A stretch of 64,000 nucleotides of DNA. Origin: Paraburkholderia caffeinilytica (GTDB lineage Bacteria; Pseudomonadota; Gammaproteobacteria; Burkholderiales; Burkholderiaceae). The first letter of the stretch is position 1. Every line of letters begins with the position of its first letter. Of this stretch, positions 1-64,000 are shown piece after piece. The notes under the pieces were generated by a model that saw nothing but the letters and a program-made list of their open reading frames with translations, searched no databases and was not told the origin of the DNA. A program made the position numbers and the translations under genes. Location of the stretch: contig NZ_CP031467.1 in the NCBI RefSeq assembly GCF_003368325.1, positions 2,170,001-2,234,000 of the forward strand, read 5' to 3'.

Positions 1-285
1 ACGTGGCTGCAAAAGGACGTCCACTGGCTGCACTACGGGCCAACGCCCTCCGGTAAGGCTAAGCCGCTTGCCCGTGGCGAGAAATATCCGATGACGCCGG
101 AAACGATCGAGCTGGTGACGAAGATGGCCAACCGCTTCGTGGGTTTGTCGCCGAGGCAGCGCAATCTGGTGGAAGAGCTGATGACGGAGTTCGACGGCGG
201 CACGCAACAGGAAACCGACGCCGCGCCTGAAGGCGCATCGACAACGACATCGAAAGATAAGGGCCAATCGGCCGCCGAGTCATAA
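1..285 (+). CDS. C-terminal end of an unidentified protein (5' end outside window)
   Basis: The frame is open from base 1 to a TAA at 283-285, giving about 94 C-terminal residues; the true start lies upstream of the window. The segment begins WLQKDVHWLHYGP, has a helical middle and ends in a low-complexity tail rich in Thr, Ser and Ala. The aromatic opening resembles the end of the DNA-binding part of small XRE/Cro-type regulators, but this is only a resemblance and no complete domain is visible. It is convergent with yidC and shares the terminator that follows directly after the stop. Function is not assigned. Confidence 0.6.
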   Translation, partial: TWLQKDVHWLHYGPTPSGKAKPLARGEKYPMTPETIELVTKMANRFVGLSPRQRNLVEELMTEFDGGTQQETDAAPEGASTTTSKDKGQSAAES

Positions 286-320
286 AAAAAGCCGCCCGGC
301 GCAAACCGGGCGGCTTTTTT
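285..320. terminator. Bidirectional intrinsic terminator between the partial gene and yidC
   Basis: A-run, then GCCGCCCGG, loop CGCAAA, then CCGGGCGGC and a T-run. The nine-base-pair GC stem with A and T tracts on the two sides works in both directions, which suits the convergent genes on either side. Confidence 0.9.
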
Positions 321-399
321 ATAGTTAGCTTCTGCGTCTTTCCGCTTCTGCCTGTCAGTCAGCGGGCGCTACCGCCGCCCGCTTCAGGCAAGACATCGA

Positions 400-2061
400 T
401 CAGGCCGCTTTCGTCTTCGTCTGACCCATCATCCGCGTGATGTAGTACTGCTGGGCGATCGACAGCACGTTGTTCACCACGTAGTACAGCACCAGACCGG
501 CCGGGAAGAAGAAGAACATGACCGAGAACGCGATCGGCATGAACATCATCATCTTGGCTTGCACAGGATCCGGCGGCGTCGGGTTCAGCTTGGTCTGCAG
601 GAACATCGAGACGGCCATCAGCACCGGCAGGATGAAGAACGGATCCTGTTGCGACAGATCGTGAATCCAGAGAATCCACGGCGCACCGCGCATTTCAACC
701 GACGACAGCAGCACCCAGTACAGCGAAATGAACACCGGAATCTGAATCACGACCGGCAGACAACCGCCGAACGGATTCACCTTCTCGGTCTTGTACAGCT
801 CCATCAGCGCCGAGTTCATCTTCTGCGGATCGCCCTTGAAGCGTTCGCGCAGAGCTTGCATGCGCGGCGTGATCGCCTTCATGCGCGCCATCGACTTGTA
901 GCTCGCGGCCGACAGCGGGAAGAACACGGCCTTGATCAGCAGCGTGAGCAGCACGATCGACCAGCCCCAGTTGCCGACATAGGTGTGGATCTTCTCGAGC
1001 AGCCAGAACAGCGGCTTCGCGATGATCGTGACCCAGCCGTAGTCCTTCACCAGTTCCAGACCCGGCGCAATGCCTTCGAGCATGCGCTCTTCTTCCGGGC
1101 CGGCGAACAGGCGCGCGGATACGTCAACCGACTGGCCCGGGGCGATCGCCGCCACCGGTTGCTTCACGCCGACGCGATACAGCGTCGGATCGATCTTCTC
1201 GACATAGATGTCGCGCTTCGCACCTTGCTGCGGAATCCACGCCGACGCGAAGTAATGCTGCACCATCGCGATCCAGCCGTTGTCGGCCGAATTGACGAAG
1301 TCTTCCTTGTTCTTGTCGATGTCGCTGAACGTCATCTTCTGGAAGTGGTGCTGGTCGGTGTAGACAGCCGGTCCGATGAACGTGTGCGAGAAGCGCGGCG
1401 TTTCCACCGGCGTATCGTCGCGCACCAGTTCCATATAGACCGACGGCGTGACCGGCGCGGTCCCAACGTTTTCGATCTTCGTGTCGACGCCGATCACATA
1501 GCTGCCGCGCGTGAACGTGTAGGTCTTGACGACCTTCACGCCACCCTTCACCGGCGACTCGAGGCTGAGCTGGAACGACTTGGCGTCGCCCGTCAGCTCG
1601 TGCGGCTGGTTCGGCACCGGCGTGTAGATGTCGTTGTGGTTCGGGAAATCGCCGCCGAGCAGACCCGTGCGCGCCACATACGTGTGGTTCGCGGTGCGGT
1701 CGAACAGCGTGATGACCAGATCCGGCTGCTTACCGTCGCCTTGCTTGACGAGCGACAGCTTCGACAGCGTGCCGCCGCGAGTGTCGATCTCACCGTTGTA
1801 GACGTCGGTGCTGAACTTGATCAACTGGCCTTGCGCCGCTGCCGGCGCGTTGCCCGGTGCTGCTGCTGCGTTGGTGGCCGGCAAATCGGCGGACTGGGTT
1901 CCCGGCGTCGTGGTTCCCGGAGCGGCGCTACCGACGGTCTTGGTCGGGTTGGCGCTCGGGAAGAACATCGACGGGCGTCCGTGGTCGCGTTGCCAGTTGT
2001 CGAACAGCATGACAGCTGACATGAAAAAGATGACCCATAGGACGGTGCGTTTGATATCCAT
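400..2061 (-). CDS. yidC: Membrane protein insertase YidC
   Basis: The 553-residue product inserts and folds inner-membrane proteins, alone or with SecYEG. It has the Gram-negative layout. Residues about 5-22 form the first membrane segment ([14 protein letters not shown]). A Pro/Ala-rich linker follows, then a large periplasmic beta-type domain to about residue 340, then the conserved C-terminal insertase core with segments near 365-390 ([20 protein letters not shown]), 430-455, 475-495 and 505-530, ending in a basic tail. The length is normal for the family. The gene sits in the conserved rpmH-rnpA-yidD-yidC order, 30 bp after yidD. The next usual gene, mnmE, is not there; a convergent partial gene follows instead. 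Confidence 0.97.
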
Positions 2062-2091
2062 GCGTTGTCTCAGTGTCGATGGAACGGCGCG

Positions 2092-2322
2092 TCAGCGCTT
2101 TTCAGAAGTGGGAGGCGGGACGAGATCGATGCCGCCCGCGGAAAACGGGTGACAGCGGCAAATACGCCTGGCGGCGAGATAAGTCCCGCGCGCGGCGCCA
2201 TGATACTGGATTGCTTCGCGCGCGTAATCAGAGCAGGAAGGGTAAAAACGGCACCGATTGCCGAGCATGGGGCTCACAGCAAGCTTGTAGAAACGCAGTA
2301 AAGCGATGAGTACCGTTTGCAT
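2092..2322 (-). CDS. yidD: Membrane protein insertion efficiency factor YidD
   Basis: This small 76-residue membrane-associated protein helps insertase-dependent membrane protein biogenesis. The start is placed at the ATG at 2320-2322 because it gives the canonical opening [21 protein letters not shown] longer open frame upstream is Arg-rich and not family-like. Conserved features are the amphipathic N-terminal helix, the cysteine motif [11 protein letters not shown] and the later [15 protein letters not shown]. It lies between rnpA and yidC in the usual order. Confidence 0.93.
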
Positions 2323-2440
2323 GTCTGGTGCGGCCGGACGGCGCCGCGCAACGTGGAGTACCGGGTGAGGCCCGCGCAGCTTGGCTGCCGTAGCTATCCC
2401 GGCGAACCGGATAGCTGCGAAGCGGGCGCTCACTTGAGCG

Positions 2441-2941
2441 TCATTCCGTCTTGGGCGCTTCCGCGGGCGGCGCCTCGCGACGGACAATTTCGCGCGCTGC
2501 CTTATCGAGCAGCACCTCTATCTCGCTGCGGCACAGCGCCCTCAACGGGGGCGACGAAGCGCTCGGCAAAGCCTTCTTGTCGAAGCGCGTGTGCAGGCGC
2601 AGCAGCACATCCCAACCGCCGAATTCCGCGCGACGCAGCCGGAAGGCTTCACGCGCGAGTCGACGTACCAGATTACGCGTGGCCGCGCGCGGCGCATACT
2701 TCTTGCCGATCACGAGACCTAAGCGAGCGTCGTTACCGGTGGGCCGGCCGTACACCACGAAGTGCGCGGTGCGGCGCCACGGGCGCAAACGAAAAACGGA
2801 TGAAAATTCATCCGTTTTCAGTAGCCTTGCGGCTTTGGGGAAGGCGGCTTGCGCTCGCAACGGAACCGAGCCCAGTTGCGGCGCCCCAGCCGCTCCCGCT
2901 TCACCGCGGGTCTCGCTTATTGGCACAAACGGAGCGCGCAA
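2441..2941 (-). CDS. rnpA: Ribonuclease P protein component
   Basis: The product is the protein subunit of RNase P, which with the RNA subunit matures tRNA 5' ends. Family features are [17 protein letters not shown] near the N terminus, the RNR-type motif region [16 protein letters not shown] and the following GWDVLLRLH. The longest frame gives 166 residues. Family members usually begin just before the AAFPKAARL segment, so an alternative TTG start at about 2860 is possible and the first 27 residues are doubtful. The gene lies 15 bp downstream of rpmH, consistent with the conserved rpmH-rnpA transcription unit. Confidence 0.93.
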
Positions 2942-2955
2942 TCCGCTCGCCTGCC

Positions 2956-3090
2956 TTAGATGGCGAGGCGCTTGCGGCCCTTCGCGCGACGTGCGTTGAT
3001 GACCTTGCGGCCACCTGCGGTCTTCATGCGAACGCGGAAGCCGTGGGTGCGCTTGCGACGGGTAACGGAAGGTTGGTAAGTACGTTTCAT
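2956..3090 (-). CDS. rpmH: 50S ribosomal protein L34
   Basis: The 44-residue product begins [20 protein letters not shown] and ends KGRKRLAI, a near-textbook L34. It is a small, very basic component of the large ribosomal subunit. It is the first gene of the leftward rpmH-rnpA-yidD-yidC cluster and is divergent from dnaA across a 402-bp spacer. Confidence 0.98.
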
Positions 3091-3492
3091 GTTGCTCTCA
3101 CTTGATCGACTGATCGAAAATTAACCGCACGATCATCGCTGAAGCGGCAATGGCCGGAGGTTTACTGAATTGGTTTTCGCGGAACCCGCTATTTAAACCG
3201 GTTTTTCGTTGACCGTCAATAGTTTAGCCCTGTTCAGCTTGGCCCCAGGAAGACTTCGTCCGATGATCCGTCCCTGTGGATAACTCCCTTCCGATGACGT
3301 TTTGGCGTTAGAATCTCGCCTTACTTCCCAAGAATCCTGCACGCCGCTCCGGCTCGCTTGCCCCGCAAACCCTTGTGGCACAAGCGCCTGGAGCCATTGC
3401 GCCTGGTTCGGCCTAACTGCTCAGGGCCTTGTTGCGTATCCGCGACAGGGGCAGCGGCGAACCGCCGTGCACACCATAACGACAGCAACTCG
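3091..3492. promoter_or_regulatory. rpmH-dnaA divergent regulatory region with a perfect DnaA box
   Basis: This 402-bp spacer must hold the promoters of rpmH (left) and dnaA (right). A perfect consensus DnaA box, TGTGGATAA (TTATCCACA on the minus strand), lies at 3275-3283, about 210 bp before the dnaA start. That is consistent with DnaA autoregulation. I see only this one perfect box here and no clear cluster, so the spacer alone is not a convincing replication origin. Confidence 0.7.
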
Positions 3493-5133
3493 ATGAACGA
3501 TTTCTGGCAACACTGTTCCGCATTGCTGGAGCGCGAGCTGACGCCCCAGCAGTACGTGACGTGGATCAAACCGTTGGCCCCGGTCGCCTTCGACGCCGCT
3601 GCGAACACGCTTAGCATCGCTGCGCCGAACCGTTTCAAGCTCGACTGGGTCAAGAGCCAGTTCTCCGGCCGCATTGCGGATATGGCCCGCGATTTCTGGC
3701 ACACCCCGGTCGATGTGCAATTTGTGTTGGACCCCAAAGCCGGCATGCGCTCGCCGGCGGCGACCTCGTCGCCAGCTTCGGCGCGCCCGTCTTCCGCGCC
3801 TGGCGCAATGGGCGGCGGCCATTCGTCGTCGGGGGCAAACGGCGGCAGTGCCGCAGTGGACGCGGCGGTAGGCGCCGTGCAATCGGCACAAGCCGCGCGT
3901 GCCAATGGCGCGAACAGCGCCATGGCGAACCTCAACGCCAATGCACGCGCGGCAGCCGAACAAAACGCGAACGCACGCGCGGTCGCCGACGATGCCGCCG
4001 ACCTTGATCTCCCCAGCCTCGACGCGAACGAAGCCGCGGCCGCCCGCCGCACGTGGCGCCCGGGCCAAAGCGCGAGCTCGAACGGCAACGGCGAGAACGA
4101 CTCGATGTACGAGCGTTCGAAGCTCAACCCCGTGCTCACCTTCGACAACTTCGTGACCGGTAAGGCCAACCAGTTGGCACGCGCCGCGGCGATTCAGGTC
4201 GCGGACAACCCCGGCATTTCGTACAACCCGCTGTTCCTATATGGCGGCGTGGGTCTGGGCAAGACCCACCTGATCCACGCGATCGGCAACCAGCTTCTAA
4301 TGGACAAGGCCGGCGCCCGGATTCGCTACATCCACGCGGAACAGTATGTGTCCGACGTGGTGAAGGCCTACCAACGCAAGGCGTTCGACGACTTCAAGCG
4401 CTACTACCACTCGCTCGACCTGCTACTGATCGACGATATTCAATTTTTCTCAGGCAAGTCCCGCACGCAAGAGGAGTTCTTCTACGCGTTCGAGGCGCTC
4501 GTCGCGAACAAGGCGCAGGTGATCATCACCAGCGACACGTATCCGAAGGAAATCTCCGGCATCGACGACCGCCTGATCTCGCGTTTCGACTCCGGCCTGA
4601 CGGTGGCGATCGAGCCGCCCGAGCTGGAAATGCGCGTCGCGATTCTGATGCGCAAGGCGCAATCCGAGTTCGTGAGCCTGAATGAAGACGTCGCGTTCTT
4701 CGTCGCCAAGCATCTGCGCTCGAACGTCCGCGAACTGGAAGGCGCGCTGCGCAAGATCCTCGCGTATTCGAAGTTCCACGGCCGCGAAATCTCGATTGAA
4801 CTCACGAAAGAAGCGCTGAAAGACCTGCTGACGGTACAAAACCGGCAGATTTCGGTGGAAAACATCCAGAAGACCGTGGCTGACTTCTACAGCATCAAGG
4901 TCGCGGATATGTATTCGAAGAAGCGTCCGGCGAACATCGCGCGGCCGCGGCAGATCGCGATGTATCTGGCGAAAGAACTGACGCAGAAGAGCTTGCCGGA
5001 AATCGGCGAACTGTTTGGCGGACGTGACCACACCACCGTGCTGCACGCGGTGCGCAAGATTGCCGCCGAGCGCGGCACGGACGCGCAGCTGAACCACGAA
5101 CTGCACGTGCTGGAGCAAACGCTGAAAGGTTAA
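3493..5133 (+). CDS. dnaA: Chromosomal replication initiator DnaA
   Basis: DnaA binds 9-mer boxes at oriC, unwinds the duplex and loads DnaB helicase. The start at 3493 gives the typical [20 protein letters not shown], and the protein is 546 residues. Domain I is residues about 1-75. A long low-complexity linker rich in Ala, Asn and Ser follows to about 200. The AAA+ core has Walker [11 protein letters not shown] and Walker [10 protein letters not shown], and the C-terminal DNA-binding domain has the signature [15 protein letters not shown]. Burkholderiaceae DnaA proteins commonly carry such a long linker. dnaN follows after 219 bp. Confidence 0.98.
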
Positions 5134-5352
5134 GCAGCCTGGAAGGAAATTTCGATCTGTTTATTTCGGAACTCGCCCCCATTTTAGTGGAGCGGTTCCG
5201 TTTTCAGGCACAATACAGGTTTAACCGCCCGGCGGCCGCGGGCGGAATTCACGCCGTGACAGGCGCTGCGTGGCGCCGGCGGGGAGCCGCGGTTGCGCGC
5301 TGTGAGGCTGGCAAGTCAGGCGCGCAGGCCGTTATATCAACGAAGGAACTCT

Positions 5353-6456
5353 ATGCAACTGGTCAAGACCGAACGCGATAACCTCCTCAGGCCGCTGCAA
5401 ACCGTGAGCGGCATCGTCGAACGCCGCCATACGTTGCCGATCCTCGCCAATTTGCTGATTACCAAGAACGGCCCTGACGTGTCGTTCCTGTCGACCGACC
5501 TCGAGTTGCAGATCACCACGCGTGCCGATTTTGGCGTGGGCGGCGATTCGGTCGCGACCACGGTGGCAGCAAGAAAGCTCCTCGACATTCTGCGCGCCAT
5601 GCCCGACGGGCAGGTCACGCTCACGCTGAACGACAAGCGTTTGACTGTGCAATCCGGCAAGAGCCGCTTTGCGCTGCAAACGCTGGCGGCCGACGAGTTC
5701 CCGACCGTCGCTCAGGCTAAAGACTACGGCGCGAATCTGGTGGTTCCCCAGAAAACGTTCCGCCAGTTGCTCGGCATGGTCCATTTTTCGATGGCCCAGC
5801 AGGACATCCGCTACTACCTCAACGGCATGCTGCTGGTGGTAGACGGCGACCAGCTGATGGCAGTCGCAACCGACGGCCACCGCCTCGCGTTCTCGTCGAT
5901 GAAGATTGAAGGCTCGTTCGCGCGTCAGGAAGTGATCATTCCGCGCAAGACGATTCTCGAACTGCAGCGTCTGCTGGAAGACATCGACGACACGCTGAAG
6001 ATCGACATCGCGCCCACGCAGGTGAAGTTCACCTTCGGCCAGGTCGAACTGGTGTCGAAGCTGGTGGAAGGCAAATTCCCCGACTTCCAGCGCGTGATTC
6101 CGAAGTCGCACAAGAATCAGTTCGTGATCGGCCGTGAAGAACTGCAGCGCTCGCTGCAACGCGCCGCGATTCTGACCTCGGACAAATTCAAGGGCGTGCG
6201 CTGCATCATCGAGCCGGGCCAGTTGAAGATCATGTCGACCAACGCCGATCAGGAAGAGGCGCAGGAAGAACTGGAAATCGCGTACGACGGCGACAGCGTC
6301 GATATCGGGTTCAACGTCACGTATCTGCTCGACGTGCTCGCGAACCTGAAGGTCGACATGTTGCAAGTGAGCCTTGGCGACGCCAGCTCCAGCGCGTTGA
6401 TCACGATTCCCGAGAACGACGAATTCAAATACGTCGTGATGCCGATGCGCATCTAA
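5353..6456 (+). CDS. dnaN: DNA polymerase III beta subunit (sliding clamp)
   Basis: The product is the ring-shaped processivity clamp of DNA polymerase III, 367 residues, matching the family length for three clamp folds. The ATG at 5353 gives MQLVKTERDNLLRPLQTVSG, preceded by AAGGA about 7 bp upstream. Conserved pieces include RRHTLPILANLLI, TDGHRLAFS and the C-terminal YVVMPMRI, which forms part of the partner-binding cleft. It lies between dnaA and gyrB in the conserved order. Confidence 0.98.
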   Translation: MQLVKTERDNLLRPLQTVSGIVERRHTLPILANLLITKNGPDVSFLSTDLELQITTRADFGVGGDSVATTVAARKLLDILRAMPDGQVTLTLNDKRLTVQSGKSRFALQTLAADEFPTVAQAKDYGANLVVPQKTFRQLLGMVHFSMAQQDIRYYLNGMLLVVDGDQLMAVATDGHRLAFSSMKIEGSFARQEVIIPRKTILELQRLLEDIDDTLKIDIAPTQVKFTFGQVELVSKLVEGKFPDFQRVIPKSHKNQFVIGREELQRSLQRAAILTSDKFKGVRCIIEPGQLKIMSTNADQEEAQEELEIAYDGDSVDIGFNVTYLLDVLANLKVDMLQVSLGDASSSALITIPENDEFKYVVMPMRI

Positions 6457-6482
6457 CGCGTCCAAAAAATCAAGAAGACACC

Positions 6483-6516
6483 AAGGGGCGCAGCGCCCCT
6501 TTGGCGTTTTTATGGT
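6483..6516 (+). terminator. Weak hairpin between dnaN and gyrB
   Basis: AAGGGGCG and CGCCCCTT arms with a three-base loop, followed a few bases later by GTTTTTATGG. The stem is strong but the T-run is offset, so attenuation or partial termination after dnaN is the likeliest role. Confidence 0.45.
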
Positions 6517-6523
6517 GTTTTGA

Positions 6524-9043
<2,520 letters not shown>

Positions 9044-9247
9044 GATTGTTGTCTCTCAGAATTGTTGGCTAGGTTCTCAATAAGCTGTCCGCCAGAGAGT
9101 TGACTCGCTTAATCTAACTTGCAGCGATCAAACACTTGGGCGACAGCGTTTCTCGAGAATTGTTTCGTCAAAATCATTGCGTTGCAGGAATTTCTGACGT
9201 CCAAGAAAGTTGGGTTCGCCCGTAGACGAAGACGAATTCTCGGCACG

Positions 9248-9297
9248 ACGGACTCTTAATCCCTAGGTCGAGTGTTCGAGTCACTCACGCCCCACCA
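9248..9297 (+). pseudogene. 3' half of a tRNA-Lys(CTT) gene, probable island attachment remnant
   Basis: The sequence contains the anticodon arm (loop CTCTTAA, anticodon CTT at 9255-9257), variable loop, complete T arm (GAGTG-TTCGAGT-CACTC), the acceptor 3' strand ACGCCCC, discriminator A and encoded CCA. The D arm and the expected 5' acceptor GGGGCGT are missing upstream. One anticodon-stem pair is broken (C49 opposite C63). Integrases that target tRNA genes typically leave a 3' tRNA copy at one end of the island, so this is read as an att remnant. No integrase gene sits beside it. Confidence 0.8.
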
Positions 9298-9305
9298 GCA
9301 AATTC

Positions 9306-9339
9306 AAAGGGTTGCATGTGAACGCATGTAACCCTTTTT
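9306..9339 (+). terminator. Intrinsic terminator behind the tRNA fragment
   Basis: AAAGGGTTGCATG, a short loop, then CATGTAACCC followed by TTTTT. It resembles a native tRNA operon terminator carried along with the 3' half of the tRNA gene. The remaining 200 bp up to 9539 contains no gene I can support; it should hold the promoter of the next two genes. Confidence 0.85.
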
Positions 9340-9539
9340 CGTTTTTCGGGACGGTGTAACTGCTGTGTAAGCAGTTTGGACAAGCGAGCGAAGCTGAGCA
9401 CGTACCACGCGCCTCAGGTTAAATGCCGCACTTGCAACGCCGACGAGCAAGTAAGGTCGTTGCAGCCGGTTGCAAATTCTCGCCCGGACAAGCGGGTTGT
9501 GTCACACTATCGGAAATAACATTTCCGGGGACTTGAAGG

Positions 9540-9959
9540 ATGCGCGGGGTACCGAATCAGCGTTTCGACTTGGGCAATAGTCACTTCTACACTATCAAGC
9601 CGGACCACAGGGACGCCACCCGCGGTAAGTCGCAATGGAAGGTTACCGAGGTGCAGGAAAAAGAGATTTTCTCTGCGGCGTGCCTCGCAAAATGGGTTGT
9701 GGACGGCAGCACCGCGTGGGGACTATACCGTCCGCAGCAGGCGGTCCAATTCCTCGGGGTTGATAAGAGCCACACCTCAGACGTTTTCATCGCCAAATTC
9801 GTCCGAAACGCTGCTGACTGGCACGGCTATCCAGTGGCCCACACCCTCTCCGCAGACGATGTGCCGGACTCCAGCGTCCTCGACGCATGGCAATCTGCAA
9901 ACATTCTTCCCCGCGCGAAGCTCCGCAAAATTGCGAGTATGCAACCATGCAAGCTGTAA
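9540..9959 (+). CDS. Protein of unknown function, first gene of an accessory pair
   Basis: The 139-residue product opens MRGVPNQRFDLGNSHFYTI and shows no domain I recognise. It has no signal peptide or membrane segment, and it is mixed alpha/beta in character with several Trp and His residues (KWVVDGSTAWGLYRP). A purine-rich stretch ending GAAGG lies just before the ATG. Its 3' end overlaps the next gene by 13 bp, so the two are probably translationally coupled and act together. Base composition is clearly lower in GC than the core genes, which suggests transfer. Confidence 0.6.
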   Translation: MRGVPNQRFDLGNSHFYTIKPDHRDATRGKSQWKVTEVQEKEIFSAACLAKWVVDGSTAWGLYRPQQAVQFLGVDKSHTSDVFIAKFVRNAADWHGYPVAHTLSADDVPDSSVLDAWQSANILPRAKLRKIASMQPCKL

Positions 9960-11155
9960 GCCTAATCATTCCAGGCGAGTTCTGGGACAGCCAGATATAT
10001 TCCGGAAAGCTTTATCTTTTCGGCGCAGACCACTCGATGCACGTCTATAACTGGGCGCGCGCAGTCGAGTCCGTTGTGTCCCGATACCCGTTGCTGCAGA
10101 CGGCTATCCGCATTGCCTTTCTTGACGGCCAAATCCTCTATTCCGACGCGGGTAAGATGCTCGCGGGCGACCCTGAATTGCGCAGCGTAATGCAAAAGCA
10201 ACTTGCGAATCTCGCCTCCACGAGCGATTTGCAAGTCAGTTTTGACGAAGCGGTCGGGAAGTTTCTGAAGATAAAGGACAATCCGTTTCCATATCCGCAC
10301 GCCGACTCGGAAGTCTATTACCATCGAATGTATGTGGGACTTAAACAAGGCCTGTTTCATGCGCCCACTAGTTCGTTGGAGAGCGGGCAGGGAAATGATG
10401 TGGAGAAGCGCTGGGACAGTGCTGTGTTCAGCGTTAAGGCTTCCCACAACTACACGACGCTAGCCTGTGCGGCAGGTGACGAAGGGTTGCGAGAGTTCGC
10501 TGTCTTCGACTCGGCGGATAATACGGCTTCGTCGGACCCGACAATTGTCTCTAAACGCATTTGCACAGATTGCGACTGGTCCTATCAAAGCATCTTCGGC
10601 TCCGCACCGGGCTCGTCTGGATTTTTGGCTTCATATAAGAGAAAGAAGATTGCCGATAAGAGATACATGCGAGTTGCAGACCGCGTTGTATCCTCGGACG
10701 AGATTTTTCAAGGCGAAGGGGTCTCGTGGGGTTGTAAGGATAAAATCTTTAATTTTAAAGACGGAAGTTTGGCGGTTAAAAAATATGACCCTAGGCTAGG
10801 TACTAGCGAGGCAGTCGGTGTTATCGACCCCAAAATACCTGAACAGCAATTTCTGGACAAAGGCATACACAACGTAAGTGGACAGGGTGTTCTCACTTCC
10901 GCTGATGACATTGTCTCAACTGCTACGGCTCCTTTTGGGAGCGTTGTCGAAACACACGATGGCTTGCAGGTGATACGAAGCGATAACCAATTTGACTTTA
11001 TCCCCGGAGAGCCTGTCAGCTGGCGGGTTTTTCCTCGCTCGGATAACTATGGAAATCAGCTTCACATCATTTACGACGATCACATTGAGATTCGCACTTA
11101 CGTCCACGACTATTTTGTGGACCAAGCCTCAAAATGGGCCGGTATCGTAAGGTAG
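9947..11155 (+). CDS. Protein of unknown function, second gene of an accessory pair
   Basis: The start is placed at the ATG at 9947, giving 402 residues beginning MQAVSLIIPGEFWDSQIYSG; the frame is open further upstream but inside the previous gene. No signal peptide or membrane segment is visible. The N-terminal 110 residues look globular. The rest is rich in short strands with repeated acidic, aromatic and glycine turns (for example FGSVVETHDGLQVIRSD), which could be a beta-propeller-like fold; that is only an impression. It overlaps the preceding 139-residue gene by 13 bp and is followed by a convergent hairpin terminator. Function is unknown; the position next to defence-like genes suggests an accessory role. 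Confidence 0.6.
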   Translation: MQAVSLIIPGEFWDSQIYSGKLYLFGADHSMHVYNWARAVESVVSRYPLLQTAIRIAFLDGQILYSDAGKMLAGDPELRSVMQKQLANLASTSDLQVSFDEAVGKFLKIKDNPFPYPHADSEVYYHRMYVGLKQGLFHAPTSSLESGQGNDVEKRWDSAVFSVKASHNYTTLACAAGDEGLREFAVFDSADNTASSDPTIVSKRICTDCDWSYQSIFGSAPGSSGFLASYKRKKIADKRYMRVADRVVSSDEIFQGEGVSWGCKDKIFNFKDGSLAVKKYDPRLGTSEAVGVIDPKIPEQQFLDKGIHNVSGQGVLTSADDIVSTATAPFGSVVETHDGLQVIRSDNQFDFIPGEPVSWRVFPRSDNYGNQLHIIYDDHIEIRTYVHDYFVDQASKWAGIVR

Positions 11156-11160
11156 GGTAG

Positions 11161-11186
11161 TGAGGCAGGTCGTGTGACCTGCCTCA
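11161..11186. terminator. Perfect hairpin between convergent genes
   Basis: TGAGGCAGGTC, loop GTGT, GACCTGCCTCA: an 11-bp perfect stem directly between two convergent stop codons. T-runs are weak on both sides, but position and symmetry fit a shared bidirectional terminator. Confidence 0.75.
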
Positions 11187-11188
11187 GT

Positions 11189-11680
11189 CTAAGCCTTGAC
11201 TGCCCCCTTTCTCGGGCTCTGTCTCGACTTCTGTAGCCGCTTCTTGGTGGCTACGCGCAAAGCTATGCGCTCGGCGACGCTAGCGCAAAACTTCTTATAA
11301 TCTTTGTCATCCTTACGAGCAGTTTTCAGAACGTCTGCGAGCGTAGCCCACGCCTCTTCTCTTTCGACTTGGTTCAGGTTGTCAAACGCCCCTTCCACAG
11401 CCATATAGAGGTCGTCCGCAAGCCGCGGGGGATAAGCCTCATGCCACGGCCTGACACCCTGCAACGCCTCGGGTCTGAAAACCCCAAGGGCTACGACTAT
11501 AGCCATAAGCGACAAAACCGAAGCAACCAGGGTAAAAACAAGTACACCGCGATACTCTGCCTGCACTAGTGCTACTACGCCCATTACAGCGTTCAAAAAC
11601 AATACACCAAGTACCAAAAATGCTATAGGGGTGTTCACGGCCTTGATTATGCCGCCCCACTCCCTTGTTTTATTGTTCAT
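11189..11680 (-). CDS. Two-membrane-segment protein paired with an EVE-domain gene
   Basis: The 163-residue product has two adjacent hydrophobic helices, about residues 17-39 (TPIAFLVLGVLFLNAVMGVV) and 46-66 (VLVFTLVASVLSLMAIVVAL). A cytoplasmic helical region of about 95 residues follows, with a very basic tail (KKRLQKSRQSPRKGAVKA). It is translated from an ATG that overlaps the stop of the upstream EVE-domain gene by 4 bp, so the two form a unit. Small two-segment membrane proteins beside a sensor domain often act as membrane-damaging effectors in defence systems. That role is inferred from architecture only. Confidence 0.6.
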   Translation of the reverse strand: MNNKTREWGGIIKAVNTPIAFLVLGVLFLNAVMGVVALVQAEYRGVLVFTLVASVLSLMAIVVALGVFRPEALQGVRPWHEAYPPRLADDLYMAVEGAFDNLNQVEREEAWATLADVLKTARKDDKDYKKFCASVAERIALRVATKKRLQKSRQSPRKGAVKA

Positions 11681-12105
11681 TCGACAGCCCCTTGGAAATT
11701 AGGGACCTTTTCTCGTCGGTCCTTAATTACCTTGGACAACCCTTTTATCGCTGGCGCGTCCAACAAAAAATTACTCGCATGAGGGGCACGAAACACAAGC
11801 ATTTTTGCCAACACCGGGTCGTTTTCCAGTGAGCTCGCCTTTATCGGTTTGGAGAAGCGAACGCGGTATTCAATGTCTACGCCGTGACTGTCCCAATCCG
11901 CTTTCGGATATGGCTTTGACGTTATCACGCCCCATCCATACAAACCTTTGAAATGCTCGTCCCCAGACATCCACAAGTACACCAAATCGCCCGGAGCCAT
12001 TTCAGTTTGATAACGGGTGGCGTACCACACCGCCTGTTCGCCAGGGACTATCGCTGAGCGAAGGTCTAATCGCTCAGGCTTCGTCTGAAATAAAAATACA
12101 TTCAT
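11677..12105 (-). CDS. EVE-domain (PUA-superfamily) protein
   Basis: This compact 142-residue protein looks like a single EVE domain. It begins MNVFLFQTKPERLDLRSAIV and contains the hallmark stretch GDLVYLWMSGDEHFKGLYGW followed by VITSKPYP and a C-terminal helix. EVE/YTH-like folds bind modified bases in DNA or RNA and are found in type IV-like restriction enzymes. Here the domain stands alone and is coupled by a 4-bp overlap to a two-membrane-segment protein. A sensor/effector pair is the natural reading, unproven. The decayed IS1182 copy ends about 115 bp upstream. Confidence 0.7.
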   Translation of the reverse strand: MNVFLFQTKPERLDLRSAIVPGEQAVWYATRYQTEMAPGDLVYLWMSGDEHFKGLYGWGVITSKPYPKADWDSHGVDIEYRVRFSKPIKASSLENDPVLAKMLVFRAPHASNFLLDAPAIKGLSKVIKDRREKVPNFQGAVE

Positions 12106-12221
12106 GAATTACCCCATTGTTTCACTGTCTGTCGAATTGCGTGCGGCGAATTTTTCAAACATTCGTTTGCGAACTCGCTGGACGACGAGTTCTGTGTTCG
12201 AGGCGCCTGCCGATTGCCTAG

Positions 12222-12880
12222 TCATGTTCCGGGCCAAGTGTCACCGGCCTGACGACCGGAAGACGTTCCGCATTCTACGCGCGCGCGTACGAGCCACCGG
12301 CTAACTTTATTCTGGCTGATGCGGCTCGTCTTCGCCTCGGCGACATCGGACTGCGTCCGGTCCGCCGTCGCCATCGCCGCAAGGTAACGCGCGATGCTCT
12401 CATCAATCTGCTGCATGCGTGCCCGGACCTTACCACTCGTGAAGTTGCGATCACGATTGTTGACGGCTTTGAACTTGCTGCCGTCAATCGCCACGATCGA
12501 CTTTGAGAACAGATTCAGGTTACGGCACAACACGATGAATTGCCGGCATACATTACGGATCGCTTTGCCGTTGTCACGGCGAAAGTCGGCAATGGTCTTG
12601 AAATCTGGTAAAAGGCGGCCCGTGAGCCACATGAGCTCTATATTGCGTTGAGTTTCATGCTCCAAGCGCTGACTTGACTGAATACGGTTGAGATAGCCGT
12701 AGATGAATGAAGGAGACTTCCCCATCCGAGGTTCCGTCGAAGCCGAGATCATTGCAGGTCAAGCTCATCGAAGTTGACATCTACTATACGGACCGGGTTG
12801 TCGTCGGCGACATGGTCGTCGAGATACTCGGGTTGCAGGACGACTTGCTTTCGGCCTTCGCCTTCGACAAATCGCTTCAT
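12222..12880 (-). mobile_element. Decayed IS1182-family transposase fragment
   Basis: Reading the minus strand from 12880 gives an N terminus like IS1182-family transposases (MKRFVEGEGRKQVVLQPEYL, then DDHVADDNPVRIVD). A frame break near 12750 follows, then IYGYLNRIQSSQRLEHETQR, WLTGRLLPDFKTIADFRRDN and IVAIDGSKFKAVNNRDRNF. Homology fades at about 12310 after DRTQSDVAEAKTSR. The intact family enzyme is roughly 450-500 residues, so the internal deletion, frameshift and missing C-terminal half show a dead copy. No terminal inverted repeats could be placed. Confidence 0.8.
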
Positions 12881-13179
12881 GTGCCTGAATGCGTTGCTAC
12901 AGTTTAGGCGATCAGCACGTTTTACACAGGCTGGACCCGTTGCTGCCCTTTGACGGAGGCCTGCGAATGTCGCAAATTCCGCGCACAGCAGATGTTCAGA
13001 GAGTCGGCAATCCCACCATTCTGTGGTCGCACCGTCGACACGTCACCACGGCCATTTGCCATCGAGCACTGTTCGAGACGCGGGGCAACTTATCTCGGCC
13101 CAACATGCCCGCATCGTTGAGCGTCCCCGCATTTGACGCGATCTGATGCGCCATCCCTTGGCGGTATACCCACTTTCAC
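12881..13179. other. Non-coding stretch between the IS relic and the HNH gene
   Basis: About 300 bp with only short open frames on both strands and no start/ribosome-site combination I trust. It may contain more decayed insertion-sequence DNA, but I could not match it to a family. It separates the IS1182 relic from the 3' end of the defence-like operon. Confidence 0.4.
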
Positions 13180-13968
13180 TCAGCCATTTCCTCCTCCATG
13201 CTGAAATACCCGCTCCCGATGCCAAGGCATATAGTTCCGGTGCGCATCGTGCAGCAATCGCTCTCGTACTCGTAGCGCAGCGTCGAGACCCAGAGTGCGC
13301 CGCGCGGCCACGTCGAGCATTCCCGACACGATCACCGAACCGTCGTCGGCGACGGTGATGAAGCCCCGGTCAAAGGCAACGTCGAGGTTTGGTGAGAGCA
13401 GAAACCCGTTGAAAATATCGAGACGCTCGGCGTCACTGTCACAGAAAGCCCACGGCTTGATATGACTCGCGCGCAGCAGTTCAGGCACGGCGAGTCCGGT
13501 AATCGCGCAGCGTCCTTCCCAGTAATCGAGCAACCCCCCACGGAAGATGTCTTGTCCGACGCGCTGGACGACCAGCCGTTCGATCTCGGTGGTCCTTGGC
13601 AGCGTCGCGATCTGCTTCTCAAAACTGTGGAGCAACTCGTCAGGAAGTGTCTTGCTGAGCTGAAAGGCGCGGCGAAGCAGGTGGTGGAGCGAGGGAATAT
13701 CGGTGACAGTGCGGCCGCCGAGGGCTCCCTCCGGGAACGGATCGGCCATAGGCATGCCGTATTGGTCGAGCGCGCGAGCGACATTTTGCTGTGAGAAGGT
13801 GGCATGCACTGCTGTGCCGCCCGCACTTCTGAGCCAGATGCGAAGCGGGCACTGCGTACTCGCGAAGCCCAGCCAATCCTGCTCGACCAACAGATCCAGG
13901 TCAAAACCGTTGTCCACAGCGGCCTTTTCGATGCGCGTGATCGTGGCCGGCGAGAAGTCCATTGTCAT
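13180..13968 (-). CDS. HNH endonuclease, last gene of the defence-like operon
   Basis: The C-terminal half of this 262-residue protein has the HNH_2-type restriction nuclease pattern: YWEGRCAITGL, then LLRASHIKPWAFCDSD, then FNGFLLSPNLDVAFDRGFI. The conserved SHIKPW His, the Asn and the Asp residues are all present. The N-terminal half (about residues 1-150) is unassigned and may bind a partner or DNA. Its ATG overlaps the stop of the 101-residue orphan by 4 bp (ATGA), making it the seventh and last gene of the operon that starts at 28992. It is a likely DNA-cutting component. A second in-frame ATG two codons later is an equally possible start. Confidence 0.85.
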   Translation of the reverse strand: MTMDFSPATITRIEKAAVDNGFDLDLLVEQDWLGFASTQCPLRIWLRSAGGTAVHATFSQQNVARALDQYGMPMADPFPEGALGGRTVTDIPSLHHLLRRAFQLSKTLPDELLHSFEKQIATLPRTTEIERLVVQRVGQDIFRGGLLDYWEGRCAITGLAVPELLRASHIKPWAFCDSDAERLDIFNGFLLSPNLDVAFDRGFITVADDGSVIVSGMLDVAARRTLGLDAALRVRERLLHDAHRNYMPWHRERVFQHGGGNG

Positions 13969-14270
13969 GGTTTCTGCTTCACTTGCTTCGACGCCGGATT
14001 GCGAACCTCGCCGCTTTTGTCGCGGGCTTCTTCATCAATCCCCTGGTCTATCGACGGTTCCAACGACAGCGAAGTGAGTTCCGTCAGCGTGAGCTGCGCA
14101 TAAATCTCATGGAGTTGTCGCTTTGGCAATGCTCGCGGTTGTGACGTTTGATACTCGGCGACGGGCGGGGGTGATAGGCTACCTCTCGTAGGAGGGAGCT
14201 TTAGCTTGGCCACGGCCCAGCCCTGCTTCGTAGCGTCGCCCAGCAGCAGAGACGTGAAGAGCAACGTCAT
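13965..14270 (-). CDS. Small orphan protein between the ATPase and the HNH nuclease
   Basis: The 101-residue product has no recognisable domain: a hydrophobic start (MTLLFTSLLLGDATKQGWAV), a Pro/Ser-rich middle and a polar Lys/Glu-rich end. Its ATG overlaps the stop of the ATPase gene by 4 bp and its stop overlaps the ATG of the HNH gene by 4 bp. That arrangement strongly supports real, coupled translation despite the small size. It might be a subunit bridging its neighbours. Function unknown. Confidence 0.65.
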   Translation of the reverse strand: MTLLFTSLLLGDATKQGWAVAKLKLPPTRGSLSPPPVAEYQTSQPRALPKRQLHEIYAQLTLTELTSLSLEPSIDQGIDEEARDKSGEVRNPASKQVKQKP

Positions 14271-16258
14271 AGGTCACACCTCAGCAGTCGCTGTTCGGAT
14301 GGCACTCCAGCAAGAGTGAGTACATGCCAAGGGGCACTGAGAAGCGCCTGGGGCGGCTTCGTGGTCGTGGTGATGATGTACTGGAACGAAGGCTCCCCAG
14401 AGAAGCAGCCCTCAAGATGCTGCCCGAACAGGAACAGTCTCTCGTAGATATCGAGTGACAGGTCCGCTTCTCGCGGTCCGTCGTGAAGAAGAAATCGCGG
14501 AAAGGACCCTCGACCCTGAACACTCTCGGTTAGCGCCGCCAAGTCGAACGCCAGTAACTTTACGGTCGCAATAGCGGCGCTCTCGCGTTCACCATTGTGT
14601 TCAACCGTCAGCGCCAGAGAGCGCCCCGCGGCCGTAACGGTCGCAGTAACCTCATCTCCTAGGATTGCGCGCACGACGTAGTCGAATGTGGAAGCAAGGT
14701 GGCTCAGCCGCATGCTATTCTGGGCGCGGAGTTGCTCTTGGACGACGTACGAGGCATCGATCGCTACGGTTAAGGTTTCGATGGTTTCACGCTCATTGCG
14801 CGCGGTCGATTCAGCCCACTCTGCGTTATCCAACTGCTTGTCAAGATGGACAACGCCGGCGCGTTCTTCGAGTAACCGCCCTCGCTTTTGTTCGAGCTCG
14901 GTACGCGCAACCATCTCAGCTCTTGCAGCAGTCGATCGCTGGGCGATGCGCTCGCCAAGCACACCTCGAGCTTGTGCCAAACTAACATCAAGGGCTTGCA
15001 CCAAGGTTCGCAGGCGCTCCATCTCGCCGTTCACTACGCGCTCACTTCTTTTAGCTGCCAGGTCGCTCGGCAGCGTGGACGCCAGAGGACAGGTGCGATC
15101 GCGGGCTAGGCTCATCGGTTGGTTGCAGTACCCGCGCGCGGGAGGAAGACTCGACAGGAGGGACGCCGCCTCGCTTGGCTCACTGAGTGCTGCTAGTGCA
15201 CCTTGTTCTGCCTTCAGCCGGAGCTCCGCGTCCTCGACATCGCGCTTCGCGTTGGTTTCTTCTTCGATCGCTCGCTCAAGGCTGGCTCGAAGGGCCTCAA
15301 CACCACTCGATGCCGTGAGTGCTGCGAGCTGACCATCAAGGGTACGCCGTTGCTCTCGCAAAGCATCTCGTGTAGCCGCGGTGAACAGCTCAGTTGACGT
15401 AGGCTCTGGAGTTTCGGGGAACAATTCGCTCAGCCGCTGATGGTCGACTAAGGCTTGATGTTCTAACAACGGCGCACGACGGACAGCCTCCTTCCTTTGG
15501 ACTAAGCGCTGGGCATTGGCAAGTTGTTCGGCGCGCTCGGCGTCGCTAATCAGTCCCAGAACGGCGCGTACGACGAACTGGCGCTCATCGACACTCAGAG
15601 CGGGGGCATCCGACTCGCTGGAACTGTGGCGCCACTCGAGAAAGTCCGTGAACCGACACTCTTGGTCCCGTGAAAGCCACGGAAGAATGTGCTCCCATCG
15701 GATAGGCTGGTCGGTTGTCGGGAACCGGCGCGAGGGCAGACAATTTACAGCGGCACCAGCGATAGCGTCGAGAAAGTCTTGGTAGTCATGTCGCGCATCT
15801 CCATCGAACAATGCATCAAACGGAGCACCACGCCGGCAGAATGAATGTGCGCCGATCCCAAACGGTCGTGCTACAGCCCATTCGTCCCCGTCAACAATCA
15901 CCTCTGCCAATAACCAGCCAGCCGGGAACTTATCTCGGATTCGTCGGCGCGTCCTCTCATTTGAGAGGCCATGCTCACCGAGGGCGTAGCGAATCAGGCG
16001 ACAGAACGTCGTCTTTCCGGCCGTGTGTCCCGACATACCGGCCTGGAATAGCTCGTTTCCGCCGCCCGTATCACGAGGTGGCGTCCAAACGATGTTGAGC
16101 CCACGGCGCAATGAAACATCGCGCACGACGTACTCTTCGCCGCGGGCGAACTCTCGGACCACGCACAGGCGACGTACCCAGATGATCGGCTGTGTCACGC
16201 CGGCTGCGGGATGCAAGGCGCGGGGCAGATCGAGGTTAGGCAGTCGCAGTTGTGTCAT
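14267..16258 (-). CDS. SMC/Rad50-like ATPase of the defence-like operon
   Basis: The ATG at 16258 gives 663 residues beginning MTQLRLPNLDLPRALHPAAG. It overlaps the methyltransferase stop by 4 bp, so the longer upstream frame is rejected. Near residue 75 is a Walker A, SGHTAGKTTFCRLIRYAL. The middle, about 230-520, is charged and heptad-like (coiled coil) with a central proline-containing turn and CNQPMS. Near the C terminus, RFLLHDGPREADL resembles a Walker B/D-loop, followed by FQYIITTTTKPP. This is the split-ATPase plan of SMC/RecN/DUF2326-type proteins, which bind or translocate on DNA and often serve as core engines of anti-phage complexes. The exact family is not certain. Confidence 0.8.
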   Translation of the reverse strand: MTQLRLPNLDLPRALHPAAGVTQPIIWVRRLCVVREFARGEEYVVRDVSLRRGLNIVWTPPRDTGGGNELFQAGMSGHTAGKTTFCRLIRYALGEHGLSNERTRRRIRDKFPAGWLLAEVIVDGDEWAVARPFGIGAHSFCRRGAPFDALFDGDARHDYQDFLDAIAGAAVNCLPSRRFPTTDQPIRWEHILPWLSRDQECRFTDFLEWRHSSSESDAPALSVDERQFVVRAVLGLISDAERAEQLANAQRLVQRKEAVRRAPLLEHQALVDHQRLSELFPETPEPTSTELFTAATRDALREQRRTLDGQLAALTASSGVEALRASLERAIEEETNAKRDVEDAELRLKAEQGALAALSEPSEAASLLSSLPPARGYCNQPMSLARDRTCPLASTLPSDLAAKRSERVVNGEMERLRTLVQALDVSLAQARGVLGERIAQRSTAARAEMVARTELEQKRGRLLEERAGVVHLDKQLDNAEWAESTARNERETIETLTVAIDASYVVQEQLRAQNSMRLSHLASTFDYVVRAILGDEVTATVTAAGRSLALTVEHNGERESAAIATVKLLAFDLAALTESVQGRGSFPRFLLHDGPREADLSLDIYERLFLFGQHLEGCFSGEPSFQYIITTTTKPPQALLSAPWHVLTLAGVPSEQRLLRCDL

Positions 16259-19200
16259 CCGGTGGTTCCTGTCCGAAGTACCTCGCGAGCGTCGTCGGAC
16301 AATCCAGTGTCCACTTGCGCGAGCTGCTGCGTATCGAGGCTGCCTACAACTTGAAGAACTAACCTGGCCTCGAAGTCGTGCCACGCGCCAATGTCTGCCG
16401 ACGAAGGCGTGTTCGCGCCCCGCTCCACAGTGGCCTCTCCAGCTTTCACGTCAAAGCTGACGGCGCCATGCAATTCAAGCGTCTTGAGGAGCGGAAGAAG
16501 AGACACCGAGCTCGCTCGCGCGGAGACTGCCGTCACCCACTCGGTAGCTACCGACGAAGCGGCGGCTGGAGCGAGACCGCGGAGGACCGTCGGTTGGGTT
16601 CGAAGTGAGTACGCGCGGGCCAGTGTTGCGCGCCCAATGCTCCCATCGCTGGCGAGCACAATTGCCCAGATAAAGCGGGCGAGATCCTCGGCTGCCGGGA
16701 GATCCGTCACCGAGGCGGGCATCGCTGGCAGCACGAACCTTGGCGCATGCGCAACTCGAGGATCAGCGGGCGGCGGTTCGATGCGAGTCTGATAGGGCCT
16801 GCCGGTTCGTGCCGCTACCGCCATCTCGTCGTAGATTTCAAGGATCGTGTCTTTGGTTCGATACTTTCCACCATGAGCTTTCTCGTCGTTCCTCCGAACG
16901 ATCGGAAAGCTATCCATCACGTAGTTAGTGTCGTCGCGCGATAACGCGTAGAGGTGAAAGAATGCGGCGTCGAGCTCACAGCGGAGCAGGAAGCGGCGCT
17001 CGGGGCTCCAGATGAATGGCGAGCCGTCGTAACCGACGTCACGGGCGAAAGGCTCAAGATCCCAGGCGGTGAAAGTGAGTTCGAGAACGCGAGGCTGCAG
17101 CCAATCGTGGAGCGTACGCCCCAGCCATGAGATGTGTTGGTCTCCTGCCGTCAGGGCAAGCAGGGGGAGTTGTTCGACGATGAACGCGCTCATATGCATG
17201 CCGCCGATCTTCTGTCGAGCGACGAAGTCAAACGCGAAAGTGGTGACGTTCGCAATAAATGTGTGAAGCCGTTCCACTTGGGTCTCTTCTACGAACACTA
17301 CCTTTGCCGTGTCAGGAACAGCGAGCGAGGGAACAATCGAGGCGATGAAGCTACGTTCGTTTGTGGAGTTCGTTATGTCCCTCCAGGCTAACACCCAAGA
17401 GTGCTTCCAGCCCTTGCCGAATCGCTGCTTGGCGTCATCCTCAGGGTACCAATAGCGAGGACTTATAAAGCAACTAGGGTTCACCAGTTCAGCTGCAGTC
17501 AGTGGCCTATCGCCGTTGCGTTCGTTCGTAACCCAACGATGATCGTAGTGGTGAAAATACTTGCCCTCATAGAGCGGCAGACGATTCCCTCCAGGTTCCT
17601 TTTCGAAGCTGTTGGAGTCATCGGCGCTGTTGAGCAATCGTCTCAACTGAACCTTCCAGCCAGACGCGGGGATTACCGGCAAACGCAGGTAAATGGCCTT
17701 TGTGATCTCTGCGTCATGGCGCGTGCGGAAAATTGGACACGTCATTGTGGCCGGATTTAAAAGCGCGATTTCAGTCGCCGAAAGGTGGAAACGTCGCTCA
17801 GGGTCCTTCAGGTGCTCAACTCGCGTGGCGAAGAAGACGTACTCCGCAGATGTCACAGAAGAAGCACGGCCTGAGAGTGTCAGGATGCCGAACTTAAAGG
17901 AGCGGTGAACTGCGGGGAATATCGCCTCCCGATTCTCGAAATCAAAGAACGATACGAGGCTCCCACTCTCAACTATCGCCTGAAAGAAAAGCTTAGTTGA
18001 GTCGTCAGAGACGATCCCCGACGGTAGGATCTGGCCTACGCGACCACGCATTGATACGAGCGTCCGAGCTGCTTCCGCAAACAGAGAAAACAGATTGACC
18101 CGACCGACCCCGCACAATGGGTAGCGCACTTGCGAGCGCACAAAGGCATTTACCCCGTCCATCGCCCGCAGGGCTTCTTGGTATGCGCAAAACAGTGCGT
18201 GGTCTTCTATTTCAAGTTTCGCGATCATTCGCTTACGCACAGCCGCCGTTGGGGCTTGGGAAATATCAGGACGGCTGCCCGCAAAAAACTCCTCCTCACG
18301 AAAAAGCAGCGAGTCCCAGGGGGGATTCCCTAAAACAACATCAAATCCGCCCTTCGCGAATACCTGTGGAAACTGCAAGGTCCAGTGAAAGAAATGGCAC
18401 TGATCTGCCAGCTCGTTCACAGTCTTTAGCAGGAGGGAGGGCGGCTGTCCTAGTCCATCACGAAGCTGGAGCCACAGTTCGTTCGTCGGGGCAAACTCGG
18501 CAACTTCGCCGGACCACTTCGGCCAGATGAAAGCCGCACACCATGCATCCGCGACGAGCTTCTGGTGTCGGTACTCGGCCGAATCAAGGATGCCGTCCCA
18601 CTTCGATTCCTTCTTGGCGAGAGCCTCAGGATTCGCGTCGGGAGCAGCGTCCAGCTCGGCCACCGCCCGAGCAACTATTTCCGCTTCGGCGTTCGTGGGC
18701 GTGGACCAACCTAGGTCAAGCGATCGCTGGCCTCCGACCGCCTTCTGGTTTCGCTTCTTCAGCGAGCTCGCAATTTTCCTGTCATCGCCCCTGATTGGCT
18801 CCCACGCGGCGTCAGGGATGCCCTTTGCCATTAGCTCTGGCGTCGTGCCGAGCAGCGCATTGCCATGCTGGATATGTGAGTTGAGAAAGGTGAGCGGAAG
18901 CCCCGGCTCCACGGCTTCCATCCAGAGGCTCACTTTGCACAGCTCGACGGCCATGGGATTGAGGTCGACACCATAGATGCAGCGACCCACCACCTGCCGC
19001 AGAGCGTGTCGATACTCAGAAGCTGACGGCGTACCATTAGCCGAGATGCGCGCGACGTGCGATGCGAGCCGGCGTGCCGCCGCGAGCAGGAAGTGTCCCG
19101 AGCCACAGGCCGGATCGACGATCGAGAGGTTTAGCAGTGCATCGACCGGATTTTCCGGGTGCATCGCGACGGTGTCCTTGATGACCGGATCGAGGGCGCT

Positions 19201-20667
19201 ATCGAGCAGGACCTGCACTAGGCTATCAGGGGTGTAATAGCTGCCCGAAGTCTTTCGAGCGTTGCCTTTTGTCTCGCCACCGGTCGCGAAAGCAAACTGC
19301 CTGCCGTCCTTGGCAATCTGCGGAACCAACTCGAGCAGGCTTTCGTAAACGCTACCGAGTTCCTCGGGGCCCATATCGCGCCAGTTCACCCGCGAAAGGC
19401 CGGAATCCTCACGCAGCCAAGAGAGCTTGAATACGGCGAGGAGCAGCGAGCGGTTCTCCAGCTTTGCGGCGTCCAGTGTAGGGCATTGGGACCGAGCAAA
19501 TATGCCCGCCAATGCCGGGAGCCCGAGGCGGGGCTCGCCGGCGGCCACACCGCGAAACACTATCTTGGCCGCTTCCCAGAGGTCTGAGAAGCGGTCATGC
19601 GCGCTGCGCTTTACCGAACGCTCGCGGAGGCGACGCAAGCTGTAGCCTGTCGCGTAGAGCGACTTGGCCTTCTCGTTGGTGTCCTCGGGATGGAGCACGC
19701 CCCGCTCTTCGACGGTGAGCAGAAAGATGAGACGGTAGACAAGGCGCAGGAGCTGGTTGAAGTAGTCCTTGGTCGAGAGCGCTCCGCTCTGCAGCGCACT
19801 GCGGAGTGAGTGGTTATCGGAGTGGCTAAGGAAGCCTTGGCCTAGTGAGATGAGCGCGTCTTCCACGCCGCGCCGCAGATCCTCACGCGCGCGAGTGCCC
19901 TCTTCTCGACCGGCGATGCGCCAGGCTTCGAGCGAGCACTCGGTCACCGGCTGGTCCGCTCGTCCGAAGCGGCTCTCGTGCACGAGCAGCCAAAGTGCAG
20001 CAAAATCGGCGTATCGCTCTTCGGTGAAGAGACGCAGCAGGTCCGCTTCGATCCACGCCGGACGGGTGAGGCTTGCATTGTCACGAACGATACGAAGCGT
20101 GAGGCCGTCACTTACAAGACCCCACATCGCCGCGTCAGCGGCGTTCAGATATTCCTGTGCGAGACCAAAGGCACTGCGTCTGCGGGTGCCGTCGCCGAAA
20201 ACAGGCGAGAGCGTGTCGAGACCCCTACCCGCTGGAGCGACGACCACTGGCACACGGCCACCGAGTGCGGCAAAGCCGATGGGGTAGCTGCGCTCGTCGA
20301 GCACGACGGACTCAGCTTTTACAAAGGAGGAAAATCCGAAGCTGTCTCTCAACAGAGCTTCAACGAAACGCTCAGCGAGCAATCGCGCGTCGGCCTTGCC
20401 TTCCCGGCCCGCCGCAAAGTCTGTCCAGTGCGCCTGCGCGATTCGCCAGAAGCGCCCGATCTCGTCGCGAAGGTTGAGTCCCTTGTGGATACGGTAGTCG
20501 GACTCGCTCTGCCCGCCGGCGGTCAACTGCGCGGCACGCGCGAGCCAATCCGGTGAAAGCAACCCGCCCTCGATCGAAAGGGCCTCAAAAGCAAGCTGCG
20601 TTTCCCGGGCGCGAGTGCTTCTGCGCCTTGGAGAGAGGTTCGTTGTAGACGGTTTGCGTTCTGCCAT
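16255..20667 (-). CDS. Large Eco57I/PglX-type adenine-specific DNA methyltransferase (DrmMI-like)
   Basis: The product, about 1470 residues, is a class I N6-adenine methyltransferase of the size used in DISARM (DrmMI) and BREX (PglX). Residues about 440-490 carry SVYESLLELVP and the entry motif SGSYYTPDSLV. The SAM-binding motif I is IVDPACGSGHFLLAAARR (about 515-535) and the catalytic motif is VLGNPPWDS (about 780). A long C-terminal region probably recognises target DNA. The ATG at 20667 has GGTGG 10 bp upstream; a TTG at 20676 overlapping the previous stop is an alternative start. It would methylate host DNA so that the nuclease and helicase parts spare it. No separate specificity gene is seen. 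Confidence 0.92.
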   Translation of the reverse strand: MAERKPSTTNLSPRRRSTRARETQLAFEALSIEGGLLSPDWLARAAQLTAGGQSESDYRIHKGLNLRDEIGRFWRIAQAHWTDFAAGREGKADARLLAERFVEALLRDSFGFSSFVKAESVVLDERSYPIGFAALGGRVPVVVAPAGRGLDTLSPVFGDGTRRRSAFGLAQEYLNAADAAMWGLVSDGLTLRIVRDNASLTRPAWIEADLLRLFTEERYADFAALWLLVHESRFGRADQPVTECSLEAWRIAGREEGTRAREDLRRGVEDALISLGQGFLSHSDNHSLRSALQSGALSTKDYFNQLLRLVYRLIFLLTVEERGVLHPEDTNEKAKSLYATGYSLRRLRERSVKRSAHDRFSDLWEAAKIVFRGVAAGEPRLGLPALAGIFARSQCPTLDAAKLENRSLLLAVFKLSWLREDSGLSRVNWRDMGPEELGSVYESLLELVPQIAKDGRQFAFATGGETKGNARKTSGSYYTPDSLVQVLLDSALDPVIKDTVAMHPENPVDALLNLSIVDPACGSGHFLLAAARRLASHVARISANGTPSASEYRHALRQVVGRCIYGVDLNPMAVELCKVSLWMEAVEPGLPLTFLNSHIQHGNALLGTTPELMAKGIPDAAWEPIRGDDRKIASSLKKRNQKAVGGQRSLDLGWSTPTNAEAEIVARAVAELDAAPDANPEALAKKESKWDGILDSAEYRHQKLVADAWCAAFIWPKWSGEVAEFAPTNELWLQLRDGLGQPPSLLLKTVNELADQCHFFHWTLQFPQVFAKGGFDVVLGNPPWDSLLFREEEFFAGSRPDISQAPTAAVRKRMIAKLEIEDHALFCAYQEALRAMDGVNAFVRSQVRYPLCGVGRVNLFSLFAEAARTLVSMRGRVGQILPSGIVSDDSTKLFFQAIVESGSLVSFFDFENREAIFPAVHRSFKFGILTLSGRASSVTSAEYVFFATRVEHLKDPERRFHLSATEIALLNPATMTCPIFRTRHDAEITKAIYLRLPVIPASGWKVQLRRLLNSADDSNSFEKEPGGNRLPLYEGKYFHHYDHRWVTNERNGDRPLTAAELVNPSCFISPRYWYPEDDAKQRFGKGWKHSWVLAWRDITNSTNERSFIASIVPSLAVPDTAKVVFVEETQVERLHTFIANVTTFAFDFVARQKIGGMHMSAFIVEQLPLLALTAGDQHISWLGRTLHDWLQPRVLELTFTAWDLEPFARDVGYDGSPFIWSPERRFLLRCELDAAFFHLYALSRDDTNYVMDSFPIVRRNDEKAHGGKYRTKDTILEIYDEMAVAARTGRPYQTRIEPPPADPRVAHAPRFVLPAMPASVTDLPAAEDLARFIWAIVLASDGSIGRATLARAYSLRTQPTVLRGLAPAAASSVATEWVTAVSARASSVSLLPLLKTLELHGAVSFDVKAGEATVERGANTPSSADIGAWHDFEARLVLQVVGSLDTQQLAQVDTGLSDDAREVLRTGTTG

Positions 20668-20672
20668 GACGT

Positions 20673-23447
20673 TCAATCCACCCGTGGCAGTAGGACGAAA
20701 AGACCGATAACGTCGGCGGGTAGAAGCGCTTTAACGCTGTAGCTGCCGCGCGCGTCGGCGGCCTCACGAACACGACGATGATCAGCGAGCAGGGCCTGCG
20801 CCCGGCGCTCGGCGAAGGCATCCAGCTCGCCCGCGCGCGTCTCAATCTGCAATAGAGCCTGCTGTACCGCACGTTCGCGGACATGTGCCGGGGGGTCGGC
20901 TGAAGGTGGGGGAGCCAGCAAGGCCAGAGCTTCGACACCCTCGACCAGCGGTGCCTCACTACCTGTCCAGCCGAGCGCAGTTGCCTCTTCGACGAGCAAG
21001 GTCGAACTCCGGCCCGAGAGTTGACTAACAAGCTGGTGGCGCAGGCGCAGGAGCACCACGACGGTGCGGCTGGTCACTTCGGCCGAGGTCCAGCAACCGA
21101 CGCGACCAAGCATGCCGGGATCGTTCTCGGCTTCTTCGACGCTTTTACCAAGCGTGCGTTCCAGCAGTGTCTCGGCCAGCACCGACACCAACGGATGGCT
21201 GCGCTGGACCGAACGGCAACGTGGTGCGGGCGGGAATGCGAAGTCGATGAGGATTGAACCCGTTAGCCCTTCCGACTCAAGGCGTTCATGCACGTCTTGC
21301 GGCAGCGAGTCGAGCGGGGCCTTGAAACCTCGACGTAGTGGTTCGAGCCCAGACCCGAGTCTTGCCAACGCGCGCCCAGTAAAGCGCTGCACGTCTTCCC
21401 GACCGCCGACCGCCGCGAGTGATTTGTGCCACTCCGGAAGTACGTCTTCGGGCTTAAGCCTGCGCTGAGCAAAGACCGTGCGGTTCTTCTTGGCTTTATT
21501 TGCCGCGTCTTCCCAGCGTTCGTCGAAAAGCTGGAGCTGCTTCATGTTCGAGGTTTCGCCGCCTCCACGTCGCTTGAGCAGAACAGCCTTCAGCAGGACC
21601 TGGGTGAGCGTGTGCCCATCGTCAGGCACTGGGACCGGCACACCCAGTTCTTCCCGAATCTTGGCCGCCTTGCGGAGAATGACATCGAGCACGGCGCCGT
21701 CGACGGGGTTGTTCGCGCCATACATGAGCGTTGCGCGCACGATAGGCCGCTCCTGTCCAAAGCGGTCGACGCGCCCTTCGCGCTGTTCGTGGCGCGTTGG
21801 GTTCCACGAGAGGTCGTAATGCACGACGGCATCGAAGTGCTCCTGGAGGTTGACGCCCTCAGATAGACAGTCGGTCGCAATAAGCACCCGTCGCTCGGCA
21901 TCGCCGAGGAGGTCGACTTTTTCCTTGCGCTCGGTTGAGGTCTGCTCGCCAGTGACCACGGCGACGGTGATGTTCTTGAACTTGCCGTCGAGCTGGCGCC
22001 CAAGGTAATGCGCAGTTGCGATAAAGCGGCAGAACACGACTGGATTGAACCCATCAGCGATTAGTTCGGTCAGGTGTTGCGTGAGGACCTTTAACTTCGG
22101 GTCTCCAGACTGCCCAGCGAGGCGCTCGGCTTGGACTATGAGATCTTTCAATGCCGGGTCGTCCGTACCAGCGGGCGGCTCGACATCATCGTCGAGGAGC
22201 GCGTCGACTGCGCCGTCAAAAACCCGGCCTTCAAGTGCATCGGAGTCCTCGACTTCCTCGTTGCTGCCTCGAGTACGTAGAGCCTGAGCGGCAGCGGCTG
22301 GGCTCGAGGCCACGCAGCGCATCAGGGCCAGCGTGCCCCAGAAGTTGAGCCGCTGGCGCCGCTCGTCACCACCTGCGGCCTGTACGATTGCGGCGCAGTA
22401 GTCGAGCACCGCGTCGAAGAACTGCTCCCAAGCGCCTGTAAGTGTGTAAGTAAGCTCTTTGGTCTCACGACGCGGAAAAAGGTTGCCCTCCTTCCATTCA
22501 GCGATGTCGGGACGACGACGTTGCACGAAGTGTCGCGAGAGTCTCTCTCGCAGGTTGTCGCGCTCCGCGCCTGTCGTCTCCGGCAACTTTTCGAAGTCCC
22601 GATCGAGCAAGCCGAGAAGGCGAAAGAAGGCAGCTTCGTCACCGCTGTGCGGGGTCGCTGTCAGCATCACTAGGTGGCGTGTCGGCGACTCTGTCAGGCC
22701 CTTCAGTAACTCATAGCGCTGGTGGCGCCCAGGGCCGGTGGCGGCACACGTATGGGCTTCATCGACGATGACGAACTCGGGGCAGGCGCGAAGGAACTCC
22801 GCGCGACGACGCTCACTCTTGATGTAGTCGAGACTCACCACCGTGTGCGGGCAGGCGGAGAAGATGCTCTCACTCGGTGGGAGGCTCTTTTCAAGACGAT
22901 TCGCGCTTGCGGCCGTCACGGCTACTGGGTGGATGTGGAATCTGGCCTCAAGCTCTCCGACCCACTGGTCCACAAGATGTGGTGGGCATAGAACAGCAAG
23001 TCGTTCGATGTCGCCGCGGTCGAGCAGCTCGCGCGCGATCAGCCCCGCCTCGATGGTCTTGCCGATGCCAACATCGTCGGCGATGAGTAGGCGCACTGGA
23101 TCGAGCTTTAGTGCCATCAACAAGGGCACAAGCTGATAGGCGCGCGGCTCCACGGCGATCTGCCCGAAACCACGGAACGGGCCGGCGCCACGTCGCAGCG
23201 ACAGCAGCAAAGCATCGCGAAGGAGTAGGGCCGCATCGTGGCCAGCTCTCTGGCGTGGGTCCGGTCTCGGAAACGTCGCCTCTTCAACCGGTTCGGTCTC
23301 AAGCGCAATATGGATATATGTCTGGTCTTCTTCCGATCCAGAAACAGGCCGAATCCGGAGTGTCTCGGGATCGCTCCCAGTTAGAACAATCCATTCCCGA
23401 CCGCGGGCGCGGATCAGGCTCCCAGGGGCGTAGGCTATAGCACTCAA
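20673..23447 (-). CDS. SNF2-family helicase (DrmD-like)
   Basis: Taking the TTG at 23447, which overlaps the upstream stop as TTGA, the protein has 924 residues; the frame is open 48 bp further. Helicase motifs are in order: AYQLVPLLMALKLDPVRLLI, Walker A ADDVGIGKTIEAGLIAREL (about 120-140), DEAH box VIVDEAHTCAA, LMLTATPHSGDEAAFFRLLG, then the C-terminal lobe with VFCRFIATAHYL, IATDCLSEGVNLQ and HEQREGRVDRFGQ. The C-terminal 300 residues are family-specific. SNF2-like DrmD proteins accompany DrmMI methyltransferases in class 1 DISARM, and the same adjacency is seen here. No good ribosome site precedes the start, which suggests coupling to the upstream gene. Confidence 0.9.
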   Translation of the reverse strand: MSAIAYAPGSLIRARGREWIVLTGSDPETLRIRPVSGSEEDQTYIHIALETEPVEEATFPRPDPRQRAGHDAALLLRDALLLSLRRGAGPFRGFGQIAVEPRAYQLVPLLMALKLDPVRLLIADDVGIGKTIEAGLIARELLDRGDIERLAVLCPPHLVDQWVGELEARFHIHPVAVTAASANRLEKSLPPSESIFSACPHTVVSLDYIKSERRRAEFLRACPEFVIVDEAHTCAATGPGRHQRYELLKGLTESPTRHLVMLTATPHSGDEAAFFRLLGLLDRDFEKLPETTGAERDNLRERLSRHFVQRRRPDIAEWKEGNLFPRRETKELTYTLTGAWEQFFDAVLDYCAAIVQAAGGDERRQRLNFWGTLALMRCVASSPAAAAQALRTRGSNEEVEDSDALEGRVFDGAVDALLDDDVEPPAGTDDPALKDLIVQAERLAGQSGDPKLKVLTQHLTELIADGFNPVVFCRFIATAHYLGRQLDGKFKNITVAVVTGEQTSTERKEKVDLLGDAERRVLIATDCLSEGVNLQEHFDAVVHYDLSWNPTRHEQREGRVDRFGQERPIVRATLMYGANNPVDGAVLDVILRKAAKIREELGVPVPVPDDGHTLTQVLLKAVLLKRRGGGETSNMKQLQLFDERWEDAANKAKKNRTVFAQRRLKPEDVLPEWHKSLAAVGGREDVQRFTGRALARLGSGLEPLRRGFKAPLDSLPQDVHERLESEGLTGSILIDFAFPPAPRCRSVQRSHPLVSVLAETLLERTLGKSVEEAENDPGMLGRVGCWTSAEVTSRTVVVLLRLRHQLVSQLSGRSSTLLVEEATALGWTGSEAPLVEGVEALALLAPPPSADPPAHVRERAVQQALLQIETRAGELDAFAERRAQALLADHRRVREAADARGSYSVKALLPADVIGLFVLLPRVD

Positions 23448-26400
23448 GTGGCACGTCCGAGCGAGCAGGCTAGGCGTTCGAGCGGTGCAGACCACCCGGC
23501 CTCGTCGCTGCCGAAGATGATGAATTCGAATCCCTTGTCCTCGAACTGAGATGCGAGGCCGGCGGGCGGAGCATCGATCACCGCGGCAACGTAGTGGCCG
23601 CGCCAGACCAGAGGCACCCTCACCTCACCAAGGACCAGCGGCTTCGTGTCCGGGTCGGGAATTTCCCGCCTATGCAGAAGATCGAGAAGCCGTGCGATGG
23701 GCTCGACGTCGCCGGGAACTGCACTCGGTTGCAAGCTGCGCGGGGCGATCAATAGCGCGTCGAGACCTGAGGTTACTGCGCGCGCAAGCTTTACCAATAG
23801 AGTCCTAGCGTCGGCATCTCGGCGATCAATGCGTTCGTGATCGGGCTGGTTGTAGTACGACATGAGGCAGCGGTAGCAAGCTGCAACACATGATGTGTTG
23901 GGCACGTCGACAAGACCGTGTCCATCCGCTGGAAGGCTGGCCTCATCGATCACGGCAAAGTGCATGATGGAGAGCGCCTTGCGCGCGACCTCGGCGAGTT
24001 GCTCGCGATCAGTAACAAGTCGCGTGAGCACACCCGCCCCACCCTCGGTGGCCTCATAGAGAAGGAAACCATTGCGCTCTTCGCGCGTGGGCATCGGCTC
24101 CGCAAGGATTTCCCCTTCTTCAAGCTGAAAAACCGCTGCAATACCTCGCAACAGCGCGTGCTGAAGCGTCGCAAGCGTGGACTGCGACAGCCCTTGTGCC
24201 GTTGGCTGGAGCAAGAGAGCATTCTTGCGGTCCTGCACACTGGGAACGATCCACTGACGCGGCGATGCCGTCGGGTCGGTGGGCTCGTCACCCTCTTCCT
24301 CGTTCTTTGCCCAATAGCCGGACACCGGATCGATTCTGAATCCGAACTGCGTCCGGTTAGCACGCCGACGCAAGCCCTTGTTGAGGCGCGTGATGGTGGC
24401 TCCGGGCCCGTATGCAAGACGAACAATCTCGTCTCCGCCGTCAGCGGCTAAGCCGCGCCGAACATCGATAACGTGATCGCGCACCGCCCACTCGAACGTG
24501 GTCTGCAGATCGAAGCCTTGCCGCTGTCGCTCTTCGTCGTTCGCAGTGATACGCTCGGCCGGTTGCGTGGCGACGTTTTCGATGCGATAGACGTTCCGCA
24601 CGATTTCAGCATCGCCGAGCGAGGCATTGCAGGCATGGCACATCGAGGTCTGATCGTTGAAATGTCCGGCGCCGCAATTCTTGCAGATGCGCACCGCCTT
24701 TGTCGGCAGGAGAGTGTCAGGCGTCGTGCCGCCCTGGTGACTCAGTGACAGAAGCGCACGGACGACACGGAAAGCGCGCCCCTCGTGATATACGAGGCTT
24801 CGCGGTCCGAATTCCGAGAGCGCGAGAAACCGTGGACGCTGTAGGTATGTCTGTCGTCCGCGTCCATCGTTCGTCGCGGGTACGTACGCCATGAGCGGTA
24901 ACCGCGGGAAGTTGTAACCTGGCAAGAAGCCCTCGGTGGCAAGGTAGCGGTACGTGTAGAAATCGCTCGAAAGGCTGCTCGTGCCTCTCTGGAGCAGATT
25001 TAGCTGGTCGATAGCCTGTGCATGGCGACTCTGCGCCGCGCGCTTCTCCTGTTGGGGGGCGGCGTAGTCGTCCATTGTTCGACGTGCGGCGTCGCGCTGC
25101 TGCTCCGCAGCAAGGAAAAGGTCCCGCCATCTATTGAACGCCTTTTCGAATCGACCGAGCGCTTTGTCGACGACTTCGTTGGCGAACTGGTCTCGACCTG
25201 GATACCAAGGCGCAAGCACGTCGGTGAGATCGTCCTTGAGGAGATCGAGCACACGCCGGATACGGCGCACAGCCTCGGTTGATGCACGAGGCGTGCTCAT
25301 TGGAATTTTGACCTCCGGCCTGAGTGGTCGCGAGGGCTCTGTAAGGACGAGCAATTCGGAGATTGACGAATCGAGGGGCTCTTCGGTGCTGGCCAGCCAG
25401 ACCGCCGCGAGGTGGCTCTCGACCAGGTCGCGGTTTGCAAGGTCGAGCAACGGCGGACGAACTTCTCCGTGCACCATGCCTTTCGGGTCGCGGAAGAAAT
25501 ACTGGTCGTGAGGTCCTTGCGACGAGCAATACGTGAGGACAAGCGCCGCCTGGCCGCTGCGGCCGGCGCGACCGCTCCGCTGTGCATAGTTCGCCGGCGT
25601 CGGCGGGACATTGCGCAGGTACACGGCGTTGAGTGCTGAGATATCGACGCCAAGCTCCATCGTCGGTGAGCAGAACAGCACCGGCAGGAACCGATTGGCC
25701 TCGCCGATTTCGCGCAGGTGCTTTTCGTCTGCGGCGAGTTCATTGCGCTCTTTAATCTCATAGCGGAAGCGCTTCTCGCGTACCGCACGCTTATCACCAT
25801 CGACCTGTGCGGTGTGCTCGCGCGCCTCGAAGCCAAAGAGCGGATGAACCGGATCGCGAAGCAGGTGAGCAAGATTCGCGTAGAAATCGCGGAAGAAAGC
25901 GTTTTCGTTTGGGTGGGCCGGATCGATCACCGGCATCCGCTTTCTAAAGAGGACACACGCATCGTTGAGGCGCCAGCCGACTTGGTTGTTGAAGGGCGTG
26001 ACCTCCTCGGAAATGAGGCCATGCTTGCTCCCGGCAAAAAGGAGTTTTTTGATCAGCGTATCGAACTCCTTTGCCTTCAGCGCTCTCACCGCCGTGGTGT
26101 CATCCCAGAGCTTGCGACCGCTCGGCGACGTCGAGTTGCGTAAAATCTTGCCCAGCGCGCTGCGTGAGCCGCCGCGCACAATCAGGTCCTCATCCCGCAG
26201 CGTCGTGTCTCGCCGCGAGGGTGGTGAGATCATTAGCCAACGAGCCTGACGTGGTTTTTCGTCTATCCCGAATCCCCAAGGCGCACGCAGGCGGCTGTGC
26301 GACTTGGCCAGCATTTGCTCAACCGTCGTCGTTTCGAGGACTTGGCTGCGAATTGCCATCCATTTGCGCAAGTGATCTAGCAACTCGCGGTATACCTCGG

Positions 26401-28786
26401 CACGGGCGCGAGGCGAAGCCCGCCGCAGCACGTCCGGGGCATCCGCGAATAGCTCGTCGTCCGCGGCGAGGGCGTCGAGGCCGAGGTAATCGACCTCAAC
26501 TAATTCGAGCTGCTCCAGGTTCGGGTTTGTATAGCGCCAGCCGCGTCGCTGGTCGAACCAAACGCGGTATGAAAGAACCTGACGCAGCGTGCTCTCCGCC
26601 TCCTGCAAATTGAAGCCCTTGAGGCCGGGTTCAAGCAGCCACTCGGCACGGATCTCGGGACTCTGTCGGTCGAAGCCAAGGGCTTTTTGTTGGGCGCCAC
26701 CAAGTTCATCACTCCGCAGGCCTTTGTCGGCAGCGATCTGGAGCGCGCCGAGGAAACCCGCACGAATCAGGCTTACGAATAGGAAATCGTTGAAGTGGCC
26801 GGACTGCAAAGCCGCGTCCTGACGATTATCGGTAAAGCCGAGTAATTTGCGCGTGTGCGGCTCCAACCCCGAGCTGTCGCCGTGCATCCAACGCAGAGCG
26901 CTTCCGACGAGAACGGTTGTTGCCGAACTTCGGCCCTCAGCCGAGAGCGAGGCGAGTCGATTGCGGTCACGAGCTGCACCGCCCTGCGTGGCCCCGCAGC
27001 GTAGGCAAAAACGAAACTTGCCCGGCATGAACCAAACTTTGATTCCAGCACCAAGCTTTCCATTTGGAGCGACGGCCGAGGAGCGGGCGCGCGCCTTCCG
27101 GTAGTGTGGTTTCAGTCGCGGATTGCCGGCGACGTCGTATTCGAGCCAAGTCTCTGGATAATCCTCCTCCCGATCAGAGAACGAGAAGTCGGCATCAGAC
27201 GCGTGTGGAGTAAGGAAGCCGAAGATTTCCCTTTCCGTCGTGTCGTCGACATCGACGGTCGCGGGTTCACCTTCTTCATCGGGGCGCACCGGAGCGGCAT
27301 CGTCTATGTCACGCGCGAGATAGCCACGCTCCTCACCGTCGCTGACGAAACGCACCGGGTGATATTCGTGGCCGCAGTCACGGCAGAAATGGACCGGGTA
27401 CAGGCGCTTGTCGGGCTGGCCCGGCAGAAACTGTTGACCCTCCACGGTCACGGTGCGGGTACCAGGCGCTTCCAGCGTGGCGTACGCATGCCCGGCACCA
27501 GAAATGAACTGATGCAACTTGAAAGCGAAGAAACTGCGCGTGCTGCCTTCAGGCAGGCCGGTACGCTCGCGCTCCGTAATGCTCGATATCAACAAGAGGA
27601 CACGGAGCGCCTCACGACAAGAAGACTCGTTGCGGCCAGAGTCCTCGCGGAGGGAGCGGGCAGCCTCCTCTACGGTAAGTGGACGTGCCCGAACCCACCG
27701 CTGGTCGATCTCGGACCACGACACGCCAAGCCTAGTCTCGACCCAGATGGTCAGCGGATGCGTGCGTAGTTCCAGATCTGAGATTGTCGGTGCAAGGCCG
27801 GCGTCGATGGCAGGGCCTAGCGCCTTTCGCACGGATGCAGCGTTTTGCGCGGAATCGGTTACGCGCTCCAGCGTTTCGACGATGACGTTGCTCTCGGGGA
27901 TTACGATCGAGAAAAGTTTCGAAGCAACACCAGCAACGACGCGACTCTTGTCTTCAAGTGAGCCCTCGCTGGCCATGGTGGCGGAGGTGCCGATGCATTG
28001 GAGGCTCTCTGGCGACAACTGCTCGCGCACGCGGCGCACAAGCAGCGCCACATCGGCACCTTGGCGGCCGCGGTATGTGTGCAGTTCATCGAGCACCAAA
28101 AACCGCAGCCCCACACAGTTGCCGATCACCTTGCGATCGATCTCGTCCTGACGCGTCATCAGGAGTTCGAGCATCATGAAATTGGTGAGCAGAATGTCGG
28201 GAGGATTCTCTGAGATATCCCTCCGCGTCTCGGTGTCCTCCTGCCCGGTGTAACGGGCGAAAGTGACGGGCTTGTCGCCGGGTACGTTTTTTATGAACTT
28301 GTCGAGCTCCTCCAATTGGCTATTGGCCAGAGCGTTCATCGGATAGATGATAATGGCCCGTGTTCGGCGCTCAATTCTCGACCGCTTCTCAGCGAGCACA
28401 GCGTTGACGATCGGAATGAAGAAACAGAGCGACTTGCCCGAGCCGGTTCCTGTCGTGACGATGTAGCTCTCACCGTGTGAGGCAAGTGCGATCGCCTGCT
28501 CCTGATGTTTGTAGAGCGAGAGAGGCGATCCGTCGACTTGGAAGATTTCAGCCGTCTTCGGGTCGAGAGTACCACCAGCGATAAGCCCTGCTAGGTTCGA
28601 TCCCCGCTTATAGCTAGGGTTAATCTGGATAAGTGGCTCGGGCCAGAAGCGGCCGTCGGCATAAATTGCCTTGATCTGGTCACGGATATCTTCCGCCCTG
28701 ATCGTCGTGAACGACGTGGCGAACTTCCGGTACTCGCCGACGATCGTATCGCGCAGCGAGAAGACGTCCATGCTCTTTGCGCTCAC
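23444..28786 (-). CDS. Giant DEAD/DEAH helicase with DUF1998-type C terminus (DruE- or fused DrmA/DrmB-like)
   Basis: This is a 1780-residue protein. Residues about 90-240 hold the helicase core: LYKHQEQAIA, Walker A TTGTGSGKSL (111-120), YPMNALANSQ and DELH (233-236). The C-terminal lobe follows with SPTMELGVDISAL and NYAQRSGRAGRSGQ. Zinc-type cysteine pairs occur in HFCRDCGHEYH, FCLRCGA and ICKNCGAGHFNDQTSMCHAC. The end has the DUF1998 hallmark SCVAACYRCLMSYYNQPDH. In DISARM these functions are split between DrmA (helicase) and DrmB (DUF1998); in Druantia a single giant DruE has this plan. The start is GTG at 28786, overlapping the HTH stop by 4 bp, or an ATG five codons on. Confidence 0.9.
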   Translation of the reverse strand: MSAKSMDVFSLRDTIVGEYRKFATSFTTIRAEDIRDQIKAIYADGRFWPEPLIQINPSYKRGSNLAGLIAGGTLDPKTAEIFQVDGSPLSLYKHQEQAIALASHGESYIVTTGTGSGKSLCFFIPIVNAVLAEKRSRIERRTRAIIIYPMNALANSQLEELDKFIKNVPGDKPVTFARYTGQEDTETRRDISENPPDILLTNFMMLELLMTRQDEIDRKVIGNCVGLRFLVLDELHTYRGRQGADVALLVRRVREQLSPESLQCIGTSATMASEGSLEDKSRVVAGVASKLFSIVIPESNVIVETLERVTDSAQNAASVRKALGPAIDAGLAPTISDLELRTHPLTIWVETRLGVSWSEIDQRWVRARPLTVEEAARSLREDSGRNESSCREALRVLLLISSITERERTGLPEGSTRSFFAFKLHQFISGAGHAYATLEAPGTRTVTVEGQQFLPGQPDKRLYPVHFCRDCGHEYHPVRFVSDGEERGYLARDIDDAAPVRPDEEGEPATVDVDDTTEREIFGFLTPHASDADFSFSDREEDYPETWLEYDVAGNPRLKPHYRKARARSSAVAPNGKLGAGIKVWFMPGKFRFCLRCGATQGGAARDRNRLASLSAEGRSSATTVLVGSALRWMHGDSSGLEPHTRKLLGFTDNRQDAALQSGHFNDFLFVSLIRAGFLGALQIAADKGLRSDELGGAQQKALGFDRQSPEIRAEWLLEPGLKGFNLQEAESTLRQVLSYRVWFDQRRGWRYTNPNLEQLELVEVDYLGLDALAADDELFADAPDVLRRASPRARAEVYRELLDHLRKWMAIRSQVLETTTVEQMLAKSHSRLRAPWGFGIDEKPRQARWLMISPPSRRDTTLRDEDLIVRGGSRSALGKILRNSTSPSGRKLWDDTTAVRALKAKEFDTLIKKLLFAGSKHGLISEEVTPFNNQVGWRLNDACVLFRKRMPVIDPAHPNENAFFRDFYANLAHLLRDPVHPLFGFEAREHTAQVDGDKRAVREKRFRYEIKERNELAADEKHLREIGEANRFLPVLFCSPTMELGVDISALNAVYLRNVPPTPANYAQRSGRAGRSGQAALVLTYCSSQGPHDQYFFRDPKGMVHGEVRPPLLDLANRDLVESHLAAVWLASTEEPLDSSISELLVLTEPSRPLRPEVKIPMSTPRASTEAVRRIRRVLDLLKDDLTDVLAPWYPGRDQFANEVVDKALGRFEKAFNRWRDLFLAAEQQRDAARRTMDDYAAPQQEKRAAQSRHAQAIDQLNLLQRGTSSLSSDFYTYRYLATEGFLPGYNFPRLPLMAYVPATNDGRGRQTYLQRPRFLALSEFGPRSLVYHEGRAFRVVRALLSLSHQGGTTPDTLLPTKAVRICKNCGAGHFNDQTSMCHACNASLGDAEIVRNVYRIENVATQPAERITANDEERQRQGFDLQTTFEWAVRDHVIDVRRGLAADGGDEIVRLAYGPGATITRLNKGLRRRANRTQFGFRIDPVSGYWAKNEEEGDEPTDPTASPRQWIVPSVQDRKNALLLQPTAQGLSQSTLATLQHALLRGIAAVFQLEEGEILAEPMPTREERNGFLLYEATEGGAGVLTRLVTDREQLAEVARKALSIMHFAVIDEASLPADGHGLVDVPNTSCVAACYRCLMSYYNQPDHERIDRRDADARTLLVKLARAVTSGLDALLIAPRSLQPSAVPGDVEPIARLLDLLHRREIPDPDTKPLVLGEVRVPLVWRGHYVAAVIDAPPAGLASQFEDKGFEFIIFGSDEAGWSAPLERLACSLGRAT

Positions 28787-28992
28787 TTTGCCCCCCTCGT
28801 CGTCGGTTCATCGTGAGCTTCAGCACCGCCGTCCCGCACCCAGTCATCGACTTCGGAAAGCTTGAACTTCCAGAGACGGCCAATCTTGTGGGCCGGGAGC
28901 CCGCGACCTTCGATCCAGCGATATACAGAGTCGCGCGCGACTCCGAGGTGTTTCACAATGTCTTCGACTGAGACCCAGGGTTCCGCCACCAT
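28783..28992 (-). CDS. Excisionase-type helix-turn-helix protein, first gene of the operon
   Basis: The ATG at 28992, preceded by GGAGAAGAG, gives 69 residues: MVAEPWVSVEDIVKHLGVAR, then DSVYRWIEGRGLPAHKIGRL and WKFKLSEVDDWV. This is the winged helix-turn-helix of the MerR/excisionase (AlpA-like) type. Similar small proteins often open DISARM-like operons and probably act as transcriptional regulators, though a DNA-targeting subunit is possible. It is coupled to the giant helicase by a GTGA overlap. Confidence 0.85.
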   Translation of the reverse strand: MVAEPWVSVEDIVKHLGVARDSVYRWIEGRGLPAHKIGRLWKFKLSEVDDWVRDGGAEAHDEPTTRGAK

Positions 28993-29564
28993 TAGCTCTT
29001 CTCCGCTTGATCTGGTCGGTTCTTGTGCGCGTGTGAGGATAGCGGAGGGTGACCAAACAGACAAGAGCCGCACACAGTCTGAGACAATCGGAAGGGGCAT
29101 GGTCCCACCACCATAGTCAAATTCGTCATCAGAGCGTCTCAAAAGCCGACATTCATGGTCGACCGACCTGCAGCTATGCAGACGTCCGCTTTGCCGAGCT
29201 ACGGCCATTGGAGTCGGCACCGGTGACCATCCTTCATGGCCGGCTGCCGCATTCCGGTGGGACGCGTAATGTGGCGGCCGACCTCGACCACGACAAAAAC
29301 CGCAATATGCACCGGCTGCACGTGCCGGTCGGGTTGAAGCGACCAATGTGCAAAGATATGCTTCAAAACCGTCTTTCGCTGTTGAGCCGCGTCCCTCCTC
29401 GCACGATGAGACGGGTGCAAAAATATGATTGCGGCGTACTGCAAAAATATTGTTCCCGTCCCAAGCTATGCCCTTTCCACGTCTGCGGCAACTCTTCGTG
29501 TAGGAGCCATGTAGCATTTCGAGCGGAATCCTGCTTCCGACTCCTAACTTGTGCTGGTCTTTCC
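28993..29564. promoter_or_regulatory. Upstream region of the seven-gene operon
   Basis: About 570 bp without a convincing gene on either strand, although the frame of the 409-residue gene to the right ends at 29565. It should contain the operon promoter. I see no clear operator palindrome. An open minus-strand stretch (29199-29444) has no plausible ribosome site and no family resemblance. Confidence 0.5.
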
Positions 29565-30794
29565 TTACCAAGCGGTCTGCAGAATAGCTCGGCCCAGCTC
29601 GCGTCGTCGTTCTTCAAGAAGTTCCTTTAAGCGCGGGGCGCGCCCACGCGAGCACCATTTGGTGATTGTCGTTCGTGAACAACCGAGCTCTCGTGCGATG
29701 GCCGTTATAGATAAACCTTTTCGGGCAAGGTTCTCTGCACGTGCGATGTCCGAAGTCGTTTTCGCCGATCGACCTCTTCTGCCCGGCGTCACCTTAGCTT
29801 CGGCAGAAAACCACTTCTCCGCTAGCGCGATCTTTTCTGGCCACGCAGTAGGCCAAAGCTCCAGCGGATCCAGTCGCTCGCGCAGCAATGCATGCAATGA
29901 AGCATTTCCTTCCGGCAGCACTGCGCCAAGACGTTCACAGACGTGGGGCGCCTTTGCGATTTCTGCCCGAATACGGGCGAATGTCGTTCGCTCGTTCGAC
30001 GGCTTCGCGCCCCAAAGATGATATGCAATCGTCTTCGCCACAAAATGTCGATCACAGTGCACCTTTATACGCGGTGAGCTGCGAGTCCATCCGAGGGCCA
30101 GTGCAGTGTCGTAACCCACATAGTAATTCCGAGCTTTCTCTGCTTTTGATCCAGGAAATGTTCCAGATTGAGAATGTGCAGCGCAGAATCTCTGCCTTTT
30201 CGGTGCCCACCGAAAACAAAACTCACAACGGGCAAAGCGAAAATGTAATGTGGCGACATGTACGATCGCCAGCCAAGGAACGGCTGGAACGAAGTTCAGT
30301 TGATCCTCCCCTTTTATATTGCGCAACTGCCGGACAGCAAATTCCAGCAGGTCCCCTGGGTTGCGCATCAGCCTACTGAGTGATGCTTGCTCTACCTGAG
30401 CGTCCAACAGTTGAGCGCGCATCCAACGCTGCATGGCAGTCGGACTCATATCCTTATGGGTATCTAAACCTATGCACGATTGGGAGATTTCCCTGAATAG
30501 ATGGTGTGCCAGTGGACGCCAGCGGTAGTCGAACGACTTGGCGACCGCTTTCAAGTGGTGTGGCAGAAATGGCAAGCGAGCTGAATATCTTGACCAACGC
30601 AAACGGACCGTCGCCACCCCGTTACCACAGTTAGCCATGTAGCCTGCGCCGTCTCCAAGAACGACCGCGCGGTCCAATTCCTGCAATCCGAGCATGGCAT
30701 GGAGGGTTATATCCCAATGGGGATTGGTCGGCCCCCTGAGGACACCCCAGCGCCGTTCGGCGGGCAGTCGGGACGTGACATTTACTATTTTCAT
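29565..30794 (-). CDS. Uncharacterised 409-residue protein with zinc-type and HTH motifs
   Basis: The protein begins MKIVNVTSRLPAERRWGVLR at an ATG. Around residue 195 it has a cysteine/histidine cluster, CEFCFRWAPKRQRFCAAH, which could bind zinc. Residues about 355-390 form a homeodomain/resolvase-like helix-turn-helix (LSITAIARELGCSRTTITKW). The rest is unrecognised. It is divergent from the AlpA-like gene at 30860 with only 65 bp between the starts, so both probably share a regulated promoter region. It might be a regulator or an accessory protein of the adjacent Tn7-like element. Function unknown. Confidence 0.65.
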   Translation of the reverse strand: MKIVNVTSRLPAERRWGVLRGPTNPHWDITLHAMLGLQELDRAVVLGDGAGYMANCGNGVATVRLRWSRYSARLPFLPHHLKAVAKSFDYRWRPLAHHLFREISQSCIGLDTHKDMSPTAMQRWMRAQLLDAQVEQASLSRLMRNPGDLLEFAVRQLRNIKGEDQLNFVPAVPWLAIVHVATLHFRFARCEFCFRWAPKRQRFCAAHSQSGTFPGSKAEKARNYYVGYDTALALGWTRSSPRIKVHCDRHFVAKTIAYHLWGAKPSNERTTFARIRAEIAKAPHVCERLGAVLPEGNASLHALLRERLDPLELWPTAWPEKIALAEKWFSAEAKVTPGRRGRSAKTTSDIARAENLARKGLSITAIARELGCSRTTITKWCSRGRAPRLKELLEERRRELGRAILQTAW

Positions 30795-30859
30795 TTAGTT
30801 TTCGGGACGAGGGGCACTGCCGCGAAAATGTAGCTGTATGCATTTCGAGCAAACGGGAT

Positions 30860-31072
30860 ATGGAACCGCTACTTCTCACTGCGGATGAGGTCGCGAAACT
30901 CGTCAGGATTTCGCGACGCAAGTTCGACGCGCTCTACCTAAATGGAGACGCACCAGCATGTATCCGGATCGGCCGCCAACGTTTCTGGAAGCCATGCGAC
31001 GTCCTCGATTGGTTGAATGCGCTGCGAGAGGAGCGGCCGATTCCTCAGGGCGTAAGTCCGGCTGAACGGTAA
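30860..31072 (+). CDS. AlpA/excisionase-like small DNA-binding protein
   Basis: This 70-residue protein begins MEPLLLTADEVAKLVRISRR, a typical excisionase/AlpA helix-turn-helix. It continues with FDALYLNGDAPACIRIGRQR and FWKPCDVLDWLNAL, the wing and C-terminal helix of that family. It probably regulates transcription or assists excision. It lies between the divergent 409-residue gene and the tns genes, 409 bp before tnsA. Confidence 0.75.
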   Translation: MEPLLLTADEVAKLVRISRRKFDALYLNGDAPACIRIGRQRFWKPCDVLDWLNALREERPIPQGVSPAER

Positions 31073-31481
31073 TCAGTTGTGTGGAGGGTATGCGTGTTCC
31101 AATTCCCGCGTCGCGCGTCTCATACGCTGCAGCAGCAGAGCAGGACCGACTAGCCAAGAGCATGGGAGCGTGACGGGCCAGCCGCGCGTCCATTTAGCAA
31201 GCCGGTAGCACTCGATCAGGCGCTTATCAACCTGTACATGAAGGAGAAACGATGACTAGAAAGTGAAAAAGCCAATCACATCTGAGATGGACTGGCTTCC
31301 TCGACCGCGCGGAGCGCGGCTGTACTACGGTGTGCAAACCTCAGTATAGCCACTTCCCTGGTCGAGTCAATCCCGTTCGTCTCCACGGCGCGCGAATTTC
31401 CGAATCGCGCGGTCGGCGCTCGCCCATACGGTCCGAGGCGCCTCCTTCCATGCGCCCAGCCCGGGCGCCGGAGACGATGTC
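31073..31481. promoter_or_regulatory. Structured leader/end region before tnsA
   Basis: This gap of about 410 bp holds several structures. A ribosome site AAGGAG (31241) precedes a possible micro-ORF, ATG ACT AGA AAG TGA (31252-31266). A hairpin at 31269-31298 (AAGCCA/TGGCTT plus inner CATC/GATG) has an A-run on its left, so it would be an intrinsic terminator for leftward transcripts. A perfect hairpin CCGCGC-GGA-GCGCGG lies at 31305-31319, and an outer pair CTCGACC (31300-31306)/GGTCGAG (31360-31366) encloses it. The region could be the tns-proximal transposon end, a leader RNA or both. I could not identify repeated TnsB sites by eye. Confidence 0.5.
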
Positions 31482-32117
31482 ATGCCTTCAAAAATTACAC
31501 GGAGCGGCACTTCTTTCCGGGGCTTCATGCCGTCGATCAAGAGCCACCCATCGGTACCGTGGCACAGCTGGGGAGAGGAAGGGGCCACCCTCCTCCTGGA
31601 GTTTTCCCCGGAGGTCGTTCATTACCGTAGCGCCCAGGATCGACAGTTTCAGCTAGGCACGTCTGCTCATCCCCTCAGCTATACGCCCGATTATGAGGTG
31701 ACGCTGCGCGACGGCTCGATCGTGTTCATTGAGGTCAAACCGGCGCAGGAAGCGTGCCGTCCGTCAGTCGCAAATCGTCTGGCTTTGGCGCGAGCGGGTC
31801 TCGCGGAACAAGGGTTTCCCCTTTACGTCTGGGACGAGACGATTACTGGAGCCGACATCCGCCGCGACACCCTCCGGCTGCTTCGCCCTTGGCGTGGTCG
31901 GATTGGTCGCAACGAAGCCCATGAGGCTCGCGATCTGGTTGCCCGGATGCAGCCTCGCACGTTCGGCGGACTGATCCATCTCGCGCGCACGAAAACTTGT
32001 GCGCTCACCTGGCTTGCAAATGGCGCCGCTGGCATTGACCTCGACTTGCCCTTCCTGTCGACGGCCGAGATCTTCGTTGACCCACCGGAGATGCGACATG
32101 CGCCGATTTTTGCTTAA
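31482..32117 (+). CDS. tnsA: TnsA-like transposon endonuclease
   Basis: The 211-residue protein resembles Tn7 TnsA, the restriction-enzyme-like subunit that cuts the 5' transposon ends. The N terminus RGFMPSIKSHPSVPWHSW is followed by ATLLLEFSPEV. The catalytic PD-(D/E)xK pattern is seen as SYTPDYEVTLRDGS and VFIEVKPAQ (about residues 75-100). The C-terminal half probably contacts TnsB/TnsC. Its 3' end overlaps tnsB by 20 bp. TnsA allows cut-and-paste rather than replicative transposition. Confidence 0.88.
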   Translation: MPSKITRSGTSFRGFMPSIKSHPSVPWHSWGEEGATLLLEFSPEVVHYRSAQDRQFQLGTSAHPLSYTPDYEVTLRDGSIVFIEVKPAQEACRPSVANRLALARAGLAEQGFPLYVWDETITGADIRRDTLRLLRPWRGRIGRNEAHEARDLVARMQPRTFGGLIHLARTKTCALTWLANGAAGIDLDLPFLSTAEIFVDPPEMRHAPIFA

Positions 32118-34071
32118 GCCCGGGATCGTATTTGTGGAAGGCTCCATTCGCTGGGCCGTGAAGAAACGCCTGCCAGACGGCCGGATTCTGCTGGAATCGG
32201 ACGAAGGCGAGCCGTTACGCATCGTCGAGATGGAACTTTGGGCACGTCACGCATCAGCCAGGTGGCAACTCGACCGCGACAGTATCGCTGAGGCAGTAGC
32301 GCCCGTGATTGAAGTTTCGCGGCGTGATGCATCAACGTACAAGGAAAAGGACGTGCAGCAAGCGCAGATGCGGTTGGCCTACCTTCGGGCGGTTGCTACC
32401 GAAGGCTGCACCGGTCAACCTTACACTGAAGCCGTTCTTGCCCGCGTTGCGGCCAATCTCGGCGTGAAGACGCCGCCAAGCTACCGTAGCTTCTGCCGCT
32501 GGAAGCAGCGATACCGCATCGCCGAAGATGTCGTGGATGTTATTCCGCGTCACGAGCGCAAGGGGCGAACCAGTGTTCTCGATGGCGCATTACTCGATCT
32601 TGTCGAAGACGAGATCGAGACGCACTATCTCAATCAGCAACGGCCAACCGCGGCATCCCTGTACGACAGGGTCGTTGAGGCCATCGAAAAGAAAAACCAG
32701 CTTCTGCAGGAACCCCTACCGGTAATCAGCCGCGCCACACTTTATCGCCACGTCCACACGCTGGACTGGTACATGGTGACTGTTGCCCGCGAGGGGCGCC
32801 TGGCTGCGAAGAGGAAATACCGCCCCGTGTACGGATCGCTCCGGACGCAATACATAAATGAGCGATGGGAAATCGACCACACCCCGGTCAATCTTCTCTG
32901 TGTCTGTCCCAAGCGCCGAATTGTTATTGTGCGGCCGATATTGACTGTCGTGATTGATGCGCACTCCCGCATGGTCATGGGATTTCAGATCAGCGCACGC
33001 GTACCGGGTCAGGAAGAGGTTGGTGCCGCAATTCGCATGGGAATGCTGGGCAAGGGCGCGCTTCTGCAACAGCTTGGTCTGGAGCATATCGATTGGCCCG
33101 CCAGAGGTGTGCCTTCCCTCATCGTCGCCGACAACGGCATGGAGTTCCACGGCACCGGATTGCGGCATGGCTGTGCAGATCTCGGCGTTGAGCTGGCGTA
33201 TTGCCCAAGCCGATCCCCGTGGCACAAGGGGCGGGTTGAGCGCTTTATGCGAACGGTCGCTGAGCAGCTCTTTCACAATATTCCAGGGACGACGTGGTCG
33301 AGCACATCCGAGCGTGGCGATTACAAATCAGTGGACCTTGCCTGTATCACCCTTGAAGAGCTGACCAAACTTGTTGTTCGATGGATCGTCGAGGTCTATC
33401 AGCATGCGCCCCATCGAGGCCTGGGAAAACGTACGCCACATATGGTTTGGCAGGAAAGCTGCCGAAAACATCACATCTACATGGCTGAAGATCCGAACGC
33501 GCTCGAGATTGCGTTCGCCGGCACGACGCATTGCGTCGTAACCAATCGAGGCATCACCTTCGATCACCTCTCGTACAACAATCATGGCCTACAAGCACTA
33601 AGACTTCGGTTGCCCGAAGGAGAAAAGCTGCGCGTCCGGTATTTCTGCGACAGGGTCGACGCCGTTCAGATATTCGACCCGGCCCGCAAAGAGTACATCG
33701 AAGTCGTATGCACGGATCTGCAATATGCGACTGGGCTTACCCGGGACATGCATGCAGAGTTAGTCGATCAACTGAGGCAAGAGAGCAAGGCGGTCGACAC
33801 CGATTCTCTTCGTCGCGCTCGGGTTGCGCTAAGCGATCACATCGACGAACTCTATCGCAGCCACAGGATATCGGATCGTCGCAAGGCAGCAAGGCTCGAA
33901 GGACATTCAAGCAAATCGATTCTTTTAGGAGATAGTGCCATTCCGGCAGCCACATCGCCCGGCATTTCAGCGGAGGCCGATCCTGATGATACTCACTGTA
34001 CTGTCATCGCGGATATCCCAGCGTTTACTGTTTCGAAGCGCTCGACCAACCAGGCCGGGAGCAAGCGATGA
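32098..34071 (+). CDS. tnsB: TnsB-like DDE transposase
   Basis: The ATG at 32098 gives 657 residues beginning MRRFLLKPGIVFVEGSIRWA. The DDE (rve) core shows the first Asp in RWEIDHTPVNLLCV, the second in SLIVADNGMEFHG and the Glu in WHKGRVERFMRTVAEQLF. A Mu/TnsB-type C-terminal domain follows (HMVWQESC, then the beta-barrel region) and a long polar tail that would touch TnsC. N-terminal helical domains bind the transposon ends. Length and order (after tnsA, overlapping tnsC by 4 bp) fit a Tn7-like element. Confidence 0.93.
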   Translation: MRRFLLKPGIVFVEGSIRWAVKKRLPDGRILLESDEGEPLRIVEMELWARHASARWQLDRDSIAEAVAPVIEVSRRDASTYKEKDVQQAQMRLAYLRAVATEGCTGQPYTEAVLARVAANLGVKTPPSYRSFCRWKQRYRIAEDVVDVIPRHERKGRTSVLDGALLDLVEDEIETHYLNQQRPTAASLYDRVVEAIEKKNQLLQEPLPVISRATLYRHVHTLDWYMVTVAREGRLAAKRKYRPVYGSLRTQYINERWEIDHTPVNLLCVCPKRRIVIVRPILTVVIDAHSRMVMGFQISARVPGQEEVGAAIRMGMLGKGALLQQLGLEHIDWPARGVPSLIVADNGMEFHGTGLRHGCADLGVELAYCPSRSPWHKGRVERFMRTVAEQLFHNIPGTTWSSTSERGDYKSVDLACITLEELTKLVVRWIVEVYQHAPHRGLGKRTPHMVWQESCRKHHIYMAEDPNALEIAFAGTTHCVVTNRGITFDHLSYNNHGLQALRLRLPEGEKLRVRYFCDRVDAVQIFDPARKEYIEVVCTDLQYATGLTRDMHAELVDQLRQESKAVDTDSLRRARVALSDHIDELYRSHRISDRRKAARLEGHSSKSILLGDSAIPAATSPGISAEADPDDTHCTVIADIPAFTVSKRSTNQAGSKR

Positions 34072-34973
34072 CCAACTTTAACGTTCGAAACAATATCGTC
34101 GATCATCCTGACTTTGCTGCCGCGAAATCCGCAATTGAGGAGCTGCATGAATGGCAACGAGAATCTGGCGAAGTGTCTGGGCTTGCCCTCGTGGGGCCAA
34201 GCGGTAGTGGTAAATCAACCGTACTAAAAGTCTATCGTGACCAATTCCCTTTGCACGACGAGCTGACGAGGCGCGTCATCCCCATTCTGTATGTGGAGGT
34301 GCCATCGGCTCCCACTGTGAAGTCGCTTGCAGAAGCCATCCTGCTTGCCATGGGTGCAACGATTCCGCCCGGCGCAACAGGGGCACGCTTGACCGAATGC
34401 ATTGTGACGCTGGTTGAAGGATGCGGCATCGAGCTCATCATGCTCGACGAGTTCCAGCACTTTGCAGACGGGGCCAAGCGCCGGTTGCTGGAAGTCTCGG
34501 ACTGGCTAAAGGGCTTGCTCAATCGCCTACGGGTCTCGGTTGTCCTGGCCGGACTCCCCTCGTTGTTGAGGGTGCTCGACGTTAACCAGCAGCTACGTCG
34601 GCGCTTTTCAAGAATCGTCAGGTTTAGGCCTTTTTCGACAGCAGAAATGCCGGATCTAGAAACGTTCGTTGGCGTGGCCCAGGCACTGATGACGGACATG
34701 CCGATGCCCTGCGCCAATCTGGATCAAGTTGCTTTCATTAGGCAGCTACATTTTGCGACGGGCGGGCTGGTTGATTACATGTGCAAGATCATTGGCGGTG
34801 CATATCGAATAGCAACGTCCCGGAAAGCGAGGTTCGTGGACATTCCCGATTTTTCGAAAGCATTCCGCGTTCATATCTGGGATGAGGCGCCCCCAAGCAG
34901 GAATCCATTTCACAAAAAATTCAATGGTATGCCGCTGACGCAAGCGGGCGAGCCATTTGCGGAGGGACTCTGA
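34068..34973 (+). CDS. tnsC: TnsC/TniB-like AAA+ ATPase
   Basis: This 301-residue AAA+ ATPase links target selectors to the transposase. Walker A is LVGPSGSGKSTVLKVY (about residues 43-58), Walker B IELIMLDEFQHFAD, and sensor-region residues follow in SVVLAGLPSLLRV with an Arg-rich RRRFSRIV. The size is that of TniB rather than the larger TnsC of Tn7 itself. It starts inside the stop of tnsB (ATGA) and ends on the start of tniQ (TGATG). Confidence 0.92.
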   Translation: MTNFNVRNNIVDHPDFAAAKSAIEELHEWQRESGEVSGLALVGPSGSGKSTVLKVYRDQFPLHDELTRRVIPILYVEVPSAPTVKSLAEAILLAMGATIPPGATGARLTECIVTLVEGCGIELIMLDEFQHFADGAKRRLLEVSDWLKGLLNRLRVSVVLAGLPSLLRVLDVNQQLRRRFSRIVRFRPFSTAEMPDLETFVGVAQALMTDMPMPCANLDQVAFIRQLHFATGGLVDYMCKIIGGAYRIATSRKARFVDIPDFSKAFRVHIWDEAPPSRNPFHKKFNGMPLTQAGEPFAEGL

Positions 34974-35956
34974 TGGGCCGCCCTCTGTTAATAGGCGTTA
35001 CTCCTTCCCCGGGCGAATCGTTTTCATCCGTTCTGTTGCGAACGGCAGAAGCAAACGGACTGCCAGGGCCTGGTCTGGTTCTGCGCACGGCTGGAATTGC
35101 CAGTACCTTTCCGCGCCTGCAGAGCGAAATCTCTGCGTTGGCGACGGTTTGTCGCCTGAACGTCGATCTGGTTCGCGCCCTGCTTCCGTTGGAGCGCGGC
35201 GCTGGTGATCAAGGCTTGGCACGAAAGCATCGGTACCGTTACTACGGAACAACTGTTGGTCTGGAACATCTTCTCGTTGGCCGGGCCGAGCGGGTTTGTC
35301 CGGTTTGTATCCGTACATCCGGCTATCTGCCCGGAGTTCATTCATTCACATTTGTTACCGCCTGCCCTTTCCATGCTGCGCGGTTGCTCGATCATTGCCC
35401 GAGGTGCGACCGTGCAATCGACATGTTGCGGCCGCGGCTTCATCTATGCCAATGCGGACTCGATCTCGGTACTGTAGAAAGCGTCGTGGCATCCAATGAT
35501 GAAATGCGAGTTATCAGGCTTGTGTGCCGGCGATGGCAGTTCAGTTTCATGCGAGACATCCCACCACGCTGCCTGGATGTTCCTGATGAACTCAACGACC
35601 TCGATCTCAACGATCTGCTCAGAGCGATTTCGTTCCTGTGCAGGCTGAATGAGGAACGTCATCGGACTTGGTGCGCAGTAACCCAGTCCAAGCGGATTCG
35701 CGCCGTTTCCTGGCGTGTCGAGCAGGTAGGTCGCTTGCTTCGAGCCTGGCCGCATGGATTCGAAAACCTCATCCGCCGGGTGCGAACTCCCCTCGTTGGT
35801 GGTTTCGCGCACGGCGGCGCTGGTGGCGTAGGACGGGCCTCCATCTCGCTGTTCAGCGAGCTACCCGAACCGAAATTTGCTTTCATCCACCGCGTACTTG
35901 TTTCGAGCATGCAGCAACGAAATGCGGGAGTCCGGCTTGCATTGGCCGAGGGGTAG
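34973..35956 (+). CDS. tniQ: TniQ family protein 1
   Basis: The 327-residue TniQ protein begins MGRPLLIGVTPSPGESFSSV, the usual opening of the family. It has the paired zinc-type motifs VCPVCIRTSGYLPG, CPFHAARLLDHCPRC and LCQCGLDL (about residues 100-165). TniQ proteins sit between TnsC and the target-recognition factor. Its ATG overlaps the tnsC stop by one base. Confidence 0.9.
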   Translation: MGRPLLIGVTPSPGESFSSVLLRTAEANGLPGPGLVLRTAGIASTFPRLQSEISALATVCRLNVDLVRALLPLERGAGDQGLARKHRYRYYGTTVGLEHLLVGRAERVCPVCIRTSGYLPGVHSFTFVTACPFHAARLLDHCPRCDRAIDMLRPRLHLCQCGLDLGTVESVVASNDEMRVIRLVCRRWQFSFMRDIPPRCLDVPDELNDLDLNDLLRAISFLCRLNEERHRTWCAVTQSKRIRAVSWRVEQVGRLLRAWPHGFENLIRRVRTPLVGGFAHGGAGGVGRASISLFSELPEPKFAFIHRVLVSSMQQRNAGVRLALAEG

Positions 35957-36025
35957 CTCTTCCGTGCGGTACCCGTGCTTTTGTATCGGTTGCCGCCTAT
36001 CCAGCTCACGAACTAGCGATCATCC

Positions 36026-37867
36026 ATGCAACCAACTACACTTCCGCTATTGGTTCGCCCTGTACCAGATACATCGGAGGGACTTCCGGCATATTTGCTT
36101 CGGGTGGCTCTCGCGAATGGCTTTGCCGGAACATGCGGTATTTTTCGCAGAAGCGGCCGGCGCGCATGTGATTTGGTACCCCTCGGCTCTATGCTTTCCG
36201 TTGTGCAGGCTACGTTCCCATCCAGCCTTTTGTCCGAGAGTCAGAGCCCGTCATCGAGTGCTGCGCGAACATGGAATTTACGACGCGCACGTTTCTGTCC
36301 AAGTTGCCTGGCAGGAGGCAGTGTATGGAAACGAGAATGGGATTTAACGCTCGTTGCATGTTGCCCGGAGCACAGGGTTACGCTGTCAGAACGCTGCCAC
36401 GTTTGCAGGAAAAGCCTGACCTGGTTCCGCCTCAGGTTGACACGCTGCGACTGCGGAGCTGATCTCAAGGCAGCGCCCTCCGGACCATCGGCTGGCAAAG
36501 AGCACACGATTGCCTTGTGGATACAGAGTCTCCTGGGTGGTGTAAAACTTAGCGCACCATTTGGACGGCTGACACTGGAGGAATTTTCTACGCTGTGCAT
36601 TGTCCTCGGTAGCTACAGCGCAAACCGAGGCATGAAGAAGCCGTTGCGCAGCGCAGCGATCACGAATGTGCAAGAAGCGATAATGATCGCCCGACACGCG
36701 GCTATGGCACTTGATGACTGGCCGAATGGCTTTTATCGCCTTCTTGAGACCCCACCGGGCGCGGGCTCTGGTAACACCGAGATCTCAAAGCAGTTCGGAG
36801 CGCTGTACGGAGCCTCGTTTAAGCTGCTGGCCCCGGAGCCCTTCGACTTCGTGAGAGAGGCGTTCCGTTCTTATCTTGCGCAGACATGGCGGCGCCCCAT
36901 TACAGCGCGTCATCGACGGCTGGTTGAGGAAATGCAAGATCACGACTGGGTTTCTGGTCGTGTACTCAAAGAATGTGGTGTTGCGCCGGCATTGGTGAGA
37001 CGCATTGCTCAAGCGAATCCGCTCGCCTCGAACGAAGCTCGTCATCGGCAGCGAAATCATATTGCGTTTTCAAAGTCGGCGATACTTGCAAATGCGCACC
37101 AATATTCCGGCGGTTTAACGTTGGCGCAAGCAGCAGTCCGGCTTGGGCTTCCACGGAAGCGGGTTCGTCAGATGGCGGAAGACGGCTTTCTGGACGTATT
37201 GCCGAGAGCCTCAGCGAGCCAGCCATGGATTATTTCCGTGCAGTCTGTCGTTGGCTGGGAGACGATATCAGATCGAGTAACCTGTCCACCGATCGCGAAC
37301 GCACAAACGGCGAGATCCCAGTTGCGTAAATTGCTTTGGTCTCGGCGTGCCTGGCGTTTATTCCTGAGCCACGCTCGCGCGCGCCGACTGGCCATGTGGC
37401 ATCTGGACGGTGATACCGCGTGTTTCGGCGACTTCATGATAGACGCCGATGCGTTGAACAAACTGCTTGCAACGGAAGATGATGATCATGAGGAATGGTT
37501 CAGCGTGTCCCACGCTGCGCGAAAGCTGGGAGTAAAAGATGAGGTTTGCTACCACCTGGTGCGCAAGCAGCTTCTGGCAAGTGAGGTAGGTATTCTTCGT
37601 GATCGTGAATGCCGCGTTGTGCATAGATCGGCGATCGAAAATTTCCAATCCACGTACATTCCTCTCGTAAGCGCGGCCAAAGAGTGCTGTACGACGCCCC
37701 GGGCGTTGCTTGCAACCATCCGTGCCAGGGGGATCGAGCCTATGTGCGGACCTGGTGTAGACGGATGTCGGCAATACTTCCTGCGCTTGAGCGACTGGAG
37801 TCGTGGGCCGCTACTTCACGTCGCGGTAGGCCACAATGTTTCGCCTCCCGCAGGGAGGTCGGCATGA
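36026..37867 (+). CDS. TniQ family protein 2, TnsD-like with long C-terminal region
   Basis: This second TniQ protein, 613 residues, begins MQPTTLPLLVRPVPDTSEGL. It repeats the TniQ zinc pattern (CPSC at 91-94, CCPEHRVTLSERCHVC, RCDCGADL). Its long C-terminal part has two helix-turn-helix-like stretches, LTLAQAAVRLGLPRKRVRQM and FSVSHAARKLGVKDEVCYHL. TnsD of Tn7 is a TniQ protein whose C-terminal extension recognises the attTn7 site, so this is the likely sequence-specific target selector. Its stop overlaps the next gene by 4 bp. Confidence 0.85.
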   Translation: MQPTTLPLLVRPVPDTSEGLPAYLLRVALANGFAGTCGIFRRSGRRACDLVPLGSMLSVVQATFPSSLLSESQSPSSSAARTWNLRRARFCPSCLAGGSVWKREWDLTLVACCPEHRVTLSERCHVCRKSLTWFRLRLTRCDCGADLKAAPSGPSAGKEHTIALWIQSLLGGVKLSAPFGRLTLEEFSTLCIVLGSYSANRGMKKPLRSAAITNVQEAIMIARHAAMALDDWPNGFYRLLETPPGAGSGNTEISKQFGALYGASFKLLAPEPFDFVREAFRSYLAQTWRRPITARHRRLVEEMQDHDWVSGRVLKECGVAPALVRRIAQANPLASNEARHRQRNHIAFSKSAILANAHQYSGGLTLAQAAVRLGLPRKRVRQMAEDGFLDVLPRASASQPWIISVQSVVGWETISDRVTCPPIANAQTARSQLRKLLWSRRAWRLFLSHARARRLAMWHLDGDTACFGDFMIDADALNKLLATEDDDHEEWFSVSHAARKLGVKDEVCYHLVRKQLLASEVGILRDRECRVVHRSAIENFQSTYIPLVSAAKECCTTPRALLATIRARGIEPMCGPGVDGCRQYFLRLSDWSRGPLLHVAVGHNVSPPAGRSA

Positions 37868-38373
37868 AGCTCACGGATTTCCTCATTGGTCTTGAATTTA
37901 TGGAAGGCCCTTTCTGGTGGCGATGCACGGATGTTGGAACGCGCTCGATAGCTGCCATTAAGCTTGTCGAAGACGACCCCGTTTGGTATGTGGGGCCGCC
38001 GTATATGATTGAGGAGGTGGTCCTTGACGAGGCCAGGCTTGCAGGCTGTCACCTGACGGAAGATGAGCACATCGAAGCCGCGCTCGTCGAAGCAGATACA
38101 TCTGGTCATCCGGGCTATCCGCATGAAGCGGTGCGTCGCATGACAAAGGCGCGCCTCAAAAGCAGAGCCTATCCGCGAAGGGGGATGTTTCGGTTTGACC
38201 GTGTATGGAACGATGGCGAGATCCTGCACCCCTATGCGGCTCACCAGGTTGGTCAAGAGTGGAAAATCAGCTTTTATCTACCGTTCACCCAAAGCTGGGA
38301 TGAGATGCCTGAGATGCAGTTCATTGCCTTGCCAATCGCAACGGCGCTCGACGTCAAGAGCCGTTCAGGGTGA
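37864..38373 (+). CDS. Uncharacterised protein coupled to the TnsD-like gene
   Basis: The ATG at 37864 overlaps the upstream stop (ATGA) and gives 169 residues beginning MKLTDFLIGLEFMEGPFWWR. It is a soluble, Trp-rich beta-type protein with no motif I recognise; the N-terminal part (FWWRCTDVGTRSIAAIKL) looks like a small barrel. Coupling to tniQ2 suggests it belongs to the transposition operon or is the first cargo gene expressed with it. Confidence 0.65.
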   Translation: MKLTDFLIGLEFMEGPFWWRCTDVGTRSIAAIKLVEDDPVWYVGPPYMIEEVVLDEARLAGCHLTEDEHIEAALVEADTSGHPGYPHEAVRRMTKARLKSRAYPRRGMFRFDRVWNDGEILHPYAAHQVGQEWKISFYLPFTQSWDEMPEMQFIALPIATALDVKSRSG

Positions 38374-38418
38374 TTGCGCGATGGCGAGTCTCGATCAGAT
38401 GTGACGGCAGTATTCACA

Positions 38419-39015
38419 ATGGCCTGCGTTGCCATCGGCACCTCCAGAAGCGACCTGGCTTCCGACCGCCGAGCGCTACGCAACGCCTTCCAAGACTACC
38501 TCGTCGGCATGCGGAGTCGGCTGCGGCGATGGCACGCGCATGACGTACAGAGTGCTCACTGGTCCATTTCCTTTCTGGTAGCTGACGAGTTTCCGGATGA
38601 TGTTGAACGCGTGAAGGCATGTTTGCATGCGGCGGGACGCGCTGGGGCGGACGACGAGGTGGTTCGGGTGTGGTCCGAGTGCTCGGACAACTTGTGCACA
38701 AGCTGGTTAGAATTTCCGGATTCCGATGACGACTTGCTGACTGTTCTTTTGAAGTATTGGTCCTTGTGCCACGGCGTAGCCGGTCGTTACGTAGCGAAGC
38801 TGGTTCCGATGAAAGATGCCCTCGGAGGTATGTGGCTTCCGTTTGCGGATGACGTAACGAACTCAATCGGATGGAGAACCGGAGACGAGCTCGAGGTAGA
38901 GCGGCAGGGAGATACCCTTGTGTTGCGCCGCCTCGCCACCAAAACGAAGGAGCAGTGGGCGCGGTTTCTTTGTTTACGATCACATCGTGTGCCCCGCCCT
39001 AGTGGGCCGAGGTGA
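38419..39015 (+). CDS. Uncharacterised protein with an AbrB-like C-terminal stretch
   Basis: The likely start is the ATG at 38419 (198 residues); a TTG at 38374, right behind the previous stop, would add 15. The protein has an alpha/beta body with acidic patches (FPDSDDDLLTVLLKYWSLCH). Near residue 160 it has SIGWRTGDELEVERQGDTLV, which resembles the swapped-hairpin DNA-binding motif of AbrB/MazE antitoxins. No separate toxin gene is apparent. Likely Tn7-like cargo; function unknown. Confidence 0.45.
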   Translation: MACVAIGTSRSDLASDRRALRNAFQDYLVGMRSRLRRWHAHDVQSAHWSISFLVADEFPDDVERVKACLHAAGRAGADDEVVRVWSECSDNLCTSWLEFPDSDDDLLTVLLKYWSLCHGVAGRYVAKLVPMKDALGGMWLPFADDVTNSIGWRTGDELEVERQGDTLVLRRLATKTKEQWARFLCLRSHRVPRPSGPR

Positions 39016-39136
39016 AACAGCTATCGCTTGCTCCGTTGTCTGCACGAGCTCGTTATGCACGGACTGTGCTTGCGGGCCGTGCAAAGCCACAAGCGAGCGG
39101 ATCGCTTTAACAGTTCAGCGTCAAACAGGTGCAACC

Positions 39137-39346
39137 ATGAAAGCAATCGAGCGGTTAGCTCGCAGGCTGTTTCCTCTGTGGACTAGGAGGGACGCGTTGT
39201 TCGGTCTTTCTGCCGTCGCGGCGGGTACCTTCGGTAGTGTCCTCACAGTGTTCATTATTGTATTTAGCATTTTCGCGCATCAAACGAAATCGGTTCTGGT
39301 CCAGCCAGGTTGTGAATGTGATTGTCATAGGTCCTCGGAGCGTTGA
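39137..39346 (+). CDS. Small single-pass membrane protein
   Basis: The 69-residue protein begins MKAIERLARRLFPLWTRRDA. It has one strong membrane helix, about residues 24-46 (SAVAAGTFGSVLTVFIIVFS), a basic N terminus (inside) and a short Cys-rich C terminus (CECDC). Small hydrophobic proteins of this kind can be toxins or regulators, but nothing specific supports that. About 250 bp after it holds no gene I can support. Confidence 0.4.
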   Translation: MKAIERLARRLFPLWTRRDALFGLSAVAAGTFGSVLTVFIIVFSIFAHQTKSVLVQPGCECDCHRSSER

Positions 39347-39600
39347 CCGCCTGATAACCGTACGAAGTCGGAACCTCGGTCTATTGTTAGATCTGATTTG
39401 CTTGGGTGCGAGGGAGCTGCCGCGATGCGCTCGGTCGGCTAATCAATTTGTCGTTGATCACCCAAGATTCTGTCGATGCAATAAAGCTGGCGCTGAGAAT
39501 TGGACAAGCCGACATCTGGCATCGACGAGCATCTACCCCCGCCGCACACGCCAGCGACGCCCACTTTGCCGCTGCAACTTAATCGCGCACAAGCGCCCCG

Positions 39601-40620
39601 TCAGCGTACCTTCTTCCCTGCGAGGGTACTGACAGCCTCCAGCAGGGAATTGGTTAAGTCCTTGTTACTGTCGAGTTCGATCTTCGCACGCGCAAGCTCT
39701 ACGGTCGTTTGTCCTTTGGAGAGTGTTCCGTTTCGCTCTGTCGCGAGCAGCGCGCGCACGATGTCCCCATAAAATTCGGGCACACCGGAAATGTACGCAG
39801 TCGTCAACGCGGTGCATCGTGCTTCGACGTTAGTGATCTCGTTATGGTAGTAGCGCGTCTCGGCAAGATTTGCGCGGTACAAATTTAAGAAAAAATACGA
39901 AAACAATTCCACAACAAACGCCAGCGCGATGCGCGGCACATAGTGAGACAAGAGTGCCCGCGACGACGTGTCACCCAGCGGATTTGTGAGTGTAGACGCC
40001 AGAATAGTTATTCCAATCAGGCTCATGATTATTCCAAAGACGAGGTTAACGTTGGCTCTAGCCCTAAGCGAATCTATCGCACCGACTAGCCTACGAACCG
40101 CGCGTTCCCGTTCGGCTTGGATTAAGTCATGTTCATTTCCTGACCGGATGGACTTCTCGACCGATGCAGCGATGTCGTTGAGCATCTCTTCCGTTGCTTT
40201 ACTACGGAGCCTCTGCCCCAACTCGGTTAACAGCTGTTCGCGATTGGCTTCGTCGAGGAGATGATCGACCTTATTTTCTAAGGCGCGTTGAACCTCTTGT
40301 TCGATGCCCGCCGTTGGCATCACGACGTCTGAACTCACTTCTGGAAGTTCATTTGTTGTCGGCTGATCGAGATATCGCAACAGAAAAGTTGCAACTGCAA
40401 CCAACCCGACAATCGGCAGCGCCCAGTTAAGAGCGCGGTTTACTATTTCAAGGAGAGACAACGGATTCTCGAAATCTATGAAATCTTTCAACGTATAGAA
40501 GTAAGTTGCAAAGGCAGCGACACTACCTCCAACTGCCGCCGCGACTATCGCGATCAGGCTTCTTACAAGGAGGTCAGGTCGACGATTCAGTGATTTGTAT
40601 GTTGCCATTTCCTTGTTCAT
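39601..40620 (-). CDS. Four-segment membrane protein with cytoplasmic coiled coil
   Basis: The 339-residue protein has membrane helices at about 18-42 (LIAIVAAAVGGSVAAFATYF), 66-84 (LPIVGLVAVATFLL), 195-215 (VFGIIMSLIGITILASTL) and 228-250 (IALAFVVELFSYFFLNLY). A charged helical coiled-coil region lies between the second and third (about 105-185), and a soluble helical tail follows. The domain family is unknown to me. It is a probable cargo gene of the mobile region, facing away from tns. Confidence 0.6.
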   Translation of the reverse strand: MNKEMATYKSLNRRPDLLVRSLIAIVAAAVGGSVAAFATYFYTLKDFIDFENPLSLLEIVNRALNWALPIVGLVAVATFLLRYLDQPTTNELPEVSSDVVMPTAGIEQEVQRALENKVDHLLDEANREQLLTELGQRLRSKATEEMLNDIAASVEKSIRSGNEHDLIQAERERAVRRLVGAIDSLRARANVNLVFGIIMSLIGITILASTLTNPLGDTSSRALLSHYVPRIALAFVVELFSYFFLNLYRANLAETRYYHNEITNVEARCTALTTAYISGVPEFYGDIVRALLATERNGTLSKGQTTVELARAKIELDSNKDLTNSLLEAVSTLAGKKVR

Positions 40621-41372
40621 ATCATTCGCTCACAAGTCTGGCAGCATGTCTCTTCAATGCAAGCCGGATACCTGAGACGCTCGTATTTCAATCTACAGTT
40701 CCGTTCACAAGTACGGATGAGGCGTTTTCATAAGATGGGTTGATTTGCCGCTGCGGTCGGCAGCGCATCGACCCTAGTCACCGCGTTGAACCTCAACAAT
40801 TGAGGATCGTCCGCTGAAGGCATGGTCGACTCGAGCAACGCACACTACCTCGACGACCTAACCGCGTGGGGAAGAAACCCGGGATGCGTTTAGCGCCTCC
40901 CAAGGTAACTTATCGGCGACATCACTCATTTTCTTTAGCCAGCACAGCCTCGCACGCTCTTCTGGATCGTATTTGGCGTAGGAGTCTCGGGGAAGTAGTT
41001 AGAAGCATGGCCCACGTTGATCAGTTCTTCGACGCTCCCGAATAGACAGTCGAACAGAGTCAATGCGTCGTGACTGGAATAGTGTTGGTTGTGCGTGATG
41101 GCAGACGATGCGTTAATCCAGTTAAATGTAGACCGAGAACGCGGGTGACGACGCTGCCAGTATGCAAGGTACGTTTCCAAAACCCATTCGGTTTGCTTCG
41201 ATGCAACACGAGGTCGGTTACGATCCCCCCAGTTCGACTGCTTCGCTGACCGTGGCCGCTACGACATCGACTACCTCGAGACCCATATGCTCGTGGTACT
41301 CGTAGGCTGCCGCCTGTATTGCTGCGCTAAGATACACAGCAATCATAGAACCGCATATCGACTGGAAAAAAG
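40621..41372. other. 750-bp stretch without a secure gene
   Basis: The only candidates are two short minus-strand frames (40935-41180 and 41218-41445). The first has protein-like composition (WQRRHPRSRSTFNWINASSA) but only a TTG start and no ribosome site, so it may be a relic. The second runs into the start region of the plus-strand gene at 41373. I see no repeats. Confidence 0.4.
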
Positions 41373-41990
41373 ATGAACAACTCGGAATTTTCGCCTGCTG
41401 ACTGGGTGAAGCTCTATCGATGGTATCGACAAAATACTGAAGCATTACAGGAGCAGGTTGAAGCAGTCACCGATGAACTCCCAAAGGTGCGCCAGCAATC
41501 TGATTCCATCTTGAAATGTGCCGACTCGATGACACGCACATCTGAGCTGATACGCGCCCAGGTCGCACAGGCACAGAAGGCATGGGACCGGGCCGGGGAA
41601 GTAGCCAAAACAATTGGTGTGACAGCCGGCGAGGGGGCAACGTCGGCCGTCGAAGCGGCAACGAACCAAATGGTTTCCTCCCTCCAGGAGGCGACGAAAG
41701 ATGCCGCAGACGTGGCACTCGAACTTAGGAAGGGCATCTGGGCGAGTCGAGCAGTTTTTTTGGTGTATCTGCTGCTATTTATAGCTGTATGTCTCGTCAG
41801 TTCATATGCGGCGTATAAGAAGGGGCGAAGTGACGAGGCGATTCAACATGCATCCGCGCAGCCCACCGAACGCGACGCGACACTTCGATACCATGGCTTG
41901 GCACTCGAACAGATGTTTCGACAAGCGTCGGCAAAGGATCGTCCCCGCCTGGAGCAACTATATCAACGGGTGACGAAAGTTTCCGACTGA
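41373..41990 (+). CDS. Coiled-coil protein with one membrane segment
   Basis: The start at 41373 follows GGAAAAAAG. The 205-residue product begins MNNSEFSPADWVKLYRWYRQ. Residues about 20-120 are heptad-like and alanine-rich, with a membrane helix at about 127-148 (AVFLVYLLLFIAVCLVSSYA) and then a short polar tail. The layout resembles small helper proteins of relaxase/mobilisation or phage modules, but no motif confirms this. The nuclease-like gene on the other strand ends 5 bp after its stop. Confidence 0.6.
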   Translation: MNNSEFSPADWVKLYRWYRQNTEALQEQVEAVTDELPKVRQQSDSILKCADSMTRTSELIRAQVAQAQKAWDRAGEVAKTIGVTAGEGATSAVEAATNQMVSSLQEATKDAADVALELRKGIWASRAVFLVYLLLFIAVCLVSSYAAYKKGRSDEAIQHASAQPTERDATLRYHGLALEQMFRQASAKDRPRLEQLYQRVTKVSD

Positions 41991-41995
41991 AGTTT

Positions 41996-42772
41996 TCATC
42001 GAGTCATTCCACCGCGTTGAAAATCGTCACCGAGATCCCTTTCGTAGGATTGTTCCCGGTTTGGTTTTCTACCCCGTGTCAATTCAAACAGGTGCTCAAG
42101 ACCGCGAAATCGAACGGAATGTAGTTCCGGTGGATGTGATGTGTTGGGCGGCAGGTATAGGTAAATGGAGCCTTCGATAGCCTTGAGTTCGGTGCTAGCG
42201 CAGCCACCCGCAAGTTCGAATAGTAACGTTAAATATTTCTCGAAACGCACCGCGTTTGCTCCCAGTTGCTCGCTTTCGAGAAACATTTCAATGAATTGGT
42301 CGGAATACAATCGATTTTCTGGCGCCGGTAGTGGAAATCCCATCAGAGGGCAAATAGTGCCGGGGTAACTTGCCAATGAAATTCCTTGGACTTCCATCGG
42401 TTCAGTACCGGGCGTAAGAGTCTTATGGGTAGTGGTTCCCCAGGCAATAAAGTGAGCTGATTTTCCTCGGCGAAGCGCGTTCCTGTCCGCCGACATAGTT
42501 TTGCAAAGCGCCACCCGCAGTTTCTTGCTCTCCTCGGACCGGAATGCTGTCTCGCCAGCTTTAAACTCGACGAGACAGTACCGCCCACGCCGTCCGACTA
42601 TATAGTCGGACAGGGCTTTATCCTGTCCGCCTAATGCGGTAGCGCTCAATGAATCCCCGACGTCCGGTCGAGACGAATACAAAGCTGTAAAACGACGATC
42701 AAGCTGCGTCGAGAATCGCGTTACGACGTCGGCTTCCAGGTCTCTGGGTTCAGATATTCCTCGCTTGCGCAC
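41996..42772 (-). CDS. Putative PD-(D/E)xK-fold nuclease-like protein
   Basis: The 258-residue product begins MRKRGISEPRDLEADVVTRF. Residues about 55-80 contain LSDYIVGRRGRYCLVEFKAG, which matches the D...(D/E)xK core of restriction-type nucleases (Asp in SDYIV, Glu-Phe-Lys in VEFK). An earlier Glu in the N-terminal helix could be the motif I residue. Whether it is an active nuclease cannot be settled here. The C-terminal half is unassigned. It is convergent with the coiled-coil membrane gene. Confidence 0.55.
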   Translation of the reverse strand: MRKRGISEPRDLEADVVTRFSTQLDRRFTALYSSRPDVGDSLSATALGGQDKALSDYIVGRRGRYCLVEFKAGETAFRSEESKKLRVALCKTMSADRNALRRGKSAHFIAWGTTTHKTLTPGTEPMEVQGISLASYPGTICPLMGFPLPAPENRLYSDQFIEMFLESEQLGANAVRFEKYLTLLFELAGGCASTELKAIEGSIYLYLPPNTSHPPELHSVRFRGLEHLFELTRGRKPNREQSYERDLGDDFQRGGMTR

Positions 42773-42794
42773 TTTCGTTCAGTCCCGATGAGAA

Positions 42795-43247
42795 TTGCTC
42801 AATCCGATAAGCCACAATGTTAGCTCGTTAAGTCCTCTGGGAGCCATCGTAGGCTACCAGCCGCCACCAACGGATGCCCTGCGGATCTACACACAGTCGC
42901 TCTACGATCAAAGATATGGTGCGAGGCCGGTGCCCCGCGTCGAGGGTTGCTGCAGCCGACTGGTGTGCGTCGACGGTGGCTGTCGCGACAGCTGCGAGCA
43001 ATGGTGCGAACGCAACCCTGACGATCGGGTCGCGCGCGGCGGGCTCTACTTCGAATTTCGCGGACTGACCCACTCTCACTCCGTCGTGTGGCAACCGGAT
43101 GGCACACTGATGGACATCACTCCCATGGAGCCGCTTAGGCAAGACGCGCACCATCTGTTCCAGGAGTCAAGGCTAAGGGGAGATGAGTGCGCGGATGTCG
43201 CGGCAAAGCTATACACCTTCCTCGACCGCCTGCACCGCCAACCCTGA
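42795..43247 (+). CDS. Uncharacterised cysteine- and histidine-containing protein
   Basis: The 150-residue frame uses a weak TTG start at 42795; the true start is unsure. A Cys cluster (CCSRLVCVDGGCRDSCEQWC) occupies residues about 52-71. It is followed by HSHSVVWQPDGTLMDITPME, a pattern seen in several small bacterial hypothetical proteins. No function can be assigned. Confidence 0.4.
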   Translation: MLNPISHNVSSLSPLGAIVGYQPPPTDALRIYTQSLYDQRYGARPVPRVEGCCSRLVCVDGGCRDSCEQWCERNPDDRVARGGLYFEFRGLTHSHSVVWQPDGTLMDITPMEPLRQDAHHLFQESRLRGDECADVAAKLYTFLDRLHRQP

Positions 43248-43385
43248 CGTGACGACGGCACCCTCACGTGGCGCGAAGGAGGGGGTTGTCTGGACGGATA
43301 TAGGTGGACACAGTGCGAAAAATCGGAACAACGACCCGATAGCCGCTCGCAGGCGAAGGCGAAGAATCGCTCCGCGCGGCAACTC

Positions 43386-43550
43386 AGAAGCCGCATTCAA
43401 CGGACTGCAGCCGTTTTCTACGGCGATGAGCAGGCGCGCCTCGCCATGATGCAGCAGCGTCAGGCTGCCCCGCACATATCCGGCCTGCTCCGCAACTTCC
43501 CTAGGCGCATATCTGCGATCCTGACGTTGCCGAATGTCCGCGAGGCCCTC
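43386..43550 (-). pseudogene. Relic of a ParB-like gene related to the intact copy at 55.9 kb
   Basis: The minus-strand frame reads DIRQRQDRRYAPREVAEQ, then YVRGSLTLLHHGEARLLIAV and ENGCSPLNAAS. It aligns with the middle of the intact ParB-like protein (GIRQLQEQGYASKVIAEKTG, VQGILMLLHHGEERLVIAVE, KGRIPLNAALS). Only about 55 codons are preserved, flanked by unrelated sequence, so it is the residue of a second ParB/recombinase cassette. Confidence 0.85.
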
Positions 43551-43603
43551 TAGGGACCATCGAGGCGCGAAGCTCGTCAAACCCAACTCGCCACTCCTCA
43601 TTG

Positions 43604-43897
43604 ATGCACTTTTTGTACCGGTTTAATCCAGCGCAATTCGTGCGCACCAATTGCGTATATCGATCGCAATTTCCCGTTTAATAACACCAACGGCAATCCC
43701 CCCACGATAAAGGCAAAATTTCCCACCTAAATTGTTAAGCGGTAAAAATTCCTCAATATGTCATGCGCATCAATTGAGGGAGATTTTTGCATCTTTAATA
43801 GATTGCCCATTCTGGTTGACCTAATTTGATACCTTTTCGTCTGAAGAGTCGGTAAAATCGCGTGGCGCCGATTTGGGCAGAATAAAAAGGAATCGCC
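43604..43897. promoter_or_regulatory. AT-richer upstream region of the VgrG module
   Basis: About 290 bp, clearly lower in GC than either side, and without an open frame of note. TTGACC near 43818 is a possible -35 element, with AT-rich sequence downstream. It probably carries the promoter of the vgrG operon and may mark a recombination junction next to the ParB relic. Confidence 0.5.
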
Positions 43898-46390
43898 GTG
43901 TCGAATCTTGCTCAAGATTTCAAGGCTCTGCTGGGGGGCAGGCAGCAGGGTCGCATTCTCACCCTGTCATTTCCACACAACGACGCGCCCGCGTCGGTAT
44001 TGCTCGCGAACCGGCTCGAAGGCGCGGAAGCGCTGTCACGCGATTTTGAGTTCACGGTCGAGATCCTCTCCGATAATGCCGGACTCGCACTCAAGGATTT
44101 CATCGGTAAACTGCTTGGCGTTCAACTCGTGCGGGGTGATGGGTCGCTACGCTATTTCAGTGGGTACGTGTTCGCTTTCCGTCACGTCAAAACCGATGGA
44201 GGCGTCGCATATTACGAGGCACAGATCGGTCCATGGCTGCGATATCTGAAACTCCGCCGCAATAGTCGCCTCTTTCTCGACCAGAATCTCCATACCCAGA
44301 CATCGACGCTGCTCGGTGACTACGGAGTCTTGCCGGTCTGGGACTGGCGTGTGCATGGCGAAGATCCGTCAATGACGATGGCATGCCAGTACAACGAGGA
44401 CGATCACAATTATCTGAGCCGCCGCTGGGAAACCGCGGGTTACCTGTACTGGTACGAACATACGAGCGACGGCCACAAACTGGTGGTAACCGACGCATCG
44501 GCAGACGCCGCGCAGATTGACGGTCCAAGCGCCGAAGTCCGTTTTCAGAGCGAAGCCGGATCGCAGGAAGAAGATGGCATCGCAAACTGGGCGCCAGTGC
44601 GCCAGATGATGCCCACGCAGGTCGCGCTCTCCCGGTTTGACTTCAAGAACCCGCGGCCGGCAACGGTTGACATGCCGACGGTCAACAAGCAGGGCAGCGT
44701 TCCGCAGCTTGAGGATTACCAGTATGCCGGTGCGTACGGGTTCAAGCCCGGGCAAGACGGCGACGATGTCGCGCGCCGCAGGATGGAAGAAATCGAAGCC
44801 GCTGCCAAGCACTTCGACGGAGAGGGCAATAGCCGCTATGCGATGCCCGGGCGCTGGTTCCGCCTGACGGACCACTACGGCAGCGCCGTTTCAGGCGACG
44901 CAAGCAAAAGCGAGTTCCTCATTATCTCCGTGCGCCATTTGGCGTCGAACAACTACCTGCAGGGCACAGAGACGGCTGCGGAATACAGCAATGAAATCAC
45001 CTGCATCCGCCGCAGTATCCCTTGGCGCCCAGGTCGGGGCTATAACAGCGTGGACACACGTATCCTGGCGCCCCAGACAGCGACCGTCGTCGGTCCCTCT
45101 GGACAGAGCGTGTACGCGGACCAGTATGGCCGTTGCAAGCTTCAGTTTCACTGGGACCGCGACGCGAAGGGCGACGAAACGAGCTCGACCTGGGTGCGCG
45201 TGGCTTCGTCTTGGAGCGGTGGCGAGCAAGGCGGCGCCGCTCCGCCAAGAATCGGCTCCGAGGTGATCGTCCAGTGGCTCGAGGGCAACCCGGACCGGCC
45301 TATCGTCACGGGCCGCGTCGCCAACGAGAAGAACATGCCCTCATGGCAGCTGCCGTCGCAGAGCGCGCTGATGGGGTTCCGCTCGCGGGAATTGGACGGA
45401 GCAAGCGGCAACACCGCCGGCGGCCGCAGCAACCATCTCCTGTTCGACGACACGGCCCAGCAGATTCAGACGCAGTTACGAAGCGATCACGAGAACAGCC
45501 AACTCTCGCTCGGCTACGTCACCCGTATCGAGAACACAGCGGGTCGCCAGGACGCGCGTGGCGAAGGTTTCGAATTGCGCACGGACGCCGTGGGTGCGAT
45601 CCGCTCCGGTAAGGGCATGCTTATCAGCACGGATCCTCGCCCGCAGGCCAAGTCGCATCTGTCGGACGTGAGCGAGCCTGTCGATCGACTCGGGAAGGCC
45701 CAGACCCTGCACGGGCAGCTGGGCAAGCTTGCACAGCAATATCAGGCACAGGATAGTGGAGCGGACCAGTCAAGCGTCGCCGACGCCCTGAAGTCCCAGA
45801 ACGATGCCATCAAAGGCAGTGGTGGGACCGTGAGTGGCAGCGGAAGCAGCAACGGCGGTTCATTTCCCGAACTCAATGATCCCTACCTCGTCGTTGCCAG
45901 TCCTGCTGGGGTTGCCATCACCACGCCTGGGTCGTCCCATCTTGCGAGCGGGCAGCACGTGGCGCTTACCTCTGGGGAGGACGTTTCGATCGCCGCGGGT
46001 AAATCGTTGCTCGCGAGCGTGTCAGAGAAGTTTTCCCTGTTCGTGCACAAACTTGGCATCAAGCTGATTGCAGCTAGCGGCAAGGTGCAGGTGCATGCGG
46101 AGAACGACGAGCTTGAGCTACTTGCTAAAAAGGTCGTCAGCCTGATCAGCACGACTGACTGGATCAACATCACCGCGAAGCAAGGGATCAAGCTGACCGC
46201 AGGGAACAGCCAGTTTGTGATCAGCGCGGACGGGTTGAACGGGTTTACGCCCGGCAGCAACCTGATTCACGCCGGTAGCCACAGCACTATGGGCCCGCAA
46301 AGCGTTCCGGCGCAATTCCCAGGCGCAGATCTCTGCTCTTCGTTGTCTAGCGGCGCGGCTCAAGCCGGCAATGCTTCGATCGCCCTGTAG
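43898..46390 (+). CDS. vgrG: Type VI secretion spike protein VgrG
   Basis: The 830-residue VgrG protein starts at GTG 43898 behind AAAAAGGAA. The phage gp27/gp5-like N-terminal part (MSNLAQDFKALLGGRQQGRI through RRSIPWRPGRGYN) is followed by the OB-fold region DQYGRCKLQFHWDRDAKGDE and GSEVIVQWLEGNPDRPIVTG. Next come a DUF2345-type beta-helix with Ser/Gly linker (about 620-650) and a C-terminal VgrG repeat region. It caps the T6SS tube and carries effectors. As an orphan vgrG it probably relies on a T6SS elsewhere in the genome. An adaptor gene follows 7 bp downstream. Confidence 0.95.
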   Translation: MSNLAQDFKALLGGRQQGRILTLSFPHNDAPASVLLANRLEGAEALSRDFEFTVEILSDNAGLALKDFIGKLLGVQLVRGDGSLRYFSGYVFAFRHVKTDGGVAYYEAQIGPWLRYLKLRRNSRLFLDQNLHTQTSTLLGDYGVLPVWDWRVHGEDPSMTMACQYNEDDHNYLSRRWETAGYLYWYEHTSDGHKLVVTDASADAAQIDGPSAEVRFQSEAGSQEEDGIANWAPVRQMMPTQVALSRFDFKNPRPATVDMPTVNKQGSVPQLEDYQYAGAYGFKPGQDGDDVARRRMEEIEAAAKHFDGEGNSRYAMPGRWFRLTDHYGSAVSGDASKSEFLIISVRHLASNNYLQGTETAAEYSNEITCIRRSIPWRPGRGYNSVDTRILAPQTATVVGPSGQSVYADQYGRCKLQFHWDRDAKGDETSSTWVRVASSWSGGEQGGAAPPRIGSEVIVQWLEGNPDRPIVTGRVANEKNMPSWQLPSQSALMGFRSRELDGASGNTAGGRSNHLLFDDTAQQIQTQLRSDHENSQLSLGYVTRIENTAGRQDARGEGFELRTDAVGAIRSGKGMLISTDPRPQAKSHLSDVSEPVDRLGKAQTLHGQLGKLAQQYQAQDSGADQSSVADALKSQNDAIKGSGGTVSGSGSSNGGSFPELNDPYLVVASPAGVAITTPGSSHLASGQHVALTSGEDVSIAAGKSLLASVSEKFSLFVHKLGIKLIAASGKVQVHAENDELELLAKKVVSLISTTDWINITAKQGIKLTAGNSQFVISADGLNGFTPGSNLIHAGSHSTMGPQSVPAQFPGADLCSSLSSGAAQAGNASIAL

Positions 46391-46397
46391 TCCTCGA

Positions 46398-47297
46398 ATG
46401 AACAGAATGATTCCACCGATGTTGCCCGTTCCCGAAGTCTCGACCCCGCTCGAGCGTGGTTTTTTGCTGATCGAGCCAGCGACGCTCGTTCATGTGCCTG
46501 ATCTCAAACGATTTGGCATGCGTGCGTGCACGCCACGCGTCCTCGCGCATCGCGAGGAGTTGATGCCGAGACTCCTCGATGTCGAATCGCTCGCAGCGGA
46601 TATGCGTGAAACAGCAACCGGCTACTGGCTGGATGAAATCGAGACCGAACGGCCGCCGGTCGTGTGTGCGTGGATCGATAGCGACGCCGATGTCGATACC
46701 CTCGCGGAACACATCGCCCGCTATCTGGTCGGGCCGGGCGCGAACGGCCAGCCGGTTTTCTGGCGGTACTACGATCCGCGGGTACTGAGCCTGGCGCTGG
46801 CAATCTTCGACACCGCGCAACGCCAGGCGCTCCTCGGTCCAATCAAATCCTGGCAGTTCGCGTGGGCGGGCCACCGCTGGAGCGTGCCCGGATCCGGCGT
46901 GTCCTCGGACGCTCTCGACGGCTATGTTCCCGCGTGGCCGCGCCCGGAGCAGTGGCCGCGCGTCGATCGCAGCGATGTCGCGGTACGTGTGCTGAACCGG
47001 CTTGCGGTGATGCCCACCGAAGAAGCGGAACGCTTGCCTGGCGAATTTGACCGGATTTTCTGCGATGTCGTCCAGCGCGGCGTAACGATGGGCGCCGAAG
47101 ATCTCGCGGATTACACGTGGCATTGCCTGCGGTATGGCGCGGCATTCGAGCAGCACCCGGCGATCGTTGAAGCGTGGCCGGCGCTCATCCGCCGCGAAAC
47201 CACTTGGCCCGACGTGAAGGCGCGCCTCACGCCCGGCGATTTTCAGCATTTTGAACAGGCTTCCCGCTCGCAGACGGCGGAGAGGATCAAAACATGA
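46398..47297 (+). CDS. DUF4123 family T6SS effector adaptor
   Basis: The ATG at 46398 gives 299 residues beginning MNRMIPPMLPVPEVSTPLER. The middle has the DUF4123 pattern (VFWRYYDPRVLSLALAIFDT, then LLGPIKSWQFAWAGHRWSV). DUF4123 proteins (Tap/TEC) load a specific effector onto its cognate VgrG. The position between vgrG and the effector gene, with a 4-bp overlap onto the effector, fits exactly. Confidence 0.88.
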   Translation: MNRMIPPMLPVPEVSTPLERGFLLIEPATLVHVPDLKRFGMRACTPRVLAHREELMPRLLDVESLAADMRETATGYWLDEIETERPPVVCAWIDSDADVDTLAEHIARYLVGPGANGQPVFWRYYDPRVLSLALAIFDTAQRQALLGPIKSWQFAWAGHRWSVPGSGVSSDALDGYVPAWPRPEQWPRVDRSDVAVRVLNRLAVMPTEEAERLPGEFDRIFCDVVQRGVTMGAEDLADYTWHCLRYGAAFEQHPAIVEAWPALIRRETTWPDVKARLTPGDFQHFEQASRSQTAERIKT

Positions 47298-49864
47298 CAG
47301 CTTCTTGCCCACTGTGCGATCGAAAATCGCTTCTGATCTATCCCGTTCGCTACGCGGTTGCGTGCCCGCTCGGCGCAGCTAAAGCCCCAGCCCTGTCAGG
47401 CAATTTCAAAATCGACGCCCGTGCTCCGCAGTCTGTGGCGACTGCTCGATACACGCTGCGCTCGCTGCGTCCGGGCTATCTCTACACCTATGACGAGAAG
47501 CGTCAGCGGCTGCGCGCCTACATGGTGCTTGAGGACGGAATCATGTGGAGCTTCCCGCCCGGGACACGGCCACCGCCGGGCGACGCGGAGCAGGAACTGA
47601 CACGGGGTTGCGCGATGGCCGGTGACCTCAAATTCGAGTCGCTCGGCCGCTGCATCGACGTCGAACACACTCCCGGTGTCGACGAGGCGACGAATCTGTG
47701 GATGGGCTGGTCTAACGTGCAGTGGACCAAGGCGCTTGTCGAGAAGGTTTCGGATGCGACCTGGCGCAAGCTGCACATGCAGTGCATCAACGTGCCGGCG
47801 ATGCTGGCGGGAAGTGCGACCGACACTGGCGAGTTTCAGGCGTCGCATGCGAACGTCGCGCACTTTGCGATGGACGAAAAGGCGATGAAGGACGCCTTTG
47901 GCTTCAGCAACCGGGCACCGAAAGACGAGATCAAGTTGCGCCAACGCAGTCTGGCAAAGCGCATCGGAGACGCGATGGCTCAATCTCCGATCAAGAAAGG
48001 GTTTATCGTGGCGGTCAACGATCCAGTCGCCGTTACGAATGACCTGGCGGAACTGACGGTTCCGAACCTGAACAACGGCTTCGACCTGGATATCTACTGG
48101 AAGTGGATGTCGGCGCAGCTTCTCGAGCGGGCGGAGTCGGGCATTCGGGGGCGCGCGCGCGCGATGACCGGAATGTCGTACGGGATATCGAAGACGATCG
48201 CGGATGCTAATGCGCTCAATGCGAAGGCAGGCGTTGAGCAGGCGCCAGACGCCGTAGGGCTCTTCAGGTTCCTCTACAACGCAGCCAAGACGGGGAGCTT
48301 TGATCAGGCGTTGAAAGAGGATGAGCGGAACGTGAACGACATTCCCGGCGCACAAAAGAGATCGGAGGACGAGGCGTGGGAAGAAGCAACGACGAAGATT
48401 GGGCCAGACGGCAAACCTACGAGCGTGCTGGACGAAAAAGCGTTGGGGAATTTCAAAACGGAATATCAGAATGCCCTGACCGCGTTTAAACCCAAGTGGC
48501 AACCGCTAGTTCAGGCTCACGCGGGCTGGTTAAAGTCGCAACTGCTGGCCGAATGGATGGCCGGTGTGAGCGACATGAAGGACATCCGCAGCGGCTTTGC
48601 GTACAGCGAGTCCTGTGCGCAGGCGATTGGCGTCGCCGCGGGCACCGAGGATTGCAAAAAGGTGCTCGACGACTGGCTGGGCAGCACTCAGGCATCAAAC
48701 ATCCGCAATGTGTACGCGCGTGCGCTCATGTTCAATCAGGACGACCTGATAAAGGCGGCGGACGCACAGGTACATGGCTCGGATATCCAGTACGAGAACT
48801 TCCTGAATATCTACAAGGAAGCTTTCAAGCGTGTCGAAAAAAATGGCGCCGCCGCCGCCCTGCGTGACAGGCTCGTTGTCACTACGGCCAACTATATCGT
48901 TGCGACCCTCACCAAGGGAACGCGAGGCGCGGCATGGGGATTTACGATGATCCGGCTGTCGCTGCACGCTGGCGTACGCGTCAAGCCATCGCAGGTCAGC
49001 AATATCAAGATGCGCACCTGGTTGCTGACTCAGGCAAAGGAACTGGGCGTGAAACTGGACGGCGACCAAACCGAACAGCGGGTGACGGCCGCACAGGTCA
49101 GCAAACAGGTCATCACGGGGGCTTCTCCTTCCAATCCGGATATAGTGGCCTATGAGCTGGACACGGACGCGCTGGTTCGGTCAGGAAAGCTCGACGCAAG
49201 CGAGGTCAGGAGCATCAAGATCGCGGGAGTGGAAACCACACGGAAGTGGCTGGGCTCGTCCGCGCCGGTAGAGTTCCATCAAGGTGTAGCGACGGCGATT
49301 TTCCAGATGGCGACGTTGACTTTTGCCATCAAGGACTTCGCGGGCAGTGATCAGTTCAACAAGAGCGACAACACGATAAAGTTGTTGGGCTGCATCGCGT
49401 CGATTGTCGGGAATATTATCGAGACGACATCGGAGACGGTCGCGAAGGCGTCGACTCACCCGCTCGCCGCGTTCATTACGAAGCAATGGGCGGGTGTGGA
49501 TGAATGGGCGGAAGCTGGTGCCAAAATCGGCCGAGGTATAGGGTCCGCCGCAGGTATCGTGTTAGCTGGAGTCGATTTGTTTAAAAATGCACCTGAAGCA
49601 TGGGGTAATAAAGAGTATGGTTTAAGCATGTTGTATGGTGCAAGTGCGGGCTTGGGTATTTACATCGCTGTCGGCGCGTACTTGCAGGTCATTCCGGGAT
49701 TCTGGATCGTTTTCGTTGCTTCCATTCTCGTTGCCATCGCTATCGCCGTTTTCAAGGCGTCTGAAATGAAGGATTGGATTTCGCGTTGCAAATTCAGCAA
49801 AAGTGCGGCCTATCACTCGCTCGACGATGAACTCAGCGCCTATAAGTCAGCAGCGGGAGGCTAA
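47294..49864 (+). CDS. T6SS effector, BTH_I2691-like, with C-terminal membrane segments
   Basis: The 856-residue protein begins MTASCPLCDRKSLLIYPVRY, with the TLRSLRPGYLYTYDEKRQRL stretch typical of the effector family named after B. thailandensis BTH_I2691. Residues about 100-580 are soluble and helical. The C-terminal third has several hydrophobic segments, including FQMATLTFAIKDF, LLGCIASIVGNIIE, IGSAAGIVLAGVDL and a long paired segment near 790-835 (LQVIPGFWIVFVASILVAIA). This suggests membrane insertion or pore formation in target cells. It is the payload of the upstream VgrG/DUF4123 pair. Target and activity are inferred. Confidence 0.8.
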   Translation: MTASCPLCDRKSLLIYPVRYAVACPLGAAKAPALSGNFKIDARAPQSVATARYTLRSLRPGYLYTYDEKRQRLRAYMVLEDGIMWSFPPGTRPPPGDAEQELTRGCAMAGDLKFESLGRCIDVEHTPGVDEATNLWMGWSNVQWTKALVEKVSDATWRKLHMQCINVPAMLAGSATDTGEFQASHANVAHFAMDEKAMKDAFGFSNRAPKDEIKLRQRSLAKRIGDAMAQSPIKKGFIVAVNDPVAVTNDLAELTVPNLNNGFDLDIYWKWMSAQLLERAESGIRGRARAMTGMSYGISKTIADANALNAKAGVEQAPDAVGLFRFLYNAAKTGSFDQALKEDERNVNDIPGAQKRSEDEAWEEATTKIGPDGKPTSVLDEKALGNFKTEYQNALTAFKPKWQPLVQAHAGWLKSQLLAEWMAGVSDMKDIRSGFAYSESCAQAIGVAAGTEDCKKVLDDWLGSTQASNIRNVYARALMFNQDDLIKAADAQVHGSDIQYENFLNIYKEAFKRVEKNGAAAALRDRLVVTTANYIVATLTKGTRGAAWGFTMIRLSLHAGVRVKPSQVSNIKMRTWLLTQAKELGVKLDGDQTEQRVTAAQVSKQVITGASPSNPDIVAYELDTDALVRSGKLDASEVRSIKIAGVETTRKWLGSSAPVEFHQGVATAIFQMATLTFAIKDFAGSDQFNKSDNTIKLLGCIASIVGNIIETTSETVAKASTHPLAAFITKQWAGVDEWAEAGAKIGRGIGSAAGIVLAGVDLFKNAPEAWGNKEYGLSMLYGASAGLGIYIAVGAYLQVIPGFWIVFVASILVAIAIAVFKASEMKDWISRCKFSKSAAYHSLDDELSAYKSAAGG

Positions 49865-49867
49865 AAG

Positions 49868-50965
49868 ATGGACGAGCGATTGATGAAGAAGTGCATCGGC
49901 CAGCCAGTGCCTGAGTGGGATATGGCGCATCGTTTGTCGATAGATCGACCGGCCGGGCCAGAAGTCCAGGATTTTGGGGCGACCTTTAGTATCAACTCGA
50001 CGTTCATGGATGTGACCGAGCCCTCGTTTCTGGACAAGCAGTGGGTGTTGACCGGCGCGGCACTGGCTTTCCTCGGCATGGGGATCGGACCATATATATA
50101 TGGATTCACCCATGCATCGCCTGCTCCGGCTTTTTGGTTGTTCGTTGCAGATTGTCTCGCGTTGATAACGATGGCTGTATTTGGCCGGATAGTCTGGAAG
50201 GTTGGCCGAGGCTTAATCTTCAGTCTGAGGTATCGCCCGATACGCTTTCACCGCGGCGAACGCAAGCTCTATGCGATTCACGCACGCCGATATTCTCCCA
50301 AGCCTGGCGAAGGCGATGTCGTATGGGAGGCGCCGTGGACAAAGGACTCGATCTTCTGTCTTCATAACGAAGACACGCCGTTCGGCAAGGTGTTTCATAT
50401 CCGGCACTACACAGTCGATGACCAGGGTAACGTGAACCGGGCGTTCTCGATCGGCCGTGAGTGGACGGGCAAGGCACAGGTTGAGATGGCACTGGCGCAA
50501 TGGAACTATTGGTGCAAGTACATGAACGACGGGCCGAACGGCTTGCCGAAACCGATGCTATTCCATACCCGTCAGGAAACGCTGCGCGAATCGTTCCTGT
50601 TCTCGATGTACAGTTTCGGGATGCGGTCACCGGCCTTCTTTCGCATCCTCATGATGCCTCAGATCCTGTTGTTTACGGTATTGCGATTCCTGGCAAATGC
50701 AACCAGCCGCGACCCCGTCTGGCCGGCCGCCATTGAAAAAATCAGTACGATTGCGCCTGATGATCCCTACACGGAACCACGGCAGGGCACTCCGGTTGGT
50801 TGGGGGGAGACGGTACTGGCCCAAGAGCGTGGCGACTATCCGAACAACCCGAAGGCCCAGGTCGAAGGCTGGACTGGCGAGCTCGGTGGCAAGCTGTATG
50901 CGGCAGCATGGCTCAAGAATCCGGGCGACCACGCGGCGACACCCATTGCACGAGGGGCGCAATGA
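49868..50965 (+). CDS. DUF6708-type membrane protein, probable immunity or helper protein
   Basis: The 365-residue protein begins MDERLMKKCIGQPVPEWDMA, 3 bp after the effector stop. Two membrane helices lie at about 58-80 (LTGAALAFLGMGIGPYIYGF) and 85-108 (FWLFVADCLALITMAVFGRI). A cytoplasmic domain follows (RPIRFHRGERKLYAIHARRY) and a hydrophobic patch near 255-275. Membrane proteins in this position are usually the immunity partner of pore-type T6SS effectors. A decayed partial copy of this gene lies downstream at 51.33 kb. Confidence 0.75.
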   Translation: MDERLMKKCIGQPVPEWDMAHRLSIDRPAGPEVQDFGATFSINSTFMDVTEPSFLDKQWVLTGAALAFLGMGIGPYIYGFTHASPAPAFWLFVADCLALITMAVFGRIVWKVGRGLIFSLRYRPIRFHRGERKLYAIHARRYSPKPGEGDVVWEAPWTKDSIFCLHNEDTPFGKVFHIRHYTVDDQGNVNRAFSIGREWTGKAQVEMALAQWNYWCKYMNDGPNGLPKPMLFHTRQETLRESFLFSMYSFGMRSPAFFRILMMPQILLFTVLRFLANATSRDPVWPAAIEKISTIAPDDPYTEPRQGTPVGWGETVLAQERGDYPNNPKAQVEGWTGELGGKLYAAAWLKNPGDHAATPIARGAQ

Positions 50966-51219
50966 AAGACGAAGCAGGTCGCGGTGTGATCCGCCTGAAC
51001 GACAAGACGACGCACGGCGGACACGTCACGACCGCTAGCGATGACTTCAACGTCATGGGCGTGCCCGTCGCACTTGAGGGCGACAAGACATGGTGTCCGC
51101 AATGTCAGGGTACCTACGCCATCGTGCCGAAAGACAGCACGCGTCAACATCAAGGCAAGGCGGTTGCCTATCACGGTGACCCGACCGAGTGCGGCGCGAC
51201 GCTGATCTCGTCGCTATGA
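50962..51219 (+). CDS. PAAR-domain spike tip protein
   Basis: This 85-residue protein consists of a single PAAR domain: RGVIRLNDKTTHGGHVTTAS near the start, then FNVMGVPVALEGDKTWCPQC and YHGDPTECGATLI. PAAR proteins sharpen the VgrG tip and bind a metal ion with His and Cys residues, both seen here. Its ATG overlaps the preceding stop by 4 bp. Confidence 0.9.
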   Translation: MKDEAGRGVIRLNDKTTHGGHVTTASDDFNVMGVPVALEGDKTWCPQCQGTYAIVPKDSTRQHQGKAVAYHGDPTECGATLISSL

Positions 51220-51330
51220 AGGGGCAGGCAATATCTCAAGGTTGCGCTGTTCACGTGCAGTAGGGACTCGCGCGACCACAACCTTGAAGATGGGCGCAAA
51301 GGCATCCGATGCGGCCGCCGGCGGGTAAGG

Positions 51331-51480
51331 ACAGACGAGCCCTGATGAAAATCTGTATCGGCAAACCGGTACTCGGGTAGGACATGGCACACTGCCTGCC
51401 GATCGGTCGTTAGCGTCAACTCGACCTGCACGGCGGTAACTGAACCTTCGTTCGTGCAGAAGCAGTGCTTCATGGCAGCC
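51331..51480 (+). pseudogene. Decayed 5' duplicate of the DUF6708 gene
   Basis: From 51331 the sequence (GACGAGCCCTGATGAAAATC...) tracks the start of the gene at 49868. Read in pieces it gives MKICIGKPVLG, stop, DMAHCLP, then SVNSTCTAVTEPSFVQKQ, against MKKCIGQPVPEWDMAHRLS and SINSTFMDVTEPSFLDKQ in the intact protein. Stop codons, a deletion of about 15 codons and frame changes show it is dead. It is evidence of tandem duplication in this locus. Confidence 0.85.
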
Positions 51481-51629
51481 GCCCCCATAGCACGCAAGCT
51501 TGTCATCTCGCGCCAATGCAAGTCGATTTTCAGGCACACGACTGCTGAACGACTTTTATCGGGCCACTTGTGGCAGCGTTCAGCCCTTTGTGCCGACGCG
51601 TACCAACTATCCGAGAAAACCCACACCCG

Positions 51630-53114
51630 ATGCTTAAGTCAAAACGATTCCGCCTGATCTACGGCGTAACGCTTTCGTTGATCCCCCTCGCATTTCTCGT
51701 GCTGCTCGCCCGGGGTAAGGGGGACTGGGGCGGCACAACGCCACCGGACACGTTGCTGAGCACCACGTCAGTTGAGGGACAGACGCCCGACTTTTGCACA
51801 CCGCTGATTCGCACGCCACGCGCTACATGGCTGTTGACGTCTCAAAAGGACGACAACGCGATGCCGACGTGGAAGGTCGATCCATCCACGCTTGCGCTGA
51901 ACACACTGTTGCCACCAGTGAAAGAGAAAGCTAAAGCCGGCGACGATTCACAGATGGCCCAGTACATGCCGAAGAGTTCGAACTGGACCACCCTGATTTC
52001 GAAGCTCGATGCAAAGGGCGTGTTCCAGCCGGTCGCCATTGTGCCGGACATGACGTGCCTGCACGCTACGCCTGATGGCGCAACGGTGTATGTGCTGACC
52101 GGCCTCGACAATCCTCAGGGGCTGGCGATCGGCGACTCGAACCCGAAGACCAGGCAAACAGCGGTATTCCGCACCGATGATCAGGGCGCGCATTGGACGT
52201 GGCTGAAGAACGGTTTTTTCCCGGATGCAGCACGGTGGGGGGAGAGTTTGCGGCCGTCCTTCTACAGCAGTCGTGAAGTATGGGCCTGGACCGAGTTCGA
52301 CGATCTCACGCTGCCGGGTAAGGTCCTCAGCGAGAGCGGCTCCCCGCTGCAGTCGGTTCTGCGTCTGTTTTACTCAGCCGACGGCGGCGCGAGCGTCCAG
52401 CAGGTGAAGGCGAGCGCGCCGATCGCGATGAGCCGCAACGAAGCGGTCGAGCAGTTCCCCGCCGATGCCGAGGCGGACAGCAGCGGCGCCAATGACAAAA
52501 CAACTGGCTTCGTTGTGCAGTTGAGCGATGACCACGCGATCGCGTGGCTGTCGCAGTCGTTCTATTACGGCGTTGCCGGTGACCATTTGGCGAAACTGTA
52601 TGCAGTACTCGATCAAATGGAGTTGCGGCGTGAAGGGCAATCCTGGGTCATGGGGCTCCCGAAACGCACGGCGGGCGCGAACCTGAAAAGCGTGACGCGC
52701 ACACCTGCTGGCCAGATCTATGGCGTGATGGCGCGCTCAAGAGCCAATGACGTCGTCGCGCGGTTCGATCAGGCTTCGCGCGCCTGGATACCATTGGCGT
52801 CTACGCCCAATTCCTTCTCACCGCTGCCCGCCGAGATCACTGTCGACAATCTGTGGGCGAGCGACAAACACCTCGTTATCAGTCTGAGTTCGATTTACTT
52901 CGTGCCACGCCTCCTCTATCCGTTCGGCTACGACAATGCCACTATCCACGGTGGAGCGGATTATTACTCGGACGACGGTGGCCGGCACTGGACGCATCTG
53001 AAGGTTCGTGCGGGCATTCTTGCGCTTGATCCGCACACGGATGAACTCCTGGCGTCGCCGTTTGAAAACTGGGAGTCGACAGCACCAATTCGCGCTTATC
53101 AGTTGGGCAAATAG
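51630..53114 (+). CDS. Membrane-anchored extracytoplasmic protein of the VgrG locus
   Basis: The ATG at 51630 gives 494 residues. A signal anchor MLKSKRFRLIYGVTLSLIPL / AFLVLLARG is followed by a large extracytoplasmic domain with repeated SxDxGxxW-like turns (RTDDQGAHWTWLKNG, YSADGGASVQ, YYSDDGGRHWTHL). These are Asp-box-like motifs typical of beta-propellers. A periplasmic protein of this kind beside an effector gene may be an immunity or accessory factor. The pairing with the decayed DUF6708 copy upstream suggests it belonged to a second effector unit. Confidence 0.65.
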   Translation: MLKSKRFRLIYGVTLSLIPLAFLVLLARGKGDWGGTTPPDTLLSTTSVEGQTPDFCTPLIRTPRATWLLTSQKDDNAMPTWKVDPSTLALNTLLPPVKEKAKAGDDSQMAQYMPKSSNWTTLISKLDAKGVFQPVAIVPDMTCLHATPDGATVYVLTGLDNPQGLAIGDSNPKTRQTAVFRTDDQGAHWTWLKNGFFPDAARWGESLRPSFYSSREVWAWTEFDDLTLPGKVLSESGSPLQSVLRLFYSADGGASVQQVKASAPIAMSRNEAVEQFPADAEADSSGANDKTTGFVVQLSDDHAIAWLSQSFYYGVAGDHLAKLYAVLDQMELRREGQSWVMGLPKRTAGANLKSVTRTPAGQIYGVMARSRANDVVARFDQASRAWIPLASTPNSFSPLPAEITVDNLWASDKHLVISLSSIYFVPRLLYPFGYDNATIHGGADYYSDDGGRHWTHLKVRAGILALDPHTDELLASPFENWESTAPIRAYQLGK

Positions 53115-53303
53115 CGGGTGGCGAGTTGGAAAAGGCTGAAACTGCGAGTCAGTGCGTTGTCTTGATGCCGCTGCATAGGAGCTAGAATCCGAAACGAGAA
53201 GCGCCGCACTTGTGGCCGAGCGGCAGGGTCGAGACGTGAGCCTGCTGATCTCAAAGTGGGCTACTTTTCCGGATCACGGCCAAACTTCAACGGAATTTCT
53301 ATC

Positions 53304-53504
53304 ATGAAAGACCGACACGTCAGTGTGTCCGCAGCGAAATCGGGATTTGAGCGGATGACAACGCGAATGCGAGCAGGGCGCGAACTCGTAGTATGTCGGG
53401 CCCGCAATCCGGTTGCCAAATTAGCGTTGCCAGTGTTTCTTGTGCGAAGCCATCGACTAAGGCGTCCGTATCGCCAGCGCGCGAGGGTTCGCCACATCGG
53501 CTAG
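53304..53504 (+). pseudogene. Degenerate Phd/YefM-like antitoxin
   Basis: From the ATG at 53304 the frame reads MKDRHVSVSAAKSGFERMTT, RMRAGRELVVCRARNPVAKL, which matches the Phd pattern (VSVSAAKSxFExM... GRELVV...NPVAKL). After ALPVF it turns into Arg-rich sequence without the expected continuation. No PIN or Doc toxin follows. It is probably a truncated antitoxin left from a lost toxin-antitoxin pair. Confidence 0.55.
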
Positions 53505-53967
53505 GTTCGTGGTCACTCGTGTCTCCGAAGTTCGTTATTAAGCAAGGATGCTCGATTAGATCCGCGGCAGCAGCGGTGGAAATCATTTCACCCTCATGCA
53601 TATCGCAGTGACGCGCACGACGTATCGGTGACTTTGCCTTTAGATGACCACTACCGCCTTATGCAAATGGCATGCGCAATGTGAGCGCGCAAGGCTACGA
53701 TCGGCGGCACGCGACCCGGTCATTCAGTTCTCTCTCGGTAGCGGACACTCGACACGCAGGAAATTGCAGGTTCACTTGAGCTATCGTCCTGGTGCCTATT
53801 GGGCCGCCGCGACGGCCATAGGTCGCACATGTTTTCCCTAGACAGCCGTGGAGGAACTATTTGGTAACGGTTTCAACTACGGGGGCTAGCTGATTCCTCA
53901 AAGATACGGTAAATGTATGGCGCCAGCCGAGTCTGGCACCATAAGAAAACGCAACTACGGGAATAGC
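53505..53967. other. 460-bp stretch without a supported gene
   Basis: Only short frames on both strands and no clear repeat or hairpin. The 3' part, which becomes AT-rich (GATACGGTAAATG), should hold the promoter of the membrane gene at 53968. Confidence 0.4.
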
Positions 53968-54450
53968 ATGGCAGACCGAGATACATTCTATGAAAAGCTC
54001 TACTTTCACGAACTTGACACACGCGAAAAACTAAATGCACGTTTGCCGGGTCTCTTGACCTTTGCGCTGGCACTCGTTGCTTGGGCAGCATGGTTGGTGC
54101 CGCAGTACTTAACTCATCAGCATCCTTCACGTATTGGCATAAGTGCCTTCGTTCTTGCGGGCGGGTTCTTTGCCGTTTCGTGCAGTTTTTTTTGGAGTGC
54201 GGCCAAAGAATACGAGTACAAGTTACTCCCGACGATTGAGGAAATTGAATCCGAGTACACAAAGGGCAACGACCCGAAAAATGGCGAGCGACGCGTCGCT
54301 CACACTATTCGTGGGAAGATGAGCGAAGCACAAGTACGCAACAGTGGCTTCAACTCCGACCGAACTAAAGCTCTGGGACGCTGTATTATCGGCTTGGCTA
54401 CCGTAACACTTCTCATGGGCATTGCGACTATGATCGTCCTTTTGCCATAG
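53968..54450 (+). CDS. Small membrane protein with three hydrophobic segments
   Basis: The ATG at 53968 gives 160 residues beginning MADRDTFYEKLYFHELDTRE. Hydrophobic segments lie at about 27-48 (LLTFALALVAWAAWLVPQYL), 60-78 (FVLAGGFFAVSCSFFW) and 140-160 (GLATVTLLMGIATMIVLLP), with an acidic cytoplasmic loop between. The opening (YEKLYFHELDTREKLNARLP) is a pattern I recall from small bacterial membrane proteins of unknown function, some beside defence genes. It stands alone here. A pore or signalling role is speculative. Confidence 0.6.
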   Translation: MADRDTFYEKLYFHELDTREKLNARLPGLLTFALALVAWAAWLVPQYLTHQHPSRIGISAFVLAGGFFAVSCSFFWSAAKEYEYKLLPTIEEIESEYTKGNDPKNGERRVAHTIRGKMSEAQVRNSGFNSDRTKALGRCIIGLATVTLLMGIATMIVLLP

Positions 54451-54707
54451 CAGCTACCTGCGCCGCCCAATTCGCGAATAGGCTTAAATCGGGGTATTTC
54501 GGGGAGTGTCCGCTGTACGCTGGGCACACCTTGAGGGGAGCAGAGGCGGTGTCGCTGTTCGTGCCGGCAGCGTCATGCGCAGGGGCGACGCTGGTCGGCT
54601 CACGGCCATAACAGTTTACTTGTTCCACCTGACCCCGTACCCATCACGAATGGAGCGACGGCACAGGATTGTCGATAATCTGAGCCGGAGTGTCGAGCGT
54701 CCGCTCT

Positions 54708-54876
54708 TGGCCGATACTGTTGAAAAAGTCGGCGACCGACTATCTCACGAGGTTTTCATGGGCCGTTCTACCCTTAACCGAGGGCTGCGAGCGGTTTGTA
54801 GAGCGATCTGAGTGGTCGAATTTTTTGCCAGTGGTGGCAAAACAGTGAGCCACGACTTTTTCAACCGTATCGGCCA
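54708..54876. repeat. 169-bp inverted-repeat element (MITE-like or IS end pair)
   Basis: The left arm TGGCCGATACTGTTGAAAAA (54708-54731, continuing GTCG) and the right arm (54853-54876, reverse complement) match at 23 of 24 positions. About 120 bp between them contains a TTTTGCCA-GTGG-TGGCAAAA hairpin and no gene. Short non-coding elements with IS-like ends are typically mobilised in trans. I see no target-site duplication, so a collapsed IS copy is also possible. Confidence 0.8.
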
Positions 54877-54970
54877 CCTGCTGCCTGTCACCTATGTCGC
54901 CCGTTCTCGAAACTAACGCCTTCGAATAGCGGCACCCGACCTACCATTTCTAGATTTAATGTGATGCCAC

Positions 54971-54988
54971 GCATCGCGTTAGCGATGC
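54971..54988 (-). terminator. Hairpin behind the recombinase/ParB operon
   Basis: GCATCGC-GTTA-GCGATGC, a perfect 7-bp stem 10 bp after the last stop of the minus-strand operon. There is no T-run, so termination is possible but unproven. Confidence 0.4.
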
Positions 54989-54997
54989 CGAGAGCAG

Positions 54998-55900
54998 CTA
55001 GGTGAGAACGCTCAGTTGCGGCTGTTCAAGCGACACCGTTTCGACAATCGTTTCGAACTCAGCCAGGAGGTCTGGCTGACGTTGTCGCAGGTATTGAGCT
55101 ACCAGTTCGTTCTCCAGGAGTCTGGCGAGATATCCCTTTGCGAGCACCAGGTTCAGAACATCCTGTCCGTAGGTCTGCTCGACAAGTTTGTATTGGCCTT
55201 GGAGGTTGCTCATCTCCCGCTCCATCTTCGCCATCTGTTCGGGCGTCACACCGGTCAGCTTTGGCGGCTTCTTACCGTCAACCAGCCGCGCTGCGGGTGT
55301 CGCGACAAGCAGCGCTTCGGCATAAGGCACGGTCACATTGTTCGCCGCTATCATCAGTTCGACGCATTCGACCTGCCGTGTCGGCTTCATTTTTCGAATT
55401 GCGCGAGCGAGGTCTACTGAGAACTGGCGATCTCCTAGAAGTTCGGCGGCTTCAGGACATATGCCGTCCAGCAGAGAAAGCTTCTTGAGGATCATGGACA
55501 CGTCCATAGCGAGGGCCTTTGCCAGCCTCTCCGGCGACACGCCCCGTTCGACGACGCGCCGGATCATATAGTGCTCCTGGATTGTGGACAGCCGATTGAC
55601 ACGATTGTTGTACGTGTAGCTTTCGTCGTCGGTTGCAACCAGGCACGATACCTCGACAAATCCGAGCTTCTGCATCGCAATGAGGCGTAGGTGGCCATCA
55701 AGCAGCACGTGTTGACCCGTACTCTGGTGTACTGCAGTAACCGACAGTGGCTCAATCAGGCCTATCTCCTCGATCGAGGCCTTGATCTGCTTGAATTTGC
55801 GGGAATCGATGATCGTCGCCGGCATCTTGCGCGACGGCAGGATGCACACTAAAGGAACAGATAGAGGCTCGGGAATGAAACCGAGCGTTACGCCTGTCAT
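54998..55900 (-). CDS. RepB-like ParB-family protein
   Basis: The 300-residue protein begins MTGVTLGFIPEPLSVPLVCI. The ParB N-terminal-type domain shows KASIEEIGLIEPLSVTAVHQ and the degenerate box HVLLDGHLRLIAMQKLG (residues about 60-80). A RepB-type C-terminal domain follows, ending with LARLLENELVAQYLRQRQPD. It overlaps the upstream ParB-like gene by 4 bp and is the third gene of the recombinase cassette. Such pairs are found on integrated elements rather than as true chromosome partition systems, and no ParA is present. It probably binds DNA near the element or assists the recombinase. Confidence 0.85.
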   Translation of the reverse strand: MTGVTLGFIPEPLSVPLVCILPSRKMPATIIDSRKFKQIKASIEEIGLIEPLSVTAVHQSTGQHVLLDGHLRLIAMQKLGFVEVSCLVATDDESYTYNNRVNRLSTIQEHYMIRRVVERGVSPERLAKALAMDVSMILKKLSLLDGICPEAAELLGDRQFSVDLARAIRKMKPTRQVECVELMIAANNVTVPYAEALLVATPAARLVDGKKPPKLTGVTPEQMAKMEREMSNLQGQYKLVEQTYGQDVLNLVLAKGYLARLLENELVAQYLRQRQPDLLAEFETIVETVSLEQPQLSVLT

Positions 55901-56799
55901 GCGACGCTCCCGCCCGACCAGACTCGCTCGGCAAGATATTTCGGCAACGTTGCCAGCCCTTCTGCACGCAGCAGATTGACGAAGTTTTCATCTGCAAAAA
56001 TTTGCCGAAGCGCGCCCACGACGAACATGAGCCGCTGCTGCGCAAATTCGGCCTTACGCACCATCGACTTCTGGCGTTCGACTTCATGCTGATAGGTCCG
56101 CACCAGGCTCGATGTCGTCACATCAGCGAGCTTGCCCGACATGTTGCGGGCAGCGGAGCGCCCAAGCGTTTTACGTCGCTCGATAATCCGGCGGGCATCT
56201 ATCAATTGCTTGCCACGTAACTTGCCGGATTCGTAAGCTTCCTGCAGAGCAGCCTGCATTGCCGTGTCGTCGTCACCGGCGCTGACAATAGACAGTGCGG
56301 CGTTGAGTGGAATCCGTCCCTTCTCCACTGCTATGACCAGGCGCTCTTCACCATGATGCAGTAGCATCAGGATACCTTGGACATATGACTGCGTGAGCCC
56401 CGTCTTTTCCGCGATCACCTTCGAGGCGTATCCCTGCTCCTGCAATTGCCGGATGCCGGCGAGGAGTTCGAGCGGCCTGCACTGACGACGCGCAATGTTC
56501 TCCGCGAGACTCATGATGAATGCGTCTTCGTCGCTGACATTCACAACCATCGCCGGAATGGTCGTCTCGCCAAGTGAACGGAAAGCTTTCAGGCGACCCT
56601 CGCCGCACACAAGCAGATACTTCTCGACGCCATCTGCCGTAGCACGCGGAGTGACCTTGATCGGCTTTTTCAGGCCGATCGTCCTGATGTTGCCGACGAT
56701 TTCGTTGAACACACGGTTGTTACGCTCACGCGGATTGATGACCTCGATCTGATCGACCGGAATCATTCGCACCTCGCCCGCCTGTTGCTGCTGGTTCAT
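55897..56799 (-). CDS. ParB/Spo0J-family protein
   Basis: The 300-residue protein begins MNQQQQAGEVRMIPVDQIEV. It has the ParB domain order: NPRERNNRVFNEIVGNIRTI, the CTPase-box variant LVCGEGRLKAFRSLG (GEGR instead of the usual GERR) and ENIARRQCRPLELLAGIRQL. The helix-turn-helix is ASKVIAEKTGLTQSYVQGIL. It is paired with the RepB-like protein (4-bp overlap) and the serine recombinase (4-bp overlap). A relic of a homologous gene lies at 43.4 kb. Confidence 0.9.
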   Translation of the reverse strand: MNQQQQAGEVRMIPVDQIEVINPRERNNRVFNEIVGNIRTIGLKKPIKVTPRATADGVEKYLLVCGEGRLKAFRSLGETTIPAMVVNVSDEDAFIMSLAENIARRQCRPLELLAGIRQLQEQGYASKVIAEKTGLTQSYVQGILMLLHHGEERLVIAVEKGRIPLNAALSIVSAGDDDTAMQAALQEAYESGKLRGKQLIDARRIIERRKTLGRSAARNMSGKLADVTTSSLVRTYQHEVERQKSMVRKAEFAQQRLMFVVGALRQIFADENFVNLLRAEGLATLPKYLAERVWSGGSVA

Positions 56800-58361
56800 G
56801 CCACCCTCCGGAGGCGGGCCCGCTCAGCCATGCCATAGAGATAGTCGAGCGTGTCAAAACGGTAGCTCTCGAATTCAATCCTGTTCTGATCAGCGAGGCT
56901 GATACGCGGCTGGCCGAAATCCAGGCGCGGCAGGAGGTAATAATCGAGCGCCGCGGAATTCGCGTGGTCGAGCCTAACCGCTACGGTAATGTCCGGCAGC
57001 AGGCTCGTGTCAAACCGGACCTTCCAGCGATGCCGCTCATTTTCGTGTGTCTGGCAACGCGCGAGAACGAGGCAGGTAGTGAACTCATGGTTGACGGTGA
57101 GCATATCTGTGGCTGGATCGCGCAGCACCGTGCCACCTAGATCGGCGATCTTCTTCTCCGTCTGCGCGACGATTTCCGGGTGAAGCTGACGGAGGAACCG
57201 GTTGGTTTCGAGATAGCGGTAGTCGCGACCAGGCGTGAAACCCACGGTCTGGTATGCGCGAATCAGGCTGCCGAATCTGTACATGTAAACGGAGCTTGAT
57301 GGCATGCCGTCGGTCTCGTCGATCACCAGGCCAGACAGGAAGCCACGGTTGCGGTACAGGTTGCGCAGACGCTCGATGAGCTCCTCATTTGAATAGCGCC
57401 GGGCGCGCGCCCGCATGATGCCCTGTGCCGTGTAAAACGTCTCACCTGGTACGATAGACTGGAATGCACCTTCCCTCCGAATCCACATTTCCGGTGTATT
57501 CACGACGCGCATTTTCTTGAGTTTGAACGACACGCGGTTGTAGACGTTGTTGCCGATGTATTTCTCGTTGGTCAGTACCTCCCGTATAGTCGCTCGTGTC
57601 CATTCCCGGTCGAGATTTGTGCGAACACGCATGCCATTCAATCGGGCCGCAATCTCGTATTCATTTAACGACCCGTCGATAAACCAGTTGTAGATGAGAT
57701 TGATAATCCGGATTTCGCTCTCGGGCCCTGGCATGAGGATCACCCGATCGGTCTGCAGGCTCTTGTGCTCGCCTCGCTGAAGTTCTCCTTTCATGATCCC
57801 GTGCTGATCGATGAGGACGCGGCGTAAACCGTAGCCAGCCGGTCCGCCCTGCCGGAAGCCGAGCTCGATCAGCCGGCACTGGCCGGCAAACACCTTGGCC
57901 GACAATTCCCGGCTGTATTCACCGGCCATTGCCCGCTTCACTCCTTTCACGATGGTGGATACAGGCGAGCCGTCGTTTTCGAACTGCTCGGCGCAGTAGG
58001 CAACCTGGATGCCGACACGCCGGCAGACATACTCGTAGTACGCACTTTCGTCCGCGTCCTGGAATCTCCCCCAGCGACTCACGTCATAGACGAGGATCAC
58101 CTGAAAATCCGCGCGACCGCTTTCAACGTCCTTGATCAGTTGCTGCAGCGCCTGCCGCCCGTCGATACGCAGACCGCTTTTACCCTCGTCAGCGTAGGTG
58201 CGAACGATCTCGAGGCCGCGCCGCACGGCGTACTCCCGGATCCTGTCGCGCTGGTTCTCGGTCGAGTACTGCTGGTGCTCAGTCGACATCCGAACGTATT
58301 CGGCCGCCCGTACCGAGGGCACCTGCGCGACGACGGCATCGCCTATGTGATCGAGTGACAC
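56796..58361 (-). CDS. Large serine recombinase
   Basis: The 521-residue protein begins MSLDHIGDAVVAQVPSVRAA. The resolvase/invertase catalytic domain shows EYVRMSTEHQQYSTENQRD (nucleophilic Ser near residue 26), YADEGKSGLRIDGRQALQQL and VILVYDVSRWGRFQD. A Recombinase domain follows (YNWFIDGSLNEYEIAARLNG, then VLTNEKYIGNNVYNRVSFKL) and an unusual C-terminal region without the usual zinc ribbon. It would integrate, excise or invert DNA at att sites. The two ParB-like genes are coupled to it by 4-bp overlaps. Confidence 0.93.
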   Translation of the reverse strand: MSLDHIGDAVVAQVPSVRAAEYVRMSTEHQQYSTENQRDRIREYAVRRGLEIVRTYADEGKSGLRIDGRQALQQLIKDVESGRADFQVILVYDVSRWGRFQDADESAYYEYVCRRVGIQVAYCAEQFENDGSPVSTIVKGVKRAMAGEYSRELSAKVFAGQCRLIELGFRQGGPAGYGLRRVLIDQHGIMKGELQRGEHKSLQTDRVILMPGPESEIRIINLIYNWFIDGSLNEYEIAARLNGMRVRTNLDREWTRATIREVLTNEKYIGNNVYNRVSFKLKKMRVVNTPEMWIRREGAFQSIVPGETFYTAQGIMRARARRYSNEELIERLRNLYRNRGFLSGLVIDETDGMPSSSVYMYRFGSLIRAYQTVGFTPGRDYRYLETNRFLRQLHPEIVAQTEKKIADLGGTVLRDPATDMLTVNHEFTTCLVLARCQTHENERHRWKVRFDTSLLPDITVAVRLDHANSAALDYYLLPRLDFGQPRISLADQNRIEFESYRFDTLDYLYGMAERARLRRVA

Positions 58362-58528
58362 GGTCCTGCTCCCGCTGCTTCGAATCCTCGCTCCCCTGAG
58401 CTTGCGTGCCCGGCATCGCGCCGGACACGTAGATCGTCACTTTCGAAACGCCACCGCGTCGCAACTGCGGTGGTGTCTGATTCAGAGCGGGTACAAGGCA
58501 AAGGTAGCAGGCCTCGCGCGGAAGTCGA

Positions 58529-58993
58529 TCACGTCATCTCTTTGCAATCACGTATGGGTGGCCCGTTTGGTGCCGACAGCACGGCGATATGGACGGTGCA
58601 CGCGTTCATCTTTGCAATGCCCGTTTCGACCGCACGGCGCAGTATGTAGAAGCCCGACGCGAGCGGGTGTAAAGGCGGTGACGCGTCCATGTTTGCAACT
58701 GGACTGGAACTTCGCCGCGCGTTCCGCTCCCGTTGCATCGCGCAATTGCGCTCCCGATAGGTCGGGTGCGTCGCGCGGTATTGACGCCAGTAGTCCGGGT
58801 GACGAGCGCGCCATTTGGCCTGCGCCCGCGCCTGGTTGTCGCGATAGTCGGCATCGCTGCGCAAACGCTGGCGTTGCCAACGTCGCCGGCGTTCCCGCTG
58901 ACACGCCGCGGCCGAGCAGTATCGTTGGTTGGGCACCTGCAAGAGGGGATGGAAAAGATTGCCGCAGGCGAGGCAAGGCCGGGTCGATTTCAT
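58529..58993 (-). CDS. Zinc-ribbon protein associated with the recombinase cassette
   Basis: The ATG at 58993 (GGAG 8 bp upstream) gives 154 residues. It begins MKSTRPCLACGNLFHPLLQV with the metal-type pattern CLACGNLF...CSAAACQRERRRRW (about 7-40). A basic helical part follows with the repeated-looking RARHPDYWRQYRATHPTYRE, then a Ser-rich tail. Similar proteins occur beside serine recombinase/ParB cassettes. The gene lies 168 bp upstream of the recombinase on the same strand. Function unknown; nucleic-acid binding is likely. Confidence 0.7.
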   Translation of the reverse strand: MKSTRPCLACGNLFHPLLQVPNQRYCSAAACQRERRRRWQRQRLRSDADYRDNQARAQAKWRARHPDYWRQYRATHPTYRERNCAMQRERNARRSSSPVANMDASPPLHPLASGFYILRRAVETGIAKMNACTVHIAVLSAPNGPPIRDCKEMT

Positions 58994-59158
58994 GAGCACA
59001 CTCCATACGTGCCACCAGTATGGAGTTGACTCGCCCGCAGCTCGACTGCAGGTGGCGCATCGCGCACCATTCGCCGGCCGGTATTAGTTAGCCAGCAACT
59101 ACAACGGCGCTGCCAGCCAAGGTCAACTATTTTGCGATTTCCGTAGGTCAGAGACAGG

Positions 59159-59205
59159 TTTTCTGAGAGGGTTTGGAGGTGGTCTTCTCAGAAAAGTTGT
59201 ACAAC
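59159..59205. repeat. Inverted repeat and palindrome near the island/backbone junction
   Basis: TTTTCTGAGA (59159-59168) and TCTCAGAAAA (59186-59195) are perfect inverted repeats 17 bp apart. The 10-bp palindrome GTTGTACAAC follows directly. They lie 45-90 bp from where prs homology stops, so they may form an attachment site or a structured end for the serine recombinase. Confidence 0.6.
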
Positions 59206-59217
59206 CCTTTGATTTTT

Positions 59218-59454
59218 CTAAACACGCGAAGACAGGTAATTTGAGAGCCTATAACCGCGGCGCAGCGCATCGGTGACCATCAGCAGCGCCATGACGGTGT
59301 TCGAATCCGGCACGTGCGCGTGCACCTGCAACACGTCTGCCGGCACGCCCAGCTCGACCGTTACGTGAACTTCGCCACCCGGAAACTGCAGCGTCTTGAG
59401 TGCAAGTGGCCGGCGACGGTTCTCGGCACGGGATACAGCGAAAATCTGGATCAC
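59218..59454 (-). pseudogene. prs: Truncated phosphoribosylpyrophosphate synthetase gene
   Basis: From the GTG at 59454 (GAGGAG upstream) the frame reads like the N terminus of a ribose-phosphate pyrophosphokinase: LKTLQFPGGEVHVTVELGVP, ADVLQVHAHVPDSNTVMALL, MVTDALRRGY. Homology ends at about 59250, replaced by RLSNYLSSRV and a stop. The family is about 300 residues, so only the first quarter remains. Such prs-like genes are often divergent from nrtR in NAD-salvage clusters, as here. The break marks the right edge of the accessory region. Confidence 0.82.
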
Positions 59455-59472
59455 GGTTAGGCTCCTCACTTC

Positions 59473-59532
59473 GTCGAGTTTTTCGACTAATGGGATGCAG
59501 TATAGCCGTACTTAGTTGAGAAATTCAACTAA
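59473..59532. promoter_or_regulatory. Probable NrtR operators between prs' and nrtR
   Basis: A perfect palindrome TTAGTTGA-GAAAT-TCAACTAA lies at 59512-59532, and a shorter one GTCGA-GTTTT-TCGAC at 59473-59487, in the divergent promoter region. NrtR-type regulators bind 21-bp palindromes in such spacers, so autoregulation and control of the former prs operon are likely. Confidence 0.75.
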
Positions 59533-59578
59533 CTATGCAAAAATAATATTTAACGTTTTACCGACAGGAGGTCCCCGC

Positions 59579-60286
59579 ATGTCCGACGCCTACCCGAAGC
59601 CAGATGTCAGTGTGGACGTCGTGCTGTTGACGCTTGTCGAAGGCAAGCTGCATGTCGCGCTTCATGTCCGTACGAAAAGACCGGATAAGGGCACACTCGC
59701 GCTTCCGGGCGGACAGGTGCACGTCGACGACGATGATGAGGTTGATCTGGAGGCGACGGCATACCGCGTGTTGCGTGAGAAGGTGGGGCTTGTACCGCGC
59801 TATCTGGAGCAGTTGCGCACCTTTTCCGGCCGCGAGCGGGATCCGACGCGCGGTTTCACGGTCTCTATCTCACACGTCGCGCTTATACCCTACGAAGAAC
59901 TGAAAGCCGTCGGCGATGGGGTCTTTCACTTTTATAGCGTTGACGATCTGCCGAGGCTCGCGTTCGACCACGCCGCGCAGGTTTCTGAGGCCGTCCAGCG
60001 GCTCAGGAACAAGGCCAGTTACTCCACGCTCCCCTGCTGGCTTCTACCCGAAGCCTTTACGCTGACGCAGCTTCAGGTGGTCTACGAACAGATTTTCGGC
60101 GAGACCGTGAAGCGCGGAACATTTCGCTCGCGACTTGGAATCAAGGTGCAAGATGTCCGTCCCGGTGAAGCTGTTGACGAAGCCGAGATCCTGGTTGCAA
60201 CCGACCAGTTTCAGGGCGGCAAACAGCGTCCCGCCCGGCTTTTCAAGGTCAACCGGTTAAGCCTGTTCAGGCGGGCGTTCTGGTAG
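59579..60286 (+). CDS. nrtR: NrtR-type NUDIX transcriptional regulator
   Basis: The ATG at 59579 is preceded by a perfect AGGAGG. The 235-residue protein has a NUDIX-like N-terminal domain (ALPGGQVHVDDDDEVDLEAT, AYRVLREKVGL) in which the NUDIX box is degenerate. The C-terminal winged helix is FTLTQLQVVYEQIFGETVKR and GTFRSRLG. This is the NrtR plan: a repressor of NAD biosynthesis genes that senses ADP-ribose-related ligands. Its divergent partner prs is truncated, so its local target is lost. Confidence 0.88.
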   Translation: MSDAYPKPDVSVDVVLLTLVEGKLHVALHVRTKRPDKGTLALPGGQVHVDDDDEVDLEATAYRVLREKVGLVPRYLEQLRTFSGRERDPTRGFTVSISHVALIPYEELKAVGDGVFHFYSVDDLPRLAFDHAAQVSEAVQRLRNKASYSTLPCWLLPEAFTLTQLQVVYEQIFGETVKRGTFRSRLGIKVQDVRPGEAVDEAEILVATDQFQGGKQRPARLFKVNRLSLFRRAFW

Positions 60287-60418
60287 GTGGTCACACGAAT
60301 TCATGCCGGGCTTCCTTCTTCGATTACCCCGTCGGCCATGCGCTCCGGTCATTCCTTTTCTGCGTAACCGAACGGTCGACTCGAAAGTGCAGCGGCCACT
60401 CGGCGACACTCACCGACT

Positions 60419-60586
60419 TCAGACATCACTAAACTGACGCGCCGTCAACGTCGTGCCAAAAAAGTTGGCTACGTTCGTCATGACGCTAAGTAGTTCAAAC
60501 GCGACTTCGGCCGTCCACTGCCCGTCGAACACGACGTTTTCGGCTTCGACGTTGTGAAGCCACGCCTTGGATAGACGGGCGACAAG
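60419..60586 (-). pseudogene. Possible coding relic downstream of nrtR
   Basis: One minus-strand frame reads ARLSKAWLHNVEAENVVFDG, QWTAEVAFELLSVMTNVANF, FGTTLTARQFSDV, stop, with protein-like composition. It has no start codon or ribosome site and is closed by a stop upstream after 55 codons. It may be the C-terminal remnant of a lost gene; the family is unknown. Confidence 0.35.
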
Positions 60587-60605
60587 TCAAACTGACTGCT
60601 GATCG

Positions 60606-60870
60606 CTGGATAAGTCATCCCACTTATCCACATCCCCCTCTGGACAACTTTTGTACAAGCCCCCTGACACGTTGTGGGCGAAACCTTGATAAACCTACGA
60701 CCTCGCCAGGTCAGTCAAAAGTTTTCCCTGGCTCCTCCTCCCTGTTCGCCCACGCTCCGCAGGGTTATCGATTCCGCAGTCCTTTGATCTGTAAGCGAAG
60801 ATTCAAGTTATCCACAGCGAAGTGCGAGGCTTGTTAACTATTACTACGTATACATATACAAAGACTATAA
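60606..60870. other. DnaA-box cluster beside AT-rich DNA, candidate origin element
   Basis: Perfect TTATCCACA boxes occur at 60624-60632 and 60808-60816, with a near-box (TTATCCAGC on the minus strand) at 60605-60613. An AT-rich run follows (TTGTTAACTATTACTACGTA through ATACATATAC, 60831-60860), with GATC sites nearby. No gene is present from 60287 to 60956. If the accessory island is removed this would lie near gyrB. Fewer boxes are visible than in a full oriC, so it could also be a DnaA-titration or regulatory site. Confidence 0.5.
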
Positions 60871-60956
60871 AAACCAGAGAGGCATCCACGAATCCCGCTG
60901 CACAGGCGAGCAGAACGCTCAAAGCAGTCAGTACAACCAGAATCAAGCCAAACCCC

Positions 60957-61823
60957 TCAAACCAACGGCAAACAAATCTCCGTCAGCAATTCAGCAGGCG
61001 CAGTCTCCTTCGGACTATTCAAATACTCCTCAAACACCGGCGCATCCGCAGCCTCACGCCCCGACTGGACAAGCCACGTCCCATACAACCACTCATAAGC
61101 CGCCCGCATATCGCTATACGGCCCTTTATGCCGCAACACTGCATACTCACCCCCCTTCACATGCGCCAAAGAAACCGGCGAACTCACCGTCACCGAAGCC
61201 TGCACCGGACGCGGCAACAACACCCCGGCCTTCGACCGCAACTCATCCTCCGCAACCACACCCGGATCGTCGTAGTAAATCCCGATCATGCGCATCTGTC
61301 CCGCCAGCAGATTATGTTTTCCCAACCAGCCGAACAACCCATCAAACGCTTTGCCGATCTGCATATACGGCCCAACATGATCCACCGACAAAACCTCCAT
61401 CGGCTCCACGTGACGAATCACCACTTCACGCATCGTCATTTGATCGTCTCCTGAAAGTGCCGGACGAAACCGGCTATGCGTCCCCTGCTTGCGATACTGC
61501 GCTGGCGGCATGCCGAAAACCGCGCGGAAGGTACGAGAGAAAGACTGCAAACTGCTATAGCCCGAGCGCCCGGCAATTTCAGCGATCGGCATCGAGCCAT
61601 TCGCCAGATAGCCCGCCGCGCGATGTAATCGCAAGCGGCGCACGGTCGTCGCCACTGTCTCGCCATACATCGCCTGAAAGATGCGATGCCAGTGATACGG
61701 CGACATGCAGGCGATTTGCGCGAGACGATCGATATCCAGCGGTTCGTCGAGATGATCGTAAATATGGTCCAGCACGCGACCCAGCCGCGTTTCGTAGCGC
61801 GCCCGATTGTCCGATTGGTTCAT
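60957..61823 (-). CDS. AraC-family regulator with GyrI-like effector domain
   Basis: The ATG at 61823 gives 288 residues beginning MNQSDNRARYETRLGRVLDH. Residues about 12-110 contain two AraC helix-turn-helix units (LDIDRLAQIACMSPYHWHRI and IAEIAGRSGYSSLQSFSRTF). A GyrI/SOUL-like ligand-binding domain follows (MREVVIRHVEPMEVLSVDHV through the C terminus). This is the Rob/SoxS-with-effector plan, sensing small molecules. It is divergent from the ethanolamine permease gene and may control it. Confidence 0.9.
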   Translation of the reverse strand: MNQSDNRARYETRLGRVLDHIYDHLDEPLDIDRLAQIACMSPYHWHRIFQAMYGETVATTVRRLRLHRAAGYLANGSMPIAEIAGRSGYSSLQSFSRTFRAVFGMPPAQYRKQGTHSRFRPALSGDDQMTMREVVIRHVEPMEVLSVDHVGPYMQIGKAFDGLFGWLGKHNLLAGQMRMIGIYYDDPGVVAEDELRSKAGVLLPRPVQASVTVSSPVSLAHVKGGEYAVLRHKGPYSDMRAAYEWLYGTWLVQSGREAADAPVFEEYLNSPKETAPAELLTEICLPLV

Positions 61824-62083
61824 GGCTGAGTGACTGACTAACCGAAAGAAGAATGCCGGATGGCATGCGAACCAAAGTACCACGTCGCCATTTACCAAAT
61901 CCTGCGATCTTCGCCAAAAAGCGCGCGAACGGAATTAAGCGCCCACTGACACAATCGCCCCCGAACTTTGCCGAATTTCGATAACACCTCGAATAATGGC
62001 TCACTACCATCGGCTGAAGCCTGTCCGCCCATGCACCGCAAAGCCTTGCGGCGTCGAGCAAGCGGCAACATCAGGAGCGCCCG

Positions 62084-63487
62084 ATGAAATCAGAATCCAA
62101 AAGTCAGCACGTCGGTAAAGTCACGCATCACGAGTTGAAGCAGACGCTCGGTACGTGGCAACTGTGGGGGATCGCGGTCGGTCTGGTCATTTCCGGCGAG
62201 TATTTTGGCTGGAGCTACGGCTGGGCGAGCGCCGGCACACTCGGCTTCGTCATCACGGCGGTTTTTATTGCCGCGATGTACACCACCTTCATTTTCAGTT
62301 TCACCGAACTCACCACGTCGATCCCGCATGCGGGCGGCCCGTTCGCCTACGCGCGTCACGCTTTCGGTCCGACCGGCGGTTATCTGGCGGGCGCGGCGAC
62401 ATTAGTCGAATTCGTGTTTGCGCCACCCGCCATTGCGCTCGCGATCGGCGCCTATCTGCACGTGCAGTTTCCGGGTCTCGAGCCGAAACACGCGGCGATG
62501 GGCGCGTATCTCGTCTTCATGGCGTTGAATATCGTCGGCGTGCAGATCGCCGCGGCCTTCGAGTTGTGCGTGACGCTGCTCGCAATCTTCGAATTGCTGG
62601 TGTTCATGGGTGTCGTGTCGCCGGGATTCCAGTGGTCGAATTTCACGAAGGGCGGCTGGTCCGGCGCGGACACCTTCAGCATGGGCTCGTTTCACGGCAT
62701 GTTCGCGGCGATTCCCTTCGCCATCTGGTTCTTCCTCGCGATTGAAGGCGTGGCGATGGCCGCCGAAGAAGCCAAGAATCCGAAGCGTTCGATTCCAATC
62801 GCCTACGTCGCCGGCATTCTTACCTTGGTCGTGCTCGCCATCGGCGTGATGGTGTTCGCAGGCGCCGCCGGCGACTGGACCAAGCTGTCGAACATCAACG
62901 ATCCGCTGCCGCAAGCCATGAAGTTCATCGTCGGCGAACATAGCGGCTGGATGCATATGCTGGTGTGGCTAGGCCTGTTCGGGCTCGTCGCGTCGTTTCA
63001 CGGCATCATCCTCGGCTACTCGCGGCAGATCTTCGCGCTGGCTCGCGCGGGTTATCTGCCGGAGTGGCTTTCCAAGGTGCATCCGCGCTTCAAGACGCCG
63101 CATCGCGCGATCATCGCGGGTGGCGTGGTCGGCATCGCCGCAATCTACAGCGACGAGCTGATCCAGTTCGGCGGCCAGACGCTCACAGCGAACATCGTGA
63201 CGATGTCCGTATTTGGCGCTATCGTGATGTATATCATCAGCATGTTGTCGCTGTTCAAGCTGCGCCGCTCGGACCCAAACATGGAGCGCCCGTTCCGCGC
63301 GCCGCTGTTTCCGTTCTTTCCGGCGTTCGCGCTGGTGGCCGCGGTGATTTGTCTGGCAACGATGGTTTACTTCAATTTCCTGGTGGCCATCGTGTTCGCG
63401 ATCTTCCTCGCGTTGGGCTACGTCTACTTCCTGTTGACGCGCCATCAACGCGAAACCGCGCCGACAGACGCCTTGCTCGAAGAGTGA
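62084..63487 (+). CDS. eat: Ethanolamine permease (APC superfamily)
   Basis: The 467-residue transporter has about 12 membrane segments (for example LWGIAVGLVISGEYFGWSYG, ITAVFIAAMYTTFIFSFTEL, GMFAAIPFAIWFFLAIEGVA and MVYFNFLVAIVFAIFLALGY). IPHAGGPFAYARHAFGPTGG is typical of the amino-acid/ethanolamine permease family. It starts at an ATG behind AGGAG. Position directly before eutB supports ethanolamine uptake for degradation. Confidence 0.92.
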   Translation: MKSESKSQHVGKVTHHELKQTLGTWQLWGIAVGLVISGEYFGWSYGWASAGTLGFVITAVFIAAMYTTFIFSFTELTTSIPHAGGPFAYARHAFGPTGGYLAGAATLVEFVFAPPAIALAIGAYLHVQFPGLEPKHAAMGAYLVFMALNIVGVQIAAAFELCVTLLAIFELLVFMGVVSPGFQWSNFTKGGWSGADTFSMGSFHGMFAAIPFAIWFFLAIEGVAMAAEEAKNPKRSIPIAYVAGILTLVVLAIGVMVFAGAAGDWTKLSNINDPLPQAMKFIVGEHSGWMHMLVWLGLFGLVASFHGIILGYSRQIFALARAGYLPEWLSKVHPRFKTPHRAIIAGGVVGIAAIYSDELIQFGGQTLTANIVTMSVFGAIVMYIISMLSLFKLRRSDPNMERPFRAPLFPFFPAFALVAAVICLATMVYFNFLVAIVFAIFLALGYVYFLLTRHQRETAPTDALLEE

Positions 63488-63530
63488 CGGATCGAGCCGC
63501 TGCGCACGCAGCGGCGATGGAGTCGTGAAG

Positions 63531-64000
63531 ATGAGCTACACCGAGACGATCGGCAGCCGTACTTATCGCTTTGCCGACCTGAAAACCTTGATGGCGAAGG
63601 CCAGTCCGCAGCGTTCCGGCGACCAGCTCGCGGGCGTCGCGGCGGCGAGCGAAGAAGAGCGCGTCGCGGCCAAGATGGCGCTCGCGCAGGTGCCGCTGCG
63701 CACGTTTCTCAACGAAGCGTTGATTCCCTACGAAAGCGATGAGGTCACGCGCCTCGTGATCGACGATCACTCGCCGCAGGCGTTCGCCGAGATCTCGCAT
63801 TTGACGGTCGGCGATTTCCGCAACTGGCTGCTAAGCAGCACGACCGATGCCGACGCGCTCACGCGAATCACCGCCGGCCTCACGCCGGAAATGGTCGCGG
63901 CGGTCTCGAAGCTGATGCGCAATCAGGATCTGATCGCGGCGGCGCGCAAACGTCCGGTGATCACACGCTTTCGTAATACGGTCGGCTTGCCGGGTCACAT
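63531..64000 (+). CDS. eutB: Ethanolamine ammonia-lyase large subunit (3' end outside window)
   Basis: The ATG at 63531 begins MSYTETIGSRTYRFADLKTL. The first 156 residues match the N terminus of EutB (RTFLNEALIPYESDEVTRLV, then ARKRPVITRFRNTVGLPGHM). EutB with EutC converts ethanolamine to acetaldehyde and ammonia using adenosylcobalamin. The gene continues past base 64000. It lies 43 bp after the permease gene, probably in one operon. Confidence 0.93.
   Translation, partial: MSYTETIGSRTYRFADLKTLMAKASPQRSGDQLAGVAAASEEERVAAKMALAQVPLRTFLNEALIPYESDEVTRLVIDDHSPQAFAEISHLTVGDFRNWLLSSTTDADALTRITAGLTPEMVAAVSKLMRNQDLIAAARKRPVITRFRNTVGLPGH

Follow-up and report, generated by a model that had tools for sequence, protein, structure and literature searches.

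Druantia systems are built around the helicase DruE, whose partners differ by type (DruABCD, DruMFG or DruH), and class 1 DISARM consists of DrmD, DrmMI, DrmA, DrmB and DrmC. In the main text of the report on ARMADA (Bell et al. 2025, bioRxiv, PMC12458937), Type I is described as a YprA helicase followed by a BrxHII-like helicase and then by a PglX-like methyltransferase, and Type II as a helicase/methyltransferase pair followed by YprA in third place and by a GajB-like helicase with a RelE domain in fourth. Both types have a predicted active Vsr nuclease at the C terminus of YprA. Here we describe an operon of Paraburkholderia caffeinilytica that is likely to be an ARMADA Type I-like antiphage operon in which cutting has moved from the Vsr domain of YprA to a separate HNH nuclease, and to which a portable cassette of a tail domain and an SMC-like ATPase has been added.

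The window, that is, the whole stretch of 64,000 nucleotides that was analyzed, carries seven intact open reading frames (ORFs) on the minus strand between positions 13180 and 28992, as characterized by a Pfam scan and by motif reading of the translations. A sequence-only reading had listed them as an HTH protein, a helicase, an SNF2 helicase, a methyltransferase, an SMC-like protein, a 101-residue protein and an HNH nuclease, all in one direction, and this inventory was confirmed. The first gene (28783..28992, ATG start) encodes a small DNA-binding protein of 69 aa with HTH_17 (49.2 bits), which is MAD1-like and scored 60.1 bits against the NCBIfam model MADS1, under the cut-off of 80. It is followed by an ArmC-like YprA-family helicase of 1780 aa with a DUF1998/MZB region (23444..28786; DEAD 101 bits, MZB/DUF1998 35.9 bits), in which GTGSGKS and DELH were read by eye, and whose C-terminal Vsr-type nuclease domain (about residues 1660–1780; 23447..23809) is degenerate by motif loss. 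The third gene (20673..23447) encodes an SNF2/RapA-like helicase, BrxHII-like and ArmA-like, with Pfam SNF2-rel and Helicase_C matches and the motifs DVGIGKT and DEAH read by eye; its start is most likely the TTG at 23447. An ArmB-like, Eco57I/PglX-like N6-adenine methyltransferase of 1473 aa comes next (16255..20676; Eco57I 65 bits; DPACGSG and NPPW by eye), with a C-terminal tail domain (about residues 1300–1473; 16258..16779) that we propose as a dock for the SMC-like ATPase. The latter has 663 aa and a coiled-coil hairpin (14267..16258; GHTAGKT and HDGPRE by eye), as judged from a homologue alignment and a predicted model. A 101-codon ORF (13965..14270) and a 262-aa HNH_2 endonuclease (13180..13968; 45.8 bits, family alignment) complete the series. 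The SMC-like and 101-codon proteins had no Pfam match above cut-off.

All six junctions allow a 4-nt overlap, at 28783–28786, 23444–23447 (TTG start), 20673–20676 (TTG), 16255–16258 (ATG), 14267–14270 and 13965–13968. The overlap size of about 4 nt that had been claimed was thus right, but the claimed count of four junctions was too low. The ambiguity pointed out for the SNF2/methyltransferase junction is real, as the methyltransferase can start at the TTG with a 4-nt overlap or at an ATG at 20667, which leaves a 5-bp gap. Since every junction can be a 4-nt overlap, the genes are probably translationally coupled. The ORF containing the SMC-like gene opens at 16384, a start that we dropped because the homologues align from 16258, where an ATG overlaps the methyltransferase stop. 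The HTH gene was ruled out as a member of a conserved operon, since a match 5' of YprA (E below 0.001) was found in one of the 20 relatives tested (L109, E 1e-7).

The order YprA, SNF2, methyltransferase, SMC recurs in other phyla, as found by profile searches within the loci of relatives; the sequence-only reading had proposed a search of other genomes for the seven-gene order. The recurrence argues that the operon is more than a chance assembly. That unrelated genes have merely gathered in a defence island would fit the mobile genes that flank the operon on both sides within the window. This reading is already contradicted by the 4-nt overlaps, the order kept in several phyla, the fusion of the tail and the linkage of tail and SMC gene described below, and we regard it as very improbable.

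Tn7/Tn5053-like transposition genes lie beside the operon on the plus strand (31482–37867), with TnsA-like and rve matches under cut-off, TniB at 116 bits and two TniQ proteins at 50 and 35 bits. TniB genes are also present 3' of ARMADA-SMC loci on the plasmids L085 and L111, accompanied by TniQ in L111. Just downstream of the HNH gene are genes for an EVE-domain protein (11677–12105) and a DUF772 transposase fragment (12222–12752). The gyrB gene (6572–9043) is located ~4 kb from the operon, so that the island may lie close to the replication origin. On the Nocardioides plasmid pNOCA01 (L098), typed as conjugative, an ARMADA core, annotated DISARM drmA/drmB and McrBC-like genes lie side by side.

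Against the single-protein models of PADLOC-DB 2.0.0, the YprA helicase scored best with DruE1 (310 bits), the SNF2 helicase reached 622 bits with PDLC02853 'DpdE' over residues 19–938 and 258 bits with DrmD, and the methyltransferase reached 207 bits with DrmMI. These scores bear out the kinship with DISARM and Druantia that had been noticed from the letters. The PADLOC check proposed at the same time thus recovered pieces of the operon (DruE, DpdE, DrmMI), but the SMC-like protein matched LmuB alone, at 34 bits. PADLOC may label ARMADA helicases as DpdE, as PDLC02853 covers the SNF2 helicase nearly over its full length. The operon differs from DISARM, whose DrmD and DrmMI models its SNF2 helicase and methyltransferase match, in having a one-piece YprA protein of 1780 aa instead of DrmA plus DrmB; no DrmC was found in the operon, nor any PLD match with PADLOC and Pfam. 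Despite the likeness of the YprA protein to DruE, no Druantia partner protein was present among the PADLOC matches listed for the window proteins (the best 25 for three of them), and the same matches included neither LmuA nor LmuC. The window is also unlike Lamassu (LmuA/LmuB/LmuC) in that its ATPase, with its 34-bit LmuB match, appears to sit on a restriction complex.

By its sequence, the three-gene core matches that of ARMADA Type I, with YprA, a BrxHII-like SNF2 helicase and a PglX-like methyltransferase in the order given for this type (PMC12458937, main text). The core is hence already described, and the sequence-only reading, which had called the system undescribed, was mistaken on this point. 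The operon differs from Type II in that YprA comes first and that no UvrD/GajB or RelE match was found. It departs from Type I in the loss of PDFxY and DGxxH from the C-terminal Vsr domain, on account of which we file it as a Type I variant, and in the addition of a trans HNH nuclease, an SMC-like ATPase and a tail on the methyltransferase. In the main text of PMC12458937, a term search gave no SMC or DUF2326, and HNH occurs only in the title of a reference; Vsr degeneracy in an HNH-bearing variant, the YhcG remnant and the spread of the SMC-like ATPase beyond ARMADA go further than what was found in that text.

An alignment of YprA C termini showed that nearly all loci lacking HNH carry the motifs PDFxY...DGxxH as a pair, and that loci with HNH, among them the window, have lost this pair. 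In the 59 loci with YprA ORFs of at least 600 aa and more than 300 bits, the motif was absent in 40 of 40 HNH loci, counting L090, which was scored HNH-positive by hand from its annotation since its HNH lies across the record start. It was kept in 16 of the 19 loci without HNH, the other three being L087 (helicase truncated), L093 (IS21 inserted behind the methyltransferase) and L096 (followed by EVE and DUF2357 genes). For L077, the long ORF is without a C terminus and a second ORF is degenerate. Several loci, such as L002, L003, L019 and L031, had too little YprA for the 59-locus set; L003, L019 and L031 keep the Vsr motif and have no HNH. A separate phylum sample agreed with this pattern in six of six further loci (L127 and L130 have no scorable helicase end).

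In a YprA tree of the relatives found here, the 40 HNH loci together with L087 and L093 formed one clade (100/99); its sister was L092, an HNH-less locus with Vsr retained. The HNH group persisted in a tree built without the C-terminal domain (58 rows, FastTree), in which the order of L090 and L092 is not fixed. From these sequence comparisons, the exchange of Vsr for HNH was probably a single swap, retained while the clade spread across several phyla, and the 40 HNH loci are therefore not independent events. The HNH nuclease looks like a companion of Vsr decay in the YprA helicase that replaces the built-in cutter. This disagrees with the earlier proposal that DrmC had been replaced by the SMC-like ATPase, the small orphan and the HNH nuclease: HNH tracks the loss of the Vsr motif, and a DISARM locus (L020) has an SMC gene as well as DrmC. 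We thus rejected HNH as a DrmC replacement in favour of replacement of Vsr.

The 101-codon ORF, which the sequence-only reading had counted as a component, is instead what is left of a YhcG/DUF1016 nuclease gene, judging from sequence similarity, and lies in a slot whose cargo varies between loci. Its codons 31–60 (14091–14180) match the last residues of a 385-aa protein in the same position in L076 (21 of 31 identical, E 7e-6; next best match E 0.076), and the L076 protein is a DUF1016/YhcG nuclease (130 and 183 bits). With this C-terminal match and no Pfam match, the ORF was ruled out as a part of the system. The slot between the SMC and HNH genes is occupied elsewhere by a kinase and YhcG (L076), YhcG (L047), an AlbA_2 protein (L004), a UvrD-like helicase (L045), a protein without Pfam match (L033) or a 628-aa ORF that is by eye a putative DUF262 protein (L072).

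The predicted model of the SMC-like ATPase (mean pLDDT 86.8) shows an antiparallel coiled-coil hairpin that connects the halves of the ATPase head, with Walker A and B motifs, as in an SMC/Rad50-type ABC ATPase. Its structural matches were chains of YydD-YydB (PDB 9a6c), Lamassu, Rad50 and Smc. The Walker residues are invariant or nearly so across 50 SMC-like sequences. The window protein scored 18.6 bits with Pfam DUF2326, under the gathering cut-off of 28.7, and many of the listed homologues bear a precomputed PF10088 assignment. A profile of the family retrieved chiefly coiled-coil proteins from the sequences of solved structures (best E 0.0048), and phage records yielded no SMC match. YydD-YydB is not known as part of a restriction system. 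The ABC-ATPase classification of Krishnan et al. from 2020 reportedly has ABC ATPases working with restriction systems too. No paper dealing with the tail or with this SMC family came up in our literature search, although an earlier mention of the ATPase family is possible.

When a species-genome collection was scanned with 36 aligned SMC-like sequences, 239 relatives came up, and a census was made of the best 80 loci. The SNF2 and methyltransferase core accompanied the SMC gene in 46 of these 80 loci, with HNH as well in 33 of the 46, which substantiates the co-occurrence of ATPase and HNH with the core that had been assumed. The remaining loci of the best 80 had an ARMADA-type methyltransferase only (8, several at contig ends), type I restriction (6), type III (3), BREX (2), DISARM (2), HNH without the core (4) or no assigned context (9). 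Labels for type I, type III, BREX and DISARM came from PADLOC scans of L006, L007, L016, L020, L021, L044, L049 and L082, and those of the other loci from similarity to proteins of the scanned loci. The genes 5' of the SMC gene were PglX/PglZ/BrxL (L006) and PglX (L007) of BREX, HsdR/M/S (L044) and HsdS (L016) of type I, Mod/Res of type III (L049, L082) and DrmD/DrmMI of DISARM (L020, L021). In L020, the SMC gene, which is of the window's family and stands behind a tailed DrmMI, is followed by DrmA, DrmB and DrmC, making this a complete DISARM locus. Relatives behind HsdS, Res, PglX and DrmMI rule out the SMC-like ATPase as a part of ARMADA only. Type IIL MmeI was rejected as a further context, since the 'MmeI' gene of L112 lies between the helicases and the SMC gene, like an ARMADA methyltransferase. 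Among 398 genomes drawn from the window's phylum, 8 had the SMC gene, the window's own included; the seven others held eight matches, of which seven were behind an ARMADA methyltransferase (some split into two ORFs) and one behind a type III Res.

In three Polyangium loci (L008, L010, L011), no restriction gene was found near the SMC-like gene with the queries used. A tailed type III Mod-Res followed by an SMC-like gene is found on a contig filed as viral in IMG/VR (L082).

The presence of the SMC-like ATPase on very different complexes could also mean that it helps large restriction complexes to assemble or to compact DNA, with no sensing and with HNH as an ordinary cutter. Such a role would suit its fold, since related proteins bridge or compact DNA. 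However, 16 of 18 plasmid ARMADA regions, a sample from the 67 plasmid records carrying the helicase, had no visible SMC gene (L087 is decayed and the record of L090 is cut), so that the ATPase is not needed for assembly in general, and we consider this role doubtful.

Somewhat less doubtful, yet still unlikely in our view, is a separate backup or guard: the ATPase, with or without HNH, would sense failure or inhibition of restriction and fire a toxic nuclease, as PARIS-type ABC-nuclease pairs do on BREX, and the tail would be the guarded bait. Backup effectors next to BREX in which an OLD-ABC ATPase is paired with a nuclease, HNH or another, are indeed described in PMC12839542, and the window resembles them in having an ABC ATPase and a nuclease added to a methylation-based defence. 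A RES-domain protein gene immediately follows the SMC gene in the BREX locus L006 (11522–12616), and the kinase, YhcG, AlbA_2 and UvrD-like genes of the cargo slot would also be in keeping with a guard. The BREX ATPases belong to the OLD family, unlike that of the window, and we found no mention in the available text of PMC12839542 of a tail domain shared by methyltransferase, HsdS or Res. Against a guard, SMC and HNH do not form a fixed pair, as 13 of the 46 core loci (best 80 of 239 relatives) have SMC without HNH and five loci have HNH with the core but no SMC found (L090 searched in part). The dead Vsr domain tracks HNH and not SMC, and ARMADA Type II did not work through abortive infection (PMC12458937, main text).

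The tail argues for the reading of an added cassette. Most proteins encoded directly 5' of the SMC gene end in an extra domain of ~170 residues, homologous across unrelated bodies within tail classes. The best family profile ends early in HsdS of L044 (558 of 731 residues) and L016 (432 of 589), DrmMI of L020 (1354 of 1522), and Res of L082 (1044 of 1237) and L049 (1098 of 1265). The extra end of the L044 HsdS is 45% identical to the end of the L073 methyltransferase (E 2e-34), and that of the L082 Res is 35% identical to the end of the L026 methyltransferase (E 2e-38). The AlphaFold2 model of the tail had a mean pLDDT of 88.5. In hhalign comparisons within class A, methyltransferase tails matched those of HsdS and Res with probabilities of 100% and 99%. 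For class B, the values were 90% for methyltransferase with HsdS, 98% with the BREX PglX of L007, 98% with a methyltransferase-DrmMI group, and 95% for class B with the L049 Res group. Classes A and B matched each other at 84% (E 7.5e-6; reversed control 0.1%). A third class, linking the Res of L130 to the methyltransferase group of L124 (99.6%), joined neither A nor B in profile comparison; rows were grouped into classes B and C by inspection and sequence comparison.

With a profile seeded from 20 methyltransferase tails, the tail was recognized in 54 of the 80 proteins 5' of the SMC gene (79 loci and the window), with L023 and L024 weak, and 15 of the other 26 fall into class B groups by comparison. 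The 11 proteins without a tail class are those of L005, L006, L008, L010, L011, L014, L021, L022, L032, L055 and L079; for L021, the tested protein is an extra ORF between DrmMI and SMC. That the tail merely marks the last gene of an operon was ruled out by L020, in which tailed DrmMI and SMC precede DrmA, DrmB and DrmC.

Tail and SMC gene are linked on plasmids as well. The tail profile had no match in the SMC-less plasmid ARMADA loci (0 of 15, some of whose methyltransferases are cut or split, namely L088, L090, L091 and L102) and matched both SMC-bearing ones (2 of 2). The methyltransferases had 1414–1660 aa with SMC (n = 47) and 1101–1402 aa without it (n = 12), with no overlap. Among 72,556 plasmids, 7 records were hit by a class A tail query, all 7 with the SMC gene directly behind, and 4 of the 7 were also hit by a second tail query, that of a Res. 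With SMC as the query there were hits in 10 records, which in 8 cases covered most of the query, and the tail was present in 7 of the 8. The window's class B tail as query had no match on these plasmids.

Identities between loci suggest that tail and ATPase are exchanged together. To L076, its nearest relative by helicase, the window is 72% identical in YprA, 75% in SNF2 and 61% in the methyltransferase body, but 27% in the tail and 30% in SMC. The values for the Vsr-type locus L002 are 46% for SNF2, 40% for the methyltransferase body, 42% for the tail and 50% for SMC, and those for L004 are 64% for YprA, 66% for SNF2, 55% for the methyltransferase body, 32% for the tail and 51% for SMC. A drop in tail identity by itself proves little because the tail evolves fast. 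However, the ranking of L002 and L076 was reversed for both tail and SMC relative to the methyltransferase body, and since both parts of the window are closer to the distant Vsr-type locus than to the nearest helicase relative, tail and ATPase seem to move as one cassette. In the SMC tree, too, the window falls with L004 and the two Vsr-type loci L002 and L003, in conflict with the YprA tree, and the 62 labelled rows require 11 context changes, with a minimum of 5 (FastTree, with long branches).

On balance, we favour an unnamed mobile two-part cassette that plugs into ARMADA I, DISARM, BREX, type I and type III systems, its tail fused to the preceding methyltransferase, specificity or restriction subunit, and that supplies each of these with a DNA-clamp or sensor ATPase; within ARMADA, the cassette would accompany, independently, the one-time swap from Vsr to a trans HNH. 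The third tail class, unlinked to the others, and the fast evolution of the tail slightly lower our confidence both in this cassette and in the explanation of the window operon as a whole. In the predicted defence mechanism, the PglX-like methyltransferase would mark host DNA and select foreign DNA by the missing mark, by analogy with ARMADA and BREX, and the SNF2 and YprA helicases would translocate on DNA or open it. From its distribution and its exchange with the ATPase, the tail would hold the SMC-like ATPase on the putative restriction complex. Like LmuB in its proposed role in Lamassu, the ATPase may be an ATP-driven DNA clamp or sensor; it would license cleavage, and the HNH nuclease would then cut in place of the dead Vsr domain.

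The swap from Vsr to HNH points to the cutter of ARMADA Type I. If the cassette reading is true, it would account for large accessory genes that lie next to restriction genes and carry the annotation 'chromosome segregation protein SMC', and the tail would serve as a sequence tag for finding further host systems. It would also make it possible to test directly what classical type I and III enzymes gain from SMC clamps, and SMC-type ATPases would be general restriction accessories, attached through an exchangeable docking domain, beyond the cores of Wadjet or Lamassu.
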